NCBI GenBank assembly: GCA_946894095.1
Contig: OX335658.1
Location: 13,755,001-13,819,000 of the forward strand
Source: Incurvaria masculella
Taxonomy: Eukaryota > Arthropoda > Insecta > Lepidoptera > Incurvariidae
Direction of reading: 5' to 3'
DNA length: 64,000 nucleotides
Shown here: positions 1 to 64,000 of the stretch, piece after piece
Layout: every line of letters begins with the position of its first letter
How positions within the stretch are numbered: the stretch's first letter is position 1
The notes under the pieces: generated by a model
Database searches by the model: none
What the model saw: only the letters and a program-made list of their open reading frames with translations
What the model was told of the DNA's origin: nothing
Made by a program: the position numbers and the translations under genes

Positions 1-440
1 TTAATTGTTAAAGTTGAATATTTTGATGTTTTTGGAATTTCTTATTCCAAATTACATTTAAACATATAAGTTGCATCCCTTTTTTTAAAGTATTCAGAAA
101 ACCCTTTAGTTTGATACCCCACTCGATAGGTTTCTAGAAAAAAAATATTTGAAAATTCATAATTTGGCGCCAAAAATCAGCCATGATTTTTTTTTATGAT
201 TTTGATATACCCAGTGTCACTCTCACAATTAAGACGAATCTAACGACACCTCTCAAGCTAAAATCCATCAAGCCGTTTAGGCTGCAGGGGGCGACAAAGA
301 AATATACATACATACATACACTCGAAAAACCTTCTTTCGCAGTCGGGTAAAAATAAATAAGAAGAACTTCAGATATCTATCATTATATATTTCAAATATA
401 GCTGTCCATCAATGTATCTTTCATCTTTATGAAATAAAAA

Positions 441-764
441 AAACCGGCCAAGTGCGAGTCGGTCTCGCACATGAAGGGTTCCGTACCATCGTACGAGATA
501 CAACACAAAACAATCATGTTTTTTGCATGGGGACCCCCATTAGTTTTAATATTTTTTTTATTTTACCATTTTTTGTTATAGCTGCAAAATTAATACACAC
601 TCAGTGATAATTTCAGCTGTCTTCCTATTATGGTTCATGAGATACAGCCCTGTGACAAACGGACCGACGGACGGACGGACGAACGGGCGGACGGATGGTT
701 GGCAGGACGGACGGACAGCGGAGCCTTAGTAATAGGGTTTTTACCCTTTGGGTACGGATCCTTA
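441..764 (+). repeat. Dispersed GGCCAAGTGCGAGTCGG element
   Basis: Begins aaaccggccaagtgcgagtc and ends accctttgggtacgg, with an internal GGAC/GACG microsatellite. Seven copies occur in this window in both orientations. It resembles a very common lepidopteran repeat of unsettled class; I do not assign it to a family. Confidence 0.8.
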
Positions 765-974
765 AAAATGTATTTTGTTAATTAATACTAGTTTCGCTTA
801 TGCCCTTATAGAAGTGAATGTAATCGTCTGTTGTCACGACCTTAAGAGGGTTTATTTTTTATATCTGCCCATACAAAACATTAAAGTTATTTCCTACTCT
901 CTTTTTAAGATATTTAATTTATTCTCTAAGAATATACTCTAACTAATACGTAGCCGTGAGTCAGTCAGTCAGCG

Positions 975-1172
975 TGTTTGTGTCCACTGCTGGACATACG
1001 CCTCTCCAATTTTCCTACAGTCCTCCCGGCCCCCATCGGTACGGAACCACTTCTTTCCCCCGACTCACTTGATGTCGTCGTCCCACCTAGCGGGTGGTCT
1101 TCCCGCACTCCGTTTGCCTGTCCACGGCCGCCAGTGTAGGACACGGTTACTCCAACGGTCGTCGTCTCTTCG
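975..1172 (-). pseudogene. LINE 3' coding fragment
   Basis: On the minus strand one frame reads GRPPARWDDDIK, stop, then KKWFRTDGGREDCRKIGEAY and VQQWTQTR. GRPxxRWxDDI and EAYVQQWT are typical of the C terminus of insect non-LTR (RTE-like) polyproteins. In-frame stops and the missing remainder make it a dead fragment. Confidence 0.7.
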
Positions 1173-3392
1173 GCTGTATGTGTACTGAATGTTTTTAAAG
1201 GAGAATGGCAAAACCCGTTTCCAATGTTCAAAAACTTGTTGTATATCTTTAGATTACCCAAAAATAGCCGAGGAAAGAATCTACCCATATATATTCACTA
1301 AATGTACGAGCTCAAAAAATTCAGTATTAAGCGAATTCATAAGCGAACTCACTTGCCGCGCCGGATCCGTTCTTGCATGTAAAAGTGACTAGGCCGCAGC
1401 CCCCATACAAACGAGTTTCTGTTGCTACTTCTGTCCTTCCATGCTCTCTGTGAGGTCCTGGCGTACGCCATATGCCGCGATTTTAAGAAACCACACAATA
1501 CTATGAATTAGTCGAACCCAGAGTGAGCCCGTCTTTGAGGCAATTGGGGTTCAAACACCTTTACAGGTGCTACCCACCTACGGAAGAAACATTATTGACA
1601 AATTATTAGTGTCCAATAGATGATTTTAGTGAGATTTAATTATTAAAACCTATAATTGATTGATCTATTTATGGATCTCGAGAAATACCTATGTGTTTAA
1701 ATATTTTATAACCTCAAAAGTTGAGTTTTGGTGAGCTGTAGAGGCTTCTTCCCGAGAATTAGTTCGACAAAAGTTATGGCATTCGAAAATGGATACCAAA
1801 AACTATATAATTAACCTAAAACTATGGAGAAGCAATTAAAAAAATTTGGAAACCGCGGTCCATAGTGATCTTGCCATTCTCCTTTAATCAAAGTTTTTTA
1901 TTGACGGATATATTAAATGCATGTGAAAATGTTTTAATTATAACGTATGGAAAATCAATCTGCATCTAACTTAGTTATTCAAGAGTAAAACTAATTTACA
2001 AAAACGTAGGAGATCTACTAGAATTTAATAATATATTAACGAAAAAAATTATTAAATACGTTTTGATGTATAAAATAGGTTTCTCCTGGGGGTAGCTGCG
2101 CCACATCTTTGTAGGTTATAAGCGCTTCAATTTTAACATGTAGGCTCACGTTACACGTTATGTTATTATCCTCTATAATATGACCGCCGCCGTCTCCGGA
2201 CGTCGTCGTCCCTGTCGTCACTGAGGCAGGAATACGTTAAAACTCACTGAACTGTATCACTGGATAAGGTTTATTACTAAATGGTAAGTTAGGTAGCGTT
2301 AGATCATGAAAAAATACGATTTTATGTTGTCGAGAAAAATCAAAGGATTGTTCGGATTGTTTAAGGTGCTGGTACTAGCCAAACCCCAAATTTGACGATG
2401 CACCGCGAATTTAATAACTACATCGAATGACTATAAATTGCATTATTACAGTAGATAATTCCTCTTCTAGCGATCAATTTACTTTCGATGAATTGCTTCA
2501 ATTTTTCATTAAAAAATGGTTTGAAGGTGTCCTTGTCTGAATTTTTTTACTAAAGGTAGCACTCTAAATGAAAATGGATTCATTAGTGTATGCATAAATG
2601 TAATTTTTACTTGTATCCACCTATCAAAGTTCTGATTCAAAAGTTTTTTTACATATATCCAATCCAGAAAACACTAACGAGAAAGTGTGACAGAAAATAG
2701 ATCAGTTTTCAAAATTAACATTTGTTTTTGTTTCGTGATGTATTTGGCCAACTCTAACAACTTTCAGTTCAGCCTATTAAATTATTTTCTTTCTAAACGT
2801 ATTGTACAAACGAAATAATGTTTTTTGTTATACTATTAAACTATAGGAGAGAGGACAGGACCCAACTCAGCTGAACCGAGGAATTCAAAGCGTTCGCCTC
2901 ACCCTAAAATAGTTTCTGGCGGCTTTGAAATGCCTGAACGCGCTAAAGGCCGTATTTGTTTCAAAATGTTTTCAGGGTGTGAATTTATCTGCGCAATTTG
3001 AAAGCCGCTATTTAGGGGCAGATGTGATTCATGAAATGGGGTAACGAAGTTGAATTAAGAGAGTCGTTTCCCTATCAATTCCCCATACTACGTGTGATAA
3101 CTTTTTCCATAATATATGGCTAATAAACTATGTTTTTGAAATTTTGGATTCAAAAATATATTGTATAAATATATGTCAGTACATTTGATTTTTTTTTTAA
3201 AATACCTTTCAGATTGGATAAATATTGGCTAATGAACATAGAAAAAAAATTCCTTTTTTACGTTAAATTTGGTTTTTTTTACTAAGACATACCGAAAAAT
3301 TACCAAAAAATCAAAACATAGGGACATCTAATGAAGTGATTTTTTTTTTGCAAAGGATGCATGTCTTAAAATTTAAAAAAAAATCCTGTGAC
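1173..3392. other. AT-rich intergenic sequence, nothing recognised
   Basis: No coding exon, RNA gene or repeat could be supported. A 61-codon minus-strand ORF at 2036-2221 matches nothing I recognise. Confidence 0.4.
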
Positions 3393-3857
3393 TCCGGCGG
3401 GACTAACTCATTGGCGGGCACGGTACAAAACCGTGCTATGGAGCTCTGGGACCTTGTCTGTTTCAATGAAAAAGACAGACTCCGTGATGACGAGGATGCA
3501 ACATATCCACAAGGCAGACAATGCGCATAGTGATTGATTTGGTAAGATTTATAAAAAAATAATATTACAATACTACTTATAGAAGTAAATCACGACTGCG
3601 GTGGTCCAAAAAAAAACAAAAACCAAATTGATTGTAAATCTTCATGATACAAGAATCACTTTTTTGGTGTCTAAAACGCGCGAAATATTCGAACTTTCGT
3701 ACCTTATAACTTAGAAACCAAACACAATTTTACAATGCCAATGGTCATCAGACATCTAGTTCGATCAAATAAAGCTCTTTTGAGTATAATTTTGGATCTT
3801 TGACAAGAAATATGCGCATGTTCTTCTTTTGTATGGGAAGTTGAGCGGGAAGGCCCA
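3393..3857 (+). repeat. Degenerate copy of the GGTGGCCCAACCCG MITE family
   Basis: Shares gcgggactaactcatt, gggcacggtacaaaacc and tagttcgatcaaataaagct with the better copies at 54092 and 57507, but its left terminus is lost. Confidence 0.7.
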
Positions 3858-4090
3858 GGTTAAAGGGCCTTAATTACTAAAGTACTAATTATCTTGTACT
3901 GGTATTGATTGCAAGCTGCTAAGAAACGCCCTTAATATGTGACGATTAAGCTAATCAGCAGCAGGTGAAAAAGGACCATTTTTTATTTTATGAATGAATG
4001 AAGACTGAAGGCAACGGAAAGTAATAGTTTTATCGGTCTTCACGAGGGTACATTGATCTTTGATTGAAGACTTCGTGAATGTTGGTTGTT

Positions 4091-4472
4091 AGGGTTCCGT
4101 ACCCAAAGGGTAAAAACGGAACCCTATTACTAAGCCTCCGCTGTCCGTCCGTCCTTCTGTCACAGGGCTGTATCTCATGAACCTATAACTATGCTATAAC
4201 AGTATAAGCTATAACAATGGCGGCAAAATAAATACACAATCTCTGAAATTTCAGCTGCCTACCTATCACGGTTCATGAGTTACAGCCCTGTGACAGACGG
4301 ACGGACGGACAGCGGAGGCTTAGTAATAGTAAATTGTTGTTACAAATACGTAAAATTAAAAAATCTTAAAAATTAAAGGGCGTCCCCATACAAATTTTTT
4401 TGTGTTCAATCTTGTACGATGGTACGGAGCCCTTTGTGTGCGAATCCAACTCGCACTTGGCCGGTTTTTTTT
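4091..4472 (-). repeat. Dispersed GGCCAAGTGCGAGTCGG element, reverse copy
   Basis: Starts agggttccgtacccaaaggg and ends tcgcacttggccggtttttt, the reverse orientation of the element at 441. It contains two blocks of the gtccgtccgtcc motif and a partial internal duplication. Confidence 0.8.
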
Positions 4473-4750
4473 CTCTTACAAAAAGACGAAAAATTCTCTG
4501 GCAATCTGCGAAGCTTCAGAAAGGAGGGGTCAGGTAGGCGTTTCCACGTTTTTGTTACGTCGTGAGTTTCGCCGCCCTGGCCTGCTGCGGACGGGCGGTC
4601 AAGATAAGAAATGTAAGTTAGAAGGGTCGAAACAATGGACCTTAATGGGTCTCATGTACAAGCCTCCCAGCCAATAAAGAAGGCTCGTTGTATAAACTAA
4701 ATATGCGCATATATGTATCACGTTGGCCGCATCGTATAGAATGGTTCTAA

Positions 4751-5132
4751 AAAACCGGCCAAGTGCGAGTCGGACTCGCACACGAAGGGTTCCGTACCAT
4801 CGTAAAAAATGTATACAAAAAAATCACGTATTTTGTATAGGGACCCCTTTAATTTTAATTATTTCTTAATCTTACCTATTTGTTGTTATAGCGGCAAAAT
4901 AAATACACACTCTGTGAAAATTTCAGCTGTCTATCTGTTACGGTTACTGAGATACAGCCCTGTGACAGACGGACAGACGGACGGACGGACGGACGGACGG
5001 ACGGACGGACGGACGGACGGACGGACGGAAGGACGGACGGACGGAAGGACGGACGGACGGAAGGACGGACGGACGGATAGCGGAGGCTTAGTAATAGGGT
5101 TCCGTTTTCACCCTTTGGGTACGGAACCCTAA
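4751..5132 (+). repeat. Dispersed GGCCAAGTGCGAGTCGG element with expanded GACG microsatellite
   Basis: Full copy whose internal microsatellite, about 4964-5085, has grown to some 27 tetranucleotide units, with interspersed gaagg variants. Other copies have only three to six units. Confidence 0.85.
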
Positions 5133-5383
5133 TATATTAAACATACAGAAAATGGATAGTAAGGTGTTATATTATGAATATACATCAATTTAAAAATTCC
5201 TTTCCAAAGCCATATTGTGAACCGCTAAAATCTGTTTTCAGCTATAATCAGTTATAATGTTTTGAAAACTTACGGTTTTCCGGTGTGCAATGCCGTGCTT
5301 GGCCGACATGTTTCGCTTCCCACGACGGAAGCATCGTCAGGGCCACTTTGTTGCCCCGGAGTTACGTCTGACAGCCCGGCTCG

Positions 5384-6031
5384 TCAAACGGTAACTGGCG
5401 GGCGTCGGCTGCGAAGATTGTAGGTGTGGGTAGGTTCGGGCTGCCTCGTGGATGCGGGTAGGTTGTCAATTTGCTGCACCATAGACATATAGGGCTCCGT
5501 GCACACATAGCTAACGGTGTCAGCTGGTGCCACTGTGACGTGTGTGCCCTTCGGTCTATGCTGAGCAAGAAGAGGAGTCCAAGACGGCGAGAGTCTGATA
5601 CTGTCGTCCCTGTTGAAGTTTGCATGTCTGGAGATTTCAATGGATTCTCGAACCAAGCGTGGCATATAGTACTTTTCTGCTGCTAGTGTGGTTACTTGGT
5701 CGAATCTAATCCAGTGATTACTCCCGCTCTCGAGGACATGCTCGCATATGGCTGACTTGTAACGTTCATTATTCTTCACCGCCTTGATATGCTCCGTTAC
5801 CCTTGTTTGGATACTCCGCTTGGTTTGCCCGATGTAGCTCTTGCCGCAACTACAAGAAATCTTGTACACACCTGCAGACTGGAGTGGAATCTTGTCCTTG
5901 ACTGACCTCAGCATTGAAGCAATCTTAGGCATGGGTTTGAAAAATGTCTTGATATCAAACTTGCGTAATAGTTTGCCGATCCGGTCCGTTACGCCTTTTA
6001 CATATGGAAGATATGCATTTTGTCGTGTCAC
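5384..6031 (-). pseudogene. Penelope-like GIY-YIG endonuclease domain
   Basis: 215-codon ORF. The core is GVYKISCSCGKSYIGQTKRS followed by RVTEHIKAVKNNERYKSAIC; the Y...YIGQT...R...EH pattern is the GIY-YIG nuclease signature of Penelope-like elements, which nick target DNA for target-primed reverse transcription. The catalytic Tyr and Arg appear intact, but the upstream reverse transcriptase is truncated and in another frame, so the element cannot be autonomous. Confidence 0.85.
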
Positions 6032-6034
6032 ACC

Positions 6035-6361
6035 TTACCTAAGAGGATGCGGGTTCGTCGGCTTCCTGCTCCAGTCCCGTACCGTATAACCATTGTGTTG
6101 CAACGCTCTTCTTACATGTGAAAGTTCTTCTTGCACATGGTCTTGATCACATATTTTATGTGCCCGATTCATTATCGAGCTCACCACGGACCTCAGCTGG
6201 GCAGGATGATGATGGGAGTTGGCATTAAGATATCTGTCTGTATGTGTCGGCTTTCGGTACACAGTGTGACCTAGCGTGCCATCCGGCTTCCGTATAACTA
6301 TTGGAAGCGAAACATGTCGGCCAAGCACGGCATTGCACACCGGAAAACCGTAAGTTTTCAA
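6035..6361 (-). pseudogene. Penelope-like reverse transcriptase, C-terminal remnant
   Basis: Contains GTLGHTVYRKPTHTDRYLNA and NSHHHPAQ, the conserved segment after the palm domain in Penelope-like reverse transcriptases. The first 17 codons come from the inverted flank rather than from the polyprotein. A stop at 6035 and a frame change separate it from the endonuclease ORF. Confidence 0.82.
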
Positions 6362-6433
6362 AACATTATGTACAGCGACGGTGTAAATCTAAGAACATAT
6401 ATAATCAGTTAGTTAGCAAAACTAGAATTCGTT

Positions 6434-6500
6434 AGCCCCGGTAGCCCAGTGGCGCGACGCCTTGCGATTTGATGACCGGCGGTTGGGCTTTTATTGGTAA
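6434..6500 (+). repeat. tRNA-derived SINE head
   Basis: ggtagcccagtggcgcga matches an RNA polymerase III A box; the B-box part is degenerate. Confidence 0.5.
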
Positions 6501-7002
6501 AATGTAATAATTATTCAGAATAAAATTGTGGGCATCTCTAAAGTTTCATAAGATATTTTCGCAAGAATTACGTCTTCAGCTGCATCTAGTTGTCCTTAAA
6601 ATTACCTTAATACATTTTGAAGATCAGCAGAACAATATGCCTGGCCATCATCTGAAACAGAATTCATTCATTTATTATTCATTCTGCTTCAAATAAATGT
6701 CAGGACGAAAAATGCTCTGCTCATTTTGAGACAATTTAGTAAATAGTTTTCGTCTTCAACCTGAAATGATGGGAGAAGACTGCAATGACGTAACAATAAG
6801 ATAGTATCTTTTACTTGTTGACTTTATTGGTGCTATTTAGCGACCGAGTTTGTGTCGTTGGTAGCATACACTAGTGAACAATACGTTCGGCATATAACGC
6901 GGAAATCATTTTAAAAATATTTCTCGAATATAACATTGTTATAAAGATAGCATCAGCTTTTAAAAAGTATAAAAAGAACAGCTAGAGTCACAGGCTTTGA
7001 GC

Positions 7003-7058
7003 GGGTTGTAGCCTAGTGGCGCGGGGACTGGTCTAGCGTACCAGAGGTCTGGGTTTTT
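7003..7058 (+). repeat. tRNA-derived SINE head, truncated
   Basis: Reads gttgtagcctagtggcgcgg then ccagaggtctggg, an A box followed by a partial B box. It is cut off by the poly-T end of the next SINE. Confidence 0.5.
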
Positions 7059-7432
7059 TTTTTATGTGACTGGACATGGATGGCTAATACCACACCTTCT
7101 GTCATGGTATTAGCCCAACACACAACATGGGAACTAGGTGCCATGCCAGGACCTTCCTTATATTGCTCGGCTACATTGAACTGGATGGAAAACGCGGACA
7201 ATTTTCATTGCCGCATCGTTCATCCAATGCGATGGTACCAACCCGGGCGGGATTAACCCTACCACCTAGTAAGTAAGGAAGGGGACAGTTTAACGTGGAA
7301 TCCGAACCACGGCCAGCCTCTCTCAACAGTCGAATGGTCACCCATCCAAGACCAGACCGGACCCAGCGTTGCTTAACTTCGGAGAGCGATCGCCGAAGTG
7401 TCGCGCCGCTGGGCTATTGAGGCTGACAAGTA
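7059..7432 (-). mobile_element. SINE with 5S-rRNA-like head and poly-A tail
   Basis: Read on the minus strand it starts tagcccagcggcgcgacact, then ctccgaagttaagcaacgct and cttggatgggtgacc, which match the internal-promoter half of arthropod 5S rRNA. The body contains catccaatgcgatggtacc and gccatgccaggaccttcc and ends in an A tract at 7059-7068. Body fragments recur at 7493, 8838 and 40120. Confidence 0.75.
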
Positions 7433-7492
7433 CCTCGCCACGACATGCACCAGTTTCTTTTTCTTTCTGAGTTCGATAAGTGCATTTCGTCA

Positions 7493-7640
7493 TGAATGCG
7501 AGCTGCTCCATGGTTCGGAATGCATGTAAAACTGTAGGTCCCCTTTGCCTACTAGGTGGTAGGGTTTAAGGCCGCCCGGGTTGGTACCATCGCATTGGAT
7601 GAAAAGATGAATGAAAAATCGTCCGTGTTTTCTATCCAGT
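7493..7640 (+). repeat. SINE body fragment (same family as 7059)
   Basis: Shares gctccatggttcg, aaactgtaggtcccctt and ttggtaccatcgcattggat with the copy at 40120. Confidence 0.7.
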
Positions 7641-8837
7641 TCAAGTTCTATCAACTCCAAATAAAAATCCGTTTTCTCGACTTCTCTTTTTCTCTTTTCT
7701 CGGCAGCTCATGTAGGTCTATATCCTCTTGTAAAACGAAAAATATTTTAATATTCCAATCGACGTTCCTAGATTAAGATTTTAGTGTCGGACGTTCTATT
7801 AACAAAAAAAATTTTCATGGGAACCATCAGTCGTTTATTCATGTGTTCGATCTAACTAATCTTTTTGATGTATTTGACGTATTTTCCTTTGACTTCCTTT
7901 CATTGCAGTGGGACATCTGGCTCGTCGACCGAAACTCATCAACTTTTTACATTAGTTATGTTCTACGAGTTTTGCTGAAACACACCTTTAAGCATTCATA
8001 AACAATATTCAAAATGTCCAATGAATGACCAAATATTACGAGGCTTCGCGAGTTCATAACCGCTTCGAGTCGAAATTGTTCAAAGGTGGTTGCTATACCT
8101 ATACAACCTTGCCAGGGAAGAAGTAATGTGAAACATTGTGTTTGGTAGATTACTTTAATTTTATTAAATGTGCAATGAATACCGCCAATCTCAAACAACG
8201 GTACAGCCCTAATAAAACTATATCGCAAATTGTGTAGCACCGCTCTTTATAGAAATAGGTAATTTGGCACGAAGCAATAGAATTATCTACTTTGGAAGTG
8301 AAACCTTCAAATATAAAACACTGGAGGAGTCCGTTAGAAGTTTGTAAAGGCTTTGGGGTTGCCAGGGGTGGTCACGTTAGTACAGTTTTGCAGTTTGGGT
8401 CGCACCTGATGCTCGGTTAACTTAAGGCAGGAAAAGAGGCTGAAATATATTTTAAGGTATGTAATAAACGTTGGCGCATGCGTTTCATGAATGTTTTAAC
8501 GTCGGAATTCTTTAGACAACCGAAACTGCACTGGCCAGGTTGTACTTTGGGTGAAACAGCTATAAAAAAAAAACCATAAAAAAAATTGTTTAAAATGTCA
8601 CATGCCAATAGAAGCAGGGTGAGCTCGCTTCTATTACCAAGTACTTTATTAGAAATAACAAATTTAACTTGATTGTTTTTTGCGGTTAAACTTAGTTAGT
8701 TTATTCGTAAAAAATACTTGACAATAAAATAAAATATGCCTAGAAATTTGTATTCATTTATTTGATGCACAACCTTTTAAATATAATGCAGGGCATTTTA
8801 ACATTCTCAAAAGTGGAAGAGAAGAGAATTGTAACAT
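7641..8837. other. Intergenic sequence, nothing recognised
   Basis: No exon or repeat could be supported here. Confidence 0.4.
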
Positions 8838-8958
8838 GGAAATGGATGAAAAACACGGACCATTATTCATTGCAGTTTCGGCCATCTTTTCATCCAATGC
8901 GATGGTACCAACTAGGGCTGGCTTAACCCTACATCCTAGTATGGGAAGGGGACCTAAA
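8838..8958 (-). repeat. SINE body fragment, reverse
   Basis: Shares catccaatgcgatggtacca and gggaaggggacct with the 7059 family. Confidence 0.65.
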
Positions 8959-9027
8959 GTTTCAAATGAATCGCAATCTTGACGCAATGCACATATCCAA
9001 ATCAGAAAGAGAAATAGATTGTTACAT

Positions 9028-9093
9028 TAATGGTGCGGGGATTTGAACCTCTGGCAAGCAAGGAAAATCGCCCCGCACCTGAGCTACGGACCG
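9028..9093 (-). repeat. tRNA-like sequence, probably a SINE head
   Basis: On the minus strand gtagctcaggtgcgg is an A box and ggttcaaatcc a perfect B box, about 40 bp apart. The ends do not form an acceptor stem, so this is not scored as a functional tRNA. Confidence 0.55.
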
Positions 9094-9794
9094 TTAAATT
9101 TTAGATTTCAATAATTTTCATTCCTGCCTTAAGCAAAAACCCATTATGCAAAACTTTCAGCTAAAGTTTTGAGTGCTGTTGTCCCGTTATAATAAAATGA
9201 GGTGAAAGCAAAATACAATTTTGCTCGCGAACTAAGCTAAAGTGCAAAATGTGTTATGAACAAATCTCCTCTCGGAAACTGACTGAAAGGCACACACACA
9301 GTCGGCTTTTGTTTTATTTATGCTAAAATTCCCCAAAAATACGAAATTATCAAATATAACTCTAGGTGCGAGCACATTAATCTCCTATGTAAGTATTTAA
9401 TATTATTTCTGGATTTACATTTCATTTTTCGTAGGGATTTATATTTATATGATTATTATAAGGGCCTTTCTTAGCAACTTGCAATCAATACCAGTACAAG
9501 ATATTCAGCACTTTACTAATAAAACCCCTTTAAGTGTAGATTAATATAAATCAGCACTTGGTAAAAACCAGGTTTATAATCTTAAAACCGGTATTTATAA
9601 TGTAATCTGACAATCAAAGTTTGTAAATAATTGTCGTCGGCACATAAAATATAATTCAATTAAAATATTGGTGATAGTTCTTTTTCATCTAAGGGTGATA
9701 GCCAGAGAAAAAAATAAAGTCACATTCCTGATTGTTTGCAATTGGTATATTTTGTTTAAAGTATTTTACTCTTAAGAATTACAATAGATAACAT
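9094..9794. other. 3' flank and probable 3' UTR of the PC1/3-like gene
   Basis: AT-rich. The only canonical poly-A signal I see on the minus strand is AATAAA at 9313-9318, beyond a repeat at 9455-9540 that also occurs inverted near 3861-3960. The true cleavage site is not determined. Confidence 0.3.
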
Positions 9795-10259
9795 TTACTG
9801 AACTTTGTCAGAAAACTTGGCCATTCTGTGATGCACTCTGAGCAACGCCTTCTCAAAATCATTCAAAAGAGGATAAACGCTAGCTTCCTCGGAATTTAAA
9901 ACCACTTCTTTCACATTATCTGGTGTTACTTCATCTACAACATTGTCAATTTGGTTATTTAGAATATTTTGAATGTTTTTATTGTCAGGTTCAATTTCCG
10001 TTAAAGTGTTCATGTTGAGTGGTATATTGCTCATTAGGTCTGTTATTTCTGATCCAAAATTATAGTTGGTTTGATGATGGCTTCCGTAGAGATTATTTTG
10101 ATCTTGATAAACATCGTGTTGCCGTTGCATGCTAGCTATATTGTGGTGGTATTGATCGTTATATATCCTTGGGCCGTTTTTCATATGGTCTGGCATCTGT
10201 ACAGTCCCATGAAGAACCAGGGTAAAAGCTCCAACATAACCAGCATTGCCTTTGCTGAC
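9795..10259 (-). CDS. PC1/3-like terminal exon: end of P domain and C-terminal tail
   Basis: 154 codons plus TAA, phase 0, acceptor aatttgtccacag. Opens [19 protein letters not shown], the last P-domain strand, then [15 protein letters not shown]. The remaining roughly 130 residues are rich in Asn, Gln, His, Asp and Glu, with no Cys-rich repeat and no membrane segment, as expected for a soluble granule enzyme rather than furin. It ends [18 protein letters not shown], a plausible amphipathic helix like the granule-sorting helix at the PC1/3 C terminus (inference). Confidence 0.93.
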   Translation of the reverse strand, partial: VSKGNAGYVGAFTLVLHGTVQMPDHMKNGPRIYNDQYHHNIASMQRQHDVYQDQNNLYGSHHQTNYNFGSEITDLMSNIPLNMNTLTEIEPDNKNIQNILNNQIDNVVDEVTPDNVKEVVLNSEEASVYPLLNDFEKALLRVHHRMAKFSDKVQ

Positions 10260-13200
10260 CTGTGGACAAATTACCAGCCTAAATAAAAAGTTGATGATCC
10301 TTTCATTATTTATCTAGTGTTTACCTACTTGAACAATCGAACTTAGAATTCTTACTAATAAATATTGTATAAAGGCTGCATATCTATAGATGAGGATTAG
10401 ATACGTTCCAAAACCATCTCGTAAAATTAATCCTATATATGGTCAGGGGGCCCATTCAGGTAAGAGTGAGTTCGAATTCGTCGCTAAATATAAACTCACT
10501 TTTTTAAGTAGAAGTTCATGTTTCCACAATTCTTGAACATGATTATAGTTAGGTAAAAATCTGTTGGTTGGAAGTATAAATAATAGTTCCGTTATTTAAA
10601 TAATCATATATTTACCAGCTAATTTTAGGTTAACTCACTCCCGAGCTCGAACTCACTTTTGCTTGAATCCAGATCTAACTAACAAACTTTTGAAAATTTG
10701 TCAAATAAATGTCAACTGTACTGTCATGAATGACACAGTGCATCTTTTATGTAAAATAACTGATCATGGGCCGCCCTCTTTTTGAATGCAAAAAATTCAT
10801 GACATGAATAAAGATGAGCACTGTTACCAGTTGCATAAAGATATGCATAGAAGTTGGCTATATCTGGTCTATTTTCTAAAAATGTGCTGTGCCTCGTATA
10901 TAAAAGCGTATACAGATATCACATTGTTTTAGTAAGGCTTTAAGTATATATCTTTAAATTATATTTTAACCCATCAACTGAGTAGTCTAAATTTAATTTC
11001 AAAACAGATTATTGAAATATTATTACAGTAGGTGAAACATTGACCACGGTATTGGAACTCAGACGGTACCCACTGTCGAGGTGTCCAAATCTATCTATCT
11101 TAAACGACGGCACGCAAAAGCCACGGGACTGCTCGGCCCACATGGCAAACGAGGACAGCTCCCAGTTCACAAACCCTGCTGTCGAGGTCGAGTGTACCTT
11201 ATTTTGCATGTACCGCTCTCCTCACGTAACGACCGGGACACCCGCTAGTTTGCAGACCCTGCTGTCGAGGTGTTCACATGGTGTACCTGATATTCCGGGG
11301 CCTCTCTCCCGACCTGGTGAACTAGAACAGCCGCCATTTCACGAACCCCAACCCAGATGCTGCGCCTCATCTTGAACGACGGATGGCGCACCACAAGCCG
11401 CGGGCCTTCTGTCCGCACGTGGCGACCAAAGACAGCAACGAACCCTCTTATCGAGGTGTCTCTGTACCTTATCATGGGCGACTAAAAGCCATAAGCCGCG
11501 GGGCCGCTCTCCCCACGTGGCTACCGAGGTCAGCTGCCAGTTCGAGAGCCCTTCTTTCGAGGTGTCCAGATAGTGTAACTTATCTTAGACGACTGCAAAA
11601 GCACGAAACCAGTTGACAAATCCTGCTGCCGAGGTGTCCAGTAGTAGTACCTTATCTTGGACGAATGCACGCCACAAGCCGCGGGGCCGCTCTCCCCACG
11701 TGGCGACCGAGGATAGCCGCCAGTTGACGAACCCTGCTGCCGAGGTGTCCAGTGGTAGTACCTCATCTTGGACGACCGCACGCCACAAGCCGCGGGGCCG
11801 CTCTCCCCACGTGGCGACCGAGGATAGCCGCCAGTTGACGAACCCTGCTGCCGAGGTGTCCAGTGGTAGTACCTTATCTTGGACGACCGCACGCCACAAG
11901 CCGCGGGTCCGCTCTCCCCACGTGGCGACCGAAGATAGCCGCCAGTTGACGAACCCTGCTGCCGAGGTGTCCAGTGGTAGTACCTTATCTTGGACGAATG
12001 CACGCCACAAGCCGCGGGGCAGATCTCCCCACGTGGCGACCGAGGATAGCCGCCAGTTGACGAACCCTGCTGCCGAGGTGTCCAGTGGTAGTATCTTATC
12101 TTGGACGACTGCACGCCACAAGCCGCGGGGCCGCTCTCCCCACGTGGCGACCGAGGATAGCCGCCAGTTGACGAACCCTGCTGCCGAGGTATCCAGTGGT
12201 AGTACCTTATCTTGGACGACCGCACGCCACAAGCCGCGGGTCCGCTCTCCCCACGTGGCGACCGAAGATAGCCGCCAGTTGACGAACCCTGCTGCCGAGG
12301 TGTCCAGTGGTAGTACCTTATCTTGGACGAATGCACGCCACAAGCCGCGGGGCAGATCTCCCCACGTGGCGACCGAGGATAGCCGCCAGTTGACGAACCC
12401 TGCTGCCGAGGTGTCCAGTGGTAGTACCTCATCTTGGACGACCGCACGCCACAAGCCGCGGGTCCGCTCTCCCCACGTGGCGACCGAAGATAGCCGCCAG
12501 TTGACGAACCCTGCTGCCGAGGTGTCCAGTGGTAGTACCTTATCTTGGATGAATGCACGCCACAAGCCGCGGGGCCGCTCTCCCCACGTGGCGACCGAGG
12601 ATAGCCGCCAGTTGACGAACCCTGCTGCCGAGGTGTCCAGTGGTAGTACCTCATCTTGGACGACCGCACGCCACAAGCCGCGGGGCCGCTCTCCCCACGT
12701 GGCGACCGAGGATAGCCGCCAGTTGACGAACCCTGCTGCCGAGGTGTCCAGTGGTAGTACCTTATCTTGGACGACCGCACGCCACAAGCCGCGGGTCCGC
12801 TCTCCCCACGTGGCGACCGAAGATAGCCGCCAGTTGACGAACCCTGCTGCCAAGGTGTCCAGTGGTAGTAGCTTATCTTGGACGAATGCACGCCACAAGC
12901 CGCGGGGCAGATCTCCCCACGTGGCGACCGAGGATAGCCGCCAGTTGACGAACCCTGCTGCCGAGGTGTCCAGTGGTAGTATCTTATCTTGGACGACTGC
13001 ACGCCACAAGCCGCGGGGCCGCTCTCCCCACGTGGCGATCGAGGATAGCCGCCAGTTGACGAACCCTGCTGCCGAGGTATCCAGTGGTAGTACCTTATCT
13101 TGGACGACCGCACGCCACAAGCCGCGGGTCCGCTCTCCCCACGTGGCGACCGAAGATAGCCGCCAGTTGACGAACCCTGCTGCCGAGGTGTCCAGTGGTA

Positions 13201-16200
13201 GTATCTTATCTTGGACGACTGCACGCCACAAGCCGCGGGGCCGCTCTCCCCACGTGGCGACCGAGGATAGCCGCCAGTTGACGAACCCTGCTGCCGAGGT
13301 ATCCAGTGGTAGTACCTTATCTTGGACGACCGCACGCCACAAGCCGCGGGTCCGCTCTCCCCACGTGGCGACCGAAGATAGCCGCCAGTTGACGAACCCT
13401 GCTGCCGAGGTGTCCAGTGGTAGTATCTTATCTTGGACGACTGCACGCCACAAGCCGCGGGGCCGCTCTCCCCACGTGGCGACCGAGGATAGCCGCCAGT
13501 TGACGAACCCTGCTGCCGAGGTATCCAGTGGTAGTACCTTATCTTGGACGACCGCACGCCACAAGCCGCGGGTCCGCTCTCCCCACGTGGCGACCGAGGA
13601 TAGCCGCCAGTTGACGAACCCTGCTGCCGAGGTGTCCAGTGGTAGTACCTCATCTTGGACGACCGCACGCCACAAGCCGCGGGGCCGCTCTCCCCACGTG
13701 GCGACCGAGGATAGCCGCCAGTTGACGAACCCTGCTGCCGAGGTGTCCAGTGGTAGTACCTTATCTTGGACGACCGCACGCCACAAGCCGCGGGTCCGCT
13801 CTCCCCACGTGGCGACCGAAGATAGCCGCCAGTTGACGAACCCTGCTGCCGAGGTGTCCAGTGGTAGTACCTTATCTTGGACGAATGCACGCCACAAGCC
13901 GCGGGGCCGCTCTCCCCACGTGGCGACCGAGGATAGCCGCCAGTTGACGAACCCTGCTGCCGAGGTGTCCAGTGGTAGTACCTTATCTTGGACGACCGCA
14001 CGCCACAAGCCGCGGGTCCGCTCTCCCCACGTGGCGACCGAAGATAGCCGCCAGTTGACGAACCCTGCTGCCGAGGTGTCCAGTGGTAGTACCTTATCTT
14101 GGACGAATGCACGCCACAAGCCGCGGGGCAGATCTCCCCACGTGGCGACCGAGGATAGCCGCCAGTTGACGAACCCTGCTGCCGAGGTGTCCAGTGGTAG
14201 TATCTTATCTTGGACGACTGCACGCCACAAGCCGCGGGGCCGCTCTCCCCACGTGGCGACCGAGGATAGCCGCCAGTTGACGAACCCTGCTGCCGAGGTA
14301 TCCAGTGGTAGTACCTTATCTTGGACGACCGCACGCCACAAGCCGCGGGTCCGCTCTCCCCACGTGGCGACCGAAGATAGCCGCCAGTTGACGAACCCTG
14401 CTGCCGAGGTGTCCAGTGGTAGTACCTTATCTTGGACGAATGCACGCCACAAGCCGCGGGGCAGATCTCCCCACGTGTCGACCGAGGATAGCCGCCAGTT
14501 GACGAACCCTGCTGCCGAGGTGTCCAGTGGTAGTATCTTATCTTGGACGACTGCACGCCACAAGCCGCGGGGCCGCTCTCCCCACGTGGCGACCGAGGAT
14601 AGCCGCCAGTTGACGAACCCTGCTGCCGAGGTATCCAGTGGTAGTACCTTATCTTGGACGACCGCACGCCACAAGCCGCGGGGCCGCTCTCCCCACGTGG
14701 TGACCGAGGATAGCCGCCAGTTGACGAAACCTGCTGCCGAGGTGTCCAGTGGTAGTACCTTATCTTGGACGACCGCACGCCACAAGCCGCGGGGCCGCTC
14801 TCCCCACGTGGCGACCGAGGATAGCCGCCAGTTGACGAACCCTGCTGCCGAGGTGTCCAGTGGTAGTACCTTATCTTGGACGACCGCACGCCACAAGCCG
14901 CGGGTCCGCTCTCCCCACGTGGCGACCGAAGATAGCCGCCAGTTGACGAACCCTGCTGCCGAGGTGTCCAGTGGTAGTACCTTATCTTGGACGAATGCAC
15001 GCCACAAGCCGCGGGGCAGATCTCCCCACGTGGCGACCGAGGATAGCCGCCAGTTGACGAACCCTGCTGCCGAGGTGTCCAGTGGTAGTATCTTATCTTG
15101 GACGACTTGCACGCCACAAGCCGCGGGGCCGCTCTCCCCACGTGGCGACCGAGGATAGCCGCCAGTTGACGAACCCTGCTGCCGAGGTATCCAGTGGTAG
15201 TACCTTATCTTGGACGACCGCACGCCACAAGCCGCGGGGCCGCTCTCCCCACGTGGCGACCGAGGATAGCCGCCAGTTGACGAAACCTGCTGCCGAGGTG
15301 TCCAGTGGTAGTACCTTGTCTTGGACGACCGCATGCCACAAGCCGCGGGGCCGCTCTCTCCACGTGGCGACCGAGGATAGCCGCCAGTTGACGAACCCTG
15401 CTGCCGAGGTGTCCAGTGGTAGTACCTTATCTTGGACGACTGGACGCTCGACTGGACGCCACAAGCCGCGGGGCCGCTCTCCCCACGTGGCGACCGAGGA
15501 TAGCCGCTAGTTGACAAAACCTGCTGCCGAGGTGACCAGTGGTAGTACCTTATCTTGGACGACCGCACGCCACAAGCCGCGGGGCCGCTCTCCCCACGTG
15601 GCGACCGAGGATAGCCGCCAGTTGACGAAACCTGCTGCCGAGGTGTCCAGTGGTAGTACCTTATCTTGGACGACCGCATGCCACAAGCCGCGGGGCCGCT
15701 CTCTCCACGTGGCGACCGAGGATAGCCGCCAGTTGATGAAACCTGCTGCCGAGGTGTCCAGTGGTAGTACCTTATCTTGGACGACCGCATGCCACAAGCC
15801 GCGGGGCCGCTCTCCCCACGTGGCGACCGAGGATAGCCGCCAGTTGACGAACCCTGCTGCCGAGGTGTCCAGTGGTAGTACCTTATCTTGGACGACCGCA
15901 CGCCACAAGCCGCGGGTCCGCTCTCCCCACGTGGCGACCGAAGATAGCCGCCAGTTGACGAACCCTGCTGCCGAGGTGTCCAGTGGTAGTACCTTATCTT
16001 GGACGAATGCACGCCACAAGCCGCGGGGCAGATCTCCCCACGTGGCGACCGAGGATAGCCGCCAGTTGACGAACCCTGCTGCCGAGGTGTCCAGTGGTAG
16101 TATCTTATCTTGGACGACTGCACGCCACAAGCCGCGGGGCCGCTCTCCCCACGTGGCGACCGAGGATAGCCGCCAGTTGACGAACCCTGCTGCCGAGGTA

Positions 16201-19200
16201 TCCAGTGGTAGTACCTTATCTTGGACGACCGCACGCCACAAGCCGCGGGGCCGCTCTCCCCACGTGGCGACCGAGGATAGCCGCCAGTTGACGAAACCTG
16301 CTGCCGAGGTGTCCAGTGGTAGTACCTTGTCTTGGACGACCGCATGCCACAAGCCGCGGGGCCGCTCTCTCCACGTGGCGACCGAGGATAGCCGCCAGTT
16401 GACGAACCCTGCTGCCGAGGTGTCCAGTGGTAGTACCTTATCTTGGACGACTGGACGCTCGACTGGACGCCACAAGCCGCGGGGCCGCTCTCCCCACGTG
16501 GCGACCGAGGATAGCCGCTAGTTGACAAAACCTGCTGCCGAGGTGACCAGTGGTAGTACCTTATCTTGGACGACCGCACGCCACAAGCCGCGGGGCCGCT
16601 CTCCCCACGTGGCGACCGAGGATAGCCGCCAGTTGACGAAACCTGCTGCCGAGGTGTCCAGTGGTAGTACCTTATCTTGGACGACCGCATGCCACAAGCC
16701 GCGGGGCCGCTCTCTCCACGTGGCGACCGAGGATAGCCGCCAGTTGACGAAACCTGCTGCCGAGGTGTCCAGTGGTAGTACCTTATCTTGGACGACCGCA
16801 TGCCACAAGCCGCGGGGCCGCTCTCCCCACGTGGCGACCGAGGATAGCCGCCAGTTGACGAACCCTGCTGCCGAGGTGTCCAGTGGTAGTACCTTATCTT
16901 GGACGACTGCACGCCACAAGCCGCGGGGCCGCTCGCCCCACGTGGCGACCGAGGATAGCCGCCAGTCGACGAACCCTGCTGCCGAGGTGTCCAGTGGTAG
17001 TACCTTATCTTGGACGACTGGACGCTCGACTGGACGCCACAAGCCGCGGGGCCGCTCTCCCCACGTGGCGACCGAGGATAGCCGCTAGTTGACAAAACCT
17101 GCTGCCGAGGTGACCAGTGGTAGTACCTTATCTTGGACGACTGCACGCCACAAGCCGCGGGGCCGCTCGCCCCACGTGGCGACCGAGGATAGCCGCCAGT
17201 CGACGAACCCTGCTGCCGAGGTGTCCAGTGGTAGTACCTTATCTTGGACGACTGGACGCTCGACTGGACGCCACAAGCCGCGGGGCCGCTCTCCCCACGT
17301 GGCGACCGAGGATAGCCGCTAGTTGACAAAACCTGCTGCCGAGGTGACCAGTGGTAGTACCTTATCTTGGACGACTGCACGCCACAAGCCGCGGGGCCGC
17401 TCGCCCCACGTGGCGACCGAGGATAGCCGCCAGTTGACGAACCCTGCTGCCGAGGTGTCCAGTGGTAGTACCTTATCTTGGACGACTGGACGCTCGACTG
17501 GACGCCACAAGCCGCGGGGCCGCTCGCCCCACGTGGCGACCGAGGATAGCCGCTAGTTGACAAAACCTGCTGCCGAGGTGTCCAGTGGTAGTACCTTATC
17601 TTGGACGACCGCATGCCACAAGCCGCGGGGCCGCTCTCCCCACGTGGCGACCGAGGATAGCCGCCAGTTGACGAACCCTGCTGCCGAGGTGTCCAGTGGT
17701 AGTACCTTATCTTGGACGACTGCACGCCACAAGCCGCGGGGCCGCTCGCCCCACGTGGCGACCGAGGATAGCCGCCAGTCGACGAACCCTGCTGCCGAGG
17801 TGTCCAGTGGTAGTACCTTATCTTGGACGACTGGACGCTCGACTGGACGCCACAAGCCGCGGGGCCGCTCGCCCCACGTGGCGACCGAGGATAGCCGCTA
17901 GTTGACAAAACCTGCTGCCGAGGTGACCAGTGGTAGTACCTTATCTTGGACGACTGCACGCCACAAGCCGCGGGGCCGCTCGCCCCACGTGGCGACCGAG
18001 GATAGCCGCCAGTTGACGAACCCTGCTGCCGAGGTGTCCAGTGGTAGTACCTTATCTTGGACGACTGAACGCTCGACTGGACGCCACAAGCCGCGGGGCC
18101 GCTCTCCCCACGTGGCGACCGAGGATCGCCGCTATTTGACAAAACCTGCTGCCGAGGTGACCAGTGGTAGTACCTTATCTTGGACGACTGCACGCCACAA
18201 GCCGCGGGGCCGCTCGCCCCACGTGGCGACCGAGGATAGCCGCTAGTTGACAAAACCTGCTGCCGAGGTGACCAGTGGTAGTACCTTATCTTGGACGACT
18301 GCACGCCACAAGCCGCGGGGCCGCTCGCCCCACGTGGCGACCGAGGATAGCCGCTATTTGACAAAACCTGCTGCCGAGGTGACCAGTGGTAGTACCTTAT
18401 CTTGGACGACTGCACGCCACAAGCCGCGGGGCCGCTCGCCCCACGTGGCAACCGAGGATAGCCGCCAGTTGACGAACCCTGCTGCCGAGGTGTCCAGTGG
18501 TAGTACCTTATCTTGGACGACTGGACGCTCGACTGGACGCCACAAGCCGCGGGGCCGCTCTCCCCACGTGGCGACCGAGGATCGCCGCTATTTGACAAAA
18601 CCTGCTGCCGAGGTGACCAGTGGTAGTACCTTATCTTGGACGACTGCACGCCACAAGCCGCGGGGCCGCTCGCCCCACGTGGCGACCGAGGATAGCCGCT
18701 AGTTGACAAAACCTGCTGCCGAGGTGACCAGTGGTAGTACCTTATCTTGGACGACTGCACGCCACAAGCCGCGGGGCCGCTCGCCCCACGTGGCGACCGA
18801 GGATAGCCGCCAGTCGACGAACCCTGCTGCCGAGGTGTCCAGTGGTAGTACCTTATCTTGGACGACTGGACGCTCGACTGGACGCCACAAGCCGCGGGGC
18901 CGCTCTCCCCACGTGGCGACCGAGGATAGCCGCTATTTGACAAAACCTGCTGCCGAGGTGACCAGTGGTAGTACCTTATCTTGGACGACTGCACGCCACA
19001 AGCCGCGGGGCCGCTCGCCCCACGTGGCGACCGAGGATAGCCGCTAGTTGACAAAACCTGCTGCCGAGGTGACCAGTGGTAGTACCTTATCTTGGACGAC
19101 TGCACGCCACAAGCCGCGGGGCCGCTCGCCCCACGTGGCGACCGAGGATAGCCGCTATTTGACAAAACCTGCTGCCGAGGTGACCAGTGGTAGTACCTTA

Positions 19201-22200
19201 TCTTGGACGACTGCACGCCACAAGCCGCGGGGCCGCTCGCCCCACGTGGCGACCGAGGATAGCCGCCAGTTGACGAACCCTGCTGCCGAGGTATCCAGTG
19301 GTAGTACCTTATCTTGGACGACTGCACGCCACAAGCCGCGGGGCCGCTCGCCCCACGTGGCGACCGAGGATAGCCGCCAGTCGACGAACCCTGCTGCCGA
19401 GGTGTCCAGTGGTAGTACCTTATCTTGGACGACTGGACGCTCGACTGGACGCCACAAGCCGCGGGGCCGCTCTCCCCACGTGGCGACCGAGGATAGCCGC
19501 TAGTTGACAAAACCTGCTGCCGAGGTGACCAGTGGTAGTACCTTATCTTGGACGACTGCACGCCACAAGCCGCGGGGCCGCTCGCCCCACGTGGCGACCG
19601 AGGATAGCCGCCAGTCGACGAACCCTGCTGCCGAGGTGTCCAGTGGTAGTACCTTATCTTGGACGACTGGACGCTCGACTGGACGCCACAAGCCGCGGGG
19701 CCGCTCTCCCCACGTGGCGACCGAGGATCGCCGCTATTTGACAAAACCTGCTGCCGAGGTGACCAGTGGTAGTACCTTATCTTGGACGACTGCACGCCAC
19801 AAGCCGCGGGGCCGCTCGCCCCACGTGGCGACCGAGGATAGCCGCTAGTTGACGAACCCTGCTGCCGAGGTGTCCAGTGGTAGTACCTTATCTTGGACGA
19901 CTGCACGCCACAAGCCGCGGGGCCGCTCGCCCCACGTGGCGACCGAGGATAGCCGCTAGTTGACGAACCCTGCTGCCGAGGTGTCCAGTGGTAGTACCTT
20001 ATCTTGGACGACTGGACGCTCGACTGGACGCCACAAGCCGCGGGGCCGCTCTCCCCACGTGGCGACCGAGGATCGCCGCTATTTGACAAAACCTGCTGCC
20101 GAGGTGACCAGTGGTAGTACCTTATCTTGGACGACTGCACGCCACAAGCCGCGGGGCCGCTCGCCCCACGTGGCGACCGAGGATAGCCGCTAGTTGACAA
20201 AACCTGCTGCCGAGGTGTCCAGTGGTAGTACCTTATCTTGGACGACTGCACGCCACAAGCCGCGGGGCCGCTCGCCCCACGTGGCGACCGAGGATAGCCG
20301 CCAGTCGACGAACCCTGCTGCCGAGGTGTCCAGTGGTAGTACCTTATCTTGGACGACTGCACGCCACAAGCCGCGGGGCCGCTCGCCCCACGTGGCGACC
20401 GAGGATAGCCGCCAGTCGACGAACCCTGCTGCCGAGGTGTCTAGCAAGCGTGGGCTGAGAAGGTCCACGCTGGTTCCTGTGACATCCACGGCGATGAATT
20501 GGCATGCGAACAAAATTTGGTCCGTCCATGTAACTCATCGATTAGTATCCAAAAGGTCTGAGAAATGCTTGCATAAATGTTAATACAATTCTTGTAATGC
20601 TATAATATTTTTTTTAGTATAGTATTTGACTTTCATTTTTAAACATATGTTACTTAATAACAACACACTCTTCTTAATAGCCATATGATGAGAAAACTGG
20701 ATTCTCCAAATAAACCTTGTTAAAAAATCTCCTCCATGGTCACCGACTTTGTGTCCGAACGTTCCATCCTGTACATCTCCTTTTCTCCGAAATAGATTTA
20801 AAATATTCATGCTATACACCCGAAAAAAAGCTTAGAGAAGTATATTTTTTAGAAAACGAATTTCAACGAAGCAAAAATTCATTTTTAGAAGAAATGTAAC
20901 AACCGGCCAAGTGCGGGTCGGACTCGCTTACGAAGGGTTCAGTACCAACGTACAAGATTTACCCCAAAAAAACACGTTATTTGTATGAGGAATTTTTATT
21001 ATTTTATAATTTTACCTATTTCTTGTTATAGCGGCAAAATAAATACATAATCTGTGAAAATTTGAGCTTCCTACCTCTTACGATTCATGAGATACAGCCC
21101 TTAGACAGACGGACGGACGGACGGACAGCGGAGGCTTAGTTCCGTTTTCACCCTTTGGGTACGGAACCCTAAAAAGTTTTTTTTCGCCGTTAGATAATCC
21201 GACTAGAGTATTTTTGTCACTGTCTTTGCAACAAATTATCAGCTCACTGATGGGAGAAGATTACGATGGGTCCCAAAATATCATTATTTCAATATAATGT
21301 AATAATATTTTCTTTAATAGCCCAGCATAAATAAACCTTACTATGTATTAAATATTTATGAATAGTAATCTCATAAGACTAAACCCCCACACAAATAAAG
21401 CCTGCAGCCTTGCAAATGCTTAACTGTGCATAATAAAACATACCTCTAACACGTATGTCTTATTCTATGGACATTTTTGTTAACTTTAAAAATATTTTCT
21501 TTTCTCACTAAGCCCCGGTTGCACGAAGAGACAGCCGAGTTAATCAATGTTCAAACACGTCACTTTTAGTGATCCGCATAGAGTTCCTTCCATACTGTCC
21601 ACACAGAGTGACGTGTTTGATCATACTTTGACGATGATTTTGACTTTTTGTTCTTTCGTGCACTCGGCCCTAAATGTTCTCATCAATCATTCTGTGTTAT
21701 TAAGTCGCACATGGCCTAAGAGAGAGACAACATTTAAATCAGAACCGAAATCCATAAAAGATCACGACAATAAGTATTTTATTTCTTGGGCTAATATCGA
21801 CCCAGCTTGCGTCGTTCGGGACTAATCGAGCCACAAATCGAGTCACAGCCCACGGACGGGCAAACGAAGTGGGGCTAGCACGCGAGATAAATCGATACTT
21901 GGTTGCGGATACCAGGCGACCATACCTTGTGGAGAGAGTAGCTGTACTTGGAGCGCTCCGCGCCGCGAATAGCGGACATTGCTCACCAGCTCAGCGTGTT
22001 CCAAATACTCAACGGCGCATTCGTAAGCGGGAAACAGCAGATGGACGGCAATGTCAGACTCGAATGTAGAGTTCAATAAACTGGCAACACAAAATCAAAT
22101 GACAACGCGTCATTTTTATCTAAGTTTTTATGCAAAGTTTGTAGGAAAGAATGCTAGCAAAATCACCAGTATACATATGCATGCACTCATGAAGCGAACA

Positions 22201-25200
22201 CCATTTCAAGTCACAGATAAAAGTGAAACGCTTTCGCATGACGTCATCAAACATCAAATGTTATGTTGTGTCAATGCACTCTAATTAGAATTATTAGAAA
22301 GGGACAATACTAGGGTGACTCGTGGTTGTCAGGTTGTAGGAGTAAACAGTTATGGCACATAGAAACTAACAGTAGGCTTACGGTTTTTACTCAACGATTT
22401 ACTTAGTTGGCTCTATTTTTACTAACAATATAATAATAACCATCGGAATTACAGTTAGATTCACTGATTTATTTTTCAGTCATAGCAGATCATTTTACTT
22501 TTGACATAAGCGTCACCTACTATGAAGTTTAATACTTGTGCAAGTTGTGACGTGCAAGACACTTTTGATATTGATATGTGAAATCCATTAAAGCTTCGTC
22601 ATAAAAATAAATTCGATTGATACCAGAAATCGAATCAGTAACGCATTAGGACATTACATACTCATTTAATAGAACTCGAGCCGTCAAAAGTAAAAAAATA
22701 AAGGTTGTACATTGGGTTGGACAGACTTAGTACATGTTTTGTCCAAAACACACCACTCACGGCAATGCGTCAACGTGACAGATGGTTTTATCCGGCACTG
22801 TAGTCCAGTTGAAAGCAGCGGCTACCAGGGCAGCAGCATTCAGCACGCCAAATCCGAACCTCACGTCGAAACGCAATCCCGCGCTGCAATCATTCCAGAA
22901 ATAGGTATATATCAAGTCCATCGACGATCAAGCCGTTTAGTTTGATTCACATTTTACATATCTGGTGCATATTGCTTACATACATAGCCCAGATGATTGT
23001 GCCTGATGGCATGTGTCAACAATACATAAAAGCAACAGCCTAACCCTACTTATGACGTCGTTCATTACGTTCACGTCTGAAAAACGCCCGAATTAATTTT
23101 AGGGTTTATTTATCGCCGTGCGTTGCGGTCTCAGCATATATTCTTCCACGCCTCGGGCCTCGCCCGAGCCTTTGTCCCGTACTCCACCCGGCGTCCATCA
23201 CCCGAAGGTAGGCACGTGAAAAGGCAGGCTAAAGACCGAAATGACAGGTGTCAAGCGAGGCACGGACGGTTGACATCGGGTAGTGTAATTGTCGTCGAAT
23301 CGGGGCACGATGGATTGTGAAGGGGCTGAGGTTGTCCTATGGCAACTATTTAATATATTATATGGGTTGCGTAAGTTTGATCACAGTTTGTTATTTGTTA
23401 TGTTATTTACCTTATCTTTGGTTTCTTTAATGCCCCTGCTGCTCCCAAATATCTCACTGATCGGATGGAACCGCTCGGTTATCATGGCCTACCCCTCAGA
23501 TACACAGTTAATTTGTTTCTCGCTATTCCGGTACATAATTATTCTTACACGGATTATTTTACTTAATTTGACTTTCAGCTACATCTATATTTGAAGCAAC
23601 GTAATCAGATTTTGAAAATTGTCGTTAGAAATGAGATAACGGTGATATCGTTTCCATTAAATACATAAAATTATCGATTATTTTACTGTTCACCAGCTTT
23701 CACTTATTGTTCGCACATCCTCTTCTCTTCATGTATTTAAGAACGGCCCGTAAGGTATGCTCCCCATACCTATGTAGTTTACTAATCATTTGGAAACGGC
23801 TATTCCAATTGAATTGATGTTTAATATATAATATCAGGTAACAAATATCTGTGTCTGCATGCTTTTGTTTTTTTTTTAAATCCAAACCGAATGAAATGAA
23901 AGCAAAAAGAAAATCTTCATCCGAATTTTGTTTTCTCTGTGGTTTGACCCAGAATACATTTACCGAAAAAACAAAGGCATGCAGACACAGATATTTGTAG
24001 CCTAATATTAGATACCAAATATCAAGTATGTTGGAATAGTGGTTTTCAAATTATTAGTAAACTACGTTTGTATGGGAGGCGAAATTTTCTGATGCTTACG
24101 GGGCCGACCTTAAGGAGTGCCTCTTCCTTACTTCTTACCTTGCATAATTTTATCAGTAGTTATTTGCTTGTCAATCTGATCCTACCATCGATGGCTCCTA
24201 CTGATTCAAGAGACACATTGTTTCTTTTGTGCATTGATTATTAATTTATATATTTATACATATGTATAAATATCTGTGAGTCTATTAAATCAACATTAGT
24301 TAAGGCATCAAAACCCATTATTGCCGCTTCGAGAATGTGTCACCTAAACTAGCCTTACGTTAGGGAAGGGATTATTAGGGAAGTGTCCTTTAAGTCGCAA
24401 AACCGAAAATCGATATTTCATCCACTTTCTGACTACTTAGAGCTATAAAAATTTTGTGAGATGAGCATGAGTTTAAATAAATAAACCCTTTAAAAAAGTA
24501 ATTTCATATTTGGTTTCATCATGATTTGACAATGCCATAACATACTTATGAGAGCCCGGATTTATATACGTTACTTGTCCTTGGCTTAGCCAAAGTATAG
24601 CTTCCGCTGTCAAAATCGACCTTTGTTCCATATATTTTACGTAAAACTGACAGTCGGAAGACATACTTTGGCTTAGCCGAGTACTAGTAATGTCTATGAA
24701 TCTCAGCATAACATCTGCTCACGCCTCGCGCGCCCTGGTACTTCGTACCTGTTGGTGAGCCAGCCGCTGCCGCCTGCGAGCGGCGCTTGCTCCGATGTCC
24801 AAGCTAGCAAGTGCTGCACATCGCGCCAACTCAACTCCGGACTGAACATACAAACGACCACATTTTAGATGGCGCCACGGTCGTTCGTAGCAATTTGTGC
24901 TGCTTATTCTGGGGTGATGCCATCGATATAATCTTTGGTATGTCGATGGGTGATGCAGCCACCAAAGAGAGTCGTTACATCACTTTACGTAGGTAACAGA
25001 AAGTCACACGGATTAAGAATGTACCAAGTACGCGCAGAAATTGTAAACTCACTTTGCTTGCAGCGCCAAGGCTATGACGCCGGCGGCAAGAGGGGCAGCG
25101 GCTGAAGTGCCAGTGTGTTTCAGCGTGCAGCTGTTTCTCACGTCCGTTGTAGCCTGTAAATACTCATTGATTAGAACATTAGGAAAAGCACAAAGAACAT

Positions 25201-28200
25201 TTTATTGGGCGGATGTTCTGGATGTTCTTACGATCTTCTGGTCGCCGTAGGCCCCGCTGGAATATGCGGCTGCCATGGTAGAGGGGCAGGTCTCGCCATA
25301 CCACGGGAAACGGCCGTGCTGCGAAGCGCTGCCTATAGACACTGTATAGATGCTTGATGAGTACCTGGTACATTAGAAGCTCGGTTACTTTGCATTGTTG
25401 AAAGTAAAAGTAAAAAAAAAACAATTTGGAACATTTTTCACCACTTCCACATTATGTTCTTCTGTGAGACTAACCAGAGGTACGGGCTAACCGTTCGGCT
25501 AAAATCTCAGCCTTTTATGCCTCAACACGGTAAAAATAGCTAATCTTAAAATCTACGAATGGTATTGCATATCGATACAAGAAAATGCGGGAAAACATGT
25601 TCAGGGGGTTACATTGTGCGGGGCGGGGGTAATTTACTTACAATACGCGATGAGTTTAATATTACTTAAGATTACTTTGTAAACAGCTCGGATCAGGGTT
25701 TTAAAAACATCGATTTGAAGGTATACATAGTTTACGAAATGTATTTAGGGCGTTTTTTTTTATTCGTGCAACATTAGCTTTTGCCGCCACGGACGCACGC
25801 GTCCTTGCTGCAACAACGCCGTGTTTACACCGTTTAACACGAACAGCTACCAGGCGGACATGGGTTCGTCACAAATACATGACTATACCACCGAATAATA
25901 TACCACTATCTGTGACATGATTCCACGGAGGAGGCATGATTCCATCATTTAGAATTGCTAGTCTGAGTTCTCACCAACATTGGCGTTTACGTAACTTCGA
26001 AGTTACGTAAAAACATGAAACCCCGTAGATTTTTTTACAAATTATTCTGTGGTTTTACTTCTTCAAGCTGTCAAAGTCAAACTCGGACTTCCGATTTGTA
26101 TGAAAACGCGGAGCCAGCGTAAACCGCAACGTCGACGTATTTACGCCGACGGTGAGTAAGCTGTCAAATCAAACTCGGACTCGCAAATGTTAGTTTGCTT
26201 AAGGCGCTAGGACTGGCCAACTACTCGCGCCATACAAATGCACTTTTTAACAAATGTAATAATATGTAGTGAAACGCTTCAGAAAATCCAAATAGAACTC
26301 CAGACTGATAATGGATTGTTAATATTTTTTGATTCCATCATTTATTTAAATAATAATAAAAATAAAAAAGTTGATTTTTCTCATTAGAAATCTGAAAGTA
26401 ATTCGATTAATAGATATAAGCAAAAACAGCATATATGCATAAACAAAACATTCCATTTGCTATTAGATTTCTACATTTAGTCAAAAAAGTTCGGAAATGG
26501 ACACCGTTTCCGCAATGTATTTTGTATAGAAAAAGGTAACATACATTAACGAAAATAGGTTGATTAATAGACAAGGAATCATATATTGTAAGAATGACAC
26601 TTATAATCGTCAGACTTAGTTAGTTAACTTGGGGTGCCTCGTCTAACTTTGCGATTTGGCTAGTACCAGGGCCTTAACGCCCACTGCGCACGCTCCTCAA
26701 TTTCTCCATACATTTGAAAACGCCAGTCTAGGTGACAACTGGGACTACAGGCTCTGGACATTTTCAGGGTGCCGTAGTCAAACGTCAAAACGAGACCCTT
26801 ATAAATTTGTATTGTCCGTCCGTCCGCCCGTGCGTCTGTCCGTTTGTCAGTGAGGTACGGCTGCTTCTTTGTCGTCTCCGAGTAATATAGCACTATTTCT
26901 TATTCTATGCTTCCTTGAAGCATGAGCATTATCTTACTGTAATACCATGGTGGTGAAGAAATACATTATTTACCTCGGCGACAGCGATGTATCATACATC
27001 GCTGTCTCTCAAATTTATAAAACGTGGATGCCATTCACATTTCGTTTATCATTATTTTGGTTACCCATCACAGTTGCAGTTGTCGTATCTGCTTCCCCCA
27101 TTTCCGTTTGCCCAGACGAAGATCACTCCTTTGCCATTTCGCCCCTGAAACATACACATATACATCTTCACGCTGCTTTCACAGAGGGGTAGGGAAATAT
27201 GACAAAGCGCCACCCGGTGCGATCACAACACACCTCTTTCTCTTCATTCACATACATACATCTTTTCATACGTGCCCTACAATTAGGGGTGCTACGTACC
27301 TGACCCGTGTACCTGTCCTTTACGAATAGTTGTATCAATTTGGTCACGCACGGAGCGCATCACACTCGGCGTCACCGTAGGCATAAGCTCACTTCTGCTC
27401 TGTAAATTTGTACCGTCATTCTTTCGTCCCATATGTCTAATCCATCTTAAGAGGGTATTATCACCTGATTGCATTCAGTCCCATTAGGGCGTAAGTAAAA
27501 CAACATTTTTATTTAAAAACAAGTACAACGAAATTCTATAATCAAAAAAGTATATTTGTGGATTGATGGTCTGGCCAAACTGTAAGACCCCGATGCTTTT
27601 TTTTGCTCAAATGGGGCAAATATGCATAAATATTCATAAAAAAGTTTGAAAAATAATGGGAGTCTCAGATAAAGACAAAGAGATACATTAACATTCAAAT
27701 TACACACACTCCCTTCCACACAAATACTCCCTCACATATCCTCAAACCTCCCGGTGACTAACCTGAGTCACCGGTGACTCAGGTTAGTCACCGGTGACTC
27801 GCAGGTTATAACCTCATGAGTAGGACCACTGATAAGGCACTTGATTCCTATGATAATGCAGTGTGTTGGGCTCATATCATGACGGTTACCACTATTTCTC
27901 TTCAGTGGTGACCACACATGTCCAGTGACATAGGTAAAAGGTGAACGCGAATCGTCCATTATTTTACTCATAGAATGACTACTCGCGTGAACATTCTCAA
28001 ACGAGTCATTGTAGTTTTAAAACTTTCTAATTATTCGAATTAGAGCGAGATTACATTATACATATTAATGACAAAGGTAATGTCATGCGAAATGGACATC
28101 AAAGTGATTCACTTTTATCCGCTCCGTGTGAATTATATGTGCAGCAGGAGCATTGTGATATGATTTTTTTCAAATTTTCAAGTTCATAATATTAACATAT

Positions 28201-31200
28201 TAATAAATAAATAACTGTCAAACTAACGGACATGGAGTGACATGGTGATATACTAGATATTTTTTTTTGTTTGAAACAGTTCAGTGCATACTTTTGTAAC
28301 ACCTCTCTCCAATGCAAGCTGCGCAAGTCGCCCAGGGCCCTCTACCGTCCGGCCGTCGTCGTTCGGTCCCCAAGATGCGCTGTAAATGTCCACCTTGTCC
28401 CAAGCGAAACCTGTGGGGCAACCATCACGAAACATTGGTGCTGTTGGTTCATGTACTTTATAACAGATGGCGTCTGCTCGAAAACATTTTCGTTTACTTC
28501 TATGCTATGTTCGCCTGGTAAAATCGACGTTCGAATAGACGCTGTGATTTCTTTCTTGTGCTTCGCAAGCACCCAAAAAGTTGAATGATAAAAGTGTTGC
28601 CATCTCAGAGTGTTCTGATGCTTCACGTAGTTTGGTAAACCATCAATATAGACAGATCTGACAACTCTGCAAGGTTGTTATTTTATATTTTGTGTTTCAT
28701 ACATGGAAAAAATATGTCCAACTTAATTGATTACCTATGTAACGAACGACATTTTCGGAGTGATAACTTTCGATTCTTTGCATATAAATCTAGCCAAAAT
28801 AGCAGGATAATGGGCAAAAGTTTGCAAAAAATATATATTTTGGGGACAGACATCTGTGGTGCTAAGTAGGATTATATTTACCAACATTCGTCGCACTATG
28901 CTTGGTCTATGGTCGATATAGAAATGCCAGCCAACAAAATTCTTCTAGTATTCTGTGGAGTGCATAATCTGTGGATAGTGTTATAGTTGAGGTTTTAATA
29001 GATTTATCTTCTTTCTTCTTGGTGCGAAAAATAAGGACAGATGTATTTTAATTTTAAAATTATCACTTACCAGAGTTTGTGCACAGCTTATGATATCCTG
29101 GTAAGTGCATCTTCGCTTAGTCGCCACGCGCAATCACATGGCGGTGGTTTTGGTTGGATCGATTGTTTCAGTTTTGTCATAGGTTGTCTGCGATCCTAGT
29201 GCATTCTTGGATTTATTCTACTTTGTTCCTGTCGGTTGAGTTGTTATCGATGACATTTTCGTGATGGTACCCTTGTAATTTTGTCCGCTCGTATCGACGT
29301 AATGACACCAATTTGTGATGCGATGTTTTTTTGGGCACAGAAGATAAAATAAAGATACAAAACATCAGCGGTTCTACTCCGGAAGCGAACACGATAAATT
29401 CTTACAAGGAATGAATGAAACTGTCATTACCATTTTTTTATATGGAGTTTGATAGCTACTCCGTAGGTATTCGTTGTGAGATTCGTGTTCGCTTCATGAA
29501 GTTGTGCAGGGTACAACAAGGGTGTGCGATTCAAATAAGAATAGGACGGGGCTCGTGACTGACTTCACTCGAATTCGCGAAGGAAAGTACGCGTCCAAAC
29601 CGCGGCAAAGTACTGAAGTTTGTGAAGTGAAGTGAGGGTTTTATCAGTTTGAAATTCAAAATGGCGGTGATCCTATCCTATTCTTATTTGAATCGCATTG
29701 TACAAACTATAGCTAGCACAGACTGGCGACGCCGGTTTGTAGCGAGATATTTTTTGCTGAGTTGTCGCCGGTAAATACAACCCAAACAATCGTATTCATA
29801 GTGAACCTGTCAAAACTTAATATGGGATTAGCACCGGACTAACCATACAAAAACAGGTTTAGTCCGAGGTATTAAAATGTGTCCGCCCACTCTGAATCTG
29901 GCGTAAAGAGACTAAAGCCACTTGCTTAAAGTATTTAATGAAACCATAGATTAACTACTTGCGACCATCCTCCATGCTTGCGACCCAAAGGCAAAACTAT
30001 TTTGTTGCTACACCCGCGCATAGTATATACCTACATAATAGGGGTCTAAAATGCCACAATTTGAATTCTCCTGTAGATGTATTCAGGGATGTTTGGCTAA
30101 AACCATACAGCAGTATTAAAATTGGGGACATAAAATACGCATTTCTGTCCGTAGTAAGGGCCGAGTGCACGAAAGGACATAAAATTAAAATCAACGTCAA
30201 CGTACGATCAAACACATCACTTTGTGTGGACAGTATGAAAGGAACTCTATACGGATAACTAAAAGTGACGTGTTTGCACATTGATTAACTCGGCCATTTC
30301 TTCGTGCAACCGGAGCTAAGGGCCGAGTGCACGAAAGCACAAAAAATCAAAATCAACGTCAAAGTATGATCAAACACGTCACTTTGTGTGGACAGTATGG
30401 AAGGAACTCTATGCGGTTCACTAAAAGTGACGTGTTTGAACATTCAGCCGTTTCATCGTGCAACCGGGGCTAAGTCGCATATTGTATCGTTAGTACGGAG
30501 ATAACCCCGTAGTCGAAGTCACCTCTGCATACAAACGGCCGATTTTATTGCACCGCTTTAGGCTCATGCGATCCTAGTGGAGTCGTATTTTCTGGTCTCC
30601 AGCCGGTCGCCAGTTGGGCGCAAAAACAACACTGAAATTGAATTACTTACTGGCTGCATGCCTTCCGACTGTCAATTTTGAGATGAAATGTACGGAACAA
30701 ATGTCAAATTTGACAGTCAGAAGCTATTGGCTAAGCCAAGTAAGAGTAAGGTTTATGAATCTCAGCATAATTTATACAGTTGTATTCAGAGACAACCTGT
30801 CAAATCTTTAGTACGTGATTAGCACCGGACTAACCATACAAACACCGGTCCAGTCTTGCGTATTAAAGTTAGTACGCTCACTCTGAATACGGCAGCTGAT
30901 CTCACGACAGTATTCAGAGTGGGCAGACTAACTTTAGTACGCGTATTAAGGTCGGACTAAACCGTTTTTTGTATGGTTAGTCCGGTGCTAATCCCGTTCT
31001 AAGTTTTGACAGGTTCATTCTGAAAACTGTTTGACTTGGTTGATAACAAGAAATAATTAAGTCTCCAATTTGTCTCTATATTCGGTGCATGAGTAAACGT
31101 CCGTACTACCATAGAATAAATATGCTTCGTACTACGGTACTGATGGCTGATGATTGATTGATTTTGATGGAATGTCCTTTCGTGCACTCACTTCACGTCA

Positions 31201-34200
31201 CTTTTTATGGACAGCATGGAAGGGAGCTGAGTCAACTCCATGCGGTTACGCAGTATCCTGTTTAGTTTGTGCGGTTCACTAAAAGTAACGGGTTAGCGTG
31301 AAATTGGTATTCACGAGTGAAAGATGACAGCTCTAGTGTGCGTCTGCCGACTTTGGGTCAGCAGCGTCGCATCCTGATTGGTCTCTTTGTAGAATACCAT
31401 TTGGTAGCGGAAAATACGCTGAAAGCGTGAATGACGCAAGATTGCGTCGCGTTCGAATGTTTGCGAAAAGTCTGTGAATGTCCCCCCTGGATATCAATGA
31501 AATAGTCCTAAAATCATCTGTATGTCTCGCTGAGATGATTTCGCGAGGTCTGGGTTCCGATTTAGCGGTGCCAAGCACCTTTGATCTCTCAGCACATAAC
31601 CTTCCCATACTAGTTTGTTATAAAAAAGTGTATAGTTCATAGCTTTGGGTGACATTTACTAGTTTTCCCGCAGAAGAGAAAAGCAAGATTCTGACGCTAT
31701 TTTGTATTCATCAAAGGCCGTTAGAGGGAGTGTGGCGGCGCGCTGCCCGGTGCCTCCTTTTCGCATAGCGTTGAATGACGCTAACATGGCATTCGCTGTC
31801 AATTTACCGTCAACGTCATCGACGCTAACGCTACGAAATTCTACTAGGACAACATCACACCCGAACAAGTAGTAGTGAAAGTTTTTTAAAACTGTGCGCC
31901 GGAAAATAACATAACGTAACTTTTGTACGCTTTAAGGAAGCAGGTGAATGGGAACGCGAAGCAACCAAGAAATCATAAATTTCAAGTTGCTCACTAAATT
32001 TAAATTTAAAATTAAACACTACTTGCTGGGTTAATATATATTGGGTGTCAGCATTTTACGTATGTGCGCGTCCGCGTGTAAGGTAACGAATATGTTTTTT
32101 ATAATACAAAAATATTTGTATTATGGAAAACAACTGACCTAAACTGAAAAAATAATGTTTAAGTTTAGGTCAGTTGACGGCTAATCTAAACGCGTGGTAG
32201 GCCTTTCCGCACAACTCCCCATACAAACGTGAAAAGAAAATCATGCGCATATTACTTGTCGTAGATCCAAAATTATGCACAAAACAGCTTTATTTTATCG
32301 AACTAAATGCTCCATGACTACGAGTTATAAGGTCCGAAGGTTTCGGACCGTATAACTTAGAAACTTCTGAATTTTTCGCGCATTTTAAACAATACGTTTG
32401 GACGTGGATTCCTCAACGATAAAACTACAAAATCTAAAATAATCTTAGTCATCAAGCCTAGGTTGCTCCATGAAGATTCAAAATCAGTTCAGGTTTTGTT
32501 TGATTTTTGACTACATCGTTCGTGATTTACTTTAAATCTGACCAAATCAAACACTATGGGCATTGTTTGCTTTGTGAATGTGTCGCATCCTCCTCATCAC
32601 GAAAACTGTCTTTTTATTTAAAACAGAGACAGTGCTAGAGCACAATAGAACGGTTTTGTGACGTGCCCGCGAATAAGTTATTCCCGTTGGGAAAGGCCAC
32701 TTTTCTACAACAGCGTCACCGTAACCGCCACTTTTGACACACATCCTTGCAAATGGCGATGCCTACTTTGGTGTTTACTGTGAATACTCCGTAATTGTAG
32801 GAGCGCAGCGACTTCTCCGAACTCTTTGTCCGTAATAAATTGTTTGTGTATGTGTGTGTCAACCCAACAATCAAAAAACAAAGCAGGCTATGCTTTTGTA
32901 CAAATATGCCTTTTAGTTTTTTTTTATTCTCTTCGCACGTAGCGCATGTATTGTATTTTGTATTGTATTGTTTATTCATCATCCATGGACAGTACACTGC
33001 ACTCGGATTTGTCATATTTTAGCATTGGCCAGTTCAGCAAAACAAAACACAGCGAAGAAGAACTGGAAAGAAACTCCGCTGTTTTTTTTTTTCAACGTCC
33101 ACTTAGTCTAAGTTTACAAAAGTGTTTGTCAATTATTTTAACAAAAACATAGGTAAAACACTAAATTCACATGAATACACAAAAATTTACAATCCATGCC
33201 GTATGCAACAGTTCATGACAAATATCATTTTATTTGCAAAGACAATCCCCTCCAACTAATATGTTGCCAATTGGAGCAGGCCAGTCCCCACCAACAGCAC
33301 CCGTTCACGAGCAACACGCCGGGCACAGCCATTACCTCTTTCAACCATATTTTAGGGAAAGAGATAACCTGAGCCAAGCGTCACCGCAAGCAAGGACCTT
33401 TAAGCGATGCACTGCTCCAGTGGCAACACAACACTGTGAAACACTTGCACATTAGGTTTTAATACTATGAGTTTTGTCATAAACTACTACTGTCAGCTGA
33501 TCACATAGTTACATATCCCTTTAAATGCTACCACCTACAGACAATTAAGAGTATAATGGTTTGAGAGCATCCCTATCAATAAAGTAATAATGTATTCCTA
33601 TATGAGATTTTGACCAATACCGAAAAACTAATAATGCTTAACTAAAATAAAATAAAAATAAAATTCGGGTGTATAGAGCCATGGACAAGGAAAGACAAGC
33701 CCGGCAAATACGACTTTACTGGGATGGCATGCGTAAATTCTCGCATTTTATACGCCCACGAAGAATCCGCTTCTTTCTTGATTCGAATGTTTTTTCACTA
33801 ATTCGAGGAACAAAAATCGGCGAACATACATAAAAAAAAGAAAAAAAAGATTCCGACGAATTGAGAACCTCCTCCTTTCTTTTGAAGTCGGTTAAAAATT
33901 ATTCTTTACAATATCATTCCTTTTTTTCGGGAAATTAAATGTTTCGTTTTTTGTAATGAATACTTTTATTTGACATGCACACAAGTGGTCATTTGCCAAA
34001 AAAATATTGTTACGGAGATAAAGAAAACTTCCTACAGAAAAAATAATATTGAGAGGTGTCCACAGTGCGATTACGAAGCGCAAAATGAGGTGTAGTTTGG
34101 AGTAGGTGCCGCATCTACACCTCATTTCGCGCTTCCTAATCGCACTGCCGGTTGGAACGAAGTTCCTTTCGTTATTTGTATATTACGTACTAGCTGCGGT

Positions 34201-37200
34201 ACCCGGCTCAGCTCGGGTCGCGTCGGGCTGAATTAAAATGTAGCCCAAAGGACTGGTCCAGGGCAATGTATCCATCTACCAAGTTTAATCAAGATTGTTT
34301 GAGCCGATATGGCATTATCTTCTTATTAGGTTAACTGTATCAAAATTTATTCCGTGACTTAGGGTCGATTTTTCAATCCTCAAATCCTCAGGGACTGATA
34401 GTACAAATTCAGGTTGGTAAAAATTATCAAAGTCAAAGTTATAGGGGAACATACATACATAGAGAAAAGATTTGTAAAAATCGTCAATTTAGTTTGTATC
34501 ATACATAGAGTGTACAAACGCAGTATCTTATATAACAAAGCAACTTACGTCATGAACATACCTTACAGATTTATTATTAGTATATAGATTACTAGCAGCC
34601 CGTCCCGGCTTTGCACGGGCATAATATAATTGAAAAAATATTATTTTGACACAATGATACACAAATAAACCCTTCTTACGTAGAGTTCCTAAAAAAAGAG
34701 CATATACCTACATTGAAATTTTTTAAATAAAAATAACAAATTTTGTGAATATATTTTTTCTTTTTTGTATTTTTTACTTTTATGTATTTTTCTTATTGTA
34801 AAAAGGTCATAACCACAAAACAAAAGCCATTAAATAAATAATTTATTGAGTTAAAGCCAGGGAGTAAACACTATTTGATGTTGTTTTATTTTTCACTTAA
34901 TAATTAGCTTAACTGTTATCATGATACTTTTGAGATTACCGCGGTCGTTAGACATGTTTGAAAAATTTTACGGCTTTTGAGAATGTCTTTGGAGAATGTA
35001 TCTTCCTGCCGCGTGATTAGCCGTAACATTTTTCAAACATGTTTAACTGTTATTAGCTACCTACAACTACTACTATAACCACAGAACAATTATATTCCGT
35101 GACTATAACCTACAACTAAAAAATATTTAATCGAAAATCATAAAAACTATTGAGGTCACTTATTTATTAGGATAACTAAATGTACAACATATATTAATGG
35201 GTCTAGATCTGAAAAGAACTTTTTGAATGCGTTTAGTTACCTACTAAACTAATTATCATCAAGCGACAAAATATTATCAAGCGACAATTTCTTAAATTCC
35301 GCACACGGCTGCTGCGTAGGGAGCCGACTGACTTCCCTCCCGTACCTCTGAGTGACGCCTACAAACGCTAAAACGCATAGTTGGCCGAGCGGAGTTTTTT
35401 CTAATTTTTAAACTCATGATATCTTTCGAATTAAATGTCTGAATCGAATAATTAAAAAAGTAATATAAGGGTAGTGAAAGAGCCTTAAATAATGATTTAT
35501 TTATTTTGATAAGGATTCATATCTAGGTACAAATAAAGAGCCTTTTCTAGCGGCGGTATTTACATTTTTATTTTAAAATAAATGCACACTTATTGTGACA
35601 TAACTATAATAGTTAGATGTATGTTGTCGCGACATTGTTTGTTGATTATAATGTGTTCTATAAAATTGTAGTACATCATTTTGTTCTATCGTGAATAGTT
35701 TTCGCAGCGCACGCGATGTAAGGAACATTGTTAGTAATTTTTTTGCACCTTGGGTTACGTTATCGGAGTTTTAATAAGGATCCCTAATTTTTTTAAGATA
35801 AAACATAGCCTATGTCCCTCGGATAGACTGTAGCTTTCCAACGGTGAAATAATTTCCCAAATCCGTTCAGTAGTTTCAGAGCCTATTCGGTTCAAATAAA
35901 CAAACAATCAAACCTTTCCTCTTTATATAATAATTACTAGCAGCCCGTCCCGGCTTTGCACGGGCATAATATAATTGAAAAAATATTATTTTGACACAAT
36001 GATACACAAATAAACCCCTTATTACGTAGAGTTCCTAATAAAAGAGCATATACTTACATTTAAATATTTGAAATAAAAATAACAAATTTTGTGAATATAT
36101 TTTTTTTTTCTTTTTTTGTATTTTTTACTTTTATGTATTTTTCATACTATTAATTATTGTAAAAAGGTCATAACCACAAAACAAAGCCATTAAATAAATA
36201 ATTTAATGAGTTAAAGCCAGGAAGTAAACATTATTTGATGTTGTTTTATTTTTCACTAAATAATTAGCTTAACTGTTATTATGATACTGTTGAGATTACC
36301 GCGGTCGTTAGACATGTTTGAAAAATGTTACGGCTTTTGAGAATGTCTTTGGAGAATGTATCTTCCTGCCGCGTGAAAATCCGTAACATTTTTCAAACAT
36401 GTTTTACTGTTATTAGCTACCTACAACTACTACTATAACCTACAACTAAAAAGTATTTAATCGAAAATCATAAAAACTCTTTAAGTCACTTATTTATTAG
36501 GATAACTAAATGTACAACATATATTAATGGGTCTAGTTCAGGTACCTACTAAACTAATTATCATGAAGCGACAAAATATTATCAAGCGACAATTTCTTAA
36601 ATTCCGCACACGGCTGCTGCGTAGGGAGCCCCTCCCGTACCTCTGAGTGACGCCTACAAACTCTGAAACGCATAGTTGGCCGAGCGGAGTTTTTTCTAAT
36701 TTTTAAACTCTTGATATCTTTCGAATGAAATGTCCAAATCGAATAATTCAAAAAGTAATATATACGTATTGAAACAGTCTTAAATAATAATTTATTTATT
36801 TTGATAAGGATTAATATCTAGGTACAAATAAAGAGCCTTTTCTAGCGGCGGTATTTACATTTTTATTTTAAAATAAATGCACACCTATTGTGTCATAACT
36901 ATAATAGTTAGATGTTTGCTGTCGCGACATTTTTTGTAGATAATAATGTGTTCTATTTATATATTACATAATTGTAGTACATCATTTTGTTCTAGCGTGA
37001 ATAGTTTTCGCAGCGCACGCGATGTAAGGAACATTCTTGGTAATTTTTTTGCACCTAGGGTTACGTTATCGGAGTTTTGGTAAGGATCCCTAATTTTTTT
37101 AAGATAAAACATAGCCTATGTCCGTCGGATAGACTGTAGCTTTCGAACGGTGAAATAATTCTTCAAATCCGTTCAGTAGTTTCAGAGCCTATTCGGTTTA

Positions 37201-40200
37201 TATAAACAAACAATCAAACCTTTCCTCTTTATATAATAGTATAGAAGTATAGATATAGATTAGTAAGTATAGAAGTATAGATATATTATAACAGACACAA
37301 TGAAATAAATGTGAAACTATTAAGAAAAAAAAGAAAGAATATTGAGGAATTGTAAATTTAAAATAACATTTTGTTATTGCCACTTTAACATTGAAATACC
37401 TGATTGTAGAATTTAATGGCTAAAAATTATCAATTCGGAGTTAAGTAAATATACTTTTTCGTAGGTACTAAACAGGTACGCCGCTTATTCCAAGGAATAT
37501 GATATGTATGTATGTATGTATAATTGACCGTGAAGCAAGGACACATTAATTTTAGAAAGAGCCCAGTAAAAATAATTACTATACTGCCACGCTGGACCCG
37601 AACCAGCAAAAGCAGCAAAGCATACCATTCGTGGGTATTGCGTCTACCAATTTCGCCATTATTTGAATATAATACCACAGAATAACTTTACTAATAGTGA
37701 TAATACGTTAAATAAAATTATTGAAATACTAGCTGCGTTACCCGGCTCCGCTCGGGTTAGTGTCGGCTAAATTATCTCATGGATAAAAAGTAGCCCACAT
37801 GACTGGTCCAAAATAGGGTCAAACTGGTCCAGGACAATGTATCCATGTACCAAATTTAATCAAGATCGTTCGAGCCGAAATAGCATGATTTAATGAGAAA
37901 CATCCAATAATTCCCATTTAGAGCTTCGTTGACGTTTGGTGGCTATTTAAAAAAAAACATTTGCCGCGAGAACCTTTCTGCACTTTCACTGCTACATTGC
38001 TTACCTAGTAAGTAACGTGTAACGTAGGTAAGTTTTGCGTGGACTCCAACCCACAGCCAGCCTCAACATCGAAAACAGTAACCCATCTCGAACCTGACTG
38101 ATCCCAGAGATGCTATACATTGATAAAATACGCATATAAATCAGGTAAGTGGTTCGCATGTTATAAGACTTTAAGACTCACTACTTACCCTTCTGGTAAT
38201 GAAGCGTTATATTATGTAATCTATAAGTTTTTAGTAGAATCAGGCTAGACGTAGATACAATGCACATCTAAATCGAGTAATTGGTTCTCAAGGATTTTAT
38301 TCTGTTGGTCGCTCCTCCGGCGATTTAGCGTGATGCCAAGTAGTCCTAAAGTTGCAGGAAATACCAAGCCGTACTTCAGTAAAAGTAAGCGCTGCCGCCG
38401 CAAAGCCGAGCCGTGCATAGCATTGCAGTTTGTATGACAGCCCCATCTTAGCGTAAGCGGAACTGAATTCTATTTAGCCAATCCTAATTCCCGGGTAGTT
38501 AAATGTACATGTACTAAGTTTTACAAATCGCTAGTGCCTTGAAAATTCGCCAAACGGACACCAAACAGTCACGACGTCTGCCCTCCCCCCGCCGCCGCTC
38601 CCCGCCACCGCCCCCGGCTCCTCTCCCCCTAGTGTGAAGTAGCGCTACCGGCATCGTTTTCGCAGCCCCGTGAAAGTTCTAAAGCCCATGGGCACATAAA
38701 TTGTAGCCTATGTGTTATTCTGATGTATAAGCTATATTATTGTAAAGTTTCATTAGAATCCATTCAGTAGTTTTTACGTGAAAGAGTAACAAACATCCAT
38801 CCATCCATCCATCCATCCATCCATCCATCCATCCATCCATCCATCCATCCATCCATCCATTATTACAAACTTTCCCCTTTATAATATTTATTAGATTAGA
38901 TAACACGTAGTCACAACTAAAACTGGTAAATGGGGTCAAAGAATCGATGTAATCTAAAACTAGGTCAAAGTGATGATAAAACAGTGCTATTTTTTTGCGT
39001 TAGTTTTAGTTTCAGTTACTAGTACCTATTTACTACTACAGCCAGCAAGATTGCTAGAGGGGCCAGGATATTATGTTGTTCCAGTAAGTTTCACAACGAC
39101 CAACCATTAGGTTTTGGAAATGGGATTGCTATTCCCACGTGCGATACGCACGCCGTCAGCGGATAATTCACAACCTAGGTTATCTCAGAATAATAATGAT
39201 TTACTCTAAGGTTACTAGCGAATTCCGTGGTAACCGATATTCCGAGGGGGTTTGCCTCGGTGCTTCTTGTGACGAGTGTCACGTTCTTCGTCACATTGAT
39301 GAAGTACTATTTTCGCGCTTTTCTCACCTCCCGCAAAGAAGTTGAAGGATGTCAGAGAAGGTGGTTTAAAAAAAACTCGATTCTCAGCCCACCGTGCGAC
39401 GGCGAGTACCAGGGCGACACGGCGGCGCAGGAAGTGATTGCGGCGAGCACGTACCCAACGCCTCTCCCTCGACGCGGTCGTTGACTCGCCCGTCGAGCAT
39501 GCGCACTCCGCCGATGCGCGCGCCCCACGCCGCCCCCACGCCGCACTTGCCATTGTTAGCTGTCATGGCGATCTGTAATTTAATGGTAATTTATGACATG
39601 AATCTAATCAAATCTTAGAACAATGACAACCAAAATCAGAACTTTTTGAAGTAACGTTCGATCGAGAAGATATTCTGTCATTTTTAACCGACTTCAAAAA
39701 AGGAGGAGGTTATCAATTCGTCGGAATCTTTTTTTTTAAATATTCTTCATTGATGAAATCAGAAAAGTTAAAAACTGACAGTCGTATTCAGAGTGAACCT
39801 GTCAAGACTTAGTACGGGATTAGAACCGGACTGATCGTAAGCCGCGTGTTAAAGTTAGTCCTCCCTCCCACTCTGAATACGACAGGTCTATTTTTGGAAG
39901 CAGAAAAAGCAGTGCAGAAAAAAGGAGATAATCTGTATCTATTCACAAATTTTCCTATTCCTCTTTAAACTCTTGAGTTTCTGATAAATACTTCAATATA
40001 TCTTGCAGCGGCTCGTAACCTAGTGGAAAATTATCTTCAACAAACGTCAAATTAGTAGGATTAAATTTATTTGTGCTCACAAATGGAAAAAAAAATTCTA
40101 TGTGCATTTCGTTACCAATGCCAGCTGCTCCATGGTTCGTAATTCATCTAAAACTGTAGGTCCCCTTCCCCTAATAGGCGGTAGGGTTTAAGCCCGCCCG

Positions 40201-43200
40201 GCTTGGTACCATCGCATTGGATGAAAAGATGGTCGAAGCGGCAATGAAACATTGTCCGTGTTTTACATCCAGTTCAATGTAGCCGTGCTCATAAAGGGAA
40301 GGTCCTGGCATGGCATCTAATTCCTTCGGGAATGTGGTGTATTGGGCTAATATCATAACGGTAGTTGTGTGGTAGCCATCCATGTCAGGTTGCATAAAAA
40401 AATCTTAACATTTTTTTTAACACAACGGTAAACGCATCTCTTCTTATTCTTCTCTCTTATTCAAATAACACGGGCCACCCCCAACAATGGTTGGTCGGGT
40501 AATCCGGAGCAGATGAGTGATCAGGAAGAGATGGGGGATCATTACCTCTCCTGCGCACCTGGTCCCGTGCGAGTTCTGCAGACTCCCGTCGTTCCTCGGC
40601 GCTGGGTCCGGGTCACCGTCATTGCAGTCCCAACTTATCGCTGGGTCCTGTGTGGGTTTGAATGCTCGTTATTTAAAATTTTACTAAAACGTGGATGTAT
40701 ACAGTATTGTTCTGTATTTAAAATGCATGCCGTGTAAATTCAATAGATATAGCCACATCCTAAGTAATAGTGCTTGTAAAACGACTGGGCTATGCCAAGT
40801 TCGACTAGCACTCGCATTGCTAGGCTAGGGGGAGGAGCGGCAGATCGCATAAAATAATGTTTGGATGAAAAATTAAAAACCATGCGCAACGTATAATCGG
40901 CGGATTGTATATTTTTTTGCGTCGTGCATGAAGAATTAGAAAAAATAAAATAACTGTTTTCTTCATGCATTCGTATAAAAGTCACAACTTATAAAATCTG
41001 AGCATTTGCATTGAGCCTTAGATTCAATCGAAAACTGTTTATTTAACAAAAAAAAGAGAACCGTGCATATCGTATAATGCGAAAAATGTTCATTCGATAA
41101 ACGCCCTTAACTTCATAGATTTAAGGTATATTCAAATTCATCATTTTCAAATTCCATTTTTTTTTTTGCTAGACATTTTTCATGCATTGTTCACTTACAG
41201 TATGAACACATGGTACAACGACGAAAACACCGTTTTAAAAAATGCTGCATAAACATAGTTTTGGCAATGTTTGATATGCTGTTTTTACTGCATGATTTTA
41301 TTTTTTTGTTAATTTTAGACGTTGTGACTTTTATACGTTCTGCATGACGAAAAGAGTTGATTTTATTTTTATACTTTCTTCATGTACAACATACAAAATT
41401 ATACATTGTGGATTTTATACGATATGCATGGTTTTGATGTTTTGCACAAAACTAATTTCTATACGTTGTGAATTGTATACGTAGTGAATACGACTCGGCT
41501 AGGGCTAGTCAACTCTTAGCCCCATATACATATGTATATCGGTATATTTCGAACAAATGTAACGAGTGGCTTCTTGAATTGTAGACCTCGCGAGTCTGTA
41601 TTTTTAAACGTTTTACAAAATATAAATAAAATAATTTCTACCTTGAGTTAACAACATTCCGAAATGGACACCATTTTTTTTATGCAAACGTAAACGAAAA
41701 CATATTGATCGCTAGGAGAGGAATTCTACATTGTAATAGTTATAACGATTACTAATCGGCAGACTCAACGAGATCGTCAGACTTTGGGCCGAGTGCACGA
41801 AAGGACAAAAAATCAAAATCAACGTCAAAGTATGATGATGGAACTATAAGCGGTATAAAAGTGACGTGTTTGAACATTGATTAACTCAGCCGTTTCTTCG
41901 TGCAACCGGGGCTAAGCTAGTTTACTTAAGATAGGTACCTATTTCGTGTTTTGGCTTTTATCAGCGGCCTTTGTTTAGGGTTTCCTCCCTTTAACCTCGC
42001 CTTTAACTCTATGGTTGACGTCCGGATCCTCCGTTCGATCCCGTATTTTAAACATGTTTTAAGTACATACCTATACCTATACGATAGCTGCGAGAATGTC
42101 AACTACATAGGCGGTCATATTCAATGCGACTGGCAAAGCTGACTGACGCCGACGATGTTACGATGTTACGCGTCAATGGGACCACCGAGATACTAGGCAA
42201 GTATGAGTAACTAACCATGAGAGAGAATCAAAGACCTAGCATGCGCGCGCAGCGCGTAGAATCCTATTTCAATGGAAAGAAGGGAGAACGCAGCACGCAG
42301 TACGTATTATTATTCTTTGACGCAGCACCCGTGCATTACGGCATTTGGTCGCTATAATTTGATACAATCGTGGAAAGAAGACCATGCACATATTTCTTTA
42401 TTTAGATCCAAAATTATACTCAATACCACTAGATGCTTGATGACCATTGGCATTGTAAAATTATTGCCCGCGAATAAGTTAGTTCCGTGTCGCGTCGCTC
42501 GGGAAGGAAGGAAGTAGTTTGAAATGTGTTCGCGTCCTAGACTTCGCGACTTGGGAGGTATATTTTTAGTATTTGTAACGTTGTCGGCTTTAGCAGTGCA
42601 TATTTCAAGGATATTTATATGTTCTTTCATCGTGCAACCCTTGACACATGTAGGTATTAATCGTTTCAGGTGATTTAATTTTTAAAGAACAAAAAACATA
42701 AATCGTAGCACTCCGGACCTTCAATACAATCGAATACCTACCAGTCGTATTCAGAGAGCACCTGTCAAAACTTAGTACGAGATTAACACCGGACAAACCA
42801 TACAAAAACCGGTTCAGTCCGGCGTATTAAAGTTAGTCCGCCCACTCTGAATACGGCTGATAGTGTTTAAAGGCTGTTTTTATTTATGGCTTTGTAGAAT
42901 TTTTTGAACTCTAAATTACTACTCATACACGTAAACCTAAACGCGAGTAAGTAAAAGATGAAAGTGAAACGCTTTCGTCTGACGTCATCAAACATAAAAT
43001 GTCATATTTGTGTCATCGCACTCTTATCAGAATAATTAGAAAGGGACAATAGGGTGAATCGTGGCTGTCATGTCCTGTGTACGAGAGCGTTGTGAATCAC
43101 CGGTGACTCATAGGTATATCTCATGAGTAGGCCCCCTGTAGGGCATGGCCAATCGACTATTGCTGTGGTCCGAATTGCGCTCAAACTCAAACGCTGACAG

Positions 43201-46200
43201 CGCGAATATAGTTCTCAGGAATGCAAGATTTTTTGGTCTGATGTCACGATGACGTAACAATTCGAGTGCACCTAACCTAACCGTACCTAACCTAACCTAA
43301 CCTTACCTTGCCAACGTTACCTAACCTAACCTAACCTTACTTAACCCAACCGAATTTACATACCACTATACCATCTTAGGCGACGCATCTGCGCCTCCAG
43401 TTTTTGGCGACGCATATGCGCCTCCGGTTGTCGGCGATGGAGATATTGGCGATGCATATGTTGGCGATGCAAATATTGGCGATGGACTGGACTACCCGCC
43501 ACGGGCAGACGAGTGAGGGCATTGAATGACCAGCTTATAAACTGTACAAAATCAACGGGGTAACAAGTCGGCCACTTGGCTACTGGGGAAACATAAAGTT
43601 GTAGTACACTTGTATTATCCGTATCGCGGAAATACCATTTGCGACGGCCAGTCAGTTTTGGAGTCTAGAACGGAATAGAGTACAGAATCATACATTATAT
43701 ATTATTATTATACATTAGTACATTACGTCCATTCATATTCAGCGATATTCAGAGCGATAATCAGAGTGAGGGCGGACTTACTTGAATACGCCGGAAAATG
43801 CGTATTTGTAAGGTTAGTCCGGTGCTGATCTCGTACTGAGTTTTCACAGGTTCTCTCCGAATACGACTGTGTGTGATTAAAAATAACAGTACATAATTGC
43901 ATTGTCAAAGATGTGCCAGTAAACTCACAAGAATGAAACGTGTAGTATCTAAGTAGTAGTGAATTGAATAATGTAGGTATCTGAATAGGTTTACCAACCA
44001 ACCCAATCTAATTCAACCTCACCTAACTAACCTAACGAGCTAATACAATGGTTCTATTAAAGAATTCTGATAACGAGTTTCCTAGAATCTACATACCCCT
44101 GTTTTCACTATCTCCGGTTACCTGAAATCCGATAAGTAACTTTCGGTATAGCATATTTGAATGGTGTAACCGAAAAGTAACTTTGGGTTATTTGTAGCTG
44201 GAGGTGGTGGAAACGGGTGATAGTAAGTTTTCTGTGGATACACCTGCTAATCTCTGTGCAAGAGGCCCATATTAATCCCGGAATCATTCGGTGAAACCAC
44301 CTGCTTGCTTTTCTCCTCGTTCCCTTCGTTAGAAACCATTGATACAGACCAGTAATGTCCACGTTGAATGCCTAAAACTTTTCAGCAAAGAAAATGAAAC
44401 AGAAATAACGGTGGCCGAAATTCAGAACGCGCGCGTGCCGGGCGGGCCCACTGTCGCCGGAGCCGATCGTGGGCAATGTTACGCTACAGTCGGCCACTCG
44501 GCTACTAGGGAAACATGAATTTGAAGTACCTATGTATACTCATGAATAGCAACCATCCAACCAACCAGCCCGTTATGTACACTCCCTTACATGACAAGAA
44601 CGGCAAAGGAGTGGTGTCACAGACAATCGAAATCTCATTGCAACACAAACTTTCAGCCGTATTCAGAGTGGGCGGACTAACTTTTATACGCCGGACTAAA
44701 GCAGTTTTTGTATGGTTACTTCGGTGCTAATCTCGTACAAAGTTTTGACAGGTGGTCTCTAAATACGTCAGTGAATACAACTGCAACAGTCGTGTTCAGA
44801 GAATACGACTGTATTCTTATTTTGTATGGTAAGTCCGGAGCAACCGGAGATAGGTTTTACGAATTATTGTTTTCACGTCAAAATGTGGACAGCCAACGCT
44901 GAATACAAAAGCCACAAACACAGAATAATTAAGGGAAGTAGTACTTAAATTATAAGTTATAAAAGTCAGAATAGAATGCGCGGATTATGCGATTAAACGG
45001 ACATAATCCGCGCCCACTCTGGGTGCTGCTGTTACAGTCGTATTCAGAGTGAACAGTCGAAGTATATAAATACTTTCCTGAATAATAAATAAAATTGTTG
45101 GATGCTGAAAATACCTATTGATTTAATAAATATTGTACATATAATAATAATTCGGTTCCGGCATTAATCTTTAGCGGACGTGACGAGTGCCGGGCAGCCG
45201 CGCCGGTCGGAGCGATCGTGGGCATGTTACGCTACAAGTCGGCCACCTGGCTACCAGGGAAACATAAGGTTATAGAATGTTGTATATGCCGGTGTTTCCG
45301 ATCCACGAGCGTGTTCCGATCCGACACATTGCAAATTCACGTACCCCAAGGAGCAAAATAAGTAGGTACCTACCTACAGAGAAATTTGCACCTACAGATA
45401 TCATTGTACTTATATTGTACCCACCGACTTTCTACCGCGAAAATATGTGAGATCTCATGTAAAACCTTGTGTAAAACCAAGTCAATAATTTTAAGGGGGT
45501 GTTAGCACCGGATTACATTCAGTTATATAATGGCGTAAGTGAAAGCACATTTTTGAAAAACATAACTGCACCTGATTTTAAATTTCTAAAAAATTAAAGA
45601 TAAATTGATTGTTTATCTGTATCTTAATCATATAATTATATGCCTATCAACGCCTACAAAAAGATCAACTAAACTAATTCCTCCTACGACGCACAAGAGG
45701 CATCACACATTTGATTAATAATATGAACGTAGCGGGGCTCTGAGATTTTTTTTGAAGAAATGATTTCTTCGTCCAAGGCCAAATTTTGCACGCCGACTGC
45801 GAAATCGTCTTCCAGGCCCTAACGGTTGCCTACTCTTTAACTAAAAACAATAAAAAGTTGTCAGATATTAAATTAAAAAATAATTAATCACTGCAAAATA
45901 CTTGATTCTTTCTTTTTTACTTTTATCGAAATATATGTATTTTCCAGCATAAAAATCTGAACTTACATTAGCCAATATTTTCCAATCTAAAAAGTTTATT
46001 ATAAAAATGAAAAATACAGACATTATGTAGGTCTCGACAATATAATTTACAATCATCATTGCGAATCCATAATTGTTACGAGGGGAATTGATGGAGAAGG
46101 ATTTTAATTGTGCCTATGATTGTGCAAAGCATGCAATGCCCAAAAAGGTAAATATCGTGCAGTGTTTGTTTATTTTTAGGGTTCCGTACCCAAAGGGTGA

Positions 46201-49200
46201 AAACGGAACCCTATTACTAAGCCTCCGCTGTCCGTCTGTCCGTCCGTCCGACCGTCCGTCTGTCACAGGCCTGTATCTCATGAACCGTAATAGGTAAGCA
46301 GCTGAAATATTCACACAGTGTGTATTTATTTTGCCGCTATAACAACAAATTGGTAAAATAAAAAAACTTAAAGGGTGTTTTTTGTTTTAAATCTTGTACG
46401 ATGGTACGGAACCCTTCCTGTGAGAGTCCGACTCGCACTTGGCCGGTTTTTTCATATTTATTTCGCCATACCGATCGATAATCGATTTATGAGACGTTTT
46501 GTACGCCTAAAATCCCGAATAAAACATGGAAATGAAGACAAAAGCACCCAACTTTGAAAGAAATCCTATTGTTTCAGTGAAAGGTAAAAACTAACACGAA
46601 GCACCTGATAACACCAGCAGGTCTATTCCTGGCATTCAGTAATCAGGAATCAGGAATCTTGAGTCTAGAAAACCGCTTTTGTGGCGGTTTTCAAAGCGAT
46701 TTTCTTGACGAAAATATTACGAAGCATAGTTTTTTTAATCAATCAAGGTTTTCCGACAAAAAACTCGCTTTGAAAATCGCTATTAACCCTAGATTCATAA
46801 ACATTCGTCTCACAGACACCCCAGAACAGCGAAAAAGCTGTACTGCGATGTTAGAAAATGATAGCAATGCGAGGACTTCAGTACCTTCCTAACACAGATC
46901 GAGGTCATTACAGAGCCGGTAGTCTAAGTTGTCACCTAAATTGGCGTTACGGCAAACCGATCGACTGGCGTTTTCAAATGTATGGAGAAATTGATGAGCG
47001 CGCGCAGCGGGCGTTAAGCGAACTAACATTTGCGAGTCCGAGCTTGATTTGACAGCTTACTCAACGTTGCCGTAAATACGTCGACGTTGCCGTTTACGTC
47101 CACTCCGCGTTTTCATACAAATCGGAAGACTGCCCACTCAGAGTGGGCAGTCTGAGTTCTCACCGAAATTGGCGTTTACGGCAAACCGATCGACTGGCGT
47201 TTTCTCCAAACTCAATACAAGTTTTTACTAGATATTCTGTGGTTTTACTTCTTCAAGCTGTCAAAGTCAAACGCGGACTTCCGATTTGTATGAAAACGCG
47301 GAGTGGACGTAAACGGCAACGTCGACGTATTTACGGCAACGTTGAGTAAGCTGTCAAATCAAGCTCGGACTCGCAAATGTTAGTTCGCTTAACGCCCGCT
47401 GCGCGCGCTCATCAATTTCTCCATACATTTGAAAACGCCAGTCGATCGGTTTGCCGTAACGCCAATTTAGGTGACAACTTAGACTACCGGCTCAGTGCTA
47501 GCAATGTTGGCGCTGTGACTTGTAGTTTGGGAGATAGTGTCTTGTGGTGTCTGAGAGGCGAATGTTTATGAATCGTGCAAATTTTTTTCAGTACTGACGT
47601 TCATCTATTTGAGCGATAAACGTTTCAAATCTGGAAGTATTTTCTCAAGAAACGTATGTAATCGTTAATTTTAAAAACAACTATTTTCTTGGAATATTAT
47701 GGCTATTAGTTGAGTGCTTATTATTATTATTTTGTTGATTTATTGCATAAAGTAGGTTACATAACTGTTAACATATAAATGACAATTTTGTTCAATTCAG
47801 CATGGCTAATTTTAAAGTGGATTCAATCGTCAGTGCTATAAGCAAAATAACCTTTACAGGAGCCATACAAGATTCATTCAAAATACCGATGTTATGCTAT
47901 GACGTAAAGTCGACATTAATTTCTTTCAACCAAAAAACAAACATATTCTTCTTCTTTCGACAGCCTATAGTAGAATAAGACCTTTGGCTACACTTGCTTT
48001 ACCAGATAGCTAATAACACAAGGGAGCCGTCGACACATTTCATCAAATATGCTGCAATGCAGCAGAAGAACTCTATGTCTAGAAAGTCTCTATGTTAAAC
48101 ATGTCAATGATCAATTTTTTTGTCATCCATATTCATAATTGCATTAGAAATGGCCAAAAACCAATGATCCGATACAAGATAGTCAAGGAGATATCAGATA
48201 GCTAATTGAGCCTTGGCTGCATGGTCGTCATGAAATACAAACTTTGAGGCGATGCCTGAAAAGGTATATAGAAGCTATTTTAGGCGATACCATGCCTAAT
48301 GTAACTATTCACCCTGAAGATCCTACCAGGAAAATTTGACATTTCTAGTCTTACAAAAAGAAGAGAACAAAAGATGAATCTACACCTCTTATAAACAGAA
48401 ATTTGATGATTGAGAATAAGATGATTTAAAGTTCTTTTGTATTTTTTTAAAGAAATGAAAGTTATTATTACTTACTGTTTATTATGTTTTATTTATAACA
48501 AACACAGTAGTTTTGAAATTAGGTAAGTGTCCTAAATGATTAGTCGTCACAGGGACGAATGTTTATGAATCATGCAACAAAAGAACTATTTTATGAATAT
48601 AGGGTTAAAGCTGTTTTCTAGACTGAGGATTCCTGATTCCTGATACTGAATGCCAGGAATAGACCTGCTAAATGCAATCAGTTCCATAAGGGCGTAAGTG
48701 AAACCATATTTTATTATTTTGAAAAATAACTATGTTTATTTTGTGAAGGATCGTAACTCAGGAGGACGGTGCTTCCAGGTTGCCTCGACGATCCGCCGGG
48801 TCTCGACGCTGACGGCGGTCACACGGGAAGAGATGCGGGGCGCGCGAAATAGAAACAACTCTTTTCTTGCTCTACGGTACCGCAGGCGGTGCGCACCGGA
48901 GCGAGTCGCAGAGACGCCCACTCGAGACGGGCGAACGTAGTACCAGGGTCCTGAGCGGAGCGTACACTCACGCTAGAGCAACGGACGAACAGCCAGTCGG
49001 TCCGGACGAAAGTCCGGCCACCGAGACCCTCTGGCTGCGTCAACGACACCGGCAGCGAGCAAGCTCAACAGTCCGGCACGTCCGTGCTCTATCGGAAGGC
49101 TGGCGGAGTGTACACTCGCGCTCTCCCAAAACCGAACCGAAGCTCAAGGTAGTGGTGCCAACTCTAGGTGAACCCTGGTAGGAGCTCTAACCCGAACTCA

Positions 49201-52200
49201 CTATCTGGGCCGAAACGTGCGGTTTATCATCGCGCCAGAGCGACCGCCGGCGACGCGCCTTCCGCCCCTTGCGCTGGGCCGCCGGCCAATAGGATCGCTC
49301 CGTACAGCGCCCCCGCGCGTCTCGGCCCGAGTACCGTTATGCGTGACTCATGATAACGGTACTCTGCGATGACTCATACCATCGCTTTCCGTCTCGAGTG
49401 AACATCTCAGCTATCGCTCCAGTGAAACACGGTCTGTGGTATATTTTATTAAGTAAGACTAAAACTACGTAAATACAAGCTAGTTACAAAGTAATTACAA
49501 ATATCAATACAACTATCTTACAAGGCTAATAACATTAATAACTATCTATATTTAATATCCTATACTTATATTTTATTCTTTATAAATCTTATTACAAACT
49601 TAATTAAATTATATTTACAAAACTATCCTATCCTATCGTCGTCCTGAACATTCTCCCGCCGTCGCTGCTCGCCACGACCTATTTCTGGCAGGACGATGAT
49701 CCTCTTCGTTGGCTCCCTCGTCGCTCTGCTCCCCGCCAGACGGATGTCCATGATTCTGATGACGTCGTCTGGGCCCGGGTGCACGGCCTTGATCCGTCCT
49801 CGTTGCCAGGTGGTCTGTGGGAGATGCGGGTCTGTGACGATCACGACGTCGCCGATGTCTGGGAGCCCTCCGCTTCCTCGTGGCTCCCGCCGGTGCTGCT
49901 GCTGGGGGCGGCACTCCCGTACCCAGCGTCTCCAGAAGTCGTTCGCCAGCCCCTGCGTCCGTCGCCAGAGTGCCTTCGCCTCGATGTCGTCGGCGCTGAA
50001 GTTCCCTGGCGGCGACGTGCTGCTTGCTGCGCCCATCAGGATGCGGTCTGACGTCAGTGTGTCTTCTTCTTCTGGTACCACGGCGACGATGTGGGTGGGC
50101 AGGCAACGGCTCATCCTGCTTTCTTCTTCGGCCGGCAGTGTCGTCAATGTCACTTCGTGCTCCTTCAGCGTCCTTGTTCAGCTTCGGCTCCATGTCTTCA
50201 GCGATGTGACTGCAGAAGCCCACGGCTGCGGTGGCAGAGTTCCGACAGCCATGCAGTACCCACCCAAGCTGGGTTAGCGACGCAACAGGCTGGTCTCCAC
50301 GTCCGCACCTCAATTTTCTGGACACGATGAGCTGCCAGTTATCTTGGCCGATTAGCAGTTTCGGCGTCGCGTCCGTGTAGGTCAGGACTGAGCTCAAGTT
50401 CGCGAGATGCTCGCAGTCTCTTATGCTCCCGCCGGTGATGCTCTGCGGCGGAAACTTGAGCTGCTTGATCGTCCTCGCACCTCTCAGCTCGTATTCTACT
50501 GACGCATGCTTGCCACGGATTTGTAGGTCTACTCTGCGTGATGCTTCCATATTCACAGTGATGCCGCCGATTCCCAGTACTTGAAGTGGATCCGGAACGC
50601 CTTTCGCTCCGATCTTGCTCGCGACGGATTGATCGATCATCGTGACTGTCGACCCTTCGTCTAGCAAGGCGAAAGTGTTGATCTTGCCCTTCGGTCCGGT
50701 CAGCGTCACTGGTATAATCTTGAGCAGGGCACGAGAGGTTCGCCCCGCCGCAGTCACAGTGGTCGAAACGGTCTCTGTCTCTGTCTCTTTCTTCTGCCGG
50801 TCAGTGTGGAGCAGTCGATGGTGACTCTCCTGGCATTCACCCACGCCGCAAACTCGTGCGGTGCAACTCCAATGTCGGTGTCGGCTCTTCAGGCACCGAA
50901 AGCACGTTCTTGTGGTCTTGGCTAAGTCCCATCTATCGTCCACGTCTGCAGCCAGAAACTTGGGGCAGACGAGCAGGTGGTGCTCGCCCTCACACGTAGG
51001 ACATTGCGGCTTTTCGGTATAGTCCGTTCCGAAAAACTTATGTGGTCGTTGCTCCGGCCGGTCCTTCTGTCGAGCGCCGGTGCTGCTTATTTCCGAAAAG
51101 TCGGGCTCAATGTAGTTCCCGCACTTATCTGCTTCCACGTTCAGGAAACCAGCGATTTTCTGCAGCTCCGGTCGCTCGTCCTTGTACGCCGTTGCGTAAT
51201 CATACCAACGGTACCGCAGCGTGGTTGTCAACTTTTCTAGCACGATGCGCACCAGATCCGGGTTGTGCAGGTGCTGCGGCTTGTTCAGCGCTCGGATTGT
51301 AGCCACGGCGCTAGAGACCTGTCCGGCGAATACGCAGAGCTCCTTCGCCGTGTCTCGCAGTCGTGGCAGCCGCTTCAGTTTTTCGACCTCGTTCAACACT
51401 AAAAACTGCGGTCGGCCGAATCTCCTTTCCAGCTCGGCGATGACGTCACTCGGGTCCGGCGTCGACAGCATCAGGCTCTGCGCTGCTTCCTTTGCCTTTC
51501 CTTCCAGGGCGTGCCGGATTCGTGCCACATTCTCGAGTCGCGAGAAGTGACACTCCGTTTCCTGGAAAGCTCTCTTGAATTGCAGCCAGTCCCCGGGCGC
51601 ACCGCTGTAGTTCGGTAGCTGCTGGATGTACTTCGGTGCACACTTTCTCTGATTTTGAGCCAGAGCCGCGGCCAAGGTGTCGATAGTGATGACACCTTGA
51701 CCCATTTGACTGTGGGCGGCTGGCTCTCTGTGTGTCGTACCCGCGTTCGGTCCTCGCAGTGACGGGTCGCGTCCAACTGGTGGGCTTGACGGTTCGGGAT
51801 GTAGGGCAGGCAGGCGCGGCAGCGGCGGCTGCGGCGGCGGCGGCACATCCAGTCGTGACGGCTGACACAGGACTTCGCCGACAGGCGGCGCTGGCGTCGC
51901 TCGCAGAGTTCGCTGCGATGACGTCACGCTCCGTTCTCGCCTGTGCTTGTTCGGCGTCCGTGGGTGCGGGGTTTCGGCAACGGGTGGCGCTGGCGTCGCT
52001 CGCCGTGACGGCTGCGGTGACGGTGGGCTCCGCTCCCGCCGGTGCTCGCTCTGCGTGCGAAGCCAGCTCGTCACTCGTTCCTCCTTCCCAGGGACGTCGT
52101 CCTCTTCGTCGCTGTCTGTATCTTCTTCCATGCGGGCTAACTGAGTCTTAAGGAGTGCGATCTCAGCTAGCCGCAACTTTTCTTCGAGCGCCAGCTTTTT

Positions 52201-55200
52201 CTGCCTTTTCTTGGACGCCGACGATCGCACTGATCTCTCGATCGGCGGCGCCCTGGCAGCTGGCGCCATCTTGTGGACGGTAGAGGCATCGGTCGGAGCC
52301 TCCGTGGTTCCGTGCGTCCACGTGTGGGTCGTCTGCGTAGTCCGCGTTCCGGTGTCCGGCGACGTGTCTTGCTCCGACGCTGACGCGAGCGCGGGCGCGG
52401 CCCCGGGCGCAAGTACGGGCGCGGCCGCGGCGGCGGCGGGCACAGGTACAGGCGCGGGCGCGGCGGTGGGCGCGGCGGCGGCGGGCGCGGACGTGGACGC
52501 GAGCGCGGGCTCGGTCGCGCCGGAGACCGGGACGGCCTCTTGCAGTCGCGCCGACGTAGCTCGCTCGCTGTTCTTCTGTGACCGCGTCACGGGCATCTTG
52601 ATCCGGCTCGAAGGACCAATGTGAAGGATCGTAACTCAGAAGGACGGTGCTTCCAGGTTGCCTCGACGATCCGCCGGGTCTCGACGCTGACGGCGGTCAC
52701 ACGGGAAGAGATGCGGGGCGCGCGAAATAGAAACAACTCTTTTCTTGCTCTACGGTACCGCAGGCGGTGCGCACCGGAGCGAGTCGCAGAGACGCCCACT
52801 CGAGACGGGCGAACGTAGTACCAGGGTCCTGAGCGGAGCGTACACTCACGCTAGAGCAACGGACGAACAGCCAGTCGGTCCGGACGAAAGTCCGGCCACC
52901 GAGACCCTCTGGCTGCGTCAACGACACCGGCAGCGAGCAAGCTCAACAGTCCGGCACGTCCGTGCTCTATCGGAAGGCTGGCGGAGTGTACACTCGCGCT
53001 CTCCCAAAACCGAACCGAAGCTCAAGGTAGTGGTGCCAACTCTAGGTGAACCCTGGTAGGAGCTCTAACCCGAACTCACTATCTGGGCCGAAACGTGCGG
53101 TTTATCATCGCGCCAGAGCGACCGCCGGCGACGCGCCTTCCGCCCCTTGCGCTGGGCCGCCGGCCAATAGGATCGCTCCGTACAGCGCCCCCGCGCGTCT
53201 CGGCCCGAGTACCGTTATGCGTGACTCATGATAACGGTACTCTGCGATGACTCATACCATCGCTTTCCGTCTCGAGTGAACATCTCAGCTATCGCTCCAG
53301 TGAAACACGGTCTGTGGTATATTTTATTAAGTAAGACTAAAACTACGTAAATACAAGCTAGTTACAAAGTAATTACAAATATCAATACAACTATCTTACA
53401 AGGCTAATAACATTAATAACTATCTATATTTAATATCCTATACTTATATTTTATTCTTTATAAATCTTATTACAAACTTAATTAAATTATATTTACAAAA
53501 CTATCCTATCCTATCGTCGTCCTGAACATATTTTGTATTATTTCTGCCTTCAGAATGAATATCATAAATAAAAAAGAGAAACAGCTAATCTGGTTGACAC
53601 CCCCTCTGGTGTCCCGCATTCATTTTAATGATTTAATTAATGATTTAAAATTAATAACAACGATTGTTGTTTTGGTGTTTGTTCTAGAGACAGCACCATA
53701 ACCTATGTTTATTTTGGAATTTCAAAAAGATGCATTGATGATCTAGCTAAATAACGGACGCTCATACTCTGTGATCAAGCTTTTTTTATGAAAATTTATA
53801 AATATTTGTCTAATTTGAGAACACAAATCGTCAGCGACTTCAGTTTTCTTTTTAAATTATAGCTTGACCGTCAAACTACGTATTTACTTTTTGGATTATC
53901 AAAATTCGTCTTGGTTGTTTTTAAAAACAATTAAATATTATATTACTTACATACTTTTCAAACTGAATCCAATCGCTTGTTACTAATAGGCAGGCGGTCG
54001 TGGCCGTGGCCGCGATCGGGCCGGCCGGAGCGGATCGTGGGGCAATGTTACGCTACAGTCGGCCACCTGACTACTAGGGAAACATAAGATCAAGGTGGCC
54101 CAACCCGGCGGGACTAACTCATTCACGGGCACGGTACAAAACCATTCTGTTGCGCTCTGGGATCTTCTCTGTTACAAAGAAAAATACAGGCTCCGTGATG
54201 AAGAAGATGCAACATGTCCACAAAAAAGACAATTTGCGTAGTGTATGATTTGGTAAGATTTACGAAAGTTTTAATAACAAAATGACTTATAGCTAAAAGT
54301 AAACCACGTCCGCTGTAGTCAAAAATCGAACAAAAACCAAATAGATTATAAATCTTGATTAAACAAGCTATGTCTGATGACTAATCGTTATAAGATGTTC
54401 TTACTTTATCATTGCATCATTGCGTAATCCACCTCCAAAGTTATTGTATAAAACGCGCGAAAAATTCGAACTTTTGGCTCTTATAACTTAGAAACCAAAC
54501 ACAATTTTGCAATGCCAATGGTCATCAGACATTTAGTTCGATCAAATAAAGCTATTTTGAGCAAAATTTGGAATCTCTGACAAGAAATATGGACGTAATC
54601 TTATTTCCCCGTTTGTATGGGGAGTTGAGCGGGATGGGCCACCTTAAGGCACCAATCGATAGTTCCGTCCACGCCACGAATTTCAGCGGTCACAAACTTG
54701 TGCCTCGAGCACAGAATTAGTAATCTCTTCCATCCGCTAGTCGTACCTGTTCAGAGCGAACCTGTCAAAACTTAGTACGGGATTAGCACCGGACTAAACA
54801 TATAAAAACCGGCTTAGTCCGGCTATAATCCGCGCACTAACGTTAGTCCGCCCACTCTGAATACTTCTTAATAATTAATAATTAGTAAGCAGTCTCCCTG
54901 TCCTAAATAGATTGATCTTATTTTGATAACATTGCACCTTACAAACACATATCTAATACCTATTTAATACATGGATACCAATATTTCAACTTTCCGACTA
55001 CCGGAATAATGGGCTAATACAGATTAACTTATACCGAGTGACTTATATTCTTAGCAGGTTATTTCAAATCCGAAATCAGACTCGAATGACACTACTGCCT
55101 ACCTACGCCATTCAATTTCTTAATCGCATCGTCCCCAAAGATTTTTCCATCATCATATTCTTCAAAATGTAAACAAACACGTTATTTAAAACTTTAAGGG

Positions 55201-58200
55201 TTACTTTACTTTTTAAATAAAGTAAAGTAACACCAAATCAAGTTTTGTTAATTTATAAATTTGGTGTTCTCAAGATTTTTCTCTATAAATTTCCCTGTAG
55301 GTGGCCGAATTGCGGCGATTTTAGCGGAATAGCTCGAAATGTTCGATGGACACGATGACGAGGATATGGTGCGTCATTTCGGGCGCTTGGCTATTAGGCA
55401 ACCATAAAGGTGCAAGCCTGTTCCCTAGTTGTCCCGTAAACATTTTGCAGCGCCATCTACCGGACGCCAACGGAACTTGTTGTCGTTTTAGTCAGGACGC
55501 ACGGTTCCGCCTTTTAGAGAAATATATGGCGATCAAATCGGATTTAGTTGCTTTAAGAATAGATGAACTAATCTATGGTCATAGATTAAACAGGTTTAAT
55601 ATATGCTATAGTTTAGCCAAGGATCCGTATAGTTTTCTGCATTGCTATCTTGGGAACGAAGATGTAGAAAGCTTATCGTCCACGCTCGTAAGTTCTTTAA
55701 TGTAGGCTAGATGGCGTAATTATCGCAAAAGTATGAAAAACAGGAATTGTAGCTTTGGGCCTCAACGTAATTTTTAGAAACATCTCATTTATGCATAGTA
55801 TAATATATATATATATATTTATGTATTACGTATATAGTATAATTAGTATATAGTTTAGTATTAGTGTAACTTAATTTTCATTCATTAGTTTTCTTGTTTT
55901 TTTGCGCCTACCCATTTCTGATTCTTAATATTGTAAGGTAGGCTGGTAGAAAATGACTTTAGGCATTAAGCTCTACCTTTTGTACAATTTTATCGTGCAA
56001 TAAATGTTATTATTATTATTATTATTATTTATATTGACAGCTTGTGTCGGCTTAGTAGTGAAATAATAGCATATGCTGATGACACAGCATTTTTATTTTA
56101 GGGTAATACTTGGGATGAAGTATACCACAAGACTGGAACTGGTTTAGCCCTAATAAAAAATGGCTTGATTCACATCTGTTGACTCTAAATATTGAAAAAA
56201 CTAAATATGTGACATTCTCTATTGACTCAAGGCGTCAACCCTCTCTTGAAAATGTTGTTATAATACATGACATGACTGTAGGGAAGGTGATCCGTGCAAC
56301 TGTAAGCCTATAGAAAGAGTGGACTCCCTGACCTACCTAGGAATCGTATATGACCAACATCTCAGCTGGAAATACCATGCAGATAAACTTGCAGATTACG
56401 AATGCTTATTGATATTTTCTTGAACCTTAGGAATATATTAAACAAACAAACATTGAAATCCATTTATTACGCTCTAGCACAGTCGATTATCTCGTATGGT
56501 CAGATAGCATGGGGAGGAATGGCTCAAACCAATATGGACCCATTGGCCAAAGCTCAAAATCCTATGAGTAATAGGTAGAAAGCCATATAGGTATCCCTCT
56601 GATTTTTAGGGTTCCGTACACAAAGGGTAAAAATGGAACCCTATTACTAAGCCTCCGCTGTCCGTCCGTCCGTCTGTCACAGCAAATAGGTAAAATAAAA
56701 AAATAATAAAAATTAAAGGGGGGTCCCAAACAAAAAACATGATTTGTTTGTGTTAAATCTTGTACGATGGTACGGAACCCTTCGTGTGCGAGTCCGACTC
56801 GACCTTGGCCGGTTTTTCAAGAATTGCAATTGCTTGACTGATCGGTTAGTTCATCCGTGAGATCTATCATTTCTTTACATTTATTTTGGACCTATTGAAA
56901 ATTTCATTAAATGCATATTATCTATGTAGAATTTTATGTATACTTAAATATGTATATGTATTAGTTTATTACTTTAAAGATATTAATATATGTATTAAGG
57001 TGTAAATTATTGTTTATGTATGTGTATGAATATATATATATATTGGTTTCTGTCACCCTTTACGCATTACGTATTACCTACATTTTCTTTTTCAATTCTT
57101 ATCCTCATCACCACCAAAGGTTGACTGGAAGAAATCACTTTTAGTGATAAGTGCCGCCTTTGTGCAGTTTCGCTCTGTTAGATTTAATTGTTCTGTAAAT
57201 AGTTTTTAATGTAATTTGCACAATAAAGAATTTCTTTCTTTTTTTCTTGACGTGCGGCAATTGTATATAAGAACTTTTACACTGGAACTAATCAAAGAAA
57301 AGGAAGCTGATTCCAATTCAAAGACCGCCGCCACCTCCAACCCTCCGTACATTACTCGGCAAAGACACTTTCTTCCCCATCCCCCTACATAAACTCGTTT
57401 TGCGTAAAGATTTTACTCTTTTTTGGCTCCAAAAATGTATAACCACATTCTAAAGTCCATTCCTCATCTAACCTCAAATAAATCCTTGGCACGCAAAAAC
57501 TTTTAAGGTGGCCCAACCCGGCGGGCCTAACTCATTCGCGGGCACGGTACAAAACCGTGCTGTTGCGCTCTGGGACCTTCTCTGCTTCAAAGAATAAGAC
57601 AGGCTCCGTGATGAGAAAGATGCAACATGTCCACAAAAAAGAAAATGTGCATAGTGTATGATTTGGTAAGATTTACGAAAATTTTAATTTCAAAACGACT
57701 TATAGCTAAAAGTAAACCACAACCGCTGTAGTCAAAAATCTAACAAAATCCAAATAGATCATAAATCTTGATTAAATAAGCTATGTCTGATGACTAATCT
57801 TTTTATGATGTTCTTACTTTATCATTGCGTAATCCACTTCCAAAGTTATTGTATAAAATGCGCGAAAAATTCGAACTTTCGGACCTTATAACTTAGAAAC
57901 CAAACACAATTTTACAATGCCAATGGTCATCAGACATCTAGTTCGATCAAATAAAGCTATTTTGAGCAAAATTTTGGATCTTTGACAGGAAATATGGGCG
58001 TGATCTTCTTTCCCCTTTTGTATGGGGAGATGAGCGGGTTGGGCCACCTTAAGTTCTTGGATTATAGCCAGACCAGAGGAAGACCAGAATGTGAGCAAGC
58101 TCTGACCTACATTATTGAGTAATAATTTGATACTTGTAACTCGTAACTAAGTTATAATTGACACCTGTTAAGTTTACATTTAAGTATATAAAACACTTTT

Positions 58201-61200
58201 CTCTTATTTATTTCATTACGATTATTTGAATGTTCGTTAGGTTTTTTTATTGTATGTACACTCAATAAGTTTATTGTCCTATTGTTGTAACCCTTCTACC
58301 ACGGGCCTTATGGTCTACCTACAGGATAATGTATGTGTGTCATATTGGATAAATAAATAAAAAAAAATCTCCTGAATGATCACATCTAGAATATTATTTG
58401 AAGTACCTGTGCAAATATTGCAGGAGAAATGCACGAAATGCGAATTTTGAAAATGTCCTGGCAAATGTACGTTTTTTTTTGCGGGCCCCCATTTTCCAGA
58501 CGTCAGAAGTCCACACTAATTATATATTTTCTTTATGAATATACGTTTATGTACAAACGGGATCACCCTAGACGCCACACATTGTACTTTGGCCCACATA
58601 CGCTTTCCTTGCAAATGTGAATGCCTACTGTGGCGCCAAGGATGACGCGCTCTGTACCTACTTCGTCTTAATGCATGGCCTATTACTCCCCGGATGTCAA
58701 ACACATGCTCTTGCAGTCCATGTATGCCAGTTTTCGCTTCGAATGTACGTACACAATTCCACGTGTACTCACGTAGTTGTCACGCAGGTCGGAGTGCTGA
58801 TGTTCGAGGCCGTCGTCCAGCACGGTGATGCGCACCCCCGCACCGTTGATGCCCGCCTGGTACACCGGCAGCACGTTCAGATCCAGTCGCGGCAGGTCGG
58901 CTCGCGTCCGCGTGTCTTGCTGGAAGACAAGACGATATTTTATACCGAACCACCTTCGATATCGCCTTGTGGAATTGAGTTTTACGTTCATACAAGATTT
59001 CCACACGTAGAACCTCTTGTATTTAAGTAAATGAGGACGACTTCTAACTGGTACTGCTGAAGGCATTCGAAGAAGTGTGAACTCATCGGTTATACAGACA
59101 ATACACTGACGGTAGCGCCAGCCAGTGATTTTGCTTACGAATTAGCTCACTCCCGATGTTCTTGAGTTTGAAAGATATGTACGTAGAACTGCACAGAACG
59201 CCCCAGTATACTTATCTTATGAACTCTAACAGTCGTATTCAGAGAGAACCTGTCAAAACTTAGTACGCGATTAGCACCGATCTAAACATACAAAAACCGG
59301 TTTAGTCCGGCGGATTAAAGTTGTCCGCCCACTCTGAATACAGCTGTAGAACCTTAGGAATGATCGAATTTGTTGGTGAACTGACTGACAGGCGCCGCCG
59401 TCAGTGTGACTTTGACAGCTTGAAGAAGTAAAACCACAGACCATCTAGTAAAAACTTGTATGGAGTTTGACGTTTTTACGGAACTTCGAAGTTACGTAAA
59501 CGCCAATTTTGGTGAGAGCTTAGACTACCGGCTCTGGTATAGGGAAAGATATTATTCAATGGAACTAGCAATAAAAATATTAACTTACAAGATACCATTC
59601 TTGACTCCAAAGCTCATCGTTGAAGAGAGGTTCCGAGCCGTCTGCCCCTCTTTTCTCTCTGTTCCCCTGGTATGACGTCACGCCCAGTTTTCCCCTATTC
59701 CGGGACTTTTCCGATTCCGGAAGTTGTTCGTCGTTTGTTTCGCTTCCCCGCAAAGAAGGAAAATCGTCGATCCTTTTCACCCGACTCAGCGGAATTTCCT
59801 CGTCCGGGATCACGTATCGCTTTACCCTTGTCTTGTCGATCACTTGGTCCGCCCACTTCACCTGTCGAATGAAATAAACGTTTTAATTAACCGTTTGAAT
59901 TAATAGGTCGGGGAAAAAGTCTTTTCGCATTATAGTATGTATGAACTTGTAATAAAATCTCTTTGGCTATACTATTTGTATCTGGCTGGTTTTGGTATCA
60001 TTGAAAGTTTAAATTTTAAAGAACATAATTCCAAATTCAAATTAGGAAAATGTGTGATTCTCATTTGTTTTTCGTACTGTCAAAATGAGTGAATCTAATA
60101 AAGAAATTCGATACATTTTAAAATTTTACTACAAAAAAGGTAAAAATGCAACGCAAGCCGCGAAAAAAATTTGCGATGTTTATGGACCTAGTGCAGTGTC
60201 TGTGAGAGTAGCACAAATTTGGTTTAAGCGTTTTCAATCCGGAAATTTTGATTTCAAAGATGCACGTCGCTCTGGTCGCCCTATTACGGATAAAATGGAT
60301 GCCATTTTTGAAAAAGTGGAGCAAGATCGGCATATCAGTAGTTACGACGTAGCTGAAGAACTAGGAATTGACCACAAAACAGTTTTGGCGCATTTGAAAA
60401 AAACTGGGTACACAAAAAAGCTCGATATTTGGGTACCTCACGAGCTCACTGAAAGAAACCTGATGAACCGTGTAGTCATTTGTGATTCTTTATTACGACG
60501 TAATGAAACCGAACCATTTTTGAAGAAGCTGATAACTGGTGATGAAAAGTGGATCACGTACGACAAGAACGTGCGAAAAAGGTCGTGGTCAAAGGCCGGT
60601 CAAGCTTCACAGACTGTGGCGAAACCCGGGTTAACTCGCAACAAGTGCATGCTGTGTGTGTGGTGGGATTGGAAGGGCATTATTCATTATGAGCTGTTAC
60701 CACCAGGCAGGCCCATCGATTCTGAACTCTACTGCGAACAACTGATGAGATTAAAGCAAGAAGTTGAGAGAAAGCGGCCGGAATTAATCAACAGAAGGGG
60801 TGTGGTTTTTCATCATGATAACGCTAGACCTCACACATCTTTAGCCACTCAGCAAAAACTAAGAGAGTTTGGCTGGGAGGTGTTAATGCATCCGCCGTAT
60901 AGTCCTGACCTTGCACCTTCAGATTTCCACCTGTTTAGGTCTCTTCAGAATTCTTTAGGCAGTGTCAGGTTAACATCACGAGAGGACTGCCAAAACCACT
61001 TGTCGCGGTATATTGATCAGAAGTCCCAATATTTCTATAGCAATGGGATCATGTCCCTACCTACAAGATGGCAAAAAGTTATCGAACAAAATGGTACCTA
61101 CATACTTTAGTTAAATGTAAATAAACCATATTAAAAAATGTTTTGAATTTTCTTAAAAAATGCGAAGAAACTTTTTCCCCAACCTATATTTTCCACCGAA

Positions 61201-62754
61201 GCCACCTAAGTAGAGATGCGTGATGTGAAAAATGATCATTTTATTATTTCTTTTTTTATAGAAAAAAAAACTGCTATGCCCGTAACTAAAAAATTTAAAA
61301 AAACCGGCCAAGCGCGAGTCGGACTCACGCACGAAGGGTCCCGTATCATCGTACAAGATTTAATTCAAAAAAATCACAATCACAAAGTTTTTTGTTTTTT
61401 TAATTTTACCTATTTGTGGTTACAGCGGCAAAAAAAATACACACTCTGCGAAAATTTAAGCTGTCTAGCTATTATAGTTCATGAGATGCAGCCCTGTGAC
61501 AGACGGACGGACGGACGGATGGACGGACAGCGGAGGCTTAGTAATAGGGTTTTGGGTACGGAACCCTAAAAATAAGAAAACGCGAGCGCAGTGAGCGCGA
61601 AATTTCTCGATAGCAATAAAGCAAATTGAATTTAATTTATGTAATTACAGGGTTCGACACATGGACAGACGAAATATTTTTGCAGGTAAGTGTGGCCATT
61701 TGTAAGGTTTTGACCCATGACACCCTTTGGGAAATGTCACTTTGGTATCGCGATAAGATTTTTTTCTTTCTTTTTAAACAAAACCCCCTACTTGATCTCA
61801 ATTTTTCTGTTTATGATTTCGTCAGCACGAAATAAAATGAATTAGATTTCAAAATGTATCCTCGTTTTAGAAAAAATATCATTTGAAGAAGTTACACTAT
61901 TTACCAAGTTAACTAAGGGCTGATTTTTCAACAGTTTGATTAACGGGCAGATAATTATTCGATGGATCTATTTTCGCTTCTGCTTATTCATCCGATAAAG
62001 TAAGTCCATATGTTTATTAGTAAAATTATAGTCGGATAATATTGCGATAGAATATATTATTCTCCAGCAATAACAATCCGTCTTTTGACAAACGTGAATT
62101 TGTCAGTACTATCTGAGGATTGAAAAATCGGCCTTAAGGATGTTCCGACCCATACAATGTTTTTTTTTACACAGAACGCAAAAAGTATTGCACTTTAAGG
62201 CACGAATTCGTCAAAAATATTCGTAGTTGCAGCGAAAACATATTAACAATTTCAGGTTTAATGGTTTCGTTGTAATTGCCGATTATAAGTTTTACCCCGT
62301 TAGATGGCGCTGTTAAATAAAAATCGTATTTAAATAAATTGTAACAGAACCAATAATCCTGAAATTGTGAAATTGTTTTCGCTGCAAGTAATATGACTAT
62401 ATTAAACTTTTATTATTAGTTCGTGGCTTAAAGCGCAATACTTTTTGCGTTATGTGTGCAAACAACTTTAAATGGGTCGGAACAGCCTTAAGTAATTCAG
62501 GAGATAAGCTCTTCAGGTGACTTTATAGCACGTGTAGGTACAATTTAAAACAGCAACATAAATGTTAGGTGTTTGTTTGACTCTCGGGACTCTTTAGGCG
62601 TGTATCACCGCAAATTTTTTTTCCGTGCACCCTGATAGCGATGTGAGTTTACCCGCGCGTCGGCGGTGAGGTGGGCGGGGGTGCGCGCGGGGTCACGCCT
62701 GCGCACGTCGTGCCCGTGTCTCCGCAGAACGTACGTGTCGGGGAACCCCAGCAC
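9795..62754 (-). CDS. Proprotein convertase, PC1/3-like (furin/kexin subtilisin family), 14 exons, 5' end outside window
   Basis: Secretory-pathway, calcium-dependent serine endoprotease that cleaves prohormones and proproteins after dibasic sites; in this family PC1/3 acts in regulated secretory granules. Fourteen exons were assembled on the minus strand; all introns are GT...AG, every phase matches, and the lengths sum to 2145 nt, i.e. 714 residues plus TAA. Order: prodomain end, RxKR processing sites, subtilisin-like catalytic domain, P domain, about 130-residue polar tail. In the visible protein the catalytic Asp, His, oxyanion Asn and Ser are residues 160, 201, 302 and 375; the gaps 41, 101 and 73 equal those of human furin (153/194/295/368). 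PC1/3 rather than furin or PC2 is inferred from [25 protein letters not shown] residues, the RFGFGVLNA motif and PDHMK after the P domain, with no Cys-rich or transmembrane segment. Signal peptide and first prodomain exon(s) lie beyond 64000. Introns range from 78 bp to 18.1 kb. Confidence 0.96.
10260..11040. other. Intron between array and terminal exon, no feature seen
   Basis: AT-rich intron sequence between the degenerate array edge and the terminal exon acceptor. I see no exon, tandem repeat or recognisable element. Confidence 0.5.
11041..11605 (-). repeat. Degenerate edge copies of the 111-bp array
   Basis: Fragments such as ctgtcgaggtgtcc, cacaagccgcggg and ccccacgtggctaccgagg recur here at roughly unit spacing but with many substitutions and indels. 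Diverged edge copies next to a homogeneous interior are what unequal exchange in a tandem array produces. Confidence 0.8.
11606..15130 (-). repeat. Exon-distal sub-array, open in the P-domain frame
   Basis: About 32 units with variants gggtccg and agatctcccc but no Trp-to-stop change and no 12-bp insertion; the P-domain frame is open from about 15100 to 11600. The agatctcccc variant recurs at about 12025, 12355, 12910, 14130, 14464 and 15020, all near-multiples of 111, so a higher-order pattern exists. A single extra T near 15107 separates this frame from the proximal half. Confidence 0.88.
15131..20342 (-). repeat. Exon-proximal sub-array with 123-bp and stop-bearing units
   Basis: This half is marked by the cgctcgcccc variant, twelve units with a 12-bp duplication (tggacgctcgac, at about 15446, 16457, 17024, 17258, 17492, 17837, 18071, 18527, 18872, 19439, 19673 and 20018) and about 20 units in which the P-domain Trp codon TGG is TAG (plus-strand cgctag or cgctat). 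Distances between insertion units are k x 111 + 12 with k of 2 to 9, so multi-unit blocks were amplified together. Confidence 0.9.
20343..20476 (-). CDS. PC1/3-like exon: central P domain; source of the 111-bp array
   Basis: 134 bp, phase 1 to 0, acceptor gatgtcacag, donor GATAAG/gtacta. It completes Gly, then reads [20 protein letters not shown] and [20 protein letters not shown], ending VQDK. GFxxWxxxSVxTWGExPxGxW is the family's P-domain core. The last 99 bp (33 codons from Asp at 20441) are repeated about 78 times in the following intron, each copy including the first 12 intron bases. The first intronic copy (20231-20341) is identical to the exon over those 99 bp. Splicing at 20343 to the acceptor at 10260 gives [16 protein letters not shown], the correct P-domain length. 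Confidence 0.93.
20477..20900. other. Intron sequence, nothing recognised
   Basis: Upstream of the P-domain exon acceptor; AT-rich, no feature seen. Confidence 0.4.
20901..21172 (+). repeat. Dispersed GGCCAAGTGCGAGTCGG element
   Basis: Full copy from aaccggccaagtgcgggtcg to ttgggtacggaaccct with a short ggac microsatellite. Confidence 0.8.
21511..21672 (-). repeat. MITE with ends GGCCGAGTGCACGAAA / GCAACCGGGGCT
   Basis: Reverse copy: starts agccccggttgcacgaagag and ends ttcgtgcactcggccctaa. The termini are imperfect inverted repeats. Further copies lie at 30156, 30317 and 41787, with a decayed one near 31175. Confidence 0.75.
21926..22080 (-). CDS. PC1/3-like exon: first P-domain strands
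   Basis: 155 bp, phase 2 to 1, acceptor gtgttgccag, donor CCACAAG/gtatgg. Reads [20 protein letters not shown] then [20 protein letters not shown] and [11 protein letters not shown]. VEYLEHxEL and YSRRG are P-domain hallmarks. The usual RRGDL motif is RRGAL here, with the Asp lost. The acceptor 51 codons upstream keeps frame and homology; a pyrimidine tract at 22027-22040 lacks an AG and was not used. Confidence 0.92.
22200..22340 (+). repeat. Dispersed repeat shared with 42955-43080
   Basis: Both contain aaagtgaaacgctttcg, tgacgtcatcaaaca and attagaaagggacaat. Class unknown. Confidence 0.55.
22761..22883 (-). CDS. PC1/3-like exon: catalytic-to-P-domain junction
   Basis: 123 bp, phase 2 to 2, acceptor atgattgcag, donor TTGCC/gtgagt. 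Reads [20 protein letters not shown] then [13 protein letters not shown]. The FGFGxLNA motif closes the catalytic domain and NWTTVP opens the P domain. Confidence 0.95.
22884..23740. other. Intron sequence, nothing recognised
   Basis: Includes a GC-richer patch at 23120-23330 with no coding homology that I recognise. Confidence 0.4.
23741..24109. mobile_element. Foldback MITE with TTAA target sites
   Basis: Two arms (about 23741-23872 and 23968-24109) are imperfect inverted copies; gtgtctgcatgc pairs with gcatgcagacac and tagtttactaat with attagtaaacta. TTAA flanks both ends (23737-23740, 24110-24113), as for piggyBac-type MITEs. Confidence 0.7.
24749..24841 (-). CDS. PC1/3-like exon: [15 protein letters not shown]
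   Basis: 93 bp, phase 2 to 2, acceptor gtatgttcag, donor AACAG/gtacga. Reads [17 protein letters not shown] then [13 protein letters not shown], matching the family's NPxLTWRDMQHLVVWTSE helix at the end of the catalytic domain. Confidence 0.96.
25053..25153 (-). CDS. PC1/3-like exon: catalytic Ser
   Basis: 101 bp, phase 0 to 2, acceptor gagtatttacag, donor GCAAA/gtgagt. Reads [20 protein letters not shown] then [13 protein letters not shown]. The Ser of [13 protein letters not shown] is the nucleophile (residue 375). It is separated from the previous exon by only 78 bp. Confidence 0.97.
25232..25364 (-). CDS. PC1/3-like exon: [12 protein letters not shown] region
   Basis: 133 bp, phase 2 to 0, acceptor aatgtaccag, donor AAGATC/gtaaga. 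The first base completes the Gly codon of CNCDG, then [36 protein letters not shown] and GDQKI follow, all family-typical core strands. The chosen acceptor is the only nearby AG that keeps both phase and homology. Confidence 0.95.
25968..26205. repeat. Diverged copy of the hairpin element at 46913
   Basis: Shares tctgtggttttacttcttca, acttccgatttgtatgaaaa and cggactcgcaaatgttagtt with the spacer and arm of the hairpin element. Confidence 0.6.
27065..27144 (-). CDS. PC1/3-like exon: oxyanion-hole Asn
   Basis: Eighty bp, phase 0 to 2, acceptor tgtatgtttcag, donor GATGG/gtaacc. Reads [19 protein letters not shown] then YDNCNCDG. The Asn of GNGG is the oxyanion-hole residue (302). The usual WASGNGG is WANGNGG here, a Ser-to-Asn change next to the active site; the functional residue itself is intact. 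Confidence 0.95.
27751..27794. repeat. Perfect 44-bp palindrome
   Basis: ccggtgactaacctgagtca continues into its exact reverse complement, centred on CCGG. A related caccggtgactcataggt motif occurs at 43098. Probably the terminus of a MITE. Confidence 0.85.
28292..28410 (-). CDS. PC1/3-like exon: [20 protein letters not shown] region
   Basis: 119 bp, phase 1 to 0, acceptor ggttgccccacag, donor ACAAAA/gtatgc. It carries [20 protein letters not shown] followed by [14 protein letters not shown]. This stretch is the strongest pointer to the PC1/3 subfamily: NDDG and VEGPGRLAQ are remembered as PC1/3-type, whereas furin-type enzymes usually have EDDGKTVDGP and PC2 has TDNGKTVDGP. Confidence 0.97.
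29525..29697. mobile_element. 173-bp MITE with 22-bp perfect TIRs
   Basis: Left end tgcgattcaaataagaatag at 29525 is matched by its reverse complement ending at 29697. The interior is noncoding. Confidence 0.8.
29792..29898 (+). repeat. GTATTCAGAGTG palindromic MITE, copy 1
   Basis: Family of about 110 bp with ends gtattcagagtg/cactctgaatac and a core of gggattagcaccggacta. This copy has diverged ends. Confidence 0.7.
30156..30318 (+). repeat. MITE GGCCGAGTGCACGAAA family, first of two in tandem
   Basis: Forward copy; abuts the next copy head to tail, sharing the taag junction. Confidence 0.75.
30317..30473 (+). repeat. MITE GGCCGAGTGCACGAAA family, second of two in tandem
   Basis: Forward copy ending gtgcaaccggggctaag; close to the copy at 30156, suggesting tandem duplication or repeated insertion at the same site. 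Confidence 0.75.
30782..30891 (+). repeat. GTATTCAGAGTG palindromic MITE, copy 2
   Basis: Forward copy; lies 18 bp from an inverted copy, so the pair can form a larger hairpin. Confidence 0.75.
30910..31024 (-). repeat. GTATTCAGAGTG palindromic MITE, copy 3
   Basis: Inverted relative to copy 2. Confidence 0.75.
31292..32130. other. Intron sequence, nothing recognised
   Basis: No exon or repeat family supported. Confidence 0.35.
32131..32176. repeat. Short hairpin, 15-bp arms
   Basis: caactgacctaaact at 32131 pairs with agtttaggtcagttg ending at 32176. Confidence 0.7.
32199..32702 (-). repeat. Copy of the GGTGGCCCAACCCG MITE family, reverse
   Basis: Reverse complement shares tcgatcaaataaagct-like and attttgtagttttatc-like blocks and the cgcgggcacgtcacaaaacc start of the family. 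Confidence 0.6.
33840..33896 (-). repeat. ACCGACTTCAAAAAAGGAGG dispersed motif
   Basis: ttgaagtcggttaaa preceded by gaacctcctccttt and ttccgacgaattg; a forward copy is at 39689-39735. Common in insect genomes near LINE ends. Confidence 0.5.
34063..34147. repeat. 85-bp hairpin MITE
   Basis: Thirty-three-bp arms: cagtgcgattacgaagcgca at the left and its near-perfect reverse complement ending at 34147, with a loop of about 19 bp. Confidence 0.75.
34190..34588 (-). mobile_element. Non-autonomous Helitron (A/T insertion, CTAG end)
   Basis: On the minus strand it runs from TCTATATACTAATAATAAAT at 34588 to CTAG at 34190, preceded by the hairpin cccgagctgagccggg. The flanking bases are A and T, as in Helitron insertion. 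Confidence 0.75.
34592..37281 (-). mobile_element. Non-autonomous Helitron, interrupted by a second Helitron
   Basis: Minus-strand 3' end is hairpin gcccgtgcaaagccgggacg plus ggCTAG at 34592. The 5' end, TCTATACTTCTATACT, is found at 37281, separated from the body by the nested element at 35937-37253. Own sequence is 34592-35936 plus 37254-37281. No Rep/helicase coding. Confidence 0.75.
35937..37253 (-). mobile_element. Nested Helitron, about 1.3 kb
   Basis: Nearly the same sequence as its host element along its whole length. CTAG at 35937-35940 with the same GC hairpin, and TCTATACTTCTATACTATTA at the other end. It inserted within the last 30 bp of the older copy's 5' terminus. Confidence 0.75.
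37583..37663 (-). repeat. tRNA-Leu-like sequence, probably SINE-derived
   Basis: Minus strand has tggcgaaattggtagacgca (A box) and ggttcgggtcc (B box) about 50 bp apart. The acceptor ends do not pair convincingly. Confidence 0.5.
37729..38900 (-). mobile_element. Non-autonomous Helitron with CCAT microsatellite
   Basis: Minus-strand 5' end TCTAATCTAATAAATATTAT at 38900, 3' hairpin cccgagcggagccggg and CTAG at 37729; flanks are A and T. The interior holds a C-rich tract at 38582-38632 and (CCAT)n at 38794-38860. Confidence 0.72.
39455..39572 (-). CDS. PC1/3-like exon: catalytic core strand after the His
   Basis: 118 bp, phase 0 to 1, acceptor ttaaattacag, donor GCGTTGG/gtacgt. Reads [18 protein letters not shown] then [18 protein letters not shown]. 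The split glycine codon at its 3' end is completed by the next exon to give ALGF, matching the family's (S/A)[17 protein letters not shown] region. Confidence 0.96.
39784..39880 (+). repeat. GTATTCAGAGTG palindromic MITE, copy 4
   Basis: Shortened copy with both ends intact. Confidence 0.75.
40120..40410 (+). mobile_element. SINE body (7059 family) with A-rich tail
   Basis: Best forward copy: gctgctccatggttcgtaat, ttggtaccatcgcattggat, and tccatgtcaggttgcataaa at the tail. It lies in the intron between the His exon and the next exon. Confidence 0.7.
40546..40647 (-). CDS. PC1/3-like exon: catalytic His
   Basis: Thirty-four codons, phase 0 to 0, acceptor caaacccacacag, donor GGAGAG/gtaatg. 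Reads [18 protein letters not shown], an acidic calcium-site-like segment, then [10 protein letters not shown] with the catalytic His (residue 201). It joins [13 protein letters not shown] of the next exon. No in-frame ATG-initiated ORF marks it, so automated ORF calling misses it. Confidence 0.96.
40780..41500. mobile_element. Foldback element near the His exon
   Basis: Long imperfect inverted arms: aaaccatgcgcaacgtataa (about 40878) pairs with ttttatacgatatgcatggt (about 41411), and cgtataaaagtcacaact (about 40972) with cgttgtgacttttatacg (about 41321). No coding content. It begins about 130 bp upstream of the His exon acceptor. Confidence 0.65.
41787..41914 (+). repeat. MITE GGCCGAGTGCACGAAA family, internally shortened
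   Basis: Ends ggccgagtgcacgaaaggac and gtgcaaccggggctaag are present; the centre is deleted. Confidence 0.72.
42747..42854 (+). repeat. GTATTCAGAGTG palindromic MITE, copy 5
   Basis: Full-length forward copy. Confidence 0.78.
42955..43080 (+). repeat. Dispersed repeat shared with 22200-22340
   Basis: Shares agtgaaacgctttcg, tgacgtcatcaaaca and attagaaagggacaat. Confidence 0.55.
43270..43350 (-). repeat. Interstitial TTAGG-type telomere-like repeats
   Basis: Runs of acctaacctaacc, i.e. (CCTAA)n on the plus strand, with degenerate units between. TTAGG is the ancestral insect telomere repeat. Confidence 0.75.
43378..43490 (+). repeat. Short degenerate minisatellite TTGGCGATGCATATG
   Basis: About seven partial units of ggcgatgcatatgt or ggcgacgcatctgc, 15 to 30 bp apart. 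Confidence 0.7.
43744..43864 (-). repeat. GTATTCAGAGTG palindromic MITE, copy 6
   Basis: Reverse, diverged left end. Confidence 0.7.
44437..44516 (+). repeat. Short dispersed GC-rich motif
   Basis: gatcgtgggcaatgttacgc then agtcggccactcggctacta and gggaaacat. Related copies at about 43560, 45205 and 54020. Class unknown. Confidence 0.5.
44659..44766 (-). repeat. GTATTCAGAGTG palindromic MITE, copy 7
   Basis: Full-length reverse copy, followed by a rearranged partial copy to about 44900. Confidence 0.75.
45260..46177. other. Intron sequence, nothing recognised
   Basis: AT-rich; no exon or repeat supported. Confidence 0.35.
46178..46452 (-). repeat. Dispersed GGCCAAGTGCGAGTCGG element, reverse copy
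   Basis: From agggttccgtacccaaaggg to cgactcgcacttggccggtt. Confidence 0.82.
46616..48669. mobile_element. 2.05-kb element with about 64-bp TIRs, containing a nested hairpin element
   Basis: Left TIR agcaggtctattcctggcat (46616-46680) and right TIR ending gccaggaatagacctgct (48606-48669) are near-perfect inverted repeats. A short relative with the same TIRs is at 63728-63961, so the extra length here is inserted sequence, including the hairpin at 46913-47493. No coding region seen. Confidence 0.7.
46913..47493. repeat. Perfect 216-bp inverted repeat with 149-bp spacer
   Basis: Arms 46913-47128 and 47278-47493 appear identical as reverse complements, from gagccggtagtctaagttgt to its complement ending accggctc. 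The spacer begins with a smaller palindrome (actgcccactc/gagtgggcagt). Confidence 0.88.
48742..49650 (-). repeat. BEL/Pao 3' LTR
   Basis: 909 bp, starts TG and ends CA. The only difference I see from the other LTR is G at 48762 versus A at 52640, so the insertion is recent. Confidence 0.95.
49623..50153 (-). pseudogene. BEL/Pao Pol C-terminal remnant (DUF5641-like)
   Basis: In a different frame from Gag: [51 protein letters not shown] and RIKAVHPG match the domain after the integrase core of BEL/Pao polyproteins (basic, nucleic-acid binding). It follows Gag-protease directly, so about 3 kb of Pol has been deleted between them. The stop lies inside the 3' LTR. The frame could still be reached by frameshifting, but no slippery site was identified. 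Confidence 0.82.
49633..52596 (-). CDS. BEL/Pao Gag-protease polyprotein, C terminus frame-disrupted
   Basis: ORF of 987 codons starting 24 bp inside the 5' LTR. Visible parts: Ala/Pro-rich N terminus (30-75), charged coiled-coil-like stretch (126-168), DUF1759-type Gag core (about 315-495), two zinc knuckles (CPTC...H...C at 532-544 and CFRC...H...C at 565-578), retropepsin-like protease with LLDEGST at 644-650, and GWVLHG at 778-783, which in BEL/Pao elements leads into reverse transcriptase. After about residue 820 the frame changes to Arg-rich out-of-frame translation, so the real product ends near 50130. Gag packages element RNA; protease cleaves the polyprotein. Complete Gag and protease suggest packaging in trans by full-length relatives. 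Confidence 0.9.
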   Translation of the reverse strand: MPVTRSQKNSERATSARLQEAVPVSGATEPALASTSAPAAAAPTAAPAPVPVPAAAAAAPVLAPGAAPALASASEQDTSPDTGTRTTQTTHTWTHGTTEAPTDASTVHKMAPAARAPPIERSVRSSASKKRQKKLALEEKLRLAEIALLKTQLARMEEDTDSDEEDDVPGKEERVTSWLRTQSEHRRERSPPSPQPSRRATPAPPVAETPHPRTPNKHRRERSVTSSQRTLRATPAPPVGEVLCQPSRLDVPPPPQPPLPRLPALHPEPSSPPVGRDPSLRGPNAGTTHREPAAHSQMGQGVITIDTLAAALAQNQRKCAPKYIQQLPNYSGAPGDWLQFKRAFQETECHFSRLENVARIRHALEGKAKEAAQSLMLSTPDPSDVIAELERRFGRPQFLVLNEVEKLKRLPRLRDTAKELCVFAGQVSSAVATIRALNKPQHLHNPDLVRIVLEKLTTTLRYRWYDYATAYKDERPELQKIAGFLNVEADKCGNYIEPDFSEISSTGARQKDRPEQRPHKFFGTDYTEKPQCPTCEGEHHLLVCPKFLAADVDDRWDLAKTTRTCFRCLKSRHRHWSCTARVCGVGECQESHHRLLHTDRQKKETETETVSTTVTAAGRTSRALLKIIPVTLTGPKGKINTFALLDEGSTVTMIDQSVASKIGAKGVPDPLQVLGIGGITVNMEASRRVDLQIRGKHASVEYELRGARTIKQLKFPPQSITGGSIRDCEHLANLSSVLTYTDATPKLLIGQDNWQLIVSRKLRCGRGDQPVASLTQLGWVLHGCRNSATAAVGFCSHIAEDMEPKLNKDAEGARSDIDDTAGRRRKQDEPLPAHPHRRRGTRRRRHTDVRPHPDGRSKQHVAARELQRRRHRGEGTLATDAGAGERLLETLGTGVPPPAAAPAGATRKRRAPRHRRRRDRHRPASPTDHLATRTDQGRAPGPRRRHQNHGHPSGGEQSDEGANEEDHRPARNRSWRAATAGECSGRR
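49651..49660 (-). other. Polypurine tract of BEL/Pao element
   Basis: Minus strand GGCGGGAGAA directly precedes the 3' LTR. Confidence 0.7.
52602..52618 (-). other. Primer binding site of BEL/Pao element
   Basis: Plus strand reads tccggctcgaaggacca, ending in CCA one base from the LTR, i.e. identical to a tRNA 3' end; the minus strand (TGGTCC...) is complementary to it. The tRNA is not identified. Confidence 0.8.
52620..53528 (-). repeat. BEL/Pao 5' LTR
   Basis: 909 bp copy, offset 3878 bp from the other LTR; expected to hold the promoter for minus-strand transcription. Confidence 0.95.
54092..54645 (+). mobile_element. MITE with ends GGTGGCCCAACCCG / GGGCCACC
   Basis: Starts aaggtggcccaacccggcgg and ends gcgggatgggccaccttaa. 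Nearly the same along its length as the copy at 57507. Confidence 0.8.
54748..54864 (+). repeat. GTATTCAGAGTG palindromic MITE, copy 8
   Basis: Forward copy with a small central insertion. Confidence 0.72.
54865..55935. other. Intron sequence, no feature assigned
   Basis: A 119-codon plus-strand ORF at 55346-55705 lacks recognisable domains and overlaps short dispersed motifs. Confidence 0.35.
55936..56035 (+). repeat. LINE 3' tail with ATT microsatellite
   Basis: ctaccttttgtacaatttta, then cgtgcaataaatg followed by (ATT)n, typical of insect non-LTR element 3' ends. Confidence 0.6.
56036..56575 (+). pseudogene. LINE reverse transcriptase fragment (YADD)
   Basis: Reads [13 protein letters not shown], stop, GNTWDEVY, then in shifted frames [40 protein letters not shown] and [12 protein letters not shown]. 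The YADD box and following segments are those of jockey/CR1-like non-LTR reverse transcriptases. Several stops and frameshifts; dead. Confidence 0.8.
56608..56817 (-). repeat. Dispersed GGCCAAGTGCGAGTCGG element, reverse, shortened
   Basis: From agggttccgtacacaaaggg to gaccttggccggttttt; lacks the central part. Confidence 0.8.
57112..57240 (+). repeat. LINE 3' tail fragment
   Basis: ggttgactggaagaaatcac, taagtgccgcctttgtgc and gcacaataaagaatttc, a 3' end common in lepidopteran LINEs. Confidence 0.6.
57507..58048 (+). mobile_element. MITE with ends GGTGGCCCAACCCG and TTAA target sites
   Basis: Terminal ggtggcccaacccg and cgggttgggccacc are inverted repeats, flanked by TTAA at 57503-57506 and 58049-58052. 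542 bp, noncoding. Confidence 0.82.
58773..58919 (-). CDS. PC1/3-like exon: catalytic Asp
   Basis: Forty-nine codons, phase 0 to 0, acceptor gtcttgtcttccag, donor AACTAC/gtgagt. Starts [20 protein letters not shown] and carries ITVLDDGLE; the first Asp of DDG is the catalytic Asp (residue 160 of the visible protein). Ends SDLRDNY, joining DPAISWD of the next exon across an 18.1-kb intron. Confidence 0.97.
59235..59341 (+). repeat. GTATTCAGAGTG palindromic MITE, copy 9
   Basis: Full-length forward copy in the 669-bp intron between the Asp exon and the prodomain exon. Confidence 0.78.
59408..59540. repeat. Fragment of the 46913 hairpin-element family
   Basis: gacagcttgaagaagtaaaa, cgaagttacgtaaacgccaa and tagactaccggctc match that family. 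Confidence 0.6.
59589..59861 (-). CDS. PC1/3-like exon: prodomain end, cleavage sites and start of catalytic domain
   Basis: Ninety-one codons, phase 0 to 0, acceptor ttcattcgacag, donor TATCTT/gtaagt. It begins [15 protein letters not shown] and ends [12 protein letters not shown], the family's prodomain-to-catalytic junction. Three furin-type basic sites are visible: KTRVKR, LSRVKR and NREKR. The NREKR site directly precedes the mature domain and is the likely primary autoprocessing site. About 60 residues separate the first and last sites, much longer than the usual linker, so this is a lineage-specific insertion rich in Ser, Glu and Arg. Confidence 0.96.
59906..61184 (+). mobile_element. 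Complete mariner transposon
   Basis: 1279 bp. Left TIR ggtcggggaaaaagtctttt at 59906, right TIR complementary (aactttttccccaacc) ending at 61184; TA target sites at 59904-59905 and 61185-61186. Contains an intact transposase. Its left end is 44 bp upstream of the acceptor of the prodomain exon at 59861, on the opposite strand to the gene. Confidence 0.95.
60085..61110 (+). CDS. Mariner transposase, intact, 341 aa
   Basis: Cut-and-paste transposase of the Tc1/mariner superfamily that binds its TIRs and inserts at TA. Two helix-turn-helix regions at the N terminus (about 1-110), then WVPHEL (116-121), GDEKW with catalytic Asp153, HHDNARPH with Asp245, and YSPDLAPSD with Asp280. The last two are separated by exactly 34 residues, the mariner D34D signature. 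Length is the usual 340-350 aa and there is no frameshift or stop, so it may be active. Wording such as [13 protein letters not shown] and RWQK looks closest to the cecropia-type mariners, but the subfamily is an inference. The start is the first ATG, 15 bp after cgtactgtcaaa in the 5' UTR. Confidence 0.96.
   Translation: MSESNKEIRYILKFYYKKGKNATQAAKKICDVYGPSAVSVRVAQIWFKRFQSGNFDFKDARRSGRPITDKMDAIFEKVEQDRHISSYDVAEELGIDHKTVLAHLKKTGYTKKLDIWVPHELTERNLMNRVVICDSLLRRNETEPFLKKLITGDEKWITYDKNVRKRSWSKAGQASQTVAKPGLTRNKCMLCVWWDWKGIIHYELLPPGRPIDSELYCEQLMRLKQEVERKRPELINRRGVVFHHDNARPHTSLATQQKLREFGWEVLMHPPYSPDLAPSDFHLFRSLQNSLGSVRLTSREDCQNHLSRYIDQKSQYFYSNGIMSLPTRWQKVIEQNGTYIL
61301..61568 (+). repeat. Dispersed GGCCAAGTGCGAGTCGG element
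   Basis: From aaaccggccaagcgcgagtc to ttgggtacggaaccct with (ggac)n. Confidence 0.8.
61916..62135. mobile_element. MITE with ends AGGGCTGATTTTTCAA
   Basis: agggctgatttttcaa at 61916 pairs with ttgaaaaatcggcctt ending at 62135; 220 bp, noncoding. Confidence 0.7.
62138..62487. mobile_element. Foldback MITE with TTAA target sites
   Basis: ggatgttccgaccca... pairs with ...tgggtcggaacagcc; inner arms gcaaaaagtattgc and gcaatactttttgcgt also pair. TTAA at 62134-62137 and 62488-62491. Confidence 0.75.
62653..62754 (-). CDS. PC1/3-like exon: C-terminal half of prodomain
   Basis: Thirty-four codons, phase 0 to 0. Acceptor tttgccgcag and donor GCGCGG/gtaaac flank it. It reads [14 protein letters not shown] and ends in LTADAR, which joins VKWADQ of the next exon to give the prodomain signature DxRVxWAxQ. 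GC-rich in AT-rich surroundings, as are most exons of this gene. It is the most 5' exon visible; a phase-0 exon with the signal peptide must lie beyond 64000. Confidence 0.93.
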
Positions 62755-62862
62755 CTGCGGCAAACATCCGTTTATAGCCATAGATCTCAATATTTCTCCA
62801 TAGCCACGGCTCAATTCAAGTCAATTAAACCAGTAACTATTGTGAATCTACTAGCCCTAGTC

Positions 62863-63235
62863 TAGGGTTGCCATCCGTCCGGGTTTCCCCGGATTTGTCC
62901 TAGTTTAGAGGGCATCCGGGGAGCGTCCAGACGGGGCTTCATTTATAGTCCGGGTTTATAAATTCTAACTGATTTGTAAAACAATTTATAACAAACTATA
63001 ATAATATTCTGTTTTATTAGGTAAGTACATTTAAAATGATGATAAAAGATCACTAAATTTAATTTTAAGATCTGAAAATAAATAAAAAGGTGATTAACAA
63101 TATTTTCAACTATTTTTTACTACACCTGAAAAAAAACCTGTTGACATGTCCGGGTTCTGGGCTCTAAAATCCGGGGTTTCCACGCGTATTTTCACGTCTT
63201 GTCCTGGATGCCAAATTTTAGAGATGGCAACCCTA
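62863..63235. mobile_element. hAT-type MITE, 373 bp
   Basis: 13-bp TIRs TAGGGTTGCCATC / GATGGCAACCCTA and an exact 8-bp target-site duplication ccctagtc (62855-62862, 63236-63243). It inserted about 100 bp upstream of the first visible exon's acceptor. Confidence 0.88.
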
Positions 63236-63332
63236 CCCTAGTCCGACTTGTCACCTTTCCGACTTGTCACCCTCGTCCGACACAATGCCGGATTATGTAT
63301 GGAAGGTGGTGCCTTTATTTATTCGCGCGGCC

Positions 63333-63590
63333 ATAAACCAAATTTAGTTATTTTGGTAAGAATAATGTTACAAACAAAATTTGTTAAGACATTTTTATGC
63401 CTAAATGCAGTCCAAATTGAGTTATAAGGGTCAGAAGTTCCAATAGATCAATACGAAAAAAAAACAAATAAAATTTACAACCCTTATAACTTTATGTGGA
63501 CTGAGTTCAAGCATAAACATGTCATTACAAATTTTGTTTGTAACAATATTCTTAACAAAAATAACTAAGTTCGGTTGAAGGCGGCGGAAA
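63333..63590. repeat. Foldback repeat
   Basis: aagaataatgttacaaacaa at the left pairs with ttgtttgtaacaatattctt at the right, and gagttataagggt with acccttataactt. Confidence 0.65.
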
Positions 63591-63727
63591 CAAAAAAAAA
63601 AACCTGATAAAAGGCACCAATTTTAGGCAAGGTCAACGCAAAAACGATCGACTGACGTTTCCAAATGTATGGGGAAATTTAAGAGCGCGCGCATAAAACC
63701 GGACGTGCGGAATGTCTGCCTACGGCC

Positions 63728-63961
63728 GCAGGCCTAATCCTGGAATTACGTAATCAGAAATTAGGAATCCTGACTCGAGAAAACGAGAGCTTTTATAGCG
63801 TATTTCAAAGCGATTTTTTCGACTGAAAACCTTGATTAAATTTAAATACTATGCTACGGAATCTTTTCTTCAAGAAAGTCACTTTGAAAATCGCTTTAAA
63901 TACGGTTTTCTAGACTCAGGATTCCTGATTGCTGATTACGGAATTCCAGGAATATGCCTGC
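63728..63961. mobile_element. 234-bp MITE with about 55-bp TIRs (46616 family)
   Basis: gcaggcctaatcctggaatt and its complement near gaattccaggaatatgcctg; inner cgagaaaac/gttttctag pairs too. It is the short form of the element at 46616. Confidence 0.72.
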
Positions 63962-64000
63962 AGGCCTATGATATAAAATGTTATGATTTGCTAGTTTGGG

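What the first reader, a model, noticed from the sequence alone, without database searches (positions are those of the whole stretch)
11606..20476. An 8.7-kb satellite-like array built from a proprotein convertase P-domain exon and its splice donor
The 111-bp unit, present about 78 times, is the last 99 bp of the PC1/3-like P-domain exon (20343-20441) plus the first 12 bp of the following intron. Seen directly: the exon reads [20 protein letters not shown]..., the units read [14 protein letters not shown]...VQDK then VLPL, and the period is 3 x 37. GFxxWxxxSVxTWGExPxGxW is established P-domain sequence. Inference: a segment straddling an exon-intron boundary was duplicated and expanded by unequal exchange inside a conserved gene. 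I know of no described minisatellite that is a multiplied exon end with its 5' splice site.
Basis: partly seen in the sequence, partly recalled or inferred. Interest (0 to 1): 0.95.

Follow-up and report, generated by a model that had tools for sequence, protein, structure and literature searches.

The report
Repeated exon end filling an intron
In a moth-like insect's gene for a hormone-processing enzyme, the end of one exon and its splice signal have been copied about 78 times into the next intron, and similar exon-edge arrays turn up in other genes of the same genome, which makes it a natural test of how cells choose a splice site and how introns grow.

Summary
A 111-bp unit (99 bp of exon end plus 12 bp of intron with the 5' splice site) is repeated in 78 clean copies at 11609-20441, with six decayed copies beyond. 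It lies in intron 12 of a 13-exon, minus-strand lepidopteran PC1/3 (neuroendocrine convertase 1) gene whose modelled exons join without a stop. The array looks non-coding: 21 of 78 units hold an in-frame stop and unit variants fit a no-constraint expectation. The functional exon end is unit 1 and is identical over 111 bases to seven others, up to 3.5 kb away, which implies recent exchange or copying between exon and array.
It is not a one-off: nine other exon edges in this genome sit in tandem arrays of exon edge plus splice-site sequence. Most likely, junction-straddling duplications are the ones that splicing hides from selection, and unequal exchange expands them. Boundary repeats are described in human paralogues (PMC2812944) and a two-copy case in potato (PMC4974935), so I call this a new variant of a known kind. 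Splicing is inferred; no RNA or second genome was available.

The parts
20343..20476 (-). exon 12 of the PC1/3-like gene (P-domain); its last 99 bp (20441-20343) belong to unit 1 of the array
   Evidence: acceptor ...TGTCACAG|GAACC, donor AAG|GTACTACC; no gap against the 14 lepidopteran proteins aligned across the exon 12/13 join
20331..20342 (-). 12 bp of intron (GTACTACCACTG) that belong to the unit, including the 5' splice site
11609..20441 (-). tandem array, 78 clean units of 111 or 123 bp (one of 112)
   Evidence: TRF; unit census
11000..11608 (-). decayed distal fringe: units 79-84 (unit 79 starts at 11638), 50-79% identical to the exon unit
10260..20342 (-). intron 12, 10,083 bp, that holds the array
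   Evidence: splice sites at both ends
9795..10259 (-). last exon (13): P-domain end and C-terminal tail, with stop codon
   Evidence: [16 protein letters not shown] aligns with lepidopteran PC1/3
21926..22080 (-). exon 11 (first part of the P-domain)
22761..22883 (-). exon 10
24749..24841 (-). exon 9
25053..25153 (-). exon 8 (HTGTSAAAP, active-site serine region; motif recalled)
25232..25364 (-). exon 7
27065..27144 (-). exon 6
28292..28410 (-). exon 5
39455..39572 (-). exon 4
40546..40647 (-). exon 3 (HGTRCAGE, active-site histidine; motif recalled)
58773..58919 (-). exon 2 (VLDDG, active-site aspartate; motif recalled)
59589..59861 (-). exon 1 of the model (end of propeptide and start of catalytic domain); earlier exons not located

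Best explanation
An intronic minisatellite seeded by a tandem duplication across the exon 12 / intron 12 junction of a lepidopteran PC1/3 gene. Because each copy carries the 5' splice site but the real 3' splice site lies outside the unit, the copy next to that acceptor remains the exon and every further copy falls into the intron, so the duplication is nearly silent. Unequal exchange then expanded it to 78 units. The functional exon end is the terminal unit: selection keeps it intact while it exchanges sequence with other units, and units at the far end decay. Shown: anatomy, open gene model, lack of coding constraint on units, exon-array identity, decayed far end, recurrence at other exons. 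Inferred: first-donor use by exon definition, unequal exchange as the engine, near-neutrality.
For: Gene model of 13 exons with GT-AG introns, 680 aa without a stop; closest listed proteins are mostly lepidopteran, many named neuroendocrine convertase 1; Pfam S8 and P-domain over cut-off. 21 of 78 units have an in-frame stop, the first in unit 3. Of 28 variants in 77 units, 8 are synonymous, 19 non-synonymous, 1 stop (0.29/0.68/0.04) against 0.28/0.67/0.05 expected. Unit 1 is identical to units 2, 8, 10, 15, 24, 29, 31; these eight are the only ones of 77 with D at a residue where 62 have N, and N is also the state in 12 of 16 aligned homologues. Decayed units 80-84 carry K, I or T after DTS, unlike the exon's A; T (9 of 16) and K (4 of 16) are the usual homologue states there. 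GT kept in 69 of 78 units. In large introns the splice sites closest across the exon pair preferentially (PMC9225289, abstract read), which favours the first donor.
Against: No RNA data: donor choice is not shown. Within the 78 clean units mean distance from the exon unit is flat (4.6, 4.7, 4.7 changes by thirds), so a gradient rests on the decayed fringe and on identical units occurring only among units 1-31. Decayed unit 79 shares the exon's A. Two of 16 homologues (Amyelois, Schistocerca) also have D where the exon has D. Using donor 2 would add 37 residues in frame, so a longer isoform is possible. No related genome was available to date the array.
Confidence: 0.85

Rival explanations
1. 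The array is coding: one very long exon or many alternative in-frame donors that make a P-domain with extra 37-residue repeats.
For: The unit is 3 x 37 bp, the 12-bp insert keeps frame, and units 1-2 are open; donor 2 would add 37 aa in frame.
Against: 21 of 78 units have in-frame stops, first in unit 3; unit 47 has a 1-bp insert; variants show no coding constraint; other arrays in the genome have units not divisible by three.
Confidence: 0.05
2. Assembly artefact: a short repeat over-expanded by the assembler.
For: Tandem arrays are error-prone to assemble; no read data here.
Against: Units carry structured variants (12 units with a 12-bp insert, 9 with lost GT, a decayed fringe), and arrays of other unit lengths occur at exons of other genes. 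Exact copy number may still be wrong.
Confidence: 0.04
3. Selected function of the array itself, for example many 5' splice sites acting as U1-binding sites that protect the long intron from early polyadenylation, or as splicing decoys.
For: 69 of 78 clean units keep the GT; the GT-bearing 12-mer is present 68 times.
Against: Homogenisation alone would keep them; 9 units have lost the GT. No direct test was possible.
Confidence: 0.06

Closest known systems
Internal tandem repeats at exon-intron boundaries of human genes in segmental duplications (De Grassi and Ciccarelli 2009, PMC2812944; outline, sections 9 and 10 and passages read)
   Same: Tandem repeats lying at an exon-intron boundary, minisatellite-sized units, effect on gene structure
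   Different: On average 30-bp units repeated 4 times, found as differences between recent paralogues and checked against transcripts; here 78 units over 8.8 kb in one gene, with decayed copies, and recurrence at unrelated genes
Tandem duplication across the intron 1 / exon 2 boundary of a potato RdRp gene (PMC4974935; abstract read)
   Same: One duplication crosses a splice junction and part of it is spliced out
   Different: A single duplication on the acceptor side that gives a new intron; here an intron is filled by many donor-side copies
Tandem exon duplication / mutually exclusive exons (recalled category)
   Same: Copies of exon sequence in the adjacent intron
   Different: The real acceptor is outside the window unit and units carry stops, so copies are unlikely to act as separate exons
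Satellite DNA of Lepidoptera (search listing and abstract starts only)
   Same: Long homogeneous tandem array
   Different: Inside a gene, 8.8 kb, all returned matches in one array

Membership tests
Minisatellite / VNTR-like array | Head-to-tail array of tens-to-hundreds bp units at one locus | tested here: met
Minisatellite / VNTR-like array | Copy number varies between individuals | not testable with these tools
   one genome only
Tandem repeat at an exon-intron boundary (as in PMC2812944) | Repeat unit or array straddles a coding exon boundary | tested here: met
   unit = 99 bp exon + 12 bp intron
Tandem repeat at an exon-intron boundary (as in PMC2812944) | Transcripts show the repeat kept or spliced out | not testable with these tools
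   no RNA data
Satellite DNA proper | Large, multi-locus or heterochromatic arrays | tested here: not met
   82 returned matches, all within one 9-kb stretch; the search's counts are lower bounds; chromatin state not testable
Tandem exon duplication | Each copy has both splice sites and an open frame | tested here: not met
   the real acceptor (before 20476) lies outside the unit; 21 of 78 units have stops
Intron gain by AGGT tandem duplication | Intron newly created inside an ancestral exon | tested here: inconclusive
   no orthologous genomic DNA; a C19 paralogue has a P-domain exon ending nearby (...TWLLE|GTACGT)
PC1/3 (neuroendocrine convertase 1) | S8 catalytic domain and P-domain with closest matches to NEC1 orthologues | tested here: met
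PC1/3 (neuroendocrine convertase 1) | Signal peptide and complete propeptide | not tested
   first exons not located in the window

The most novel reading that the evidence does not exclude
This genome runs a recurrent, genome-wide process in which exon edges with their splice sites are tandemly amplified into introns. The functional exon acts as a selection-protected master copy at one end of each array, feeding and exchanging sequence with its intronic copies: an exon-anchored way of growing introns, and a route by which intronic copies can rewrite coding sequence.
Probability: 0.4. Interest if true: 0.85.

Novelty: new variant of a known kind. Interest (0 to 1): 0.72.

Why it matters
One locus offers 69 near-identical GT-bearing 5' splice sites in a row behind a single acceptor, so RNA reads alone would show how far exon definition holds. 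The exon and its spliced-out copies appear to have exchanged sequence, so a coding exon may be open to exchange with sequence that is not under selection. Recurrence on seven contigs of one genome suggests a source of intron growth and of hidden splice variation that annotation and short reads could miss.

Tried and rejected
Coding array: rejected on stops, a 1-bp insert and neutral variant ratio. Damage to the exon by its array: not seen; the 33 arrayed residues are 61% identical on average to 16 homologues, against 48% for residues 402-482 (exons 10-11) and 45% for the first 20 residues of exon 13. Species: in a tree of the window protein and 16 of the 120 listed homologues, the window gene falls outside a clade of Eumeta plus the other 13 lepidopterans (ultrafast bootstrap 82); species not named. 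Enrichment of arrays at exons: with whole-array random placement, 6 of 13 arrays overlap exon matches, 3.45 expected, P 0.06. After seeing that, I devised a second null with seed-sized placement, dropping one row that was the same array seen twice (L068): 6 of 12, 1.35 expected, P 0.0003; in the long loci alone 4 of 7, 0.40 expected, P 0.0002. I consider the second null fairer, but it was chosen after the first. The 10-kb loci around the C19 gene were chosen from a hit list that held array hits, a bias in favour. Kinases: 0 of 10 sampled exons lie in a TRF array; one of the 10 has decayed copies. Decay with distance from the exon is not general: copies decline in 3 of 9 other arrays (L043 99 to 90%, L044 99 to 89%, L049 95 then 85%); the other six do not (L047 92-96, L054 97-98, L067 98 and 98, L083 86 and 86, L084 73 then 77, L085 88, 91, 94). 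P450 and sugar-transporter scans were read as coordinates. Array function as U1 sponge: no test available. tRNA and Rfam scans of the window: nothing (the tRNA scan used the bacterial code setting). Papers: nine searches ran; in what they listed I saw no report of exon-edge arrays in Lepidoptera, but the library holds only open-licence papers and only listings were seen for nearly all.
Full report
WHAT IS THERE. The array is real. TRF reports 11609-20441, period 111, 78.3 copies. Cutting from the exon outward gives 78 clean units and six decayed ones that reach about 11000. Of the 78, 12 carry a 12-bp insert (123 bp), one a 1-bp insert, and 65 are 111 bp. The 12-mer GTACTACCACTG occurs 68 times in the window, all in the array and on one strand; the largest count in 100 shuffles is 0. 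All 82 matches of the unit that were returned from the 552-Mb genome fall in this one place; the tool warns that repeat counts are lower bounds.

THE GENE. On the minus strand I built a 13-exon model with GT-AG introns, from 59861 down to a stop at 9795, 680 residues without a stop. Pfam gives Peptidase_S8 and P_proprotein over cut-off. Of the 46 best rows of the homologue table, 41 are lepidopteran (many named neuroendocrine convertase 1, 53-68% identity over varying coverage), three are unnamed, one is a rotifer protein (first by E-value, 56% of the query aligned) and one a nematode protein (only the 7985 candidates sharing most words were scored). Signal peptide and early propeptide exons were not located. 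I aligned 16 of the 120 listed homologues (14 lepidopteran, 2 other insects). Across the exon 12 / exon 13 join there is no gap against the 14 lepidopterans (VVQDK|VSKGNAG against TVRDK|TNESNSG in Eumeta); the two other insects have one or two extra residues there. This supports the donor at 20342 and the acceptor before 10259. In the tree the window gene falls outside a clade of the 14 lepidopterans (ultrafast bootstrap 82).

THE UNIT LOOKS NON-CODING BEYOND THE FIRST COPY. The real acceptor lies outside the unit, so only the first copy has it in place. In-frame stops occur in 21 of 78 units, the first in unit 3; one of the 21 is due to the 1-bp insert. Over 77 units (the 112-bp unit was left out), 28 distinct variants in the 99 exon-derived columns are 8 synonymous, 19 non-synonymous and 1 stop, against 28%, 67% and 5% expected without constraint. 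So the open frames that run through parts of the array more likely reflect unit homogeneity than coding.

EXON AND ARRAY APPEAR TO HAVE EXCHANGED SEQUENCE. Unit 1, which contains the functional exon end, is identical in all 111 bases to units 2, 8, 10, 15, 24, 29 and 31. These eight are the only ones of 77 with D at the ninth residue; 62 have N and 7 have K. N is the state in 12 of 16 aligned homologues; two (Amyelois, Schistocerca) have D. A coding state thus sits in the exon and in seven scattered intronic copies; either the exon seeded them or one of them replaced the exon end. At the fourth residue (DTS-A) the clean units share A with the exon, as does decayed unit 79, whereas decayed units 80-84 have K, I or T; T (9 of 16) and K (4 of 16) are the usual homologue states. 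This is consistent with array and exon having changed together after the first copies were made. It does not separate homogenisation from renewed amplification out of the exon. Within the 78 clean units there is no distance gradient.

IT IS NOT A ONE-OFF. Searching the genome with the P-domain and S8 families led to other convertase genes, and two of these had arrays on exon edges: L043 6657-8365 (200 bp x 8.6, whole P-domain exon plus about 35 bp), L044 6811-8096 (149 bp x 8.6, S8 exon), L049 4397-4910 (187 bp x 2.7, S8 exon, later copies with stops) and L047 1235-1550 (53 bp x 6, last 11 bp of an S8 exon plus donor). ABC transporter exons, taken without regard to arrays, gave two of 19: L054 (239 bp x 7.2, exon end, donor and intron) and L067 (66 bp x 3.0, the mirror case: intron end, acceptor and exon start, the last copy being the exon). 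Of 10 kinase exons none lay in a TRF array and one had decayed copies. Of the 46 exon matches outside the window, 9 have a nearby copy of part of themselves and 6 of these lie in TRF arrays. The nine include two decayed cases (in one, L051, the copied part lies inside the match, not at its edge) and one short flank copy (L047 1-42); I left out a tenth exon (L048) whose only repeat was intronic. In the window gene it is 1 of 13 exons, the finding itself. Tandem-looking coordinates in the kinase and P450 hit tables pointed to three further places; all three were fetched and show repeated exon end plus donor-like sequence (L083 P450, L084 and L085 kinases). These three were chosen for looking tandem and are not part of the rate. 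Together with the window that is ten exon-edge arrays on C1, C5, C7, C15, C18, C19 and C20. Splice sites other than the window gene's are read from the sequence, without full gene models. Unit lengths 53, 66, 111, about 145, 149, 162, 166, 187, 200 and 239 show no rule of three. Copies decline away from the exon in 3 of the 9 other arrays (L043, L044, L049) and not in the other six; L054 and L083-L085 run past the stretch held.

HOW IT MOST LIKELY WORKS. A tandem duplication inside an exon changes the protein; one that crosses the donor leaves acceptor, exon and first donor intact and puts the extra copy in the intron. One that crosses the acceptor leaves the last copy intact. Splicing therefore hides junction-crossing duplications from selection, which predicts that units contain a splice site, that the true exon is at one end of the array (upstream for donor units, downstream for acceptor units), and that frame does not matter. 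On my reading of the sequences the ten arrays fit, as far as they are visible. In large introns, splice sites closest across the exon pair preferentially (PMC9225289, abstract), which predicts first-donor use here; this step is inferred. Expansion by unequal exchange is inferred from block-like periodicity (lowest mean distances at lags 8 and 14 in the distal part and at lags 9 and 7 in the proximal part). Why exons are hit is open: they are GC-rich (63% in the non-window matches, against 42% in the eight long loci). Arrays overlap exon matches in 6 of 13 cases with 3.45 expected (P 0.06) under a first null; under a second one, devised afterwards, it is 6 of 12 with 1.35 expected (P 0.0003).

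AGAINST THE STRONGER CLAIMS. There is no RNA, no second eukaryotic genome and no read data. The survey is 46 exon matches in a few families, some from loci chosen off a hit list that held array hits. The exon is not visibly damaged by its array: its 33 arrayed residues are better conserved than neighbouring stretches (61% against 48% and 45%). On checking, I lowered the probability of the novel case from 0.45 to 0.40, because decline with distance holds in only 3 of 9 other arrays and the favourable enrichment test was post hoc.

COMPARISON. Human internal tandem repeats at exon-intron boundaries (PMC2812944; outline, two sections and passages) are the closest described kind: on average 30-bp units repeated four times, variable between recent paralogues. 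A boundary duplication is described in potato (PMC4974935, abstract), and tandem duplication of exon sequence as a source of introns in Drosophila (PMC2891723, passages). I saw no report of long exon-edge arrays in Lepidoptera in the searches listed under Tried and rejected. Hence: new variant of a known kind, with a possible new genome-wide process behind it.

Noticed in passing
60088-61107 (+): Uninterrupted 340-aa mariner-type transposase frame (Transposase_1 and Mos1-type HTH), just beyond the first located exon of the convertase gene.
   Followed up: partly
49639-52635 (-): Uninterrupted 999-aa frame with DUF1759, probably from a BEL/Pao-type retroelement (recalled), inside intron 2 of the model.
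   Followed up: partly
L042 8819-9280 and L048 9435-9689: Minisatellites that start within about 20 bases after a P-domain exon's donor but show no copy of exon sequence.
   Followed up: partly
L045 and L046 (C18:281001-288000 and C18:3750001-3757000): Convertase genes (furin-2-like by their cysteine-rich repeats, recalled) in which much of the catalytic domain, the P-domain and the repeats lie in one open frame of 634 and 705 codons.
   Followed up: no
G000 P450 and sugar-transporter hits: Many of the scored P450 domains and the 9 scored sugar-transporter domains (of 313 candidates) span most of the family profile in a single reading frame, so these members look intronless over the domain.
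   Followed up: no
L051 2514-2813 and L076 29-523: Decayed copies of exon parts (71% and 75-80%) beside an S8 and a kinase exon: possible old exon arrays.
   Followed up: partly
4964-5077 and 38794-38860: Four-base repeats (GACG, 28.5 copies, and CATC, 16.8 copies).
   Followed up: no
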